In this document: in pieces, positions 1 through 49,247 of the stretch | Layout of the letters: each line of letters opens with the position of its first letter | Position numbering within the stretch: the stretch's first letter is position 1 | NCBI GenBank assembly: GCA_021771695.1 | Contig: JAETON010000018.1 | Coordinates: forward strand, 1 to 49,247 | Direction: 5' to 3' | DNA from: Lachnospiraceae bacterium | Lineage (GTDB): Bacteria > Bacillota > Clostridia > Lachnospirales > Lachnospiraceae | Length of the DNA: 49,247 bases | Notes under the pieces: generated by a model | Databases searched by the model: none | Seen by the model: only the letters and a program-made list of their open reading frames with translations | What the model was told of the DNA's origin: nothing | Made by a program: the position numbers and the translations under genes

Positions 1-88
1 ATTTTACTGTTATCATTAACTTTGTAAAGTAGTTAATACTTTCAAATCCTACCCCTCTTGAGGATGAAAATCCTCTCCTTATTGTTTT

Positions 89-126
89 AAAAAGAAAGAA
101 CCGGCCAAGGCCGGTTCTTTCTTTTT
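89..126. terminator. Strong bidirectional terminator after the PTS operon
   Basis: A perfect 18-bp inverted repeat (89-106 and 109-126) with a 2-base loop. The stem core is CCGGCC/GGCCGG, flanked by an A-rich and a T-rich arm, so it can work on either strand. It lies about 40 bases past the stop of the minus-strand dehydrogenase at 165 and probably ends the PTS-aldolase-dehydrogenase transcript. Positions 1-88 hold nothing I can identify. Confidence 0.9.
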
Positions 127-164
127 AAAGGAGTTTCATGAGATAACTGATCACTACTCACCAT

Positions 165-1214
165 CTATTCATTTAATAATACACTGACTCTGTATTTCCC
201 TGGAGTTGAAGCCTCTTTAAATGCTTCCTGAATATCATCTAGTTTAAATTTCTTTGATTCCACAATCTTTGATACATCCACGGCTTTCGTATTTAACAAT
301 TTTCCCGCCGTAAAAAAGTCAATCGTATCTGCTGCGAAGGTTCCGATTAATTCGATTCTTCTGTAATGAATGATATTGGAATCAATTTTCAGCTCTGGAG
401 CCGGATATCCTGCAGCAAAAAACAGGATTCTCCCATCGGTTTCTTTTACCATATTTAATGCCTGTTCATTGGCAATGGATGCTCCAACCGCAACAATAAC
501 TGCATCTGCTCCAACCCGACCTGTCAAATCTTTGACTGCCTGCACAGGATCTTGCTCTTTGGAATCAATCACTTCAAATCCCATTTCTCTGGCAGTACGA
601 AGTTTATTTTCCATAATTTCAGATACGATTACTCTGGCTCCTAAAGCTCTGGCTGCCTGTGCATTGACAAGTCCCATCGTTCCCGCGCCAATAACAACTA
701 CGGTTTCCAATGGTACAACCCGCAGTTTTTTTAACCCTTTCACTACCGTTGCCAGCGGTTCTAAGAAAGCCGCTTCACTTGGATCTAAATCTGGATTCAT
801 TTTAATAAGACTTCTGGTATTCCGCACAAAATAATCTGCAAAACCAAACGCTCCCAAATAGCCGTCTTCTGTTTTCTTTTGTGTCATTCCGGTACAATGC
901 AAAACATCTCCCTGACGGCAAGGCAGACATTCTCCGCAGCCGTCATATGCCATTGCAACATGATCTCCCACTTTATAATCTTTCACCTTTTCACCAACAG
1001 CTGCAATGATTCCGGAGCCTTCATGTCCGCCTGCCATGGGATACCCTTGGTGTTCTCTAAGGCCCATCCACTGCCCATAATCTGTGGTACAAATATTGCA
1101 GGCTAACTGTTTTACCAACACCTGATGCGGTCCAATTTCCGGCAAAGGTCTTTCTCGTACCTCTGCATGTCCTTTTTCTGTCAAAACAGAAAATCTCATT
1201 GTCTTACGTTCCAT
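165..1214 (-). CDS. Zinc-dependent medium-chain dehydrogenase (sorbitol/threonine dehydrogenase type)
   Basis: A 349-residue zinc medium-chain dehydrogenase, last gene of the PTS operon. Seen in the sequence: a catalytic zinc Cys in NICTTD (about residue 42), the GHEGSG motif with zinc ligands His and Glu, a four-cysteine structural zinc lobe (CGECLPC then Cys seven residues on, about 93-107), and a nucleotide-binding VIGAGTMG near residue 175. Such enzymes oxidise polyols, polyol phosphates or secondary alcohols with NAD(P). The start follows a good AAGGAAGGTG site, and the gene begins 13 bases after the iron-dependent dehydrogenase, so the two are co-transcribed. In this operon it probably oxidises or reduces a PTS-derived (phospho)polyol or ketose; the exact substrate is unknown. 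Confidence 0.85.
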   Translation of the reverse strand: MERKTMRFSVLTEKGHAEVRERPLPEIGPHQVLVKQLACNICTTDYGQWMGLREHQGYPMAGGHEGSGIIAAVGEKVKDYKVGDHVAMAYDGCGECLPCRQGDVLHCTGMTQKKTEDGYLGAFGFADYFVRNTRSLIKMNPDLDPSEAAFLEPLATVVKGLKKLRVVPLETVVVIGAGTMGLVNAQAARALGARVIVSEIMENKLRTAREMGFEVIDSKEQDPVQAVKDLTGRVGADAVIVAVGASIANEQALNMVKETDGRILFFAAGYPAPELKIDSNIIHYRRIELIGTFAADTIDFFTAGKLLNTKAVDVSKIVESKKFKLDDIQEAFKEASTPGKYRVSVLLNE

Positions 1215-1227
1215 ATTTTCACCTTCC

Positions 1228-2397
1228 TTATTTCAATGCTGCCTCATAAATCTTTATACAGTCTTCCTTTTCCAATTTCACAAATCCGCCAACTGCACCA
1301 TTTTTTGTACAGTTTTCTGCCATTTCTTCTATCTTTTCACCATCAATTCCTGCGTCTTCAAAAGAAACCGGCATACCTAAAGATCGGAAAAATTCTTTTG
1401 TCTTTTGAATTCCTTTTAACGCCGTTTCTTCTGGATGGAATATATCATTTTCAATTCCCCATACATCCACAGCATATTTTACGAAACGCTGGATATCTGT
1501 CTGATACACATATTCCATCCAATGCGGAATGATGATTGCCAAAGTTGCCCCATGGGTCATGTCATAAAATGCACTTAACTCATGTCCTAACATATGACTT
1601 CCCCAGTCTTCACTTCTTCCGACTCCCAAAATTCCATTATGTGCAATCGTACCTGTCCACATAACTTCTGCTCTTGCTTCATAATTTTCTGGGTGTTTTA
1701 GAACCTTTGGCAGCTGTTTGATCATTGTCTTTAAAGTTGCTTCACACAAACGGTCTGTCAAATCACAATTTGGTTCCAATGTAAAATACCGTTCAAATAC
1801 ATGAGACATAATATCAACCCCGCCGGCAGCCGTCTGATATGGCGGCAGTGTATAAGTTAATTCCGGATTCATAACCGCAAAATCCGGGCGCAGACAATCA
1901 TGGGATAATGCTCTTTTTAAATGCCCGTTTTCTGAGTTTGTCACAACCGTTGTGTTGCTTGCTTCACTTCCGGTTGCCGGAATGGTTAAAACAACTCCCA
2001 ATGGCAGCATTTTTTTAACCGGTGTTTCTTTTGTAAAGAAATCCCATACATCACCATCATAATAAACACCAATTCCAATGGCTTTTGCAGAATCTATGAC
2101 ACTTCCTCCGCCCACAGCCAAAATACAGTCAATATTTTCTTTTTTACAAATTTCCACGCCTTCTCTTACAAGTCCAATATCCGGATTTGCCTTTACTCCG
2201 CCTAATTCAATCACTTCAATTTTATGTTTCTTTAAATTCTCCATGACACGGTCATATAAACCATTTTTCTTAATATGTCCTCCTCCATAATGGAGCAGCA
2301 CTTTTTTCCCATATTTTTTTATTTCTTCTCCAACTGCATTTTCAGCATCTTTCCCGAAAATAAAATCTGTTGGGCATATAAATCTAAAATTCTGCAT
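1228..2397 (-). CDS. Iron-containing alcohol dehydrogenase (butanol dehydrogenase-like)
   Basis: A 389-residue group III alcohol dehydrogenase. The nucleotide-binding loop AVGGGSVIDSAKAI lies near residues 93-106, and the metal ligands are visible in GGVDIMSHVFERY (Asp and His) and further on in GHELSAFYDMTHG (two His). The N-terminal pattern (NFRFICPTDFIFGKD) and length match the NADPH-dependent butanol dehydrogenase/YqhD subgroup, which reduces a range of aldehydes. It has an AGGAGG site and sits 12 bases after the aldolase. In context it may reduce an aldehyde released by the aldolase, as lactaldehyde reductase does in deoxysugar breakdown; this role is inference. Confidence 0.87.
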   Translation of the reverse strand: MQNFRFICPTDFIFGKDAENAVGEEIKKYGKKVLLHYGGGHIKKNGLYDRVMENLKKHKIEVIELGGVKANPDIGLVREGVEICKKENIDCILAVGGGSVIDSAKAIGIGVYYDGDVWDFFTKETPVKKMLPLGVVLTIPATGSEASNTTVVTNSENGHLKRALSHDCLRPDFAVMNPELTYTLPPYQTAAGGVDIMSHVFERYFTLEPNCDLTDRLCEATLKTMIKQLPKVLKHPENYEARAEVMWTGTIAHNGILGVGRSEDWGSHMLGHELSAFYDMTHGATLAIIIPHWMEYVYQTDIQRFVKYAVDVWGIENDIFHPEETALKGIQKTKEFFRSLGMPVSFEDAGIDGEKIEEMAENCTKNGAVGGFVKLEKEDCIKIYEAALK

Positions 2398-2409
2398 ATA
2401 ATTCCTCCT

Positions 2410-3288
2410 CTAGGCTCTTCCTTTTCCTCCAAATAATGTAATATAATGAGCCAGTAAATCTGCATACCCTTTTCCAGCTTCAATTCCTGCATCACATAAG
2501 TTTGCTTTCATATTGGCAAATTCACCCTTGGAACCATCCTGCTGCATGTTATCCCAGTCAATTCCCATATAGGCCAGCATGGATTTCAAACCTGCATTGC
2601 TTAAATCTGTGAAGAGATTCACTTTTTGAATTCCGGTTTCTACTGCTTTTTTCAAATTATCATCTCCTGTTCCAGAACCTCCATGAAGAACCAGTGGAAT
2701 AGAGATTTTATGATGCAGTTCATCCAGCAGTTTAAAATCCAAATGCGGAGTTCCTTTATAGGCTCCATGGGATGTTCCAACTGCAACCGCCAGACAATCA
2801 ACGCCTGTTTCTTCCACATAGCGTATGGCTTCTTTTGGAACTGTCAAACCAGAATCTCTGGTTTCCTCATATTCAAACCCTTGTCCCACATGTCCTAACT
2901 CGGCTTCTACGCAAACTCCAAGAGCATGTGCAATTTTTACGATTTCTTTTACTTCCCTTACATTTTCATCATAAGGAAGTGTTGAACGGTCAATCATGAC
3001 CGAACTAAATCCAAAACGGATCGCACTGACAATTTCTTCATAAGAACCGCCGTGGTCCAAATTTAATGCTGCTTTCACATTTGGATATTTTCTTTCGTAA
3101 AATTTTGCAATATTTGCTGTTTCTTCTAAGAAAGGCAGTCCTGCACAATCTAAAATAATTGGTGCTTTTAATTTATCTGCCGTCTCAAAGCAGGCTTTGA
3201 CTGTAATACTGTCAAATACATTAGGAGCTGCTACTCCATATCCCTGCTTTTTTGCATCATTTAATATATCTGCCATAGAAATTATCAT
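2410..3288 (-). CDS. Class II (zinc) ketose-bisphosphate aldolase family protein
   Basis: A 292-residue class II aldolase of the fructose/tagatose-bisphosphate family. It cleaves a ketose (bis)phosphate to dihydroxyacetone phosphate plus an aldehyde. Visible features are NLDHGG near residue 76 (metal His and catalytic Asp), EAELGHVG near 128, GTSHGAYKG near 171 and the phosphate-binding LVLHGGSGTGDDN near 199 with a metal His. Length and motifs are intact. The operon position between PTS and dehydrogenases implies a dedicated catabolic rather than glycolytic enzyme. Sequence alone does not separate fructose-, tagatose- or other ketose-phosphate specificity. The start at 3288 has a GGGAG site; an internal Met (MADILND, start 3276) is an alternative. 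Confidence 0.85.
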   Translation of the reverse strand: MIISMADILNDAKKQGYGVAAPNVFDSITVKACFETADKLKAPIILDCAGLPFLEETANIAKFYERKYPNVKAALNLDHGGSYEEIVSAIRFGFSSVMIDRSTLPYDENVREVKEIVKIAHALGVCVEAELGHVGQGFEYEETRDSGLTVPKEAIRYVEETGVDCLAVAVGTSHGAYKGTPHLDFKLLDELHHKISIPLVLHGGSGTGDDNLKKAVETGIQKVNLFTDLSNAGLKSMLAYMGIDWDNMQQDGSKGEFANMKANLCDAGIEAGKGYADLLAHYITLFGGKGRA

Positions 3289-3310
3289 TGATTATTTCTC
3301 CCTTCACCGC

Positions 3311-4150
3311 TTAAAAAATTCCAATGAGCGAACCTAAAATACATGCCGCTACAATACTTAAAGATATAATTCCATACTTTTGTGTCTTATTTTTTAATAT
3401 ATAGTAAATGCCGAATACTACGAAAAGAGGCAAAATACCCGGAGCAATACTGTCAAGAATTGTCTGAATCGCAATTTTCGTTCCAGCAACTTTAAAACTC
3501 AATGGTGTTGATAATGTTACATACTGAGCACTTAAAGCTCCCATCATAAATAATCCCAAAATACTGGTTCCGGAAATCAATTCTTTGATCCATCCGGCTT
3601 CCAAAATAGATTTTACAGATTCTTTTCCGATCTTATATCCAAGATTCCATAGAGTTCGTCCAATGAAATAAGTAAGAATCGTAAATGCAAATGGAATAAT
3701 TGCTCCTAACACACTTCCCTTGGACCCAAAGGTTACTGCAATTCCATAAATAATGGTTTTTAATGTTCCCCAGTCAATGGTGTCTCCAATACCTGCCAAC
3801 GGTCCCATTAATCCTGTTTTAATTCCTGTGATTGCTGCATCTGAAACATTTCCTTCATTGGCCATTTCTTCCTCCATAGAGATTGTCATTCCATGAATCG
3901 GGGTACTCCATGTCCCCTGTGAATTAAAGAAATTCAAATGTCTTACCAATGCTTTGCTTAAATCTTCTTTTTTGTTATAAAGCTTCTTTAAACAGGGAAT
4001 CATACTGTAGCAAAAAGACACTCCCTGCATTCGTTCATATGAGTTTGGAACTTCTGCACTGATATACCAGCGGTTGAACGATTTATTAATATCTTTTTTT
4101 GTTAACTTTCCTTCTTCCACAACTACTTCATTTTTTACCATATCTTCCAT
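3311..4150 (-). CDS. PTS mannose/fructose/sorbose family IID component
   Basis: A 279-residue membrane component of a mannose-family permease; IIC and IID together form the transport channel. The N-terminal part has the family pattern SFNRWYISAEVPNSYERMQG, then FCYSMIPCLKKLY and a conserved GLMGPLAGIGDTIDWG segment. Hydrophobic helices fill the C-terminal half. The start at 4150 is set by AGGAGG eight bases upstream. The gene follows IIC by 15 bases, the normal IIC-IID order. Confidence 0.93.
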   Translation of the reverse strand: MEDMVKNEVVVEEGKLTKKDINKSFNRWYISAEVPNSYERMQGVSFCYSMIPCLKKLYNKKEDLSKALVRHLNFFNSQGTWSTPIHGMTISMEEEMANEGNVSDAAITGIKTGLMGPLAGIGDTIDWGTLKTIIYGIAVTFGSKGSVLGAIIPFAFTILTYFIGRTLWNLGYKIGKESVKSILEAGWIKELISGTSILGLFMMGALSAQYVTLSTPLSFKVAGTKIAIQTILDSIAPGILPLFVVFGIYYILKNKTQKYGIISLSIVAACILGSLIGIF

Positions 4151-4165
4151 AGATAAATCCTCCTT

Positions 4166-4909
4166 TTAACCCTGTACTTTCTCTCTGCGCAGGAAAGTAA
4201 TTAACAGTGCCATACATACTCCAAAAATTGCTGCTGCCATTACGCTGATCTTGAGATACTGTACTGCAAAGAACCCAAGAATAAAAAATGGAAGATAAAT
4301 ATTTTTTCCAATAATAAAAATCGTAATTGCAAATCCTAATGCTGGCAGCGTTCCTCCTGTCACAGACAAACCATGTGTCAGCCATTCTGGAATTACATTT
4401 AAAATCTTCTGTACTACATCGGACCCTAAATAAATAGCCGCAAATACCGGAGGAAATCTTAAAAAGAATCCAAGAATCATCGGATATAAGATTGCACACC
4501 GCTCAATTCCTTTTACATCTGCTTCCATTGCATATTTGTCTGCTTTATGGGCAAAAACAGCCTGAATCGTTCTTCGGATCTGATCTTGGAAAACACCTAA
4601 TAATCCAAAAGGAACTGCAAGTGTTACTGCGGTTGCCGGATCAATTCCTGTTGTCAATGCAATTGGAATCGAAATAACACCTGCCAAACATTCATCCGCC
4701 GGGATATTCGCACCTGCTGCTACCATTCCCAAATAAACCATTTCTACACTTGCTCCAATCATCAATGCAGTGGTTACATCCCCGGCAATGATTCCAAATG
4801 GCAGTGCCATAACAATCGGCTGGCAAATGACCGCATGAAATGTATATCCAAGCTTACTTTGTCCAATCCAGTACCAAAGACCTGCAACTAATGCCAATAC
4901 AAAAACCAT
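4166..4909 (-). CDS. PTS mannose/fructose/sorbose family IIC component
   Basis: A 247-residue, strongly hydrophobic channel component of a mannose-family PTS. Typical stretches are GQSKLGYTFHAVICQPIV, the AGDVTTALMIGASVEMVYLG segment and ANIPADECLAGVISIP, which recur across IIC-Man/Sor proteins. It sits between the upstream IIB and downstream IID genes with about 20-base gaps. There is only one IIC in the operon although IIA and IIB are both duplicated. The sugar cannot be read from the sequence. Confidence 0.93.
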   Translation of the reverse strand: MVFVLALVAGLWYWIGQSKLGYTFHAVICQPIVMALPFGIIAGDVTTALMIGASVEMVYLGMVAAGANIPADECLAGVISIPIALTTGIDPATAVTLAVPFGLLGVFQDQIRRTIQAVFAHKADKYAMEADVKGIERCAILYPMILGFFLRFPPVFAAIYLGSDVVQKILNVIPEWLTHGLSVTGGTLPALGFAITIFIIGKNIYLPFFILGFFAVQYLKISVMAAAIFGVCMALLITFLRREKVQG

Positions 4910-4928
4910 AAAATCTCTCCTCTCTTAT

Positions 4929-5420
4929 TTACCCTTCAAAGGTCTTTACAATCTTATCAAAATCCATCCTAGGTTCTTCCGGAATGATATGAATATATAC
5001 TTCTGTTCCATTATTCTTTAATTCCTTTAATCCATCCATATCTTCCTGATTCATAGATACCGCTCTTAAAATAGTAACTCTCCCCGGAGCACTTGGAAGT
5101 CCGCCAATTTGAAGCTTCTCTATAGGAACTCCTTTTGCAGCCAAACGCCGGCAGGATTCTACATCTTTAAACAGCAGCATAATCCGTCCTTCTCCCATTT
5201 GGTTTTCCTGCCAGTTTTGAGCGGCTTTTTCCACGGATACAATTTCCACTGCAACATCTTTTGGAGCTGCAGCAGCATAAATCATAACCATAAAATCATC
5301 TTTTGCCAGTTCATCATCTACAATAATAATTCGATTTGCTTTTGCAATTTTTACCCACTTTGTAATTACCTGCCCGTGAATCAGACGGCTGTCCAATCTA
5401 ACCAGCGAAATTTTTGCCAT
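4929..5420 (-). CDS. PTS mannose-family IIB component (copy 2)
   Basis: A 163-residue cytoplasmic IIB protein. It passes phosphate from IIA to the incoming sugar through a histidine, His15 in RLDSRLIHGQVITKW. The rest matches the family: IIVVDDELAKD-like strand, LLFKDVESCRRL and a C-terminal HIIPEEPRMDF. It is a diverged paralogue of the IIB at 5829-6299, which carries RIDERLIHGQ. This copy lies next to IIC and IID and may be the main donor, but both keep the phosphorylation site. Confidence 0.93.
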   Translation of the reverse strand: MAKISLVRLDSRLIHGQVITKWVKIAKANRIIIVDDELAKDDFMVMIYAAAAPKDVAVEIVSVEKAAQNWQENQMGEGRIMLLFKDVESCRRLAAKGVPIEKLQIGGLPSAPGRVTILRAVSMNQEDMDGLKELKNNGTEVYIHIIPEEPRMDFDKIVKTFEG

Positions 5421-5429
5421 AGCAACCTC

Positions 5430-5819
5430 CTATTCGTTTAAATTTTTACACGTTTCTATTACTTCTTTTTTAATTGCTTCTACAAGCTCATTTCCCGAAT
5501 ACTTTTCACGCAGTTTCTCTGCGCCAATCAGCATATCCAGATTTAAACCGCTCAATGCGTACACATTCTTCTTTTTCTTTGCATATACAGAAGCTATATT
5601 GGCTGGTGTCCCGCCATAAAGATCCGCCAAAAGAAGTACCTCTTTGCTCTGTCCCATCATTTCTTCGATTCTTTTCATATAATCGGCCACTGCGTCTTCC
5701 GGCATAAGCTCCAATGCACTGCATGAAGAAATTTTTCCAATAATCATTTCCGCTGAAACAATCAATTCTTTCCCCCATGTTCCATGTGTTAATAAAATAA
5801 TTTGTGTTGTTTTTTCCAT
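5430..5819 (-). CDS. PTS mannose-family IIA component (copy 2)
   Basis: A 129-residue IIA protein that takes phosphate from HPr on His12 in ILLTHGTWGKELI. The second hallmark, LLADLYGGTPANIA, is present near residue 63. It starts nine bases after the upstream IIB and is followed nine bases on by its own IIB, so IIA-IIB forms a repeated unit in this operon. Identity to the first IIA (6315-6710) is limited to family motifs, so the duplication is not recent. Confidence 0.92.
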   Translation of the reverse strand: MEKTTQIILLTHGTWGKELIVSAEMIIGKISSCSALELMPEDAVADYMKRIEEMMGQSKEVLLLADLYGGTPANIASVYAKKKKNVYALSGLNLDMLIGAEKLREKYSGNELVEAIKKEVIETCKNLNE

Positions 5820-5828
5820 TTTCGTCTC

Positions 5829-6299
5829 CTATTTCAGCAAATCTGCCGCATATATTTTTTCATTATCCGGCACCATTTGAATATATACATCGATTTTTTG
5901 CTTCATGAATTCTTTTAGAATCGTTTCTTCCGCATCAGAAACGAAAATATTCTGGTATATCTTTTTCTTACCCGGAAAATACGGAAGCCTGCATATATTT
6001 ACTTGTACAACATCCGTTCCCTGCTCAAATACCTGCTGCAATGTCTCTAAATCCTTCATTAAAACAAAACAGTCTTCCTGCATTTTGGATAATTGAGCTA
6101 CCCCGTCCGAGACATTTAAAAACAGAACATTTATATTTCCCGGCAGTGTCATTTCCAACACACTTTGGATAATCGGATCTTTTGCCGTCTCATCATCAAT
6201 TACCAAAATATTACTGCATCCTGTATATTTCAGCCATTTCTGAAGTATCTGACCATGAATCAATCGTTCATCAATACGAAAATATTTTAAATGAGACAT
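5829..6299 (-). CDS. PTS mannose-family IIB component (copy 1)
   Basis: A 156-residue IIB protein with the active histidine His15 in FRIDERLIHGQILQKW. A conserved ILVIDDETAKDPIIQ strand and the C-terminal IQMVPDNEK are typical. It is the second gene of the operon, 15 bases after the first IIA. With copy 2 it gives the permease two possible phosphate donors for one IIC-IID channel. Confidence 0.92.
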   Translation of the reverse strand: MSHLKYFRIDERLIHGQILQKWLKYTGCSNILVIDDETAKDPIIQSVLEMTLPGNINVLFLNVSDGVAQLSKMQEDCFVLMKDLETLQQVFEQGTDVVQVNICRLPYFPGKKKIYQNIFVSDAEETILKEFMKQKIDVYIQMVPDNEKIYAADLLK

Positions 6300-6314
6300 A
6301 TCACTTCTCCTTTC

Positions 6315-6710
6315 TTATCCAATGAACTGCTTTAAGTTGACAATTCCGGATTTTCCATTTTCTAATGCTGCTTCCGGTAATTGAGAAAGCGCCACATTAT
6401 GTCTTTCCTCTAAAACGGAAATCAGCATTGGAAGATTTAATCCGGTCACGCATTGAATATTCTCATCTCTCAAACAGGATGCCGCCACATTACATGGACT
6501 TCCTCCCAAAAGATCTACCAAAACCATCACTCCGTCACCATCATCCAGCTCTTTCGATTTTTCTTTTACTTTCACCAAAAGGTCCCGTACATCATCTCCG
6601 TAATTCAAAGTTAATGCTTCCACTTTTTTTTGATGTCCAAAAACCAATTCCATGCTTTTGATGATTGCTTCACTGAAATTGCCATGAGTAACAATCAATA
6701 CTCCAATCAT
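6315..6710 (-). CDS. PTS mannose-family IIA component (copy 1)
   Basis: A 131-residue IIA protein, first gene of the PTS operon. Phosphorylation would be at His9 in VLIVTHGNFSEAI, and the VMVLVDLLGGSPCNVA motif follows near residue 66. Its leader is short: the sigma-54 -12 element lies about 45 bases upstream and an AGGTGAGGTG ribosome binding site precedes the ATG. A IIA protein of such a permease commonly also controls the partner LevR activator by PTS phosphorylation (family knowledge); which of the two copies would do so here is unknown. Confidence 0.92.
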   Translation of the reverse strand: MIGVLIVTHGNFSEAIIKSMELVFGHQKKVEALTLNYGDDVRDLLVKVKEKSKELDDGDGVMVLVDLLGGSPCNVAASCLRDENIQCVTGLNLPMLISVLEERHNVALSQLPEAALENGKSGIVNLKQFIG

Positions 6711-6753
6711 TCTTTCACCTCACCTTCTTTTATATTCTTATACCATAATTAAT

Positions 6754-6770
6754 AGCAAATACTGTGCCAA
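6754..6770 (-). promoter_or_regulatory. Sigma-54 (-24/-12) promoter of the PTS operon
   Basis: On the minus strand the sequence reads TTGGCACAGTATTTGCT: a TTGGCAC -24 box, a five-base spacer and a TTGCT -12 box, a near-perfect match to the sigma-54 consensus TGGCAC-N5-TTGCA/T. Transcription would begin about 12 bases downstream, some 30 bases before the first IIA start codon. A LevR-type activator gene next door and rpoN 6 kb away support the reading. Confidence 0.88.
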
Positions 6771-6771
6771 C

Positions 6772-6794
6772 TTAGTGTGTCGTTTTTTGACACA
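6772..6794. promoter_or_regulatory. Candidate activator site upstream of the PTS sigma-54 promoter
   Basis: An inverted repeat TGTGTC-N7-GACACA (6776-6781 and 6789-6794) directly upstream of the -24 box. The 14-base piece at 6772-6785 is repeated exactly in front of the transketolase promoter (12567-12580), and the 11-base piece at 6782-6792 recurs in front of rpoN (12607-12617). The repetition suggests a binding site for the LevR-like regulator. It is unusually close to the promoter for a sigma-54 enhancer, so another regulator is possible. Confidence 0.55.
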
Positions 6795-6826
6795 AAAAGA
6801 GCAGACGCTTTTTTACATCTGCTCAA
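6794..6826 (-). terminator. Terminator after the LevR-type regulator gene
   Basis: A 7-bp stem GAGCAGA (6799-6805) / TCTGCTC (6818-6824) followed on the minus strand by five T residues. It lies about 15 bases past the regulator stop codon and separates the regulator transcript from the PTS promoter immediately downstream. Its T-tract abuts the candidate activator site. Confidence 0.75.
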
Positions 6827-6839
6827 TTCTTCCATTCTT

Positions 6840-9584
6840 TTATTCATTTGTGTCCGTAATCATCTCAACTAAATATGCAATTTCTGTATCTGCAATGGCT
6901 ATATGCATCATCTGTTCCAAATCTGAAAATGCTTCTTTTATTTTTTGGAATTCTTTTGGAAATTCTATTTTTAAACTCTCCATCTGTTTATGAATGAGAG
7001 TTTCTCCAATTACCGTTCTTTCCACCATACATGCCGCATGTACCATATAACGTAAATATAATTCTTTGCTGTTTTTCCATTCAAAATCTTTCATAATATA
7101 TTCGTAAGAATAAGATAACAGAGGAACTATTTTTTCAGGATTTAAAAAATTCAACATCCCCCGCAGCGTTTCAACCAAAATACTTTCATTTACTTCTGCC
7201 TTTGGTTCATCTGCCCGGAAAGGAGTTTCCGAAATCAACTGTTCTAAACGCTTCATCCCCGATCCCACAATCAGCTGGTCTATGGAGATAAACGGCACCT
7301 GCTCCAATTGAATATCTACCGTTCCAACAACTGCCGCAATATTTTTCCATGGAATATTTTCAATATCTTTCTGTATATCTGATGCATGATTAAAATCCAT
7401 GCATTGAATAGAAACCAAATCTTTCATATTCTGCGGGAGCATTTCATAAATCATATCTTTAATTTTTACTGCCGTCCCTTGCCCGGTAAAACATGTTGCA
7501 ATTATAGTTTTTTGTTCCATACTGCATGGCTCCATACCGCTGGAATCTTTCCCTAATAACATATTACCTGCATCTTTTAAATCATCTGCAAGTTCATCTA
7601 AGGTGACTCCTTTTAACATAGATTTTCGGACAGCTTCAATCACTGTAGCTGTTGATGTCATAGAAATTGTGCGGATATGTACCTCTGTTTTTTGCTCAAT
7701 GATTTCTCCAAACATTGTCAGAGAGCCCATATCTACCAGCAAAATTACGCCCTTTCCTTCATCTGCATCCTTCACCAGTTCTATAGCCTTTTCCAGTGTC
7801 GTTTCTACAGACACATTCAACGGCATATCCACTGCTTTACAATGATCTGTATCCAACAGCTGATTTACTACATCTGCCATACTGGTTGCTGTAGTATTGC
7901 CATGTGCTAACACAATTACACCTACATGCTTTTGTGCTTCTTTGTCATCTGCTGCACATAAAAACATGGTCAAATAACCCAGTTCTTGATTTGGAATTTT
8001 TAAATCTAATTCTTCTTCCAACAGCCGTAAAATAATTTTTGCCACCCGAAACTCTTTCGGATGATTCAATGCAGTTTCTTGAATTCCCTCGCCTTTTAAT
8101 GGAATTCCTTTATTTAACCGCTCCACCATTGCATTCACATGCATCGCCATGCCGATTTTTGATTGGTCACTCAACTTACGATTTAATTTTACTTCTGCAA
8201 ATTGAATCACTTCTTCCACTGCATAATAGACTTTAGAATCAATAATTTTCAGCAGATTTTTCATGCCGTCTTCTTCATTTTTTACATGATATTTTTCCAT
8301 AAGAAGTTTCATATACTCATCTAAATCTTCTTGAAGCACCCCGGTAATCTGATCTTCGCTTCTTCCCTGCGTTTTAAATACTTGATATTTTGCAGAAATA
8401 ATATCATACAATGTTTCTTCTTGATCATTTCCAGATTTGCCGTCATCGAATATATGATAATAATCTGAATACCGCAGAAATTCAATCAAATCATTTCGTG
8501 CTTTTTGATGTTCTAACCGTCCGGTTTGAATATATTCCGGCAGTACATTTAAACCGATTGTAACACACTCTAAATTTTCTATTTTGTATTGCAGAAAAGC
8601 TTTTGCACACAGCAGCTGTACATCTGCCTGCAGCTGCCCAATATTCCCAGAACATCGATACAAAAGCAGTGCAATAATCACTTCTTTAAACACACGGATG
8701 GGAACTCCAATTTTCTTCTGCTCATTACTGAAAAATGTTTCTATCAATTGAAGACGTTCCACCAATGGCCGCTCTTCTAATGCGGGAAGTTGAATAACTA
8801 CCGGCATTCTTCTTAAAAATGTTTTTAATAAGGAGGTATTTACATTTTCTGTGGTTGCTCCAATAATTAACACACTTGCTTTGCGAAGTTCCTCCGTTTC
8901 TCCTAGTCTGCGGTACACACCCTTGTCCATCAGTAAAAATAATATTTCCTGTCCCTCCGGCGGAAGCCGGTGGATTTCATCTAAAAACAAGATGCCGCCA
9001 TCTGCTTTTTCCACCAGCCCCTGTTTGTCTCGTTCTGCTCCCGTAAATGCTCCCTTTTTATGTCCAAACAGTTGAGACAAAATCAATTGAGGATTTTGTG
9101 CATACTCTGCACAGTTAAAAACAATAAATGACACACTGTCATCAATGGCTCCAACTTTCACCGCATATTCATACAGCTTTTCTGCAAATGTTGTTTTCCC
9201 GGTTCCTGTAGGACCAATCAGCAATGTATGCAATCCTCGCGGCGGATACAGCATTGCAGATCTTCCCTGCTCAATCTGTGCTTTCAAAGAACCATTCTGG
9301 CCAATCATAAAATCAAATTCAAACCGAGAAGTTTCTTCCTCTAGTTTCCGCTGCTTTTCAGCTTCCAAATATATTTCATATTGGGATGTCTCCATAAAAT
9401 ATACCGGTCTTCCTCCGATTTTCACAATCCGGCCTTCCCGTACCAGTTCATTCAAATCACGGCTGACATTGCTTCGATTCAGTTCAAGCTCTTCGGATAT
9501 GGTAATCGAATCGACGCCTGTTTTTTCTTCCTGATTTTCTACAAGCCGGCAAACACACTGATAAATTTTTTCTTTTCGATTCAT
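6840..9584 (-). CDS. levR: LevR-family sigma-54-dependent PTS-regulated activator
   Basis: A 914-residue LevR-type activator. Domain order from the N terminus: winged-helix DNA-binding domain (about 1-70); AAA+ sigma-54 activator domain with Walker A GPTGTGKT (about 124-131), GAFTGA loop contacting sigma-54 (178-183) and Walker B GGILFLDE (196-203); first PRD (about 445-550, His in AMHVNAMVERL); IIA-Man-like domain with LAHGNTTATS (His about 562); IIB-Gat-like domain with ATCFTGQG (Cys about 699); second PRD (about 805-910, His in YMVHAACMVER). In the family, phosphorylation by HPr and PTS enzymes tunes the activity. All key motifs are intact. It lies downstream of the transketolase genes and just upstream of the operon it should control. 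Confidence 0.93.
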   Translation of the reverse strand: MNRKEKIYQCVCRLVENQEEKTGVDSITISEELELNRSNVSRDLNELVREGRIVKIGGRPVYFMETSQYEIYLEAEKQRKLEEETSRFEFDFMIGQNGSLKAQIEQGRSAMLYPPRGLHTLLIGPTGTGKTTFAEKLYEYAVKVGAIDDSVSFIVFNCAEYAQNPQLILSQLFGHKKGAFTGAERDKQGLVEKADGGILFLDEIHRLPPEGQEILFLLMDKGVYRRLGETEELRKASVLIIGATTENVNTSLLKTFLRRMPVVIQLPALEERPLVERLQLIETFFSNEQKKIGVPIRVFKEVIIALLLYRCSGNIGQLQADVQLLCAKAFLQYKIENLECVTIGLNVLPEYIQTGRLEHQKARNDLIEFLRYSDYYHIFDDGKSGNDQEETLYDIISAKYQVFKTQGRSEDQITGVLQEDLDEYMKLLMEKYHVKNEEDGMKNLLKIIDSKVYYAVEEVIQFAEVKLNRKLSDQSKIGMAMHVNAMVERLNKGIPLKGEGIQETALNHPKEFRVAKIILRLLEEELDLKIPNQELGYLTMFLCAADDKEAQKHVGVIVLAHGNTTATSMADVVNQLLDTDHCKAVDMPLNVSVETTLEKAIELVKDADEGKGVILLVDMGSLTMFGEIIEQKTEVHIRTISMTSTATVIEAVRKSMLKGVTLDELADDLKDAGNMLLGKDSSGMEPCSMEQKTIIATCFTGQGTAVKIKDMIYEMLPQNMKDLVSIQCMDFNHASDIQKDIENIPWKNIAAVVGTVDIQLEQVPFISIDQLIVGSGMKRLEQLISETPFRADEPKAEVNESILVETLRGMLNFLNPEKIVPLLSYSYEYIMKDFEWKNSKELYLRYMVHAACMVERTVIGETLIHKQMESLKIEFPKEFQKIKEAFSDLEQMMHIAIADTEIAYLVEMITDTNE

Positions 9585-9671
9585 ATCTTCTGCCCTTCCT
9601 TTCGCTATGTCTTATTTTATCACATCCTGCTGGATTATCACAGCCGGCAGATATTATCCGAAGATGGAAAT

Positions 9672-10685
9672 TTATTCAAATGTTACAATGCCTTTAATAT
9701 AACCTCTCGGATTGGTTTCAAGTAATTCAAATGCCCGGTTGATTTCCCGTACCGGAATTCTATGGGTAATTAATTCTTCTGTTGGAAAAATCCCATTGGC
9801 ATAAGCTTCCACCGCTTTTTTCAGCACATCCATATAATCATCACAATACCATGGATGCACCACATGAATAATCGGAGAACGGTACATCATGTTATATGCC
9901 ATTTCTTCTGTGAATACCTCATTTTTTGTATACATAGATGGTGCCAAAATCTTTCCTTTCCCTGCAATTTTCACAATCTGCAGTGCAGATGCCAATCCTT
10001 TTAGACTTCCTGTAATTTCAATGACAACATCGAAACCTTTTCCTTTTGTTATCCGCATCATTGCTTCCTGCAAATCTTCCTCTGCCGGACAAATGGTCTG
10101 TGTTGCACCATACTTCTGGGCTAACTGCAGTCTTTCTTCATCAAAATCAATGGCAGTTAAACTTCCAAGGGATTCATTTTTTAATCCGGCAATGGTTAAT
10201 AACCCCATAAATCCACATCCGATGACTGCTGTATGATCTCCAAATACAGGCGCTGCCGCCTGTACAATATTGGCCACGCACATCATTGGTTCCCCAAGGC
10301 AGGCATCCAGCGGTTTTTTAGTTTCCGGCACCTTGATAATTCTTTTATCCTCTTTTAAAATCATATGACTGGTAAAACACTCGGAGGAAACACCAGTTAC
10401 CTTATCTCCCGGAGCAAATTTTGTTACACTTTTTCCTACCTTTTCAACAACTGCAGTTGGTTCATGCCCTAATCCCATTGGATAAGAAACCTCTTTTACC
10501 ATAGCTTCAAACCCTAAAGGATGTCTGCCCATGGCACTGGTCCCAAAATATGCCGGAATATCTGAATGGCACAATCCAACGCTTACCATTTTTAGTAGAA
10601 TTTCATCCTCTTTTAATTCCGGAAGTTCTTCTTCAAATAATTCAAAATGTTTTGGTTTTGTCAATTTTGCAATAATTCTTTTCAT
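9672..10685 (-). CDS. Zinc-type medium-chain dehydrogenase without the structural zinc lobe
   Basis: A 337-residue medium-chain dehydrogenase. It has the catalytic zinc motif GLCHSD near residue 38, GHEPTAVVEKVG near 74, a CLGEPMMC stretch that can supply a further ligand near 130, and a nucleotide-binding VIGCGFMGLL near 154. The four-cysteine structural zinc lobe seen in the other dehydrogenase (165-1214) is missing. It starts three bases after the transketolase C-terminal gene and is clearly in that operon. It probably acts on a sugar or polyol phosphate, by analogy with sorbose-1-phosphate reductase types, but no specificity is claimed. Confidence 0.82.
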   Translation of the reverse strand: MKRIIAKLTKPKHFELFEEELPELKEDEILLKMVSVGLCHSDIPAYFGTSAMGRHPLGFEAMVKEVSYPMGLGHEPTAVVEKVGKSVTKFAPGDKVTGVSSECFTSHMILKEDKRIIKVPETKKPLDACLGEPMMCVANIVQAAAPVFGDHTAVIGCGFMGLLTIAGLKNESLGSLTAIDFDEERLQLAQKYGATQTICPAEEDLQEAMMRITKGKGFDVVIEITGSLKGLASALQIVKIAGKGKILAPSMYTKNEVFTEEMAYNMMYRSPIIHVVHPWYCDDYMDVLKKAVEAYANGIFPTEELITHRIPVREINRAFELLETNPRGYIKGIVTFE

Positions 10686-10688
10686 CCT

Positions 10689-11666
10689 TTATCCTCGCTT
10701 TCTGGCAGCTGCCGCTTTGGCTTTAATTACAATATCCGCTGCTGTTAAATGGAACCTTTTTTTCAAATATTCCATATCTCCCACTTCTCCAAAAACATCC
10801 TGCACACCTACTTTTTCTACTGGTACCGGAATATTTTCTGCAATCACTTCACATACTGCACTGCCAAGCCCGTTATAAATACTATGGTTTTCTGCTGTTA
10901 CAATTGCTCCCGTTTCTTCTGCACACTTACATACCATTTCTTCATCTAGAGGTTTGATCGTAAACATATCCACAACCCTTGCAGAAATTCCATCTTCCTC
11001 CAATATCTGTGCCGCTTTCAACGCTTCCGCAACCATAATTCCTGCTGCAATAATCGTTACATCGGTTCCATTTTTTATAACATTTGCTTTTCCAATTTCA
11101 AATTCAGAGCCTTCCTCATAAATTTTTGCCACTGCTTTTCTTGCACAGCGCACATAATACATTCCTTTTTTCTCTGCCAGCTGGCGGATCAAAGATTTCA
11201 GCATCACCCCATCTGTCGGCTCCATAATGGTTAAAGCCGGAAACGCTCTTAATGCTGCCACATCTTCAAACGGCATATGGGTTCCCCCATTATAAGCTGC
11301 CATGATTCCAGGATCAGAACCAATTAATTTTACATTTGCATCGGAATAGCATCCGGAAATGAAAATCTGGTCATTTGCTCTTCTTGCAATAAATGGAGCA
11401 AAAGAATGGGCAAATGGAATCTTCCCTGCCGCAGATAATCCACAGGCTGTACCAATCATGTTGGCTTCTTGAATGCCACAGTTTATCAATTGCCCCGGAT
11501 ATTTATCAATCTCATCCATTTTTCCGCCCATAATACAGGCTCCAAGATCTGCTTCCAATTCCATAATATCTTTATTTTCTTCCATTAATTTTGTGATTGT
11601 CTCCGCATAAACCTGTGCCATAGTTTGTGTAGATAATTCATGTTCTTTTGCTGTTATAATACTCAT
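10689..11666 (-). CDS. Transketolase, C-terminal subunit (pyrimidine-binding and C-terminal domains)
   Basis: A 325-residue protein holding the second half of a transketolase. It carries the pyrimidine-binding domain with the cofactor-activating Glu in NCGIQEANMIG near residue 66, an AHSFAPFIARRANDQI segment, and a C-terminal transketolase domain with TIIAAGIMVAEAL and AENHSIYNGLGSA. With the product of 11678-12502 it should form a thiamine diphosphate enzyme moving two-carbon ketol units between sugar phosphates. Two-gene transketolases are common in Firmicutes accessory sugar loci. An AGGAGGG site precedes the start, and the gap to the N-terminal gene is 11 bases. Confidence 0.9.
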   Translation of the reverse strand: MSIITAKEHELSTQTMAQVYAETITKLMEENKDIMELEADLGACIMGGKMDEIDKYPGQLINCGIQEANMIGTACGLSAAGKIPFAHSFAPFIARRANDQIFISGCYSDANVKLIGSDPGIMAAYNGGTHMPFEDVAALRAFPALTIMEPTDGVMLKSLIRQLAEKKGMYYVRCARKAVAKIYEEGSEFEIGKANVIKNGTDVTIIAAGIMVAEALKAAQILEEDGISARVVDMFTIKPLDEEMVCKCAEETGAIVTAENHSIYNGLGSAVCEVIAENIPVPVEKVGVQDVFGEVGDMEYLKKRFHLTAADIVIKAKAAAARKRG

Positions 11667-11677
11667 AATTTTCCCTC

Positions 11678-12502
11678 CTAACGATTTAATGCATCAATTG
11701 CATCCTCAGCTTGTTCTTTGGACACATTGATATGATGGTTTTTCAAAATATTTTCTGCAAAAGAGCAGCCTTTTCCTTTGATTGTATTTAACACAACAGC
11801 ATGAGGCTTTCCGTTTCTATTTTTCGCACGTTCAATTGCTGCATCGATTGCTTCCAAATCATGCCCGTCCACTTCTTCTGCTTCCCAATGAAAACTTTCC
11901 AATTTTTCTTTGAAGCTCTCCATATTACAAATATTTGCCGTTGTATTATCTAACTGCTGCTTATTGTTATCTACAAATAAAATTAAGTTATCTAGTTTAT
12001 TTTGTGCTGCGAACATAATCGCTTCCCAATTCTGTCCTTCCTGGCTTTCTCCGTCTCCGATAATACAGTAAATTTGATTTTGATTTTGATCAATTTTTTT
12101 CGCCAATGCAATTCCTGCTGCTACAGAAAGTCCCTGTCCTAAAGAACCTGTCGTCACATCAATTCCCGGTGTTTTTTTATGATCGCAATGGCTTGGAAGA
12201 CTGGTTTGGGGCTGATTTAACGTTTTTAACCAGCCTCTTGGGAAGAAACCTTTCAACGATAATGCTGAATAAACCGCAGGACCGGCATGGCCTTTGGAAC
12301 AAATCAGCCAGTCTCTTTCCTCCCACTGAGGTCTCTGAGGATCAACTTTCATTTGCTTTCCATATAGGACACTCAGCAAATCGCATATACTCATTGCACC
12401 TCCCATATGCCCGAAACCACGAACAGCCATTTGATCAATTGTATGGATTCGTATTTCTTTTGCAAACTGTTCTAATTCTTGTACTTTTTTGTCTGTTAAC
12501 AT
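11678..12502 (-). CDS. Transketolase, N-terminal subunit (diphosphate-binding domain)
   Basis: A 274-residue N-terminal transketolase subunit. The thiamine diphosphate/Mg motif is visible as GDGESQEGQNWEA then FVDNNKQQ (GDG to N, about residues 145-175). Early conserved features are HMGGAMS and CSKGHAGPA. I place the start at 12502 (MLTDKK), preceded by an AAGGAGTG site. The frame stays open upstream to 12619, but that stretch contains the sigma-54 promoter at 12548-12564, so the longer form would have to start upstream of its own transcript. It is the first gene of the transketolase-dehydrogenase-LevR operon. Confidence 0.91.
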   Translation of the reverse strand: MLTDKKVQELEQFAKEIRIHTIDQMAVRGFGHMGGAMSICDLLSVLYGKQMKVDPQRPQWEERDWLICSKGHAGPAVYSALSLKGFFPRGWLKTLNQPQTSLPSHCDHKKTPGIDVTTGSLGQGLSVAAGIALAKKIDQNQNQIYCIIGDGESQEGQNWEAIMFAAQNKLDNLILFVDNNKQQLDNTTANICNMESFKEKLESFHWEAEEVDGHDLEAIDAAIERAKNRNGKPHAVVLNTIKGKGCSFAENILKNHHINVSKEQAEDAIDALNR

Positions 12503-12547
12503 ATGCTTCACTCCTTTTTGCTTATTTTTCTTTCTACTTTTTCTTAA

Positions 12548-12564
12548 AGCAAAACATATGCCAG
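12548..12564 (-). promoter_or_regulatory. Sigma-54 promoter of the transketolase operon
   Basis: On the minus strand the sequence reads CTGGCATATGTTTTGCT: TGGCAT as -24 box, five-base spacer, TTGCT as -12 box. It has one mismatch to TGGCAC. It lies about 46 bases upstream of the chosen start at 12502. A 14-base element identical to one at the PTS promoter sits three bases upstream of the -24 box, which strengthens the call. Confidence 0.78.
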
Positions 12565-12566
12565 TA

Positions 12567-12580
12567 TTAGTGTGTCGTTT
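12567..12580. promoter_or_regulatory. Candidate activator element shared with the PTS promoter
   Basis: The 14 bases here are identical to 6772-6785 and stand in the same place relative to a sigma-54 promoter (two or three bases upstream of the -24 box on the minus strand). Only half of the inverted repeat is conserved at this site. It is a candidate binding site for the LevR-like activator or another shared regulator. Confidence 0.5.
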
Positions 12581-12606
12581 CCTGATAGATTTTGTAATGA
12601 TAATTT

Positions 12607-12617
12607 TGTCAAAAAAC
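12607..12617. promoter_or_regulatory. Candidate activator element in front of rpoN
   Basis: TGTCAAAAAAC here is the same as the minus-strand reading of 6782-6792 at the PTS promoter. It lies nine bases upstream of the TGGCAC box of the rpoN promoter. The A-run makes chance matches easier, so it counts mainly together with the other two sites. Confidence 0.42.
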
Positions 12618-12625
12618 ACAGTTTT

Positions 12626-12642
12626 TTGGCACGATTTTTGCT
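12626..12642 (+). promoter_or_regulatory. Sigma-54 promoter in front of rpoN
   Basis: The plus strand reads TTGGCACGATTTTTGCT: an exact TTGGCAC -24 box, five-base spacer and TTGCT -12 box. Transcription would start near 12654, about 40 bases before the rpoN start codon. This implies that sigma-54 drives its own gene. The -24 boxes of this promoter and the divergent transketolase promoter are about 60 bases apart. Confidence 0.86.
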
Positions 12643-12692
12643 AATATATTTATATAGAAGCAGTTTGTGTACAATCAAAAGAGGTGATATCA

Positions 12693-13991
12693 TTGAATTT
12701 TGCTCAGCAGGCATCTATCATTCAACAGCAGAAATTTACACAGCATCAGATTCAGTCTCTGCATATATTGACTTTGGATAATGTAGAGTTAAATGAATTT
12801 CTTCAAAATGAATATTCTGAAAATCCATTGATGGAGTATTCCGCAGCAAAACAATCTCCTGTCAACTGGAATTCTTCTGCCGCTTCCAGAGATGATTCTG
12901 ATTATCCTGAGATTGCTGCTAAAGATCCTGATACCCTTTTAAACTTTTTTCTAGAACAGTTAAATCCTCGTTTATTCTCTAACCCTGAATGGAATACATT
13001 CAAACTATTGATTTTATTACTGGATGAAAATGGTTTTTTTCCATATACCTCTGAAGATTTATATCAAATGTTCCAAATTTCTCCTGCGGTATCTTCAAAA
13101 TGTCTGGAAATTTTAAGAACTTTACAGCCGCAAGGAGTTTTTCAGCCAAATATAGAAAGCTATCTTCTGTTCCAATTAAAACAAAAAAATACAGCTGATC
13201 CAAATCTGTTTGAATTAATCGAACATCATTTAGAACATGCCGCTTCAAATAAATTTCGATGTATCGCAGATGATTTGCACATTTCCTTACCAGAAGTCCG
13301 GAACCTAATACGGCAGCTAAAAGAATTGTCTCCCCGTCCTCTATCTGGCGGATACCTTGATAATGCTGCTTATATAACTCCTGACATTCTGGCTGTATAT
13401 GAAAATGGACAATGGGATATTTCTTTGAACGATCAATGGATTGGAAATTATTCTTTGAATGATTATTACATCAAAATGATGCATCAATCCTCTGATCCTC
13501 AGCTAAAATCTTATTTCCGCCAAAAATATGAACGGGCAAATTTTATCATTCAACGGATTGAACAACGCCGAACAACCATATTATCTATCTGCCAAGCCAT
13601 CTTTCGGCGGCAGGAAAATTATTTTCTATATGGCAGCTCTTTAGTTCCTATGACGTTATCTGATATTGCTTCAGATTTAGGATTTGCTGTTTCTACGATC
13701 AGCCGTGGAATTAAAAATAAATATTTACAGTATCCTCATGGTACTGTTCTTTTAAAAGATTTGTTTACTTCTGGGATACCCAGCAGTAAAGATACAGACG
13801 TTTCCTGTGCAAAAGTTATTGAAACTATGAAAAAAATTATTGCATCTGAAAACAAGAAAAAACCATACAGCGATAATAAACTAGCAGCTCTTTTAAACGA
13901 AAAGGGAATCAAAATTTCCAGAAGAACTGTTGCAAAATACCGTATGAATGCCGGAATTCCAAGCACGTTGGAAAGAAAAAACGACAGATAG
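12693..13991 (+). CDS. rpoN: RNA polymerase sigma-54 factor
   Basis: A 432-residue sigma-54 (RpoN/SigL), which directs RNA polymerase to -24/-12 promoters and needs an AAA+ activator. Seen: a Gln-rich region I (about 1-45, LNFAQQ...QQQKFTQHQIQSL) that contacts the activator, a core-binding region, a helix-turn-helix around FAVSTISRGIKNKYLQYP, and the RpoN box RRTVAKYR near the C terminus that reads the -24 element. I place the start at the TTG at 12693, six bases after GAGGTG; a GTG at 12684 lies inside that site. Length is close to Bacillus SigL. Its place beside a LevR-driven PTS module, rather than among housekeeping genes, suggests a dedicated role. Confidence 0.94.
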   Translation: MNFAQQASIIQQQKFTQHQIQSLHILTLDNVELNEFLQNEYSENPLMEYSAAKQSPVNWNSSAASRDDSDYPEIAAKDPDTLLNFFLEQLNPRLFSNPEWNTFKLLILLLDENGFFPYTSEDLYQMFQISPAVSSKCLEILRTLQPQGVFQPNIESYLLFQLKQKNTADPNLFELIEHHLEHAASNKFRCIADDLHISLPEVRNLIRQLKELSPRPLSGGYLDNAAYITPDILAVYENGQWDISLNDQWIGNYSLNDYYIKMMHQSSDPQLKSYFRQKYERANFIIQRIEQRRTTILSICQAIFRRQENYFLYGSSLVPMTLSDIASDLGFAVSTISRGIKNKYLQYPHGTVLLKDLFTSGIPSSKDTDVSCAKVIETMKKIIASENKKKPYSDNKLAALLNEKGIKISRRTVAKYRMNAGIPSTLERKNDR

Positions 13992-14013
13992 AAAAATCTA
14001 TCCGCCGTTTTTT
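13976..14013. terminator. Bidirectional terminator between rpoN and recR
   Basis: Stem of AAAAAACG...GATAG (13976-13991) with CTATC...CGTTTTTT (13998-14013), two internal mismatches and a six-base loop. The rpoN stop codon lies in the 5' arm and the recR stop codon touches the 3' arm, so the two convergent genes share it. Confidence 0.78.
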
Positions 14014-14608
14014 AAATTTCTGTTCTTCCTTCCAAAGCTCTTAATAACGTAACTTCATCAATATATTCCAAGTCACCGCCTACCGGAACCCCGCTGGCAA
14101 TCTTACTGACTTTGATTCCTGTTGGTTTCACCAATTTGCTAATATACATGGCTGTGGTTTCGCCTTCCAGACTAGAATTGGTCGCAATAATCAATTCTTT
14201 CACATCTCCCTGCAGTCTGGCAATCAACTCTTTCAGCCGTATATCATCTGGTCCAATACCAAGCATTGGTGATATAGCTCCATGAAGTACGTGGTAAACA
14301 CCTTCATATTTTCCTGTCTTTTCATAGGCAATTAAATCTCTGGTATTTTCTACAACCATAATAGTACTGTGATCGCGCTTCGTACTGGCACAGATTGGAC
14401 ATATTTCTTGATCCGTTAATGTACAGCATTCTTTACAATAATGAACATTTTCCTTCGCATTGATGATTGTATCAGAAAGCTTCTTTACCTGATCCTGCGG
14501 CATATTAATAATATGAAATGCTAACCGCCCGGCAGATTTGGGGCCAATTCCCGGCAGCTTTCCCAACTCTTCCATCAACTGCGTTATCTGGTTACTGTAA
14601 TAATCCAT
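14012..14608 (-). CDS. recR: Recombination protein RecR
   Basis: A 198-residue RecR, which helps RecF and RecO load RecA at gaps during recombinational repair. The N-terminal helix-hairpin-helix is seen in [18 protein letters not shown], the zinc motif as [16 protein letters not shown] (about 57-72), then a Toprim domain with [20 protein letters not shown]-type and GTT-type segments. The end [31 protein letters not shown] is diagnostic in part. Length is standard. It follows ybaB by nine bases in the conserved dnaX-ybaB-recR order. Confidence 0.98.
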
Positions 14609-14617
14609 AATTTCCTT

Positions 14618-14971
14618 TTAGAATGGGAAACCTCCACCCATTCCGCCTAAACCTCCAGTAATACTTCCCATCTTAGCCTGAGAATCTTCTTCCATTTTTC
14701 TAAGAGCTTCATTGGTTGCTGCAACAATTAAATCTTCCAGCATTTCAATATCATCCGGATCTACAACTTCTTCTTCCAAAGATACAGAAACAACTTCTTT
14801 CTTTCCAGAAACAACGACTTTCACAACTCCGCCTCCGGCTGTTGCTTCATAAGTTGTCTCTTCCAATGCCTTACTTGTTTCCTCCATCTGTTTCTGCATT
14901 TTTTGAGCCTGTTTCATCAACTGATTCATATTTCCGCCCATTCCAGGCATACCGCCTCTTCTTTTTGCCAT
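14618..14971 (-). CDS. ybaB: YbaB/EbfC family nucleoid-associated protein
   Basis: A 117-residue member of the YbaB/EbfC DNA-binding family. A Met- and Gly-rich N terminus (GGMPGMGG) leads into the Gln/Lys helix LMKQAQKMQKQMEE, then a beta-rich core (GGGVVKVVVSGKKEV) and VDPDDIEMLEDLIVAATNEA. These are clear family marks. It is placed between dnaX and recR, as in most bacteria, and probably binds DNA as a dimer. Confidence 0.97.
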   Translation of the reverse strand: MAKRRGGMPGMGGNMNQLMKQAQKMQKQMEETSKALEETTYEATAGGGVVKVVVSGKKEVVSVSLEEEVVDPDDIEMLEDLIVAATNEALRKMEEDSQAKMGSITGGLGGMGGGFPF

Positions 14972-14989
14972 TTTATTTTCCTCCTAAAT

Positions 14990-16579
14990 TTACTCTTCTA
15001 TATTTACATCCATATGGATACATTCCAAATCAATCATATCTTGATTCTGTTTTGACTCCATGATGCCGACTTCTAACGCAATCTCTCTGCCGGACTGTCT
15101 TTCTAGTTCCTGTTTCAATTGTTCAATTCTCTCTGGTTTTTCTAAAAAATATCCGCTTTCCACATTCATTTCTTTCGGAAACATAATCTTTAACGCATTT
15201 CCCTCATCGTTTACGGTAAGAGTTGCTTTTTGCAGAGAAAACTTCATCTGAGGGGATAAACTCCTTTTGACATCCCGCCAATGATTCACAATATCCATCA
15301 GCTCTTCTACTTTTGCTTTTGGAAACTTTTCTTCTAACTGTTTTTTGTCGTCTTTTTGTACTTTCTTTTCTTGTATTTCCTGCTTCTGTGACGGCACTGC
15401 CTGCACAGAAACACCGTTTTTTATCAGCTGATTCAGCTGATTTTCCAACTGGCGTATTCTTTCCAATAAACTGGTTTGATCTGCTTCCATCTGAGGTTTA
15501 CAAAGCTTCACCATCTCCACTTCCACCAAAACCCGCTTGGATGTAGCAAACCGCAGCTCATTTAATAATTCTGACAAAATCCGAATAAAACGAATTAACG
15601 TGTTTTCATCAACCGTTTCTGCTTTTTCTTGAAGAAGTTTTAACTGATCTGTAGATACTTCCAACGCCTCACTGGCTGCTGTTCCTTTCCCCACCAGCAA
15701 AAGATTCCGCAAATACCAAAGAAAGTCTGTAATAAACTGCGACCACTCCCGTCCTTGTCTCGTTACTTCCTCCAAGAGCCTCATAACTTTTGTGACATCC
15801 GAAGCTAAAATGTCATCCAGCAAATCACTGTATACCTGTATATCTACGGTTCCTAAAACCTCTAAAACGTTGTCATATGTCAGCTTTTTCCCAAGATAAA
15901 ATGCAATACACTGATCTAAAAGACTTAAAGCATCACGCATAGAACCATCTGCCATTCTTGCAATATATTCCAGTGCTTTTTCTTCAACCTCTACCTGTTC
16001 CTGACGCATCAAATCTGCAAGCTGTTTTTTAATGGTATCTGCCGTAATTCGGTGAAAATCATACCGCTGGCATCTGGACAAAATCGTAATTGGAATTTTA
16101 TGAACTTCCGTTGTCGCCAAAATAAAAATAACATACTCCGGCGGTTCCTCCAATGTTTTTAGCAAAGCATTGAATGCCCCTATGGAAAGCATATGCACTT
16201 CATCGATAATATAAACTTTGTATTTTCCAGAAGCCGGAGAATACTGTACCTGTTCTTTAATTTCTCTAATATTATCAACGCCGTTATTTGATGCTGCATC
16301 AATTTCCATGACATTCATAGAACTTCCATCGATAATTCCCTGACAAGTACTGCACTGATTGCACGGCTCTCCGTCTGCCGGATTCTCACAATTCACTGCC
16401 TTAGCAAGAATCTTTGCTACGGTTGTCTTCCCAGTACCTCTCGTACCGCAGAACAAATAGGCGTGTCCGATTCTTCCTGTCTTTATTTGATTTTTCAACG
16501 TGGTCACAATATGATCCTGACCTTTTACTTCAGCAAAAGTCGTCGGCCGGAACTTTCGGTATAACGCCATATATGACAT
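14990..16579 (-). CDS. dnaX: DNA polymerase III subunit gamma/tau
   Basis: A 529-residue clamp-loader ATPase. The start MSYMALYRKFRP at 16579 follows GGGAGC; the frame extends 17 codons further upstream without a convincing site. Walker A lies near residues 44-52 (FCGTRGTGKTT), the four zinc cysteines are in CENPADGEPCNQCSTC, DEVHMLS is the Walker B region and the ATTEVHKIP sensor follows. The C-terminal tail after residue 380 is Lys/Gln/Glu-rich, as in tau. I saw no signal recognition particle RNA upstream, where some Firmicutes carry one. Confidence 0.97.
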   Translation of the reverse strand: MSYMALYRKFRPTTFAEVKGQDHIVTTLKNQIKTGRIGHAYLFCGTRGTGKTTVAKILAKAVNCENPADGEPCNQCSTCQGIIDGSSMNVMEIDAASNNGVDNIREIKEQVQYSPASGKYKVYIIDEVHMLSIGAFNALLKTLEEPPEYVIFILATTEVHKIPITILSRCQRYDFHRITADTIKKQLADLMRQEQVEVEEKALEYIARMADGSMRDALSLLDQCIAFYLGKKLTYDNVLEVLGTVDIQVYSDLLDDILASDVTKVMRLLEEVTRQGREWSQFITDFLWYLRNLLLVGKGTAASEALEVSTDQLKLLQEKAETVDENTLIRFIRILSELLNELRFATSKRVLVEVEMVKLCKPQMEADQTSLLERIRQLENQLNQLIKNGVSVQAVPSQKQEIQEKKVQKDDKKQLEEKFPKAKVEELMDIVNHWRDVKRSLSPQMKFSLQKATLTVNDEGNALKIMFPKEMNVESGYFLEKPERIEQLKQELERQSGREIALEVGIMESKQNQDMIDLECIHMDVNIEE

Positions 16580-16743
16580 GGAGCCTGCTCCCTTCTTCCT
16601 ATATTTCACTTCTGAAATATTGTAACACAATCAAAGGTATTGGAAAAGGGCAAAAAACATCGAACTTTTTCCTATGGTTTTCATTGCAGTCTTTATAAAA
16701 AGTCCTCATAATAAAAATCAGAAAAAAGACAGGAGAAAAAACG

Positions 16744-17433
16744 ATGAATAAATCATATGATCTAACTGCATTTTCACACGAGATAAATAATTCTCTGACT
16801 TTAATTTACAGTCAGCTTCAATATATAGAAGAAACAAAAGATATTCTTTTACAAGATGAAAACTGGTGCAGAATGAAAAAAGATTTTTCTTCTTTATTTG
16901 ATTTCATAAGACAAACTTTATCCCCATCCACTGCAACATCCGCTGCACTTGAACCACAGGACTTAATTTCAATTTTTGAAGAAATCCGTTCATCATGGTC
17001 TCACCAGTTTAACGATAAGCATATTCAATTTTTCATTCAAGCAGAACCAAAAGAATCTTACTATGTATATGGTTCCAAACCCAAACTTCTTCAAATGTTC
17101 CACAATTTAATTTCCAATGCTGTCAAAGCCATTGAACGAAGAAATGATACTGGAAAATCTCCCAGTATTACTGTCCATCTAAGCAAAGAGCAGGGGCATA
17201 TTGTTTTAAACCTATCGGATACCGGAATCGGGATGACAAAAGAACAGCAGCAAAGAGCCTTTTACCGTGGTGTTTCTTTTATTCCTGCCGGAAATGGTAT
17301 TGGGTTGTCCGTTGTTCATGAAATTGCAGATGAACTTCAAATCAAAATTCATATGGATTCTGCCATAAATCAAGGAACTACGTTTACTCTGATTTTCCCT
17401 GCCAGAGAATATACAGAATCAATGCCAGTATAA
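16744..17433 (+). CDS. Small soluble sensor histidine kinase (HATPase_c)
   Basis: A 229-residue histidine kinase without membrane segments or sensor domain. The phosphoacceptor box is FSHEINNSLTLI (His12), the N box HNLISNAVKA (Asn about 125), the G1 box DTGIGM (159-164) and the G2 box GNGIGLSVVH (183-192). It starts almost at its H box, so it must sense through a partner or act as a phosphotransfer protein; the layout recalls Spo0B-like or orphan kinases. No response regulator lies nearby. An AGGAG site precedes the ATG. Its last 50 bases overlap the end of the convergent rhomboid gene. Confidence 0.85.
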   Translation: MNKSYDLTAFSHEINNSLTLIYSQLQYIEETKDILLQDENWCRMKKDFSSLFDFIRQTLSPSTATSAALEPQDLISIFEEIRSSWSHQFNDKHIQFFIQAEPKESYYVYGSKPKLLQMFHNLISNAVKAIERRNDTGKSPSITVHLSKEQGHIVLNLSDTGIGMTKEQQQRAFYRGVSFIPAGNGIGLSVVHEIADELQIKIHMDSAINQGTTFTLIFPAREYTESMPV

Positions 17434-18310
17434 ATCCGCCGATACATCCCCCAATATGGGCAGCGTTATCAGTTCCGCTGCTTTGGAATCCATGATAAAT
17501 GGAGCCTGCAATCATTAGGAAAATACCGCTTCCATTGAAATCACCCATTTGCTTTCTGCAAAACAAAAAAATTGCTGCCAATGCGCCGGTAATCCCAAAA
17601 ATTGCTCCGGATGCTCCCGCAGAAAGCACATCTTCCCCAATGGATGCATAGTAGAATACAGATACAATACTGCCAATCAATCCAGAGCCTGTATAAAGAA
17701 CCAAATATCTGAAACTTCCTATGATTTTTTCTAAACTAGAACCTAAAATACAAAAAACTACCATGTTATTAAAGAAATGATCCCACCCATAATGAAGATA
17801 ATTAGAAGTCAATAATCTATAAAACTGATGCTGTTCCAGCACCATATATGGACTGCAGGCTCCAACGTCATAAATCCTTTCGCCATAGATTTCTGAAACG
17901 GCAAAAAGAATCAAATTGACTGCAGTTATTACTGCGGTCATTTTATATTTTCCAAAAGATTTTTTTACAGGATAACTATTTTTTACTGTATCATTTGCTG
18001 CATTCACAATCATAGAAACCGGTTCATACAATTCTTCAAATTCATTTTCCCAATCTGCAAATGTTACCGTTCCTTCTTCTGACAATACAATGGCAAGCAC
18101 TGGCATTCCCTGCCCAAATATATTTTTCACCTGCATGATCATCTGGGAAATATTTTCTTCTGAAAGCAGACTGCCGTCTGGATTCCGGTCATAAATAATA
18201 AAAACTCCCTTTTTCCCTTCTTTTACATTTTTCATATAATAAGGCCCAATGGGTGTCGTCATTTTTGTATATCCATGAATCTGCAGCAATTCTATAAGTT
18301 TCTGATACAT
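17384..18310 (-). CDS. Rhomboid family intramembrane serine protease
   Basis: A 308-residue membrane protease. About 120 N-terminal residues form a soluble domain, then six or more helices follow. The catalytic Ser is in GASGAIFG (about Ser234), the catalytic His in DNAAHIGG (about His285), and an HFFNNM segment on helix 2 matches the HxxxN-type feature. Rhomboids cut single-pass membrane proteins within or beside the bilayer. It follows the FHA gene by 17 bases at the end of the Tad cluster, so a pilus or TadE-like substrate is possible but unproven. Its 3' end overlaps the kinase gene on the other strand. Confidence 0.92.
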   Translation of the reverse strand: MYQKLIELLQIHGYTKMTTPIGPYYMKNVKEGKKGVFIIYDRNPDGSLLSEENISQMIMQVKNIFGQGMPVLAIVLSEEGTVTFADWENEFEELYEPVSMIVNAANDTVKNSYPVKKSFGKYKMTAVITAVNLILFAVSEIYGERIYDVGACSPYMVLEQHQFYRLLTSNYLHYGWDHFFNNMVVFCILGSSLEKIIGSFRYLVLYTGSGLIGSIVSVFYYASIGEDVLSAGASGAIFGITGALAAIFLFCRKQMGDFNGSGIFLMIAGSIYHGFQSSGTDNAAHIGGCIGGFILALILYILWQGKSE

Positions 18311-18327
18311 AAGTTTCCTCCAGTTTT

Positions 18328-19503
18328 TTAGATAGTATATCTCATGTCCGCAAGAAACTCAAACTCTTCCAATCCTATTTTTAAAACATCTCCTGATTCT
18401 AAACTTTCTTTTTTAATTCTTCTCCCATTGAGTATTGTTCCATTGGTTGAATTTAAATCCTCTGCTGTTAATTCTCCATTTTCCAGAAAAATTTTTACAT
18501 GCCTCCTGCTGACTCCTATTTCTGGTAACTGATAATCCGTCCCCTCATTAGAACTGCCAATAATAAATCCATCATGTTCAATTATAATGTCTTTTCTCCC
18601 TTCTTTTTTGGATATAAATTTTCCCAAAGGCTGCTCCATCAAGCATACTGTCTTTTGTTCATCCATAGATAAATATTCCGTTTTCATTTCCTCTGTTTCT
18701 ATAGGTACTTCTATAGAACCTTGTTTCCAAAATTTCCACATCTGCCAGACATCTGCTGCGAAACCGCCAGCGAATACCAAAAAGCCAAGGACAAATTGGT
18801 AATAGAATCCATAAATAAAGATTTTTACCGCAAAAAAAGCAGATGCACCCAGCAAAAAAAATGAAAATACCATAAAAAATATTGCTATAGGAGATATCTT
18901 TTTCTCTGACAAAGTTTCTTCGTCTAATTCATTTATTTCTTTTTCCGGCGGACTTTCTACTTCTTCTTTCGGAATCATCTGAGGTGTTGGTTTTAAATAT
19001 TCTTTAATTTGAAGAATACTTGGCTTTTCTTTTACAAGATAACTGTGAAACTCATAATAAAATTTTGCTTTTTTCTTATTTTCATAGGATATATGTTCCA
19101 TACTTTCTTCTAATAATTCTCGAATCTGTTCAAAAATATTTTTCTCATAATCCGGCAGATAGCATAAAACAGGCTTCCTCTGCTGGTCTATAAACACCAA
19201 TTTTTCATCAATTTTCAAATGATCTAAATTCAATAAATACTCTTCGGCCTCTTCTAGTACCGTAAAAAAATCAAAAAAAAATTCTTGTAAATTCATCTCA
19301 TTTCTTTTTTCAATCCACGGGGTATAAATTCCCGTTTCAAAATAATAATATTCTGTTTCATCTTCCAGCCGAAGTTCACATGGCAGCAGACATTCCATAA
19401 TATGATGCAGCAAAATATCTTTTTCATATGTAATCTTTCTCTTCTTTTCTACCACATAATAATTAGAAAACCCCTCTCTAATCCATTGTTCCTTCAATGA
19501 CAC
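18328..19503 (-). CDS. Membrane protein with DUF6382-like N-terminal domain and C-terminal FHA domain
   Basis: About 391 residues. The N-terminal 200 residues resemble the DUF6382 domain found in Tad-linked FHA proteins. Two hydrophobic helices lie near the middle (IAIFFMVFSFFLLGA and FVLGFLVFAGGFAA). The C terminus is an FHA domain: IIGSSNEGTDYQL, VSRRHVKI and DLNSTNGTILNGRRI, with the Arg, Ser-Arg-Arg-His and Asn residues that bind phosphothreonine. I take the GTG at 19503, inside the tadE end and just after AAGGAGG; TTG at 19497 is an alternative and the frame stays open further upstream. No Ser/Thr kinase gene is in the window, so the phosphorylated partner is unknown. Confidence 0.82.
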   Translation of the reverse strand: MSLKEQWIREGFSNYYVVEKKRKITYEKDILLHHIMECLLPCELRLEDETEYYYFETGIYTPWIEKRNEMNLQEFFFDFFTVLEEAEEYLLNLDHLKIDEKLVFIDQQRKPVLCYLPDYEKNIFEQIRELLEESMEHISYENKKKAKFYYEFHSYLVKEKPSILQIKEYLKPTPQMIPKEEVESPPEKEINELDEETLSEKKISPIAIFFMVFSFFLLGASAFFAVKIFIYGFYYQFVLGFLVFAGGFAADVWQMWKFWKQGSIEVPIETEEMKTEYLSMDEQKTVCLMEQPLGKFISKKEGRKDIIIEHDGFIIGSSNEGTDYQLPEIGVSRRHVKIFLENGELTAEDLNSTNGTILNGRRIKKESLESGDVLKIGLEEFEFLADMRYTI

Positions 19504-20002
19504 TCCACCTCCTTGCTTTTTCGATTTCTGATAAATATGATATCTGACACTGCCCTTGATATTCAAAAAAACGGATCCCAAAGAATCGGATTCCTTCCAT
19601 TCCCGGTATTGTGATCTTCATTTTTACCTTTGTTTTGATTTGATCTGCAGATACTTTTACAGAAATACTCTGTATCTTTCCTAAAAAAAGATGTGTATTC
19701 AATTCCTTTTGAAGCTGTTTTTTTACTTTCGCTGCTGCCTGCTTTTTCCCCGGATACATATTTTTATAAAGATTTCTTTGATTTAAAGCTCCATATGACA
19801 TTTCACCATTTTCATAACTGCCGTTAGTAATCACAATATCTGCCGCCTTCCATCCGGCGTCTTCCATCGCTCCCTGCACTATTCCGCAATTCATAAAATA
19901 AACTGCATATTCCAAGAACAATAAAAGAATCAAAAAAGCAATCGGAAACAGCAAACTGGCTTCTACTGTGATATATCCGCCTTCTTCCCGCATCTTTGAC
20001 AT
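19478..20002 (-). CDS. TadE-like pilus minor subunit
   Basis: A 174-residue TadE-type protein. The N terminus REEGGYITVEASLLFPIAFLILLLFLEYAVYF has a short charged leader, a Glu five residues after the likely prepilin cleavage point and one long hydrophobic helix. This is the class III signal cut by TadV-type peptidase. The rest is an extracytoplasmic Lys-rich domain with no motif I recognise. The start has an AAGGAGTG site. It overlaps the genes on either side, which suggests coupled translation. Confidence 0.85.
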   Translation of the reverse strand: MSKMREEGGYITVEASLLFPIAFLILLLFLEYAVYFMNCGIVQGAMEDAGWKAADIVITNGSYENGEMSYGALNQRNLYKNMYPGKKQAAAKVKKQLQKELNTHLFLGKIQSISVKVSADQIKTKVKMKITIPGMEGIRFFGIRFFEYQGQCQISYLSEIEKARRWSVIEGTMD

Positions 20003-20829
20003 GGTTTCACTCCTTTCAATGTACTTTTATCTACCTGTTTTACCGTTCTTTTCAACCCGCTGCATGTAAGATCTGTATGATATGCATCTCCTTCTTTCGC
20101 AATATAAAGACAGAAAATATCTCCTTGATGGTATTTGGTACATTTTTCACATTCCTGATAGGATGTTTCCCCTTGCAGATATTTTTCTACATGTTCATCG
20201 ACAGAAATATCCAACGCCAGATGCGTACAATTTAAATCCGTATGATACACGCTTTCATGGGGTGTAATGTAAACAATTCCTTCATTTCTTTCATCTCCAT
20301 CGGGTACATATCCGGTCATTGCCTTCTGCCGGATTTTTTGAGTAAAGGTTCCTGTAAATCCAGAAAGAAACGGCATTCGCTTCTGTATACAATATCTTGC
20401 TGTTAGTACATATTCTCCTTTAGAATTCAGTGCTGTTGCACCAGTAATCAAAATACCTGCACTGCCTCCCGCCAAAGATGATTTATCCAAAAATTTTTTA
20501 TTTACAGAAGCTAAAAAAACTGCTTTTGCCGTTCCATTTTCTACAATATTTTCTGTTTTTTTCTTTTTGGAAATTACATACTCATTGGCTGCCTTCTGAC
20601 ATGCAGCTTCTTCTAACCCATGTCCAACCTGCCCATGAATCATCAGTATTTCACCAGCAGAAACCAGCATTAACAGGGCAATCAAAAACAATGGAAGAAC
20701 TAAACTCGCCTCTAAAGTCATCGCACCTTTTTCCGAGGCAGAAAAAGATGTCCTCTTGGATTTTTTCGTTTCAATATGATTATCATTTTGGTTCGTCTTT
20801 TTAGAGAATTGTTTTTGACAAGAGAACAT
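19963..20829 (-). CDS. TadE/pseudopilin-like protein with two C-terminal Cys/His modules
   Basis: A 288-residue protein; start at 20829 after GGAGGTG. A 30-residue Lys-rich leader precedes a pilin-like segment KGAMTLEASLVLPLFLIALL, again with Glu five after the cut. The extracytoplasmic C-terminal third holds two repeats of the pattern YHTDLxCxxL ... CxxC (first about 193-234, second about 246-283, ending CQRC). The pattern resembles the zinc-binding Ada-type module (YHxxxCxxL...PCxxC). Metal binding is inference. It lies 19 bases after the DUF5702 gene and overlaps the TadE gene by 40 bases. Confidence 0.78.
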   Translation of the reverse strand: MFSCQKQFSKKTNQNDNHIETKKSKRTSFSASEKGAMTLEASLVLPLFLIALLMLVSAGEILMIHGQVGHGLEEAACQKAANEYVISKKKKTENIVENGTAKAVFLASVNKKFLDKSSLAGGSAGILITGATALNSKGEYVLTARYCIQKRMPFLSGFTGTFTQKIRQKAMTGYVPDGDERNEGIVYITPHESVYHTDLNCTHLALDISVDEHVEKYLQGETSYQECEKCTKYHQGDIFCLYIAKEGDAYHTDLTCSGLKRTVKQVDKSTLKGVKPCQRCGKKADISQ

Positions 20830-20848
20830 CTCTTTCCACCTCCATTTT

Positions 20849-22294
20849 TTAATAAGATACACTTCGTTGAAATTTCCATTGGCTGTAAGAAGGAAATGGC
20901 AGGGATATTCCCCCAAAAGCCAGCCTCTTTAAGCGAATATTTAATGTAATACCATATGCAGATACACATTGATTTAACTGGAAGTCCGGCACTTTTTTTT
21001 GAATATTCTGTTCTATGACATCCATCATCCGCATATATTTTTCTTTTTTATCTTTCTGTAACGTTAAAAGAATTCCTAAATAATCTTCATAAGAAAGTCC
21101 TTTTTCTACCGGCTTTTTCGTACCGTTTAAAGATGCCAGTCCAGAAAATGACAGCTGCCAATTTGATGAATTCTTCATAATAGGAACTTGATTTCCATCT
21201 GCCAGATTTCGTACATCAATGACAGATTCTCCATAAGCAAGTGCCAGCAGTAAAAGATGTTTTGCTGCCGCAATCAACGGAGGAATTCCTGTAATACCAA
21301 GAATCGATGCCGCCAAAACTGCCGCTTCCTTTTCTTTTCCTACATCTGTATATACATAGGCTGCATTGGTTAAAAATCTTAATGAAATCATCTTCCAAAA
21401 TACACTTCCCAGATTTTCCTTTTCTGAATCTTTTCCTGCAATTAGATACTCTATTTCATATTGCTGTCCTTCTTTCTTTTCTTTTGATGTAAGACAGTGA
21501 AAATATTTCAAACTATAAAGAATTGCCGGGAGTTCCGATGTGAATCCTGCTTTCGATGAAATATTTTTCACTTCATCCAACTGTTTCCTGGCATCTTTTT
21601 TCTTCATAAATTCCCACGCTTTTTGTGTTGCATCATCTTTTGTTCCATAAATTACAGACACTGCCGAAGACGACACTTTTTTCTCTCCCATAATCAAAGA
21701 AACTGAACCTTCTCTCAATATTTTTGCCAGTCCTTTCCGCGGGTCCTTTTTCTTTTGTATCGGTTTCTTTGTATCATCATTCTCTTTTTGTTCCTTTGCC
21801 TCTTGTTCTTCCTTCTCCATTTTTTCTTGAATTTTAGGAATCTCATTTCCAGCTTCTTTGGTAGTGTTCCACTTCTTTTTCCATAATTCCAGCACATCGG
21901 CACCCATCTCGTATTTCATAAGTTCACGAATCTGATATTTCAATACCTCCCCTTCTTGATCTGTCAAAAAAACTTTTTTGCTGACTGAGGCACTTCCTAT
22001 TTGAAAATTAAAAGAATCCCTGCTTTCTTCCAAACTCTCTTTCACTTTCTTTGAAAAATCTTTCGTCATCTTTTTTTCATATCTCGGGTCCATGGCAAAT
22101 AGATGATACATTTCTTCCAATTCTTTCTGGTAATTTCCATGGGTGTGGGAAAGCCCCGCCATACAGGCACCCATGGCTTTCCCCTTTCCAACATATAAAT
22201 AAATTCCTTCTACACAAACACTGATTACCAAAAGAAACACTAGAAACAACATCGCCAAAAAAGCTGTCATGCTTCCTCTCTCATCCCGTATCAT
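20849..22294 (-). CDS. Tad-locus DUF5702-type secreted or membrane protein
   Basis: A 481-residue protein starting RDERGSMTAFLAMLFLVFLLVISVCVEGIYLYV, a pilin-like leader and helix of the TadG/DUF5702 kind. A long Lys/Glu-rich coiled region (about 130-185) follows, then an alanine-rich hydrophobic stretch (about 320-350) with LGITGIPPLIAAAKHLLLLALAYGES. Family members sit in clostridial Tad loci; a specific function is not known. Its ATG overlaps the Flp pilin stop (ATGA), so the two are translationally coupled. Confidence 0.78.
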   Translation of the reverse strand: MIRDERGSMTAFLAMLFLVFLLVISVCVEGIYLYVGKGKAMGACMAGLSHTHGNYQKELEEMYHLFAMDPRYEKKMTKDFSKKVKESLEESRDSFNFQIGSASVSKKVFLTDQEGEVLKYQIRELMKYEMGADVLELWKKKWNTTKEAGNEIPKIQEKMEKEEQEAKEQKENDDTKKPIQKKKDPRKGLAKILREGSVSLIMGEKKVSSSAVSVIYGTKDDATQKAWEFMKKKDARKQLDEVKNISSKAGFTSELPAILYSLKYFHCLTSKEKKEGQQYEIEYLIAGKDSEKENLGSVFWKMISLRFLTNAAYVYTDVGKEKEAAVLAASILGITGIPPLIAAAKHLLLLALAYGESVIDVRNLADGNQVPIMKNSSNWQLSFSGLASLNGTKKPVEKGLSYEDYLGILLTLQKDKKEKYMRMMDVIEQNIQKKVPDFQLNQCVSAYGITLNIRLKRLAFGGISLPFPSYSQWKFQRSVSY

Positions 22295-22452
22295 TTGACT
22301 TGTCCTGTTTTTGATGTAATCGTTTTGAAAATATTATTCACTACTGTTTTGATCTGCGTTTGAAAAATAATAACCAAACCAATTAAAACGACAATAATTA
22401 AAATTACTTCTACTACACCCATTCCTGATTCGTCTTTTAAAAATTTTCTCAT
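22291..22452 (-). CDS. Flp-type (class IVb) pilin
   Basis: A 53-residue pilin. The leader is MRKFLKDESG, then MGVVEVILIIVVLIG: cleavage after Gly10 would leave a mature pilin with Glu5 and one hydrophobic helix, and the tail is short and polar (QTQIKTVVNNIFKTIT...). This is the Flp/Flp1 family layout. It has an AAGGAGG site seven bases from the ATG and lies between tadC and the DUF5702 gene. It is the likely major subunit of the pilus built by this locus. Confidence 0.9.
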   Translation of the reverse strand: MRKFLKDESGMGVVEVILIIVVLIGLVIIFQTQIKTVVNNIFKTITSKTGQVK

Positions 22453-22465
22453 AAACCTTTCCTCC

Positions 22466-23803
22466 TTATGAAAATGTGGACAATGCCGGAAACATCAACA
22501 ATCCTAAAATTACCACCAGCATTACAATCATTGGTGCCAATAATTTTGTACTTGCTTCCTCCCCTTGTCGTTTTGCCAATTCTTTTCTTTGAAAAAAAGC
22601 CGCTTCTTCTTCCTCTTTTAACTGTGAAAACAGTTCTTTTGATCCTCTGGTAATACTTTGTATTAATAAAGTGGATAATTTACGATAAGAAGATAATTGA
22701 AGTCTTCTTCCCAGATTTTTAAATACTTCTGTCTGCGGCACTCCAAAATCCATCTGCCGGCAGGCAGTTCCAATTTGCTCATACACAAACATTTCTTCTG
22801 ATTTTCCTGCTTCTTTTTTCTTTTCATACTCCTGAAATACTGTATGAAATACCAAGGGTACGCTCATTCCTGTTTCCAAATATAAAACCAGCCGATGAAT
22901 AATCGCTGGATATTCTTTCTTCGATACCAGCTCTGCCTGTTGTTTCTTCTGCTTATATTTTTGTTTTTCCCGATACCAAAGAAGTACGATACAAAAAATC
23001 CCTATACAAGCAATTGACGGTATTTGACTGTTTTCACCATCTTTCGATATTGTTCCTCCTTTCAAACTTTTCGGCAGCCGAAATGTTTCTCTTTCAATAT
23101 GCTCTTGCTCTATTTGACGGATTTTCTCTATCACTTTCTCTTTTTTGGTCTTCTTTTTCCCAGAAGTTCCCGGCACAACACACACTGGAAATTTTGCAAT
23201 CCGCCTTTGCTCCTGACAGGTCAATACGGCAGACAGCCACACAATCACTGGTTCTTTCACATTTTTTGAAAAAACATTTCCTTCCTCATCAATCAATGTT
23301 AAGTCACTGCTTCCCCACTGCACTTCAATGTTCTCACCATCAATTTTTTCCGGCATAAACAAAGCTTTCTTTACATTACTGATTGAAGTATTCTCTCCTT
23401 TTAAATGCTTTGCCAAATACACTTCACCTTTCTTTAATACCTGTGGAACTTCTTTTTTTAAATACCCTTTTGGCTGTACGGAAAGACTGTAATTTACATC
23501 TCCCTCTCCTGTCTTGATTTTTAATGACTCTTCTTTTACCTCCCCTCCTCTTTCATTTCTTGTAATTACAATCTGCCGGTCACGGCACATCCACGAAATC
23601 ATAAGTGCGGCCATCAAAAGAAAAAATACAGCACTCCCAACACAGACAATCTTTAGCTGCCGGCACAAAGATTCTTCTACTTTCTGCTTAATCTCTTTTT
23701 TACTTCCAGTAACATAACTTTCGATTTCTGCTCGTCTTTCTTTCCATATATGTTCCGGCAGCTTCTTTGCCAGTTTCCGCATCCATTTATATTTCAATTG
23801 CAA
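22466..23803 (-). CDS. TadC-like platform protein with a large extracytoplasmic insert
   Basis: A 445-residue type II secretion F-domain protein. TM1 is at about 50-72 and TM2 at about 268-285. The cytoplasmic T2SF part follows (YPAIIHRLVLYLETGMSV ... QMDFGVPQTEVFKNLGRRL), then a C-terminal helix (LLAPMIVMLVVILGLLMFPAL). Between TM1 and TM2 lie about 190 residues predicted outside the cell. They include IEVQWGSSDLTLIDEEGNV followed by a beta-like segment, resembling an atrophied bacterial Ig domain. Ordinary TadC proteins have only a short loop there. The start overlaps tadB by 17 bases. Confidence 0.82.
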   Translation of the reverse strand: MQLKYKWMRKLAKKLPEHIWKERRAEIESYVTGSKKEIKQKVEESLCRQLKIVCVGSAVFFLLMAALMISWMCRDRQIVITRNERGGEVKEESLKIKTGEGDVNYSLSVQPKGYLKKEVPQVLKKGEVYLAKHLKGENTSISNVKKALFMPEKIDGENIEVQWGSSDLTLIDEEGNVFSKNVKEPVIVWLSAVLTCQEQRRIAKFPVCVVPGTSGKKKTKKEKVIEKIRQIEQEHIERETFRLPKSLKGGTISKDGENSQIPSIACIGIFCIVLLWYREKQKYKQKKQQAELVSKKEYPAIIHRLVLYLETGMSVPLVFHTVFQEYEKKKEAGKSEEMFVYEQIGTACRQMDFGVPQTEVFKNLGRRLQLSSYRKLSTLLIQSITRGSKELFSQLKEEEEAAFFQRKELAKRQGEEASTKLLAPMIVMLVVILGLLMFPALSTFS

Positions 23804-24551
23804 CCACCCTTTCTGCCCACAAATTCGCGACTACAAGAAGTATCAAAGCTATCGTTGAAATCATAGTTCCAAAGATAGTATCATAAAGCACCGTAAAGTA
23901 TCCCGGATTCGCCATCCGTACATACAACACAATAAAATACGGCATAACCGACATGATATTTTTCTCCATTTGTTTGGCTGCTGTCATGGTTTGTATTTCT
24001 TCTTTTAACTGCATAGACTGACTGAGGTGTTCTACCGTTTTTCCTATAATCTCAATTAAATTTCCACCATTTTTCCTAACAATGACTGTAATTTCTGCGA
24101 ACTGCTTCATTTCCTCTAAATCGACCTTTTCTGCCATTTGAAGAAGCAGCTTTTCCACAGGTTCATTAATTTTTAGAGAAATTATCAACAATTCCAATTC
24201 CTTTTGCAGCGCTCCCTCCTTTCCTCCATGATATAATTTCAGATCATCCTTTGCTGTTTGCAGTGCATTTTCCAAAGAATATCCAACAGAAAGACTATTG
24301 CTGATGGAAAGCATCATTTCGCGAAATTCTTTTTGTAATATCTGATTTTGTTTCCGCCTTTCTTTCTTCCGCTGCCATTTCATCCACGGAAACAGCAGAG
24401 GAAGCATAAAAAACAGAAACCAAATACGGTCATAAAACAGCCAGCAGATAAATACTCCGAATAGGACGCCCCGTACCAAATGACTTTTCTCATTTTTCCA
24501 GCATTGTATTTCCTTTCTGCATCCGCTCCATAAGCCTTTGATAGTTCTCAT
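23787..24551 (-). CDS. TadB-like platform protein (type II secretion F domain)
   Basis: A 254-residue membrane platform protein of the Tad system. Two N-terminal helices (LVRGVLFGVFICWLFY, IWFLFFMLPLLFP) precede the cytoplasmic F domain (REMMLSISNSLSVGYSLENAL ... FAEITVIVRKNGGNLIEI), and two helices close the protein. The start at 24551 has AAGGAGT nine bases upstream within the ATPase gene, giving a 62-base overlap. It works with the TadC-like protein as the inner-membrane base for pilus assembly. Confidence 0.88.
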   Translation of the reverse strand: MRTIKGLWSGCRKEIQCWKNEKSHLVRGVLFGVFICWLFYDRIWFLFFMLPLLFPWMKWQRKKERRKQNQILQKEFREMMLSISNSLSVGYSLENALQTAKDDLKLYHGGKEGALQKELELLIISLKINEPVEKLLLQMAEKVDLEEMKQFAEITVIVRKNGGNLIEIIGKTVEHLSQSMQLKEEIQTMTAAKQMEKNIMSVMPYFIVLYVRMANPGYFTVLYDTIFGTMISTIALILLVVANLWAERVVAIEI

Positions 24552-25722
24552 ATTGTCCGTACTCCTTTAATTTTTTTTGGTTTTTCAATTCTCCTTTCAT
24601 TTCAAAAATTCCATTTTCATCCATTAAAAATAACGGTACTGCTTTCACCTCCCCCTGCTCCATTCCGCAAATTTCGACAATCTCCATTAAACGCCGCCGT
24701 CCATCGGAAAGCCGTCCTAGATGTACGATTACATCAATCGCCGAAGCCATTTGTCCACGGATTGCACTGACCGGCATATCAATTCCCATTAAAACCATAG
24801 TTTCAATACGCTTCAGCATATCCACTGCATGATTGCCATGTCCTGTAGAAATACTGCCGTCATGCCCTGTATTCATAGCATTCAGCATGGACAAGGCTTC
24901 TTCTCCACGGACTTCTCCTACAATAATTCGGTCTGGTCTTGAACGAAGTGCTGCACGGATTAGTTCTTTCATATCCACTCTATTTTCCCCTGCTGCATTT
25001 GCATTCCGCATTTCCAAACGAACCAAATTGGCAATGCCATTTAAACGCAGTTCTGCAGAATCTTCAATCGTGATAATCCGTTCATCCTTTGGAATACAAT
25101 TGGATAAACCATTTAAAAGCGTCGTTTTCCCGCTTCCTGTCCCTCCTGAAATGAAAATGTTATATTTCGCCCGCACAAGAATCTTTAAATATTCTCCTAT
25201 TTCACTGGAAAATGCCTGTTTCTCCTGCAGCCATTCCATGGTCATCGGTTCCCTTGCAAACTTCCGGATAGTCATAACTGCACCATCCAGTGATACTGGC
25301 GGAAGAATAATATTTACTCTGGAACCATCCTCCAAACGGGCATCAACAATCGGCTGCATTTCATTTACCATACGATTGGCACCTGCCGCTACCTGCTGAA
25401 TGACCTGATACAGTTTTTCCTCGCTGAAAAACCTTCCCGGATACTCATATAATTTCCCCTGTCTCTCAATAAAAATATGTTCACAGCCGTTAATCATAAT
25501 TTCCGTTATAGAATCATCTTCCAAAAGATCCTGCAAAATATCCAATTTCCGCAAAGCATAAAATACGTCTTTATTTAATTTCACTTTATCGGAAAGCATC
25601 ATCGGATTTTGCTTCGATACTTTCATAATCTCTTCATAGATAATATCCTTTAATCTTTCATCCGTGATATCCCGGCTGAAATCCAGTCTCTCCATGACAC
25701 TCTCTTTGATTCGCTCTTTCAT
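24490..25722 (-). CDS. tadA: TadA/CpaF family secretion ATPase
   Basis: A 410-residue hexameric ATPase that powers pilus assembly. The N-terminal domain ends near residue 170. The core has Walker A GGTGSGKTT (about 193-201), the Asp/Glu box ITIEDSAELRL, a Walker B-like RIIVGEVRGEEAL, and a His box STGHGNHAVD. These are the hallmarks of CpaF proteins. Its ATG overlaps the stop of the TadZ-like gene (TTATGA), so translation is coupled. Confidence 0.95.
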   Translation of the reverse strand: MKERIKESVMERLDFSRDITDERLKDIIYEEIMKVSKQNPMMLSDKVKLNKDVFYALRKLDILQDLLEDDSITEIMINGCEHIFIERQGKLYEYPGRFFSEEKLYQVIQQVAAGANRMVNEMQPIVDARLEDGSRVNIILPPVSLDGAVMTIRKFAREPMTMEWLQEKQAFSSEIGEYLKILVRAKYNIFISGGTGSGKTTLLNGLSNCIPKDERIITIEDSAELRLNGIANLVRLEMRNANAAGENRVDMKELIRAALRSRPDRIIVGEVRGEEALSMLNAMNTGHDGSISTGHGNHAVDMLKRIETMVLMGIDMPVSAIRGQMASAIDVIVHLGRLSDGRRRLMEIVEICGMEQGEVKAVPLFLMDENGIFEMKGELKNQKKLKEYGQYENYQRLMERMQKGNTMLEK

Positions 25723-26549
25723 AACCGCTTTACCACTTCCTTTGCTGAATCATTCCTTCCAAGGAAAATCTCTTCCACGTTATGCTTTTTCCAAACCCCG
25801 TATCTCTTCATCTGTTCTGTAAAATGCATATATTGCTCAGAACAAGCTTCTGTCTCCGCCAATGGAATATAGACTTGATCCGGCAGTTCAAAAAAAGAAA
25901 GTCCCGGAATACATGCCGTTTCCATATCTAAAACAAGAGATATATTCTGATTTTTTAAACGTTTGAAAAAGTAATGATAATCCTCCAGAGACGGCTCTAA
26001 ATAGTCCAAATAACAGTTTGCACCCGGATACCCGCCTGCCCCTTCTAAAGATTCTTGATGGGAAAGAAAAAATTCTACAGAGTCCTCCTTCCGCTCTTTA
26101 ATGTGAAACAGCAGTTCATCTGCAGACTCTGAATCTGCCAAAAATCGATGATATGCACGCATCCCAACATATACCGCATCCCGCTGCCTTGCCAGTTCTA
26201 AAGAAATATCTGTTACAATACTTCTCCCAAACGGTGAATAAACACCAAAAACTTTCTGATGTTCTTCTCCTGCTGCTTGAAGACATCCATAGATATTTTT
26301 TGCAATTTCTAATCCACTTTGTGCATGTCCCCTTTCAATCCTGCAGGTAGGAACAGATCCTCCATAGACAGTTTCCTCTGCCAATATAAGACATTGAAAA
26401 CATCCTTCTTTCTCTCTTTGAAAAAATTTATCTTCGTCAGATGTAAACCATACTGTCATTGGATACTCTTTCTGATGATTTAAATACTCCATCAGACGTT
26501 TCCCATACCTGCGGTCTTTGTGATAAATTCCCGCATAAATTTTTTTCAT
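25719..26549 (-). CDS. TadZ/CpaE-like protein with a degenerate ATP-binding loop
   Basis: A 276-residue protein in the TadZ/CpaE position, directly upstream of tadA. Start MKKIYAG at 26549 follows AAGAAGGTG. The first 100 residues look receiver-like. Where ParA/MinD-type relatives have KGGxGKT, this protein has VYSPFGRS (about 103-110): the loop Lys is gone. Later strands (ISLVLDMETACIPGLSF and VYIPLAETEACS) fit a MinD-like fold. In other species TadZ places the pilus at the pole. Assignment rests mainly on gene order and overall shape. Confidence 0.68.
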   Translation of the reverse strand: MKKIYAGIYHKDRRYGKRLMEYLNHQKEYPMTVWFTSDEDKFFQREKEGCFQCLILAEETVYGGSVPTCRIERGHAQSGLEIAKNIYGCLQAAGEEHQKVFGVYSPFGRSIVTDISLELARQRDAVYVGMRAYHRFLADSESADELLFHIKERKEDSVEFFLSHQESLEGAGGYPGANCYLDYLEPSLEDYHYFFKRLKNQNISLVLDMETACIPGLSFFELPDQVYIPLAETEACSEQYMHFTEQMKRYGVWKKHNVEEIFLGRNDSAKEVVKRL

Positions 26550-26572
26550 AAAACACCTTCTTTTGTACCTCG

Positions 26573-27064
26573 CTACATTACAAAAAGAGTTATATACGCT
26601 AAAAGAACTCCTATTGAAAAATGTATTTGATTTGATTCGGACTTCTGGTCCATTCTTTGATAAGGAATTACTCGTCTGGAATCCAGACATTTTGAAATGT
26701 AATTACAAAAATAAGAAATTCTTAGATGAAAGCTGCCATGCTTCCAAAGAAATATAACGGCATAAATGCCATTCCAAAAAAATGTTACAATAAGAAATGT
26801 AGTTACATAAGTACCAAGGGGTATCCCGCATACCATCAAAAGCTTAATATCTCCTCCGCCCAGACAGCCTAGATAGAACAATCCAATGCAAAAAAGAAAT
26901 GGAAGAAAAACTCCCGATGCCATATCTATGACATCCAGTCCTTTCCATAAGCACATTCCAATGGTCACAAATGCTCCAATGCCTGTCAGCCAATTAGGAA
27001 TCCGAAAATCCCGCCAGTCAAAAACAACTGCAGCTGACAAAAATATTAACATCCATATTACCAT
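26573..27064 (-). CDS. Type IV prepilin peptidase (TadV/CpaA, A24 family)
   Basis: About 163 residues, very hydrophobic. The two catalytic aspartates of A24 aspartic peptidases are visible: FDWRDFRIPNW near the N terminus and GGGDIKLL in the middle. It would cut the class III leaders of the Flp pilin and TadE-like proteins. I chose the ATG at 27064 (MVIWML). The ATG at 27100 touches a likely -10 box, so it would lie upstream of the transcript start. An AAAGGAGGG lies 13 bases upstream, which is a long spacing. It is the first gene of the Tad cluster. Confidence 0.83.
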   Translation of the reverse strand: MVIWMLIFLSAAVVFDWRDFRIPNWLTGIGAFVTIGMCLWKGLDVIDMASGVFLPFLFCIGLFYLGCLGGGDIKLLMVCGIPLGTYVTTFLIVTFFWNGIYAVIFLWKHGSFHLRISYFCNYISKCLDSRRVIPYQRMDQKSESNQIHFSIGVLLAYITLFVM

Positions 27065-27101
27065 ATCATTCGTTATCCCTCCTTTCTGTAGTTGTTCCAT
27101 T

Positions 27102-27130
27102 ATTTTACAATAATCCCAGTTATTTGTCTA
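27102..27130 (-). promoter_or_regulatory. Candidate sigma-A promoter of the Tad cluster
   Basis: Minus strand: TAGACA (-35, 27125-27130), 17-base spacer, TAAAAT (-10, 27102-27107). Transcription would begin near 27095. It is the only promoter-like pair I saw upstream of the prepilin peptidase, and the tight spacing downstream suggests it serves the whole cluster. Confidence 0.5.
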
Positions 27131-27171
27131 TAGTTTTTCTCATATTTATTAAAAAAATACACTATTCAATA

Positions 27172-27441
27172 TTATGTAATCAATATACCTGCTGTATACA
27201 ACACAATAATTCCAGGAAGTCCAAGTAATGCTCCGGTTCCTATGGACAAAAAATTTAAATCTACCGGTGCTTGAAATCCATTTTTGGCACAGAAAATATG
27301 AATTCCATAAACCAAGGCAGAACAAAATACTCCTCTGACAGCTAAAATTAACAGATATGCCGGCTTTTTATAAATTCCAAACATGACACACAAAGTACAC
27401 CCAATGGCCATAATATAAAATAAGATTTGATTTTGTTCCAT
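27172..27441 (-). CDS. BofA-like pro-sigma-K processing inhibitor family protein
   Basis: An 89-residue membrane protein with three hydrophobic stretches. The middle and end (GIYKKPAYLLILAVRGVFCSALVYGI, then SIGTGALLGLPGIIVLY) match the BofA family pattern of a KP motif and a C-terminal LG-PG segment. In Bacillus, BofA holds back the SpoIVFB protease that activates sigma-K during sporulation. In clostridia the same family occurs without a clear role. The start at 27441 follows GGAGGG, which is itself buried in a hairpin. Confidence 0.72.
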   Translation of the reverse strand: MEQNQILFYIMAIGCTLCVMFGIYKKPAYLLILAVRGVFCSALVYGIHIFCAKNGFQAPVDLNFLSIGTGALLGLPGIIVLYTAGILIT

Positions 27442-27485
27442 AAAAAATCCCTCCTTATGTAATCTTATGTTACACAAAGAGGGAT
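27442..27485 (-). terminator. Terminator/attenuator hairpin holding the ribosome binding site of the BofA-like gene
   Basis: Outer stem of seven pairs, 27447-27453 with 27479-27485 (ATCCCTC/GAGGGAT), and inner stem 27458-27462 with 27470-27474. On the minus strand the hairpin is followed by a run of T directly before the ATG at 27441. It starts about 12 bases after the DUF1002 stop codon. The GGAGGG ribosome binding site lies in the 3' arm, so folding would end transcription or block translation. Confidence 0.6.
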
Positions 27486-27496
27486 ATGCCTTCTTT

Positions 27497-28354
27497 CTAA
27501 AACAGATTAGAAAACCAATCAATAATTCCCTGGAACCATTGTGAAATCTTATCTAAAATTCCGTCAGCTCCGCCCAATTTATCATAAATTGCTTTTGCCT
27601 GTTCTTTTAACTGATCAACGTTCAAATCCAAATCTGAAATTTTATCCATTAAACTTTGTATTTTTTGGCGGTCTTCATCAGATAAATGAATCTCCAAATC
27701 TTTTGCAGAATCTTCGATTGCCTGTTTAATCTCCTCTGGTGATGTCAAATTTTCTTCTGCAACCTTTTGTTTTACATCTGCAATTAATTTCTCTGCATCT
27801 TCTGAACCAATATTTTCTGCAACTTCCCCCGTAGTAATCAATTCATCTGTTGCTGCATCCTTACTTTCTTCCGGGATTTCTTTCCCTGTCATCTCTTCAT
27901 AAGCTTTCATGACTCCTACTAATGCAGCTGTCCCGGAAATTTTAAAAGGTCCTGCAACCTTTACATCTGCATTTTTAATCCCTGCTGTTACCAATGCGTT
28001 CCGGTACATGCCGGAAGTACAATATGTAATATTTTCTGTAGACACATTCACTCCGCTTCCATCACCGGTCTGTTCTACTGTTACAGAGGACAATGCTCTA
28101 GAACCAATAACACTTTTTGATAAATATTCATCCAGATATTCATGTTCTTCCTGATTGGTTACTTTTATTACCTGATATTCGCTCACATCATCCACGCCCA
28201 ATAAATCCAATACTTTTTTACGCTCTGAAGAACTTAAATTTGCCCCCAATGCCAAATACTTTTCCTGTGTGCTGTCTGCCCTCACATTCATACACGGTAC
28301 TGCCATCATCAGACATAAACTAAATGCCAAAATTTTGCTTAAAATTCTCTTCAT
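27497..28354 (-). CDS. DUF1002 secreted protein (YpuA-like)
   Basis: A 285-residue exported protein with a signal peptide (KRILSKILAFSLCLMMAVPCMNVRA, cut likely after residue 26). The body matches DUF1002: LGANLSSSERKKVLDLLG, an SRALSSVTVE strand, ITYCTSGMYRNALVTAGI and a C-terminal helical region rich in Glu, Lys and Asp. The family is common in Bacilli and Clostridia near cell envelope genes; function is unknown. An AGGAGG site precedes the start. Confidence 0.85.
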   Translation of the reverse strand: MKRILSKILAFSLCLMMAVPCMNVRADSTQEKYLALGANLSSSERKKVLDLLGVDDVSEYQVIKVTNQEEHEYLDEYLSKSVIGSRALSSVTVEQTGDGSGVNVSTENITYCTSGMYRNALVTAGIKNADVKVAGPFKISGTAALVGVMKAYEEMTGKEIPEESKDAATDELITTGEVAENIGSEDAEKLIADVKQKVAEENLTSPEEIKQAIEDSAKDLEIHLSDEDRQKIQSLMDKISDLDLNVDQLKEQAKAIYDKLGGADGILDKISQWFQGIIDWFSNLF

Positions 28355-28408
28355 ATCTGTTTCCTCCTTCGACCTTTCCAGTGTACCATATTTTCCAACC
28401 CAAAAACG

Positions 28409-30976
28409 CTATAAATTGCTTATTTTTTTCTTACGGAAATGATAACAAAGATACAAAAATATCACAAATCCTACAATAGTAAGTATCGTCCCTTCTTTGA
28501 ACCCAGGCGGCGTATAATCAAGAACCACTTTATGACCGCCTCTGGATGCCTCCACTGCCAAAAATGCATCCCCAATTGCAAGGGTTCTTACCTTCTTTCC
28601 ATCTACAGTAACTTTCCAACCTTTATCATATGGAATAGAAAAAAATACAATTCCTTTTTTCTTCATGGAAATGCTGCCTTCCACATGAGAACTTTCTCCT
28701 TTTGTCAGATGAAAACTTTGTTCTTCCATTACACCATGAATATCTGCCATTATAGTTTGATCTAAATAAGCTGCTGTCACCCGGACAACTCCTGACATAA
28801 CATCATCCTGCTTTAACCGCATTTTTATTCGGATTTCATCACCCTTTTTTACAGTTCCCAAATATAAAATCTGTGCATTCAGACGTCCAGACATCATCTG
28901 ATCACCATTTCGCTCCACAATGGTATTTTCCACCTGACTTCCATCAAAATGGAAATACAATTCTCCTGTTTCCTGTACCTTCAAAGTAAATATCATATTA
29001 TCAGGACGTGACGAACTATTTTCAAAAACGTATTCGCCCCCGCCGTTATCCTGCGTAATTTTGCAATCATTTAACTCCGGCTTTGAGGTTTCTATTGTTT
29101 GAAACAATCCAGAAATCCCATAGGCTTTTTCTATCATATCATTTTGCACATAAAACGGATTCATACTTTCATAATCCCAATATTTAATCGAAGTATCCAT
29201 ACCATACCCTATGCTTGTTTTATATGGATTTTTATAAACTGTTACATTTCCAATGGTATCAATTGGCTGAAATGATGTAAGTCTTGTATCCTGCGGGCGG
29301 TAAATCTGATATTTCATAGAAAAAAGATGATTCGTAAACGGCGAAGCCCCCTCATATAAATATTCATTGACACCTGTATAAAATCCCAGCTGATCCATAA
29401 TATCTACCGTTTTCCCCTGTGCAGTAGATCCAAATAATGTCATCCCATTTAATGTATGCCAAATACTTTCATCTAACATTCTGCCACTGGCAAGTTCCAT
29501 TCTTGTGTCTAACTTTCCACCATAAACTTCTTTTACTTTTTCAATAACTTTTGTATCTTGAAAATATTCATCCACATCCACCGTTCCATTTTTTGAAACC
29601 CCAAGAGATGCCATTACCGTCATTTCTGCCGTCAGTCCAAAACTAATCATCACTGTAAATACCTTTTTACGAAAAATTTTTTTATCATATAAAATTACCA
29701 ATAGAATATATGCTGCCGCCATTCCTGCTGTACAGTAAATCGTTTTCATATCCGGCATTTCATTTGCTGTATACAATGTTGCCGCTATCAAAAGACATAA
29801 TATTCCCAAACTAATATACATTTTCCATGTCTGTTTCCTTCCAAACCGGGCAAGAAGACAGTATCCATCATACGCCATAACAAGCAGCAGAAAAATATAC
29901 AAATATGCAAATCGATTGGGAATTCCATATTGATTATGAAAACCATGCCATATATATCCCAGCACCGGCATATTAAAACTGAAAAATAAAAGTACAAGCA
30001 GCAGCAAACGGCGAATCCTTATGCTTCGCTTAATTTCTTTGGAAAACAAATAAACAACTGCCAAAAGCAGTGTTAAAATACCACAATATAAATTAATCTT
30101 ACCGTCATCTACAGACATCGTAAGCGGTGCCGTCCCTAAAAAATGCCTGGAAAATAAATCTCCAAAAGTCCCATACCATAATTCTTTCGGAAAATCTAAT
30201 TTGGCAGAAGACGTCTGCATAATCCCAAGGTATGCCGGTAAAAGCACAATGGCCGCCATTGCTCCAGAAAGCAGAGAATATCCTGCAAAACGAAAACCAT
30301 TTATGATAAATCCTTTGATACTCTTATGCTCATAGAAAAGATACCATAAAACCAAAAATAAACAGGTCATATATGACATATAGAAGTTGCACCATAAGGA
30401 TAAAAACAGTGCAAAACAATAAAGTCTTCCGTCTCTCTGGCGAATCAGCCTGTCCATTCCATATAAAATAATTGGAAGCAGAATCATAACTTCCAGCCAC
30501 ATAATGTTCCAACTGTAACCAATCATATAGCTGCTGAATCCATATGCCATTCCAAATGCAAGAATGGACATTTCATCTTTTCTCCGCTTTTTCCAGAAAT
30601 AAAAAGCTCCTGTAAAACAGCAAAGTGCAATCTTTACGATATATAAATGACTCAAAACCATATTCAGCATAGTTTTTGGAAACAAAATAATGATAAGATT
30701 CATCGGACTTGCCAAATAATACGCCCATAGTCCGAGAAAGTTATAGCCTAAACCGCCGTGAAATGAATAGAACAGACTATCCGCAGCCCGCAGTTTTTCA
30801 TGATAGTCCGCAAAAAAAGGCAGATATTGATGAAGTGCATCCACAATTAAGAATGATCCGCTTCCAAAAGGCTGAACTTTCATCACCACTGCCATAATTT
30901 CCAATAGAAAAAAGGGCAGTACGAATGCCCCGATCAGCCACTTATGTTTCCAAAGATTAGTTTTTAACTTATTCAT
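28409..30976 (-). CDS. YfhO family membrane protein (probable GT-C glycosyltransferase)
   Basis: An 855-residue membrane protein. The first half has about twelve hydrophobic helices, with an early loop SFLIVDALHQYLPFFADYHEKL that carries the family acidic residue, and FHGGLGYNFLGLWAYYLASP. The second half (about 470-825) is a large outside domain with a TTIxG-like strand pattern and a final helix (ILTIVGFVIFLYLCYHF). YfhO proteins are linked to glycosylation of lipoteichoic acid or other surface polymers. It follows a family 2 glycosyltransferase by 28 bases; such enzymes often make the lipid-linked sugar that a GT-C protein uses, so a shared pathway is likely. Confidence 0.85.
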   Translation of the reverse strand: MNKLKTNLWKHKWLIGAFVLPFFLLEIMAVVMKVQPFGSGSFLIVDALHQYLPFFADYHEKLRAADSLFYSFHGGLGYNFLGLWAYYLASPMNLIIILFPKTMLNMVLSHLYIVKIALCCFTGAFYFWKKRRKDEMSILAFGMAYGFSSYMIGYSWNIMWLEVMILLPIILYGMDRLIRQRDGRLYCFALFLSLWCNFYMSYMTCLFLVLWYLFYEHKSIKGFIINGFRFAGYSLLSGAMAAIVLLPAYLGIMQTSSAKLDFPKELWYGTFGDLFSRHFLGTAPLTMSVDDGKINLYCGILTLLLAVVYLFSKEIKRSIRIRRLLLLVLLFFSFNMPVLGYIWHGFHNQYGIPNRFAYLYIFLLLVMAYDGYCLLARFGRKQTWKMYISLGILCLLIAATLYTANEMPDMKTIYCTAGMAAAYILLVILYDKKIFRKKVFTVMISFGLTAEMTVMASLGVSKNGTVDVDEYFQDTKVIEKVKEVYGGKLDTRMELASGRMLDESIWHTLNGMTLFGSTAQGKTVDIMDQLGFYTGVNEYLYEGASPFTNHLFSMKYQIYRPQDTRLTSFQPIDTIGNVTVYKNPYKTSIGYGMDTSIKYWDYESMNPFYVQNDMIEKAYGISGLFQTIETSKPELNDCKITQDNGGGEYVFENSSSRPDNMIFTLKVQETGELYFHFDGSQVENTIVERNGDQMMSGRLNAQILYLGTVKKGDEIRIKMRLKQDDVMSGVVRVTAAYLDQTIMADIHGVMEEQSFHLTKGESSHVEGSISMKKKGIVFFSIPYDKGWKVTVDGKKVRTLAIGDAFLAVEASRGGHKVVLDYTPPGFKEGTILTIVGFVIFLYLCYHFRKKKISNL

Positions 30977-31004
30977 TATACTGTCACTCCCCTGTTATTT
31001 ATTT

Positions 31005-31715
31005 TTATTTCTTCCACTCCCTGACTCTCCGGTTAATTTCCATGATCATATGATAACGTTTCTTTATCATGGAAATCATCGAACTATGGGTTAATTCTGT
31101 GACATTTCCTCCATGTCTTCGATACAAAAGCAATGATTCTTCTAAAAAAACAACTTTTCCAAGCTGTTCTGCCAAAAGCCCTATCCATTGGTCATGAATC
31201 CAAACGTTTTTCGGAATCGGAAAAACTTTTGGAACAATCTTTCTCCGAATTGCCATACAGCATCCAATATAAGAATTCTTCTTCATATTTTTCCAAAATC
31301 CTGTCCCGCTGTTCCGCCATTGAAAAGTTGTCTCCCCCAAATACTTTAAACTCTCATCTACAATATCTGCATTATGAACAACCGCCATAACTTTAGGATC
31401 TTGAAAGGTCTTCTTTATACAAGATACTTTTTCATCCTTCCAAACATCATCCTGATCTGCAAGAAAAATAATTTCGCCTTTACACTGCAAAATTGCGTTT
31501 TGAAAATTTTTTACCACACCTTTTCCCGGTCCTTTGATCAGCCGGACTCTGGAATCCTCAGATGCAAGTTCTTCTAAAATCTCTCTGGAACCGTCACTGT
31601 CATCATCTATGGATATAACCAATTCATCTTCCGTTTCAAGGTTATCTAAAATCGAATATACTTGTTCCTTAATATATTTTTTTCCATTATAAAATGCCAT
31701 TGCTGCCGAGTTCAT
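31005..31715 (-). CDS. Family 2 glycosyltransferase
   Basis: A 236-residue GT-A enzyme. Start MNSAAMAFYNGKKYI at 31715 with a GGGGA-type site; the frame stays open six codons further. Motifs: N-terminal YNGKKYIKEQVYSIL, nucleotide-sugar Asp residues in ISIDDDSDGS, and FLADQDDVW, the DxD-like metal site of rhamnosyl- and glucosyltransferases of this group. A typical WIHDQWIGLLA segment follows. It has no membrane helix. It is probably co-transcribed with the YfhO gene. Confidence 0.88.
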   Translation of the reverse strand: MNSAAMAFYNGKKYIKEQVYSILDNLETEDELVISIDDDSDGSREILEELASEDSRVRLIKGPGKGVVKNFQNAILQCKGEIIFLADQDDVWKDEKVSCIKKTFQDPKVMAVVHNADIVDESLKYLGETTFQWRNSGTGFWKNMKKNSYIGCCMAIRRKIVPKVFPIPKNVWIHDQWIGLLAEQLGKVVFLEESLLLYRRHGGNVTELTHSSMISMIKKRYHMIMEINRRVREWKK

Positions 31716-31787
31716 TTTCGTCCCCTTTCTCATTTTAACTTTGCCATATTATCAATTTAAATTGATAAAGTAATTTGATTGAAACTA

Positions 31788-33261
<1,474 letters not shown>

Positions 33262-33294
33262 TCCGTACAGCTTAGATTTTATAAAATAAAAAAC

Positions 33295-33358
33295 AACCGC
33301 CAGAAACGGCTTCGAGCATATCAATATCATATGCCCTGTAGATTGCTTTCTGGCGGTT
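33295..33358. terminator. Shared terminator of gdhA and the V-ATPase operon
   Basis: A perfect 12-bp inverted repeat AACCGCCAGAAA (33295-33306) with TTTCTGGCGGTT (33347-33358), followed by T residues on the plus strand and A residues upstream. The 40-base loop holds a second small hairpin (GCATAT/ATATGC), giving a forked shape. It lies between two convergent genes. Confidence 0.75.
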
Positions 33359-33364
33359 TTATTT

Positions 33365-33997
33365 TTACTGTTTCAAATTATTCTTCTCGTTCCTTCTTTT
33401 GATAACTTTCAATCTTGTGAATTCTTCCCGCTCTTTTTCCTCTAAGGCGTTGGTAATGTTATAAACCAGTGCCGTATAAGCCGGTATGGTAATATTTTTC
33501 AAAGCGTTGGCACGTTTCTGCGTTTTCTTAATACTTGCCGCCAGACGGTAAGCCGCATTTTCCACCATAGACAGCTTCATCGTTAAATCTTTTACCTGAC
33601 GGAATGCTTCTCTCGCAATATCGATGGATTCATAGGTGTTCCCCAAGGCATAGGTCAGATTATTTTCATGGGCATCATACTTCACGTGCGGAATTTCTGT
33701 TCCCATGATACTCCTCGTTTGAATCCGAATAGATTCCTCGATAGGTACTGTATATGCAAGCTGTTCTACCATACTGATTCCATGCTCAATATTCGCCCGC
33801 TGAAGACATGCGTATGCTCTGGTAAATGTAGTGTCAATCTGTTCTTGAATGTCTTTGGCTTCATCAATTAAATCCATCAGCTCACGAATCAAAATATTTC
33901 GTTTTTTATCCATCAGCTCATACCCTTGATTGGCAAGAGCTAAAGAATTCTTTGCAAGGATTAAATTTCCTTTGGTGGGAAATTCTCTCGGATCCAT
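33365..33997 (-). CDS. ntpD: V-type ATPase subunit D (central stalk)
   Basis: A 210-residue central stalk protein. It is almost fully helical; the N-terminal REFPTKGNLILAKNSLALANQGYELMDKKRNIL is characteristic, as is the C-terminal helix with RANALKNITIPAYTALVYNITNALEEKEREEF. It turns inside the A3B3 ring. It is the last gene of the operon, 12 bases after subunit B. Confidence 0.95.
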   Translation of the reverse strand: MDPREFPTKGNLILAKNSLALANQGYELMDKKRNILIRELMDLIDEAKDIQEQIDTTFTRAYACLQRANIEHGISMVEQLAYTVPIEESIRIQTRSIMGTEIPHVKYDAHENNLTYALGNTYESIDIAREAFRQVKDLTMKLSMVENAAYRLAASIKKTQKRANALKNITIPAYTALVYNITNALEEKEREEFTRLKVIKRRNEKNNLKQ

Positions 33998-34009
33998 AAA
34001 ATCCCCCCT

Positions 34010-35395
34010 TTACTCTTCCGGCTCATTTGGCAAAAAACGCTCTATCAATTTTGTATCAATACGGTCTAACTCTTCTCTTGGCAGAATTCTCAGCAGTTCC
34101 CAGCCAAGATCTAAAGTTTCTGTCATCGTACGGTTTTCATTAAGTCCCTGCCCAATATAACGTTCTTCAAATTCTACGCCAAATTCTAAATATTTTTTAT
34201 CAATTGGCGACAATTCATCTTCTCCAATAACAGAAGCCAGATTCCTTGCTTCTCCTACTTTAGCATAAGCAGAGAATAACTGATTTGCCAAATCCTGATG
34301 ATCTATTCTAGTGTATCCCTCTCCGATTCCGTCTTTCATCAAACGCGACAATGATGGAAGAACACTAATTGGCGGGTAAATTGACTGCCCGTGCAGATTT
34401 CGGTCAAGAACAACCTGCCCTTCTGTAATATATCCTGTTAAATCCGGAATTGGATGAGTAATATCATCATTTGGCATCGTAAGAATCGGCAGCTGAGTTA
34501 CAGAACCATCTGCTCCATCCACAATTCCTGCGCGTTCATATAAAGTTGCCAGTTCACTGTATAAATAACCCGGATAACCTTTTCTAGACGGAATTTCTCC
34601 TTTTGAGGAAGAAACTTCACGCATAGCCTCTGCAAAAGATGTCATATCCGTTAAGATAACTAAAATGTGCATGTTACATTCAAATGCTAAATATTCTGCT
34701 GCAGTCAATGCCACCTTCGGTGTAATTAAACGTTCTACCACCGGATCATTGGCAAGATTCAAAAACATGCAAACATGATCCGCAACACCACTTTCCTCAA
34801 AAGTTTTCCGGAAAAAATCTGCTACATCATGTTTTACGCCCATGGCACCAAATACAATCGCAAATGGTTCATCAGAGCCGTCTCCTAAAGATGCCTGTTT
34901 TACAATCTGTGCTGCCAGCTGGTCATGAGGAAGCCCGTTTCCTGAGAAAATCGGTAGTTTCTGACCGCGGATCAATGTTGTCAATCCATCAATGGCAGAG
35001 ATTCCTGTACGGATATAATTTCTTGGGTATTTCCGCTTCACAGGATTTAATGGAAGTCCATTGACATCTCTGCGGATATCAGACACCAACGGTCCCAATC
35101 CATCCATCGGTTTCCCAATCCCATTAAATGTACGTCCAAGCATATCCGGGGATAAGGTGATTTCCATCGGATGCCCGGTTAATTTCGTATGCGTGTTGGT
35201 GAGAGACATATTTTCTGTTCCCTCAAACACCTGAATCACCGCCCGGTTCTCATACAGCTCAATAATGCGGCCAAGTTTCCTTGTGGTTCCATCTATCGTA
35301 AACTCTACAATTTCATCAAAAAAGGCATCCTGTACACCCTCCAGCACAACCAGAGGGCCGTTAATATTACTCAATCCAAGATATTCTATTGACAT
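34010..35395 (-). CDS. ntpB: V-type ATPase subunit B
   Basis: A 461-residue non-catalytic B subunit. N-terminal [17 protein letters not shown], then [33 protein letters not shown] in which the P-loop is replaced by SGNGLPHD as usual for B subunits. The region [24 protein letters not shown] and the end [25 protein letters not shown] follow. It alternates with subunit A in the catalytic head. It starts nine bases after subunit A. Confidence 0.97.
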
Positions 35396-35404
35396 TTTTC
35401 CCTC

Positions 35405-37171
35405 CTATGCATTGCGCTCAATGACTGCCTGATAAAAATCATCTATGTCCTGTTTATATAAATCCAGCATTTGCAGATTATCATTTGGTACATCATATTT
35501 TATAGCAATAACCTTTTCAAAAATATGATCCTGTTTCAATACACTCATTGGCATGCCCTTTGCAACCAATTCCCTGCATTTTGTATATAAATGTAAAATA
35601 ACATCCATCATCTTATACTGTTTTTCCATGGATACACAAGTATCATCTTTGTGAAATGCATTCTGCTGCAAAAATCCCAAACGTATCACTCTGGCAATTT
35701 CCAATACCAATTTCTGGTCGTCTGGCAGCACATCGCTTCCAATTAATTTTACAATCTCCATTAAGCTGCTTTCCTGATTCAAAAGTGCCATTAGGCGGTT
35801 CCGGTAATCTACAAATTTCGGAGACACATTTTCATTATACCATGCACTCAAATCCATCAAATATTCGCTGTAACTGGTCAGCCAATGGATTGCCGGGAAA
35901 TGTCTGGAATAAGCCAAAGACTTATCCAGTCCCCAGAAACAGCGTACAAATCTTTTCGTATTCTGGGTTACCGGTTCAGAGAAATCCCCTCCCTGTGGAG
36001 ATACTGCACCAATAATAGATACAGAACCATCCGTTCCATTTAAGTTATGCATCATCCCTGCTCTTTCATAAAAAGCAGATAATCTGGATGCCAAATATGC
36101 TGGAAATCCTTCCTCTGCAGGCATCTCTTCCAAACGTCCGGATAACTCTCGAAGTGCTTCTGCCCATCGAGAAGTAGAATCTGCCATTATAGCTACATCA
36201 TATCCCATATCCCGGTAATATTCTGCAAGTGTAAGTCCTGTATAAATAGATGCTTCACGAGCAGCCACTGGCATATTTGATGTATTGGCAATTAATGTGG
36301 TCCGGTCCATCAATGGATTCCCGCTTCGCGGATCCACAAGTTCAGAAAATTCCTCCAAAACCTGTGTCATTTCATTTCCTCGTTCTCCGCATCCAATATA
36401 AATGATAATATCTGCATTTGCCCATTTGGCAATCTGATGCTGCGTCATGGTTTTTCCAGTTCCAAATCCTCCCGGAATTGCTGCTGTACCGCCTTTGGCA
36501 ATTGGAAACATAGTATCCAAAATCCGCTGTCCTGTAATCAAAGGTTCACTTGCCGGAATTCGATTATGCACAGGTCTTGGATCACGAATCGGCCATCTCT
36601 GCATCATACATAATTCCTTGAGCGTGCCATCTTCCAATTTTAATGTCAGCAAAGAATCTTTGATTGTATACCGTCCATCTTCCACAATTGAAATGACTTC
36701 TCCTGAAAGATTTGGCGGCACCATACATTTATGCACGATTGCACGAGTTTCCTGTACTTCGGCAATTATGTCTCCTCCGTGAAGAATATCTCCCACAGAA
36801 ACTGTTAAATGCGTATCCCAAAGTTTTTGCAAATCCAGAAAATCCACGCTGATACCCCGGGTAATAAACGCTCCTCCTGTATCTGCAATCCGCTCCAGCG
36901 GACGTTCAATTCCATCAAAAATATTATTTAAAATACCCGGAGCCAATGTAACAGACACAGCCTCTCCGGTTGCTTCCACAATTTCTCCTGGTCTTAAACC
37001 AGAAGTTTCCTCATATACCTGTATGGTCGTACGGTCTTTATCCAGAGAAATAACCTCGCCTACTAATCTTTCTTTTCCCACATATACCATCTCGGACATT
37101 TTAAATCCGGTATTTCCTTTTAGGTAAATGACAGGTCCGTTAATTCCATAAATTGTTCCAGTTCTGCTCAA
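35405..37171 (-). CDS. ntpA: V-type ATPase catalytic subunit A
   Basis: A 588-residue catalytic subunit. Walker A GGFGTGKT is at about 234-241. The extra non-homologous region typical of A subunits (about 110-190) is present, with DLQKLWDTHLTVSVGDI. Walker B and substrate-binding parts include DVAIMADSTSRWAEALRELSGRLEEMPAEEGFPAYL. The start overlaps the subunit E stop by four bases, indicating coupled translation. Confidence 0.98.
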   Translation of the reverse strand: MSRTGTIYGINGPVIYLKGNTGFKMSEMVYVGKERLVGEVISLDKDRTTIQVYEETSGLRPGEIVEATGEAVSVTLAPGILNNIFDGIERPLERIADTGGAFITRGISVDFLDLQKLWDTHLTVSVGDILHGGDIIAEVQETRAIVHKCMVPPNLSGEVISIVEDGRYTIKDSLLTLKLEDGTLKELCMMQRWPIRDPRPVHNRIPASEPLITGQRILDTMFPIAKGGTAAIPGGFGTGKTMTQHQIAKWANADIIIYIGCGERGNEMTQVLEEFSELVDPRSGNPLMDRTTLIANTSNMPVAAREASIYTGLTLAEYYRDMGYDVAIMADSTSRWAEALRELSGRLEEMPAEEGFPAYLASRLSAFYERAGMMHNLNGTDGSVSIIGAVSPQGGDFSEPVTQNTKRFVRCFWGLDKSLAYSRHFPAIHWLTSYSEYLMDLSAWYNENVSPKFVDYRNRLMALLNQESSLMEIVKLIGSDVLPDDQKLVLEIARVIRLGFLQQNAFHKDDTCVSMEKQYKMMDVILHLYTKCRELVAKGMPMSVLKQDHIFEKVIAIKYDVPNDNLQMLDLYKQDIDDFYQAVIERNA

Positions 37172-37761
37172 TGTCTGCCACCTCCTTGGAAAGTAAAGTC
37201 ACGGTATTCTTTTTCCAAAGCCCCTTTAAACGAATTATCAATTAAAATATTCCGCCCCGGAATTACTGCACGAATCCCGCCGATAAAATCATCTTCACTG
37301 ATGGTCATTGTCATACCCGTACGTTTTTCCAAAAACTCTTTTTTATCTTCATCAGATGCATTCATATAAAAAGTCAGCGGCTGTCCGTCTGCAAATCTGG
37401 CAGCATTGGTAATATAAGAAATCAATAACATTTTATACTGCTCTGTCTTCATATACTGCTTGATCAATTCATTCACTTCCTCGAACAACTGATTTTTCAA
37501 TGTATATTGTATTTGGCTCAATTCCCGTCTTAATTTTAACTGTCCTTTGGATGCAGCCGTATTTAACTGCTGTCTCGCAGATGTAGTTTCTGCCTTAATC
37601 CGGGTATCAGACTGGCGGACTGCTTCCTGTCTATGCGTTTCAAATACCTGTTCCAATGCTTTTTTGTGCCGGGCAATAATCTCATTTCCCTGCTGTCTTG
37701 CCTCTTCCATGGCTGCACCTTGTAAATGTGAAATTTTCTCTTCAATTGTCACTTTCGCCAC
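37168..37761 (-). CDS. ntpE: V-type ATPase subunit E (peripheral stalk)
   Basis: A 197-residue peripheral stalk protein: a long N-terminal helix rich in Ala, Arg, Gln and Glu (about 1-100) then a C-terminal globular part (DDFIGGIRAVIPGRNILIDNSF). That end, with G-G-(I/V)-R and N-x-x-I-D-N-S, is diagnostic for E subunits. It ties the head to subunits I and C together with the small coiled-coil protein at 41587. Confidence 0.93.
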   Translation of the reverse strand: MAKVTIEEKISHLQGAAMEEARQQGNEIIARHKKALEQVFETHRQEAVRQSDTRIKAETTSARQQLNTAASKGQLKLRRELSQIQYTLKNQLFEEVNELIKQYMKTEQYKMLLISYITNAARFADGQPLTFYMNASDEDKKEFLEKRTGMTMTISEDDFIGGIRAVIPGRNILIDNSFKGALEKEYRDFTFQGGGRH

Positions 37762-37788
37762 CTTCTTTCCACAATCACCCTGCTAAAA

Positions 37789-38097
37789 TCATAACTTCAG
37801 ACCAATGGCTTCATTTACATAGGAAGTAATAAAGTCTTTCTTACGCCCGGTTCCATGACGGTCAGGAATTTCAATTAACAACGGCATCTGCCGTTTTAGT
37901 TTAATTTCATCTAAAATCTCTGGAAATTCTCTTCCGAATTTCTCAGTTAAAAGAACAATTCCAATAGATTCATCACTCATAGCGGTTTCCAAAGCCTGCC
38001 GTAGTTCTTCTTTTTCATGAACCACGACGCCGTCAACCCCTGCCAGACGCATACCTGTCAAGGTATCCACATTATCACTGATTAAATACATTTTCAT
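37789..38097 (-). CDS. ntpF: V-type ATPase subunit F
   Basis: A 102-residue small stalk subunit. MYLISDNVDTLTGMRLAGVDG is the family start, followed by GIVLLTEKFGREFPEILDEIK and PLLIEIPDRHGTGRK. It binds subunit D on the rotor and, in relatives, affects ATP hydrolysis. It lies between the proteolipid and subunit E genes. Confidence 0.93.
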   Translation of the reverse strand: MKMYLISDNVDTLTGMRLAGVDGVVVHEKEELRQALETAMSDESIGIVLLTEKFGREFPEILDEIKLKRQMPLLIEIPDRHGTGRKKDFITSYVNEAIGLKL

Positions 38098-38114
38098 AGA
38101 AAATCACGTCCTTA

Positions 38115-38561
<447 letters not shown>

Positions 38562-40511
38562 CTATTTTGCATTTCTTTTTATATGCTTATTAAATGGCTG
38601 AAACTCTCTGCCGGAGCCTTGATAAAACCGGCTGAACATTTCATAATATTCCAAACGAAGTACCTGAATTCCAACAACCAGCCCTTCCAGTCCGCAGACT
38701 AAAAGATTGCCCAGTACAATGACAATCCAGTTGGGATTTCCTGCACCCTCTGTTATTCCTCCAAGCATCAGAACTACTTCCATCATTGCCGCATGGCTGA
38801 CTGCGAAAGCTCCAATACGCACAAAAGAAATCGTATTGGAAAAGAAACTTAACATTGTTTCAAACAGTTCAAAAAATCCCTGTACAAAAAACATTCCAAT
38901 ACCGCCTTCCATCTCGACTTTTTTCCCTTGGATCATTTGTCCCAGCGGCTCTTTCAATACAAATAATAACACTGGAACTCCAAGGAAAACTGCCATCATA
39001 ATATTTCCCGGCGTTTTATGTCCTGTCATAAACAAAACAATCGTCAATACCAAAAATCCATAAAATACAAATCCTGCGATTCCGTTTGGACTAAACAAAA
39101 GATTTTCCGTATCCCCGCGTTTCTTTGCATTTATCATCTGAAAAATCATAGCTAAAAGAATCAATGCCATCCCAAAAGCTACCGCCACAATAAATACGGT
39201 ATTCAATTGACCGACAAACGGAAGATTCATCATCGCTTTCATTGGCGACAGCCAGATTGGTTTTATAATCGTTCCTTCAAATCCAAAGAAACTTCCGAAC
39301 ATAAATCCAAAAAATGTAGAAAAAATTCCCGCAATTGAAATAATTCCCGCCAAATTCATCTTCTTCGTTACATATAAAAGTCCGCCGCCAACAAACAGAC
39401 ACAATCCCTGCCCCACATCTCCAAACATGGCTCCGAAAATAAACGTATACGTTAGAGCAACAAATATTGTCGGATCCATTTCATCGTGGGCTGGCAGCCC
39501 GTACATTCGGATAAACATCTCAAACGGTTTAAAAAATCTAGGATTCTTTAATTTGGTCGGAGGATCTCCAAAATATTTTTCTCTTCCTTCCTCTACCACA
39601 ATCGTAATCCGTTCATCGTCCTTTGTTTCTTTGGTAAATGATTTTACATCATCTTCACTCATCCACCCGCATAAAATATAATAATCTTCCTGATCATTTT
39701 CCATACGGGCAGCCATTTTACGAACATCAAAGTTCGCAGAAAGTTCTTCCAAACGCTCTTTCGCTCCCAAAATTTTGGCAGCACGGCTGTGCAGATATTC
39801 TTTCATTTCTCTATGGACATCTTGAATCTGCCGTTCCAGTGTTTCTGCCTCTTCTTTTATATTCTGGCATATCACAGCGGGCATTCCTTTATAATCTTTT
39901 GGTATCTGCATTAATTCAAAATGAAAGGATTTAAAAACAGAATCTACTTTTCCCGTCTCTTTGTGTGCTGCAAAATAACAGCCGTAAACATAATTTTCAT
40001 CTCTGCTGCCTTCCAAAAAAACAGCATTCAAATCATCAAATAAATATTTCTCCAGTTTATGATAATGATCAATACTGATCCGTCCAAACCGGACTTTTAA
40101 ATAATGATATTGAAAAATTTCTGAAAGATTCAGCTCCAGTGCTTGAAAAGGCTCCAATGCCTGATATTTTTCCAAAATACTGTCTTTTTGTTTCTTTAAT
40201 GTTTCTTCCTTTTGTTTTTGTTCCAAATAATCATGATTTAAATCTCGAATCATGGAAATTATCTCGTCCGGTGAAAGAGACTTATCCGGCAGCACCTTCG
40301 TTTCTGAAAGCATTCCTGCATACTGCTGTGCCTTTGCCAGCGGTTCCTTATACGGATTCAGCTCCATAAACGGCATTAGGTTATCCGTTGTTTTTAATTC
40401 AGTTATTGCATTTTCCAGCTGCATTTCATATTTGGATAAGTATTTATTACTCACCCGGTCAATATCTGTCCTTGGACCAGAAATGCTCAGGAATTTCATC
40501 TTTACAATCAT
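38562..40511 (-). CDS. ntpI: V-type ATPase subunit I (a subunit)
   Basis: A 649-residue stator subunit. The first 330 residues are a soluble, partly coiled-coil domain; eight or so helices follow (PTIFVALTYTFIFGAMFGDVGQGL ... ). The conserved FELFETMLSFFSNTISFVRIGAFAVSHAAMM carries the essential Arg of the ion path. It overlaps the subunit C stop by four bases. Confidence 0.95.
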   Translation of the reverse strand: MIVKMKFLSISGPRTDIDRVSNKYLSKYEMQLENAITELKTTDNLMPFMELNPYKEPLAKAQQYAGMLSETKVLPDKSLSPDEIISMIRDLNHDYLEQKQKEETLKKQKDSILEKYQALEPFQALELNLSEIFQYHYLKVRFGRISIDHYHKLEKYLFDDLNAVFLEGSRDENYVYGCYFAAHKETGKVDSVFKSFHFELMQIPKDYKGMPAVICQNIKEEAETLERQIQDVHREMKEYLHSRAAKILGAKERLEELSANFDVRKMAARMENDQEDYYILCGWMSEDDVKSFTKETKDDERITIVVEEGREKYFGDPPTKLKNPRFFKPFEMFIRMYGLPAHDEMDPTIFVALTYTFIFGAMFGDVGQGLCLFVGGGLLYVTKKMNLAGIISIAGIFSTFFGFMFGSFFGFEGTIIKPIWLSPMKAMMNLPFVGQLNTVFIVAVAFGMALILLAMIFQMINAKKRGDTENLLFSPNGIAGFVFYGFLVLTIVLFMTGHKTPGNIMMAVFLGVPVLLFVLKEPLGQMIQGKKVEMEGGIGMFFVQGFFELFETMLSFFSNTISFVRIGAFAVSHAAMMEVVLMLGGITEGAGNPNWIVIVLGNLLVCGLEGLVVGIQVLRLEYYEMFSRFYQGSGREFQPFNKHIKRNAK

Positions 40512-41590
40512 TCCCTATTACCTCCCTGTTGTCTGGAATCATAGGATTTCGCATCGGAAATATACTGCATAGTCTCTCTTTCAGATAAACCATAACGAAT
40601 ACATTCCAAAACAGTTGTTATTTTATTAATTTCTTCTTCTTTTAAAAACAAATATCCACAAAGGCTTGACAAAGAATACGGATGATTCCGAAATGCCGTT
40701 ATAAATATCTGCCTTAAACACTGGTCTACGATACGTTCTACGTTATGCTGTTGATCAAACTGATATTTCCTGCCGTAAAAAGTACTATTTACAATGCGGA
40801 AAAATTCTTCAATAGAAGGCGCTTCTACCAGTGCTTTCATTTGTTCATCCGATATGCGGTGCTGTATCGGAATCAATAATGTATAAATATCCGGCGGTGT
40901 CATATGATAATATTTTTTTGCCCGGTAAATCCACTGTAAATTTGACAAATCCATATTCGTTCCCAAATCTTTGGTAAGGATCGCCGCATCATTCTTCGTC
41001 CATGCTTTTTTTCTATTCTTCCACATAGTAGAAAAATAATATAAATCCAGTGCCAGCTCATAATCAAAAAGAGTTTTTGCACCAGAGTCGCGGATTTTAG
41101 CAAGAGATGCGTAATATTCCGTCCCTTTTAAATTATCAACCAGACTTCCAATATCATTTGACATAACCAAACGGTCAATTTGAACTTCTGAATACCGGTC
41201 AAAAAAAGACTTCTTATAATCTAAATCAAACGGCACTTTATAGTGATTAAAAACAATTCTAAGACAATACCGAATCAAATCTGCTTCATACCGTTTCTTA
41301 AATATTTTCAAAAACTCTTTCTGCTTCATATCTGCAAATCGATATAATCTTATATAATCATCATACAATGACTGCACAAGAATCTTCTCAATATTTCCAC
41401 GATGATAAAGAGATTCATCCATTTGTTCAATTAAAGGTCCATAAGAAGGTGTTTCTTTCAAATAATGAATGATATCCGTGACCGTCTGCATCGCAGCAAG
41501 CTTTTGATAATCTTCCGGTTTCAAAAGTTTGGCCCGCATCGCATGTATTTTGGTTACAATTCCACTGTAAGCCCTTACATTTCCAATCAT
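40508..41590 (-). CDS. ntpC: V-type ATPase subunit C
   Basis: A 360-residue V-type C/d subunit, all helical, sitting between rotor ring and stalk. Family marks: NVRAYSGIVTKIHAMRAKLL at the start, GNIEKILVQSLYDDYIRLYRFA and YLFLKEEEINKITTVLECIRYGLS near the end. Adjacent overlaps of four bases on both sides show tight coupling. Confidence 0.93.
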   Translation of the reverse strand: MIGNVRAYSGIVTKIHAMRAKLLKPEDYQKLAAMQTVTDIIHYLKETPSYGPLIEQMDESLYHRGNIEKILVQSLYDDYIRLYRFADMKQKEFLKIFKKRYEADLIRYCLRIVFNHYKVPFDLDYKKSFFDRYSEVQIDRLVMSNDIGSLVDNLKGTEYYASLAKIRDSGAKTLFDYELALDLYYFSTMWKNRKKAWTKNDAAILTKDLGTNMDLSNLQWIYRAKKYYHMTPPDIYTLLIPIQHRISDEQMKALVEAPSIEEFFRIVNSTFYGRKYQFDQQHNVERIVDQCLRQIFITAFRNHPYSLSSLCGYLFLKEEEINKITTVLECIRYGLSERETMQYISDAKSYDSRQQGGNRE

Positions 41591-41904
41591 AATGATACCT
41601 CTATGATTCGTGATAAGATTTCTTTGGCATACTCGGTATGATGCTCTTCAAAATCTTTCTTCAAAAATTCTATTTCCCGGTCATTTTGTTTTCTTTGTTT
41701 TTCCAGAAGCCGTTCCATATCCTGCTGTAATTCCAATCGAATGGCTTCCAGTTTTTTCTTTGTCTCCATTTCCAGATCATTATCCAGCCGATTGCGCTTT
41801 TCCTGCATTTCATGCTCCAAATCATGTTTCTGATTTTCTGCACTTTCGACAATGGATCTGGCAGTCTCTTCAATCTCTGAAAGCTTTTTTGCGACACTGT
41901 CCAT
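41587..41904 (-). CDS. Small coiled-coil V-ATPase stalk protein (subunit H/G-like)
   Basis: A 105-residue charged helical protein, first gene of the V-ATPase operon. It is Glu/Lys/Arg-rich throughout (ARSIVESAENQKHDLEHEM..., RLLEKQRKQNDREIEF). Position and shape fit the subunit that pairs with E to make the peripheral stalk. The start is ATG at 41904, seven bases after AAAGGGGG; a TTG at 41910 is also in frame. Low sequence complexity keeps the assignment partly positional. Confidence 0.82.
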   Translation of the reverse strand: MDSVAKKLSEIEETARSIVESAENQKHDLEHEMQEKRNRLDNDLEMETKKKLEAIRLELQQDMERLLEKQRKQNDREIEFLKKDFEEHHTEYAKEILSRIIEVSL

Positions 41905-41994
41905 AAACAAGCCCCCTTTCCTGCTGACTTTATTTATTCCTCTTATTTTATCCCTTTTTCGGAATATTTACCAGTGTTTCTAGTTTATATTTAA

Positions 41995-42037
41995 AGAAAA
42001 AACACCAGCTTTCATAATCTTTTCCAAAGCTGATGTT
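41995..42037 (-). terminator. Terminator of the ECF sigma operon
   Basis: A 12-bp inverted repeat, AACACCAGCTTT (42001-42012) with AAAGCTGATGTT (42026-42037, one G-T pair). On the minus strand it is followed by TTTTTTCTTT. It lies about 110 bases past the stop at 42147 and ahead of the V-ATPase operon. Positions 42038-42146 hold no convincing gene. Confidence 0.75.
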
Positions 42038-42146
42038 ATTTCCTTAATACCTTTTTCTGACTTTTACTTTCTTTACTTTCGCGGGCACGTTTTATGATTG
42101 TGTTTAAATCGATGTTTTTACATCTTGCACTCATTTTCTATGCAAG

Positions 42147-44444
42147 TCAATATTTCCGTTTGATAACCTGACTGTATGAACCGTAATATTTCCGCCCTTT
42201 TACCTTTTTATAACTTCTCACTTTAAAATAATAGATTTTCCCTTTTTTCAGTCTGCCTGTCATATATGCCACATCTCGCGTAACTGCTTTTTTCTTATAA
42301 CCCCTATTCTTCTTGGTAGACATAAACACTTCATACCCGCTGCATCCATGAACAGATGCCCATGAAATTCTGAATCTCTTTCCCCGCTTCATGGCATCCA
42401 CCTTTTTTACCTGCTGCGGAACTGCTTTACAGGAAACCTTAGCACTATAGGCCGCTTTCATTTTTGCTTTTGTGCCTCTGGCTTTTACACGATAATAATA
42501 CTTCTTCCCTATTTTCGTTTTCTTATCTATATAAGAAACTTTTGCATTTCCTTTTATTGCTGCAATTTTTTTGCTTGTTCCTTTGGAAGAACTGCTTCTG
42601 TATACATCATAACCACATGCACCCGCAACCCTGCTCCACGTTAGTTTAATCTGCTTATCTCTATAAGAAACTGCCTTTATTCCCGTCGGTGCCAGCAGTC
42701 TCGGATTCTTTTCAGACAGTAAATATGTGGAATTATGTGTAATCTTATATTCTGCATATTCATCTTTGGCAACCTGCACATTTTCATTTAATACATTGGC
42801 AGTGCCGTGATCATAATACGTCAAAATCAGTCTTTGATTTCCTGTTTGATATTTCGCAAATAAATAATCATAATTTACCCGCATTTCGACTTTTCCCGGC
42901 AGCTCACCATTATCTGCATATTCCATATACAAAACATATCTGTCATCTGCATATCCGTAGTCTTTTCCTGCACGACGCATAATCTGTGTTTCCAAATTAA
43001 CATCCTTGCATTTTGACCATTGCACATCTTTTCCACGAAATACCCACTGTACATCTTCATCTTCCAATACAAGAATCTTATTTTTTCCTGCAATTGCCTG
43101 AAACAGTTCCTTCCTTGCTGTCTTGCTGTAACGGCAGTCCAATACTGCTGTCTGTCCTTCTTTCATCTCTTTGATTTTACTCACTGCAGTTTTATAGTTT
43201 CCAACACTTCCGTAATATGTAATATCATAAGAACTGAGAATTGTAATTTCCGTACCTAGGAACTCAGCGGCTATATCCGCATCTCCATTTTGGGAATTTT
43301 TATCATACCATGTTACTTTTCCAGATACCCCGGCTAATCCAACACTGGTAACCTTCCATTTTCCAATACCCCAAAACGGACTAATTGGAAAGGCAATTCT
43401 ATGTCTTCCCTGTTTCCATGGCTGTTCATTTTTAGAAGATAAAATTTTCTGTTTCCCATCTTTATTCTCCAGACATAAACATACTTCTTCGATTCCTTTT
43501 TGATCTCCTCCGAAATCAATGTCTGCATATAATAAATTCGGAGCTGCAATTTGCGGATTGCTGATCTGGAATTTATTTAATACCGGATCTTCTACGGTTT
43601 CTGATACATAAAACTTTGTAGAAAAATGATTCCACTCTTTTGACTTACAGTTATAAACCGTTTTATTATCTGCCCAATCCGTTATAACAACTTCTGTAAT
43701 TTCATTTTCACCCTTTTGTGCTTCTACAATGTCGAAAGACAGCCTTTTCTTCCCGTCAAATTGATTTTCCTTCCATTCATTAAATACATAACTGCTGATT
43801 GGATTTCCTCCGCAATATAAATCAATCGAATGAATTCCGCTTCCCATTTCTTTGAAATCAAACTCAACATCTAATGTTTGACGGGCATTGACATTTTCTG
43901 CATTACAAATTTTCATTTCCCTAATCACTGGCGGCTCTGTATCTGTTTTTTCTTTATAATCTGATTTCACTACCGTGACTTCCTTCGTGCTTATCTCCCA
44001 TATCTCCGGATTCTGATCACATGACACCTGGGTGTAGTTTCCATTGCCGTCACATATATTCATATATTTTATTTTATATTTCCCCAGTTCAATTTTCGTT
44101 CCATCCCCAATAACATGCATTTCTACTTTTGTCTTTCCCGTATATAATGGATCATGTTTCCAATTTCCACACCAAAAGACGATTTCTAATTCCTGTCCTT
44201 TATCGTTTTCAAAATAAACATCTATGTCTGTAACTCCTGTTCCCTCTTCCACAAAATCAAATTCCATTTCTATGCCATTTCCATCGTTTTTAGCATCCAT
44301 CTGATCAGGATTTAAAACTCGAAAACTCTTCAATACAGGAGCTGTCTCATCATATCCGGTATCCGCCGTAATCTTCACAGAACAGCCAAAAAGCATAACG
44401 AATACCAGCAACAAGCTAATGATTTTTTTGCAATTCGTTTTCAT
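42147..44444 (-). CDS. Secreted probable lipoprotein with two C-terminal fibronectin type III domains
   Basis: A 765-residue surface protein. The N terminus KKIISLLLVFVMLFGCS has a signal helix ending in a Cys (about 21), so it may be a lipoprotein. The first 400 residues contain two or three beta-rich repeats beginning with variants of DTEPPVIREMKICNAENVNA and APVLKSFRVLNPDQMDA, each with a G-S/T-G-I/V-x-x-I-D motif. The end holds two Fn3 domains (about 585-675 and 676-765) with the pattern ITWxxxxGaxGYxVYRS and KKYYYRVKA. It starts within the end of the DUF4179 gene, so the two are coupled. The protein probably acts at the cell surface; no enzyme motif is seen. Confidence 0.8.
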   Translation of the reverse strand: MKTNCKKIISLLLVFVMLFGCSVKITADTGYDETAPVLKSFRVLNPDQMDAKNDGNGIEMEFDFVEEGTGVTDIDVYFENDKGQELEIVFWCGNWKHDPLYTGKTKVEMHVIGDGTKIELGKYKIKYMNICDGNGNYTQVSCDQNPEIWEISTKEVTVVKSDYKEKTDTEPPVIREMKICNAENVNARQTLDVEFDFKEMGSGIHSIDLYCGGNPISSYVFNEWKENQFDGKKRLSFDIVEAQKGENEITEVVITDWADNKTVYNCKSKEWNHFSTKFYVSETVEDPVLNKFQISNPQIAAPNLLYADIDFGGDQKGIEEVCLCLENKDGKQKILSSKNEQPWKQGRHRIAFPISPFWGIGKWKVTSVGLAGVSGKVTWYDKNSQNGDADIAAEFLGTEITILSSYDITYYGSVGNYKTAVSKIKEMKEGQTAVLDCRYSKTARKELFQAIAGKNKILVLEDEDVQWVFRGKDVQWSKCKDVNLETQIMRRAGKDYGYADDRYVLYMEYADNGELPGKVEMRVNYDYLFAKYQTGNQRLILTYYDHGTANVLNENVQVAKDEYAEYKITHNSTYLLSEKNPRLLAPTGIKAVSYRDKQIKLTWSRVAGACGYDVYRSSSSKGTSKKIAAIKGNAKVSYIDKKTKIGKKYYYRVKARGTKAKMKAAYSAKVSCKAVPQQVKKVDAMKRGKRFRISWASVHGCSGYEVFMSTKKNRGYKKKAVTRDVAYMTGRLKKGKIYYFKVRSYKKVKGRKYYGSYSQVIKRKY

Positions 44445-45495
44445 TTTTTATGTCCTCCTTCTTTACTTGAATACTTTTTCCGGATAACTTTTCTTCTTTT
44501 TGCTCCCCATTTTCATTTTCCACCAATTGTACTGGTGAAAAAATCATTTTTTTACTCTTTTTACCCGGCAGTTCATAGAAAATCGTACCTTCTAAACCGC
44601 CCTCTTTGTTTTCTTCTAACTCTGCCCCCAAACTTACATATTCTTTTCCTTTTTCATCAGATAATTCAAATGCCGGGAACTTCTGTTTCTCTTTCATCTG
44701 CCATTGATATTCTACTTTCATATACCAAACATCCATGGTGATCTTTGATATACGGTAATTTCCGGCTTTTTTTGCTTTCACCCAATCTTCATCAAGCTTT
44801 AAAGTCTTTAACTGGTAAATAGATTCCGGTGTAAATGAAATATCCGCTGATGATTCTTTTATTTCATCTCTTGGGTTTTCTTCCAAAAATCCAAAACTTC
44901 CCTTTGTTTTATTTCCCAAAAGTTCCTCTAATTCATCCATCTGCTCTGTTTCAAAAGAAGCAATATATTTTTTATTATTTTCTTTTCCGGTTTCCGGCAT
45001 ATAAGTGGTTTGCTGCATAGAAATTTTGCTTCCATCTTTTGTTTTTAGCTGAATATCTCCCGGATAAATATCCATTCCTTTTTCTTTTATTTTCACTTCA
45101 TAACGGATACTCATGCCTTTATTTGTCAGCACACCGTCTTTTATATAAATTTTGCTTCCGCCTTTTGTTGTCATTTGCTGATTAATTTCAATCTCGTGTT
45201 TTGCAATTGTCTTTCCATAGTTTCTGGCTGTATTCTGATAAAATCTCTGATACATATCTCTGATTGCTGCAGATACCGGCGTCATCATTCCAATGAAAAT
45301 GATGCTGATACAACAGATCCCGCAGACTGCTGCCTGATATAACTGTCTCTGAATGATACATTTCCGTACTTTGGTCCTTGGCTTTTTCTTCTCATTCTGC
45401 ATGTCCATCAATGTTGTCAGTAGTTCCTGCTCGAATGTCTCCCTCGGCTGAACTTGGGATAACATGTCACAATATTCTTTTTCTAAATGTTTCAT
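44416..45495 (-). CDS. DUF4179-type membrane protein, likely anti-sigma factor
   Basis: A 359-residue protein. About 60 cytoplasmic residues precede one membrane helix (AAVCGICCISIIFIGMM, about 75-91), then a large outside domain (SAAIRDMYQRFYQ...), the layout of DUF4179 proteins that partner ECF sigma factors. Start MKHLEKEY at 45495 follows AGGAGG, and its ATG overlaps the sigma factor stop (ATGA). Family and position suggest it holds the sigma factor at the membrane until a signal releases it. The short cytoplasmic part shows no HCC zinc motif. Confidence 0.82.
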   Translation of the reverse strand: MKHLEKEYCDMLSQVQPRETFEQELLTTLMDMQNEKKKPRTKVRKCIIQRQLYQAAVCGICCISIIFIGMMTPVSAAIRDMYQRFYQNTARNYGKTIAKHEIEINQQMTTKGGSKIYIKDGVLTNKGMSIRYEVKIKEKGMDIYPGDIQLKTKDGSKISMQQTTYMPETGKENNKKYIASFETEQMDELEELLGNKTKGSFGFLEENPRDEIKESSADISFTPESIYQLKTLKLDEDWVKAKKAGNYRISKITMDVWYMKVEYQWQMKEKQKFPAFELSDEKGKEYVSLGAELEENKEGGLEGTIFYELPGKKSKKMIFSPVQLVENENGEQKEEKLSGKSIQVKKEDIKNENELQKNH

Positions 45496-45983
45496 ATGTC
45501 TCCCTCCTTCTCCAACTGTACTTTTAATTTCTTCCTTGCTCTCGACAGCCATGTGCTGATCGTTGATTCCGGTTTTCCCAAAATTCGACTGATCTCTTTG
45601 ATCGAATACCCTTCATAATAATAAAGGTATAGGACAGATTTATATTTTCCCGGCAATACATCCAGCATTTCCAGCAGAAAGCCTTCTTCTCTTCTGACTG
45701 TATCCGGAATATCATAGGATAACGGCTCTGCTCTGCGCCGTTTTACTGCCTTTATATAGTTGATAGACGTATTTATGGTCACCCGAACTAGCCATGCTTT
45801 TTCATGTGTTTCATTTTCAAACCATGGTTTTTTTGTAATTAGGCGAATCATCACCTCCTGTACCACATCTTCTGCATCCGGCACGCTTTTTGTATAAGTA
45901 AATGCCAAACGTACCAGAGATTTGGTATAGGAACTGATAATACGGCTCAACTCTTCTTCCGTATACTCCTTCACTTTTATCAT
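45492..45983 (-). CDS. ECF-type RNA polymerase sigma factor
   Basis: A 163-residue sigma-70 family ECF protein. Region 2 is seen as LVRLAFTYTKSVPDAEDVVQEVMIRLITKKPWFENETHEKAWL, and region 4 as LPGKYKSVLYLYYYEGYSIKEISRILGKPESTISTWLSRARKKL. Both match the group. With the DUF4179 protein downstream it should form a sigma/anti-sigma pair controlling a small surface regulon, probably including the Fn3 lipoprotein. The ribosome binding site is weak. Confidence 0.93.
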   Translation of the reverse strand: MIKVKEYTEEELSRIISSYTKSLVRLAFTYTKSVPDAEDVVQEVMIRLITKKPWFENETHEKAWLVRVTINTSINYIKAVKRRRAEPLSYDIPDTVRREEGFLLEMLDVLPGKYKSVLYLYYYEGYSIKEISRILGKPESTISTWLSRARKKLKVQLEKEGDI

Positions 45984-46119
45984 ACCTGCAAGTAATCCTC
46001 TGTTTATTCTTTCATGAAATCTTTTCTATTAAAAATACAATTAGAAAAAGAGAAATGTCTCAAAAAATATAATTTTTTATATTTCCTTGTTCCTCCGCAT
46101 TTTTCAAAATTTTATGTTT

Positions 46120-46653
46120 TTATTTCAATAATTGCATCAATATTTGTTCATCTAATGTATCACATTGACAACTATTGATACAATCCAACTTTATGAAAGT
46201 CTCTCCATCAATTTCTCCAAACTCTGTTATCTTACTTATTTTAATAACCTCATTTTTTATTTCTTCAATAAAACCTGTATTCATTGCATATGATTCTTCA
46301 CCTATCTGCCAACTTATTAACATATGATTCTTTTTTGCAAACATTAAATAATTCATAAATAATGATTGTTCGTTATCAATCTTTAACTCTTTATGTTTTT
46401 TTCGATAATTCTGTGACATTAATTTTTTGATTTTTTGAATATAAATACTGTGAGTTTCTAAACGATATATATCATCCACAGATAAATAAACATATCCATC
46501 ATAGGTTCCATACGGTGTTATATGATTTATAATAACCCCAGAATCATCCGTATAATTTATATATCCTGTTAGAAATTTATCTGTATTTTCTATATCAGCA
46601 TAAAGACTTACTAACTCCTTCTTTTCATAACATCTTCTTAATTCTTCATCCAT
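46120..46653 (-). CDS. Hypothetical protein, possible immunity-type
   Basis: A 177-residue cytoplasmic protein of unrecognised family. It begins MDEELRRCYEKKELVSLYAD and contains a strand-rich TGYINYTDDSGVIINHI segment and TYDGYVYLSVDDIYRLE, which recall small beta-barrel regulators, and a C-terminal helical part. An AAGGAAG site precedes it. It is in the run of single small genes after the Rhs gene end, so an immunity role is possible but only by location. Confidence 0.6.
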   Translation of the reverse strand: MDEELRRCYEKKELVSLYADIENTDKFLTGYINYTDDSGVIINHITPYGTYDGYVYLSVDDIYRLETHSIYIQKIKKLMSQNYRKKHKELKIDNEQSLFMNYLMFAKKNHMLISWQIGEESYAMNTGFIEEIKNEVIKISKITEFGEIDGETFIKLDCINSCQCDTLDEQILMQLLK

Positions 46654-46741
46654 AATTTTTTCTTCCTTTTGCTTATTATTTCCATTTATTATAATTTGCC
46701 CGAAGGTCGTATTGATAGAAGCTTCCGTTTCTCCCTATTTT

Positions 46742-46837
46742 TTAAAACAAACTTTTTATCCTTTTACTTTCACAATACTCCAGTGCCTCTTTCGCATCTT
46801 CTGCCCTGGAACCTTTTTTCAATAAATATTCCACCAT
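46742..46837 (-). pseudogene. Remnant of an ankyrin-repeat gene
   Basis: A short frame reading MVEYLLKKGSRAEDAKEALE then YCESKRIKSLF, which matches the last helix pair of an ankyrin-repeat protein (YLLxKGA.. EALEYAE). Upstream to about 46907 the reading continues only with stop codons and a frame change (pieces such as SKKGENTNTEI). No ribosome binding site is seen. The rest of 46654-47055 holds nothing I can identify: the long plus-strand frame there is Phe/Ile-rich and looks spurious. I read this as a dead ankyrin gene from the toxin-immunity tail. Confidence 0.38.
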
Positions 46838-47055
46838 TTTTAAATCTCAGTATTTGTATTCTCACCTTTTTTGAAGATAGCATATTGGTTGATGCTTTCT
46901 TTGAATCACATTTTTTGTTTTTCCATTCAATTTTTTATAGGATAGTTTATAACTTATTTCATTCTGCACAGTATTTATACCCACATTTTATATATAATGT
47001 TCTTAACGAATCTTTAATATTGAATATAAAAAATACATATAAATTGAATAAAACA

Positions 47056-47415
47056 TTATTCGTGCCTATAGTCATAAACATCTTTGTGTATATTCATTTT
47101 CTTTCCATTGATTTGAATGTATGTTTCCGTCAACCATTTTACTTCAATATCCTTACAATGATATTGAAAATAAACATTCTTTTTCTTTTTTGTCGTTTCC
47201 TGTTCTACTTCTACAATTACAGAATCGTCAACAGTCGCCCCTCCTGTTCCACTATATATATTGGCAGTGTATTTCCCTTTAGGAGAATTGACTTTTCGAA
47301 TTAATTCTCCTTTTGGGATACTTTGAGTGTCCCATGTAAAATGATAAATTCCCCATCCAAAAATTATCACTAAAAACGTAACAAAAACTATGGATAATCT
47401 AATAGTGCTTCTCAT
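47056..47415 (-). CDS. DUF5412-like membrane-anchored small protein
   Basis: A 119-residue protein with one N-terminal helix (IRLSIVFVTFLVIIFGWGIY) and an outside domain carrying SPKGKYTANIYSGTGGATVDDSVIVEVE and YFQYHCKDIEVKWLTETYIQINGKK. The SP-GKYT...GGATVD...VEV pattern fits the DUF5412 family. Function is unknown. It has a GGGG ribosome binding site. Confidence 0.72.
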   Translation of the reverse strand: MRSTIRLSIVFVTFLVIIFGWGIYHFTWDTQSIPKGELIRKVNSPKGKYTANIYSGTGGATVDDSVIVEVEQETTKKKKNVYFQYHCKDIEVKWLTETYIQINGKKMNIHKDVYDYRHE

Positions 47416-47486
47416 AATATGCTATTTCCCCTTTCTAGCAGAAATCACTTTGCCAATTTTTAAATGAATTATATTACTTCCAACAA

Positions 47487-47678
47487 TTAATTTAAAAAGA
47501 AATAATTATCTTTATTTACTTTTACTTTTTTTATACAGAAATTATTAGGATAATCTTTAAAACCAGGAAGTGTTGAGCGATATGTTTTCATAATATCTCT
47601 TGCCTTTCTCCAACTTCCAAAATAGCCAATTGATAATAAATTGCCATCATGTTCATATGTTAATTGATATACATACAT
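47487..47678 (-). CDS. Small hypothetical protein related to the N terminus of the next gene
   Basis: A 63-residue protein starting MYVYQLTYEHDGNLLSIGYF. Its layout, (Y-x-L..) strand, GYFGSWRKARDIMKTY helix, then LPGFKDYPNNFCIKKVKVNK, resembles the first 65 residues of the protein at 47696-48199 (AVYSSYKQAEAGLKKFAQQPRFKEKEKFLYICERKI). The two may be distant paralogues. A GCGAGG site precedes it. It could be an immunity gene or a module of one. Confidence 0.58.
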   Translation of the reverse strand: MYVYQLTYEHDGNLLSIGYFGSWRKARDIMKTYRSTLPGFKDYPNNFCIKKVKVNKDNYFFLN

Positions 47679-47695
47679 TTTCTTACCTCGCCCTT

Positions 47696-48199
47696 TTAAA
47701 AAATACTCCTCCAGCCCAACTTTTTAATTTCATATTTCTCCAACAAAAAATATAACAAGTTTTTAAAATTTTTTGTCTTATATTGAATATTTTTTTGTTG
47801 TTTATCCAAACAGTACATCCATCCTGTTGTTATATTTCTCAAACATATACATTGCTTATAATCAGTATAATCGTGGAAATTTCCTTCATACATTTTTTCG
47901 CCTTTTTCATCTAAAATTTCTATATAATTGTCTTCATATTTATCAATTATATACCCTTCCAATAATTCTATTTTAAAATAAGAGGGCATTGCCGGCCAAA
48001 AACCTTCCGTCCAAAAAGCTTCATTTATTTTTCGTTCACATATGTATAAAAACTTCTCTTTTTCTTTAAATCTTGGCTGTTGAGCAAATTTTTTTAATCC
48101 TGCTTCTGCCTGTTTATAAGAAGAATATACAGCAATAATTACATTATCATCATTCTCTGGATTATCATCATAATATGAAAAACCTAATTCATAAATCAC
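47696..48199 (-). CDS. Hypothetical protein, possible immunity-type
   Basis: A 167-residue soluble protein of unrecognised family, with a GTG start after GGGAGGGG. Residues 1-65 share a pattern with the 63-residue protein downstream. The rest (EGYIIDKYEDNYIEILDEKGEKMYEGNFHDYTDYKQ) is acidic and beta-rich. Small acidic soluble proteins in such tails are often immunity proteins; there is no direct evidence here. Confidence 0.58.
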   Translation of the reverse strand: MIYELGFSYYDDNPENDDNVIIAVYSSYKQAEAGLKKFAQQPRFKEKEKFLYICERKINEAFWTEGFWPAMPSYFKIELLEGYIIDKYEDNYIEILDEKGEKMYEGNFHDYTDYKQCICLRNITTGWMYCLDKQQKNIQYKTKNFKNLLYFLLEKYEIKKLGWRSIF

Positions 48200-48253
48200 T
48201 CTATTACTTCCCCTCCCATATAATAATTTAAATTTTATAAATTACTTAATCTT

Positions 48254-48376
48254 TTATAAATTCAAGCCCCCTTTATATACTACATAACCTCCTACGACTA
48301 CAGATGCAGCTCCTAATAGTACCTGTCCAAAATCTGGGACATTTAAGGCAATATAATATCCTACATTCACTTTCAT
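48254..48376 (-). CDS. Small hydrophobic frame, possible fragment of an Rhs C-terminal tip
   Basis: A 40-residue frame, MKVNVGYYIALNVPDFGQVL then LGAASVVVGGYVVYKGGLNL. It has no clear ribosome binding site. The Gly/Ala/Val-rich stretch recalls the hydrophobic linker after the core of some Rhs proteins. Upstream, 48377-48572 contains broken frames (for instance SGMQMGECLISHLKKA and YYQDGVVSYTANGILGIEHI) with stops between, so the region looks like decayed coding DNA. The rest of 48200-48572 holds nothing I recognise. Confidence 0.28.
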   Translation of the reverse strand: MKVNVGYYIALNVPDFGQVLLGAASVVVGGYVVYKGGLNL

Positions 48377-48572
48377 TGAGTCTCATTAACGATTTTCTCA
48401 CTAATATTTACCCAAATATGGACAAATAATGTGTTCAATGCCTAAGATTCCATTGGCAGTATAGGATACAACACCGTCCTGATAATATTTATTAGGCTTT
48501 TTTCAAATGTGAGATTAGACATTCTCCCATCTGCATACCACTTTTATCAACTATGATTCATTCTTATAACAT

Positions 48573-49013
48573 TTAAAAATTTTTTCTAGCTTTTATCCAT
48601 TTAATTTTCATAATTTTATAATTTTTTTGCAAATAGATTTTAAAGCTATCTAAATCTTTCGTCCGAACCACTATTTTATCTTTCTTCAAATCAATACACA
48701 AATACCCAGTATTATTACGTACTCCTATAGCTCCTTTCCCTTCAGAAACAAAATAATATTTTACATATTGACACATCATATAGCCAATTCCTTCTTCGTA
48801 ATTGCTGCTATTTTTTTCATCATTACTTACAAACTCCATTTTTTTATTAACTATAATATTTTTCCAATTAACATCTCTTGAATACAATTCATATTTTTTA
48901 CTTAAATTTTGCGGTGGTATCCCATCTAAATTTGTGTCCTTCGATTCCCAGAAAAAGCATAAAACAGCTGAAAATAGTATAACTATTAATATAATCATGA
49001 CTTTTCTTAACAT
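48573..49013 (-). CDS. Membrane-anchored hypothetical protein directly after the Rhs gene
   Basis: A 146-residue protein with one N-terminal helix (VMIILIVILFSAVLCFFW) and an outside domain of about 115 residues (EEGIGYMMCQYVKYYFVSEGKGAIGVRNNTGYLCIDL). I start it at ATG 49013, after GGGGGG; ATG 49031 lacks a site. It begins 46 bases after the Rhs stop codon, the normal place of an immunity gene, but the Rhs tip it would match is nearly absent. No family recognised. Confidence 0.55.
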   Translation of the reverse strand: MLRKVMIILIVILFSAVLCFFWESKDTNLDGIPPQNLSKKYELYSRDVNWKNIIVNKKMEFVSNDEKNSSNYEEGIGYMMCQYVKYYFVSEGKGAIGVRNNTGYLCIDLKKDKIVVRTKDLDSFKIYLQKNYKIMKIKWIKARKNF

Positions 49014-49059
49014 TTTATCGATACCCCCCATCCTGTAAATTTAAATTTTTTTGTTCAAG

Positions 49060-49247
49060 TCAATACATTTTTATTGATAATCCCATTGGATAATGCCCAC
49101 TTGGATTTATATAGTTCACCAGATTATTTGCACAGTACACATACAGATGCCAGGTATCCGGTTCGTCTGTTTCTCCACGGTAGGTATCTTCTGTGAGGAA
49201 TCTTCCATCTTCCGGGTTGCGCTCAAGAGCATCCCTGATTTCATAGT
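49060..49247 (-). CDS. Rhs/YD-repeat protein, C-terminal end (partial)
   Basis: The last 61 or so codons of a gene whose 5' part lies beyond the window. The Rhs core end is plain: NPEDGRFLTEDTYRGE, DTWHLYVYCANNLVNYINPSGH. In the usual protein, this GRF-x-x-DTYRG ... YCxNNPVNYxDPSGH block closes the shell and is followed by a toxin domain of about 100 residues or more. Here only about ten residues follow PSGH (YPMGLSIKMY) before the TGA. The residues before GRF (EIRDALER) also differ from the common LRARYY form. The protein thus looks tipless or truncated. Confidence 0.85.
   Translation of the reverse strand, partial: YEIRDALERNPEDGRFLTEDTYRGETDEPDTWHLYVYCANNLVNYINPSGHYPMGLSIKMY

Follow-up and report, generated by a model that had tools for sequence, protein, structure and literature searches.

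A LevR-PTS sugar island of a Lachnospiraceae bacterium carries rpoN behind a predicted sigma-54 promoter of the island's own type

A Lachnospiraceae contig (the window, that is, the whole stretch of 49,247 nucleotides analysed) opens with a catabolic island of about 14 kb in which a mannose-family PTS, a split transketolase and a LevR-type activator are accompanied by a gene for sigma-54, rpoN. Three sigma-54 sites, a box that they share, a complete RpoN, an activator with the GAFTGA motif, the location of the island and the existence of relatives devoid of rpoN are read directly from the DNA. From these we infer that the island has probably captured its rpoN, which would be transcribed by sigma-54 polymerase and activated by the island's own LevR_A, with substrate-gated positive feedback on both the sigma factor and the activator.

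The island (module A) comprises the following features, named by profile match unless another basis is given.

1–14011, no strand assigned: the island as a whole, with a HIT-family gene (end of contig C79) on one side and recR on the other, from contig overlap and genus comparison
165–1214, minus strand: zinc-type dehydrogenase, which closes the PTS operon
1228–2397, minus strand: iron-containing alcohol dehydrogenase
2410–3288, minus strand: class II ketose-bisphosphate-type aldolase
3311–4150, minus strand: PTS EIID
4166–4909, minus strand: PTS EIIC, named by eye and from phmmer relatives
4929–5420, minus strand: PTS EIIB (second copy), named by eye and from phmmer relatives
5430–5819, minus strand: PTS EIIA (second copy), by phmmer, best match module-B EIIA, 56 bits
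5829–6299, minus strand: PTS EIIB (first copy), by phmmer, best match module-B EIIB, 76 bits
6315–6710, minus strand: mannose-family PTS EIIA, which opens the PTS operon
6840–9584, minus strand: LevR/DagR-type sigma-54 activator (LevR_A), with an AAA+ domain bearing GAFTGA, PRD (2 stretches) and an EIIA-man domain
9672–10685, minus strand: zinc-type alcohol/polyol dehydrogenase
10689–11666, minus strand: transketolase C-terminal subunit (tktC)
11678–12502, minus strand: transketolase N-terminal subunit (tktN)
12693–13991, plus strand: rpoN (RpoN_A), 432 aa, with activator-interacting, core-binding and DNA-binding domains; TIGR02395 at 337.4 bits, cut-off 277.35

The PTS operon runs EIIA-EIIB-EIIA-EIIB-EIIC-EIID-aldolase-Fe-dehydrogenase-Zn-dehydrogenase and the transketolase (tkt) operon tktN-tktC-dehydrogenase-levR_A. 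RpoN_A is complete, with PF00309, PF04963 and PF04552 all matched and the RpoN box SRRTVAKYR. LevR_A is of the LevR (PRD) type, combining GAFTGA in its AAA+ domain with PRD and PTS EIIA-like domains, and LevR/DagR-type sigma-54 control of mannose-family PTS operons is a known family. Its score against the DagR equivalog of NCBIfam (621.5 bits) is below the cut-off of 1400, and an NCBIfam scan of nine other proteins placed none over its cut-off. The levR_A gene begins 87 bases past its neighbour, and since this gap holds one weak sigma-70-type match (0.7 expected), levR_A may have basal expression plus sigma-54 read-through. The PTS operon (4929–6710) has two EIIA-EIIB pairs per one EIIC-EIID, likewise its sister at L214, and one of the pairs may serve LevR signalling, not transport. 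Further along the window, beyond dnaX (17384–26690), lies a stretch of secretion/pilus-type genes named by eye (rhomboid-, FHA-, TadE/TadB/TadC- and CpaF-like).

Three sigma-54 sites are placed to serve the island, scored out of 16 and with predicted transcript starts placed 12 bases past the GC of each.

6754–6770, minus strand: putative sigma-54 promoter of the PTS operon, TTGGCACAGTATTTGCT, score 16, predicted start about 6743
12548–12564, minus strand: putative sigma-54 promoter of the split transketolase operon, CTGGCATATGTTTTGCT, score 15, predicted start about 12537
12626–12642, plus strand: putative sigma-54 promoter of rpoN, TTGGCACGATTTTTGCT, score 16, predicted start about 12653

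The initial annotation had proposed two divergent sites about 60 bases apart in the 190-base tkt/rpoN intergenic region and a third for the PTS operon, and all three were found as placed. The rpoN-facing 16-mer (TGGCACGATTTTTGCT, 12627–12642, plus strand, preceded by T) has no mismatch to TGGCAC-N5-TTGCW, the tkt-facing one (TGGCATATGTTTTGCT, 12548–12563, minus strand) has one, 63 bases separate the two, and the PTS site (6754–6769, minus strand), upstream of the first EIIA gene, has none. The T of the tkt site is no defect, as one study (PMC6615313) takes TTGGCATN5TTGCT for its Clostridiales consensus. Transketolase starts with ATG at 12502 and rpoN with TTG at 12693, preceded by AGAGGTGAT; ahead of this start codon the rpoN site presents GG at −24 and GC at −12 in the spacing and direction expected of a sigma-54 promoter. 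When the intergenic region was shuffled 20,000 times with dinucleotides preserved, a full-score site arose on either strand in 1 shuffle, 25 shuffles reached 15 or better, and none did so on both strands at once. Over the whole window the pattern at two mismatches or fewer is found 31 times (shuffle mean 22.55, sd 5.10; 5 of 100 shuffles reach 31), which is near background, so that only the best sites count.

These figures bear on the simplest alternative, namely that rpoN is constitutive from a sigma-A promoter and the −24/−12 site is a minor, chance or decaying match. So good a site is rare among the shuffles, and a sigma-70-type scan of 12400–12692 returned no plus-strand match upstream of the rpoN start at the tool's threshold, although in a region of 29% GC sigma-A promoters are easily missed; we regard this alternative as unlikely. 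Some sigma-A transcription of rpoN is nevertheless conceivable because a −10-like TATATA, poorly spaced, was seen by eye just downstream of the sigma-54 site. The same element would suit a brake, in which unactivated sigma-54 holoenzyme at the rpoN site blocks an overlapping sigma-A start, and R. leguminosarum is quoted in PMC3538637 as a case of negative rpoN autoregulation. The activator gene and the two sibling promoters with a like box in the island favour activation instead, and with no sigma-A match at threshold a brake is very improbable.

Four elements lie just ahead of these promoters.

6771–6799, minus strand: inverted repeat with GACACA/TGTGTC arms (11 bases each, 82% complementary), candidate activator or operator site
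6772–6785, minus strand: box immediately upstream of the PTS promoter, AAACGACACACTAA, from repeat comparison
12567–12580, minus strand: box upstream of the tkt promoter, AAACGACACACTAA, identical to the PTS box, from repeat comparison
12616–12620, plus strand: ACACA box, 10 bases upstream of the rpoN 17-mer, from comparison of module promoters

The 14-mer AAACGACACACTAA has exactly two copies in the window, each just ahead of a −24/−12 site (PTS and tkt), and relatives of module A carry ACACACTAAG and ACACACAAAG (genome G007) or ACACACTATG (G003) at the same place. Outside ACACA the rpoN box is degenerate (ACACAGTTTT vs ACACACTAAG), which counts against the favoured reading. ACACA stands exactly 10 bases before the 17-mer at the rpoN site and at four of the five other module-A promoters (three species), the spacing at the window's tkt site being 11 bases, and it is absent from the last 40 bases of all 12 promoters of other LevR modules. 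This common spacing ties rpoN to the LevR_A set, and its module specificity speaks against the constitutive alternative. GACACA/TGTGTC hexamers occur three times in 200 bases at the PTS promoter (shuffle mean 0.08) and once each at the tkt and rpoN promoters, at neither of which this exceeds chance. Most Clostridiales UAS are placed 100–250 bases upstream in the part of PMC6615313 available; the window's boxes and hexamers lie within 85 bases of their promoters, a location beside −24 that is unusual for an activator site, and the boxes may therefore bind something else. A clean UAS for LevR was sought in the module promoters and not found, and the lack of a clear distant UAS likewise weighs against the favoured reading. 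TGTGTC hexamers do occur 107–138 bases upstream of module-B-like promoters; as these lie inside the 3' end of levR, regulatory and coding constraint on them are inseparable. Another LevR-PTS promoter, in G007 (L222:7410–7525), has a candidate UAS upstream of it: within 94 bases stand three TGTGTC hexamers, each part of a TGTGTCAAA repeat.

Few rpoN genes have a sigma-54 site immediately before them. Sixty rpoN loci were collected and 58 scored (L106 and L115 lack upstream sequence), and at two of them, the window and L089, the sequence just before rpoN has a site scoring 15 or above; the other 56 lend weight to a sigma-A promoter for rpoN. As a control, the rpoN loci contain 547 other genes that encode 200 aa or more, of which 23 have a site of this score and none the mirrored pattern. 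The rpoN of L089 is the best other match of RpoN_A in 299 genomes of the family (45% identity); this locus belongs to another genus, its site occupies 823–839, and no PTS gene was recognised within 12 kb. In other modules a sigma-54 site heads a run of genes in which rpoN comes later. Counted over whole gene runs, such a site is present at 6 of 11 full-length rpoN loci of the genus vs 4 of 47 outside it (Fisher p 0.0017, the loci being related; one genus locus was added by hand, the partial L087 set aside, L125 not listed, and loci cut by contig ends counted as without a site).

The host genome (116 contigs, 99.96% complete, 3.14% contamination) encodes two full rpoN genes, each inside a module with one activator and one PTS and each in a transcription unit headed by a sigma-54 promoter; a genome search found no rpoN outside the two modules. 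Module B (L011) reads P54-EIIA-EIIB-EIIC-EIID-rpoN followed by an oxidoreductase gene, with rpoN as fifth gene and its own levR upstream. GAFTGA activators number two, both LevR-type (LevR_A and LevR_B). Exact TGGCAYN5TTGCW occurs at nine sites (mirrored control 1), four of them the promoters of modules A and B and the other five inside long open frames; the same mechanical test for frames also places the tkt site within two, an upstream extension of tktN and one antisense to it. A wider scan at one mismatch or fewer gave 16 sites (mirrored control 7). Three sets of candidates were discarded: a third rpoN at C43:109681 (a weak Pfam match below cut-off inside an ORF that by eye resembles an insertion sequence), a third exact TTGGCACN5TTGCT site at C43:107083 (inside a membrane-protein-like gene), and five further weak PF00158 matches with no GAFTGA-like motif.

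The scan of the genome that had been suggested for other activators and promoters thus yields one other GAFTGA activator and, among exact TGGCAYN5TTGCW sites, one other promoter in context, both in the rpoN-bearing module B, and the restriction of exact TGGCAYN5TTGCW promoters in context to the two rpoN-levR-PTS modules argues for the favoured reading. The view that rpoN sits with one LevR-type activator and its targets and faces a sigma-54 promoter of the module's own type is upheld; as a module gene rpoN is indeed inside its own module, but it is one of two rpoN genes in the genome. With two systems in one cell, the rpoN promoter might be real and yet served mainly by RpoN_B and LevR_B, in a hierarchy, not a closed loop. 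Canonical −24/−12 elements in both modules make cross-recognition plausible, a hierarchy would solve the priming problem, and G007 has one rpoN beside six activators. The two sets are nevertheless distant (RpoN_A and RpoN_B 31% identical, LevR_A and LevR_B 28%), and the rpoN_A site ends in TTGCT and has the ACACA box whereas the module-B site ends in TTGCA and has none, so that a hierarchy also seems improbable.

Comparison within the genus (11 genomes, own included; strong activators taken as those with E below 1e-30) shows that a full rpoN is present in seven genomes, the same seven that have at least one strong activator, and the four rpoN-less genomes have none, a pairing in line with the favoured reading. 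Full rpoN genes and strong activators number 2/2 in G000 and G001, 2/5 in G003, 1/1 in G004 and G005, 2/3 in G006, which has in addition a partial rpoN, and 1/6 in G007. The modules themselves exist with and without rpoN: it is missing from two of three copies of module A and four of seven of module B, and on this ground rpoN resembles a component that sugar modules have taken up. In module B it lies between EIID and the oxidoreductase gene in three genomes (L011, L079, L083), where the logic of module A recurs by way of the operon that P54 heads, and these two genes are adjacent in four (L216, L217, L218, L219), where tblastn with both RpoN proteins as queries found nothing. Among the relatives of module A, L214 (G007; LevR_A relative 1061 bits) has levR and the PTS operon, with neither tkt nor rpoN, and sigma-54 sites both at the place matching the window's PTS promoter and directly ahead of its levR. 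L215 (G003; LevR_A relative 1067 bits) has no PTS operon in its stretch and no rpoN, and presents TTGGCATGGTTTTTGCT ahead of tkt-tkt-dehydrogenase-levR, at the position of the window's tkt site. G003 (L081) and G007 (L088) show a third design, in which P54-EIIA-rpoN diverges from levR; L081 was added by hand, as too long a frame had been called for its EIIA. In G006, a partial rpoN at L087:9377–9889 (a frame of about 170 aa with the end of the DNA-binding domain) lies beside levR and a PTS and is perhaps the remnant of a module-borne rpoN, and a second rpoN closes an eight-gene run (L086:9299–16222) headed by a weaker sigma-54-like site (score 14.5).

Site counts are to be read in this setting. 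Exact TTGGCAYN5TTGCW occurs 2 to 9 times per genome in the four rpoN-less genomes and 2 to 10 times in the seven with rpoN; the four together have the true pattern 21 times and the mirrored one, a weak control, twice, and 6 of 10 of their exact sites inspected fall outside frames of at least 180 aa. Exact sites being as many where rpoN is lacking, a lone site proves little and a census of sites is without force absent context; this counts against the favoured reading and in favour of a constitutive rpoN. What gives the site evidence weight is where the sites lie, which way they point, how they cluster and the box that they share.

The position of the island in the chromosome was reconstructed from a contig overlap. 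The last 116 bases of C79 are window 1–116, with the HIT gene 266 bases from the end of C79, and rpoN and module A follow recR in the window; given this overlap, the module of about 14 kb most likely lies between HIT and recR. In nine genus-mates (G010 was left out as its contig ends too soon) the recR-HIT distance is 0.35 to 0.94 kb in eight and 4.1 kb in G008, and tblastn found no relatives of LevR_A, RpoN_A, tktC or EIIC_A between the two genes. A foreign origin of RpoN_A is not favoured, since in a tree built from 58 RpoN proteins it nests within a genus clade of 8 rows (99/94); the module-B RpoN forms a separate clade (100/100). The RpoN_A branch is long (1.11 vs a median of 0.53), as would be expected had RpoN_A been released from other duties.

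On the favoured reading, a catabolic island of two operons acquired its rpoN as a copy of the sigma-54 gene resident in the genus, and this copy came to lie under a promoter of the island's own type. The PTS substrate would change the phosphorylation state of LevR_A, phosphorylation being a known means of LevR control, and LevR_A would then activate RpoN-polymerase at three promoters, those of the PTS operon, of the transketolase operon, which ends in levR_A, and of rpoN. Sigma and activator would rise together through two positive feedback loops, low without substrate, that may give a sharp, possibly hysteretic, switch. For priming, sigma would have to be supplied by basal leakage, by RpoN_B of module B or by a weak sigma-A start. 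The feed-forward loop first proposed is thus recast mainly as positive feedback (on rpoN, and probably on levR via the tkt operon), with feed-forward only a part of it. Sigma-54 as a module-specific switch, also proposed, is not supported: in G007 the only rpoN lies in a comparable PTS module in a genome with six strong activators. A stronger version, in which each sugar cassette owns a portable, private sigma-54 along with its activator and promoters, the two systems drifting into insulation, is tentative and in our judgement doubtful. The same single rpoN beside six activators in G007 speaks against insulation. A lead in its favour is that module-B promoters end in TTGCA in all three genomes with rpoN_B in the operon and in TTGCT in all four without, a change at −11, where the Rhodobacter sphaeroides promoters discussed below are also said to differ, and one that may be a single event since the genomes are related. 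A link between the −11 base and the HTH residue after His (E or other), examined by eye, fails across the family.

A close parallel is prxS-rpoN2 of rhizobia (Rhizobium etli, Mesorhizobium loti), an operon activated by NifA, with a further weak, symbiosis-specific promoter between prxS and rpoN2 in R. etli, according to the part of PMC3538637 available. As here, a second rpoN belongs to a functional gene set (the symbiosis island in M. loti); its sigma-54 promoter answers to the set's activator, as we propose for the sugar island; unlike here, that set concerns nitrogen fixation with NifA and a separate rpoN1 remains, whereas the present case is a sugar island with a PRD activator. LevR/DagR-type PTS control likewise joins a PRD/EIIA-bearing GAFTGA activator to a mannose-type PTS under a −24/−12 promoter, but here rpoN lies inside the module and is apparently a target. 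In the available part of PMC6615313, 57 Clostridiales genomes are given a single sigL each, and in that of PMC12316311 more than one rpoN is reported in about 5% of the organisms studied. The latter also finds rpoN enriched in Clostridia among genes with sigma-54 promoters, taken as autoregulation; in the part available this is a class-level enrichment, without module, activator or capture. Rhodobacter sphaeroides similarly divides several sigma-54 genes by function, its RpoN1 and RpoN2 promoters being said to vary only at −11, while capture by sugar modules and self-drive are absent from the available part of that account (PMC3162934). No title or abstract on a module-borne rpoN in Firmicutes was found in the open-licence literature searched. 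Autoregulated, operon-borne rpoN2 in rhizobia and predicted autoregulation in Clostridia are thus already known; the LevR-PTS form, the two such modules in one genome with no other rpoN found, and the sister modules with and without rpoN go beyond them.

Sigma-54 is usually treated as one global factor serving many activators. Here it seems to be an exchangeable part belonging to individual sugar modules, and the sister modules with and without rpoN offer a natural experiment on why a pathway owns a sigma factor and how a self-driven sigma is primed, which bears as well on the insulation of two sigma-54 systems in one cell.
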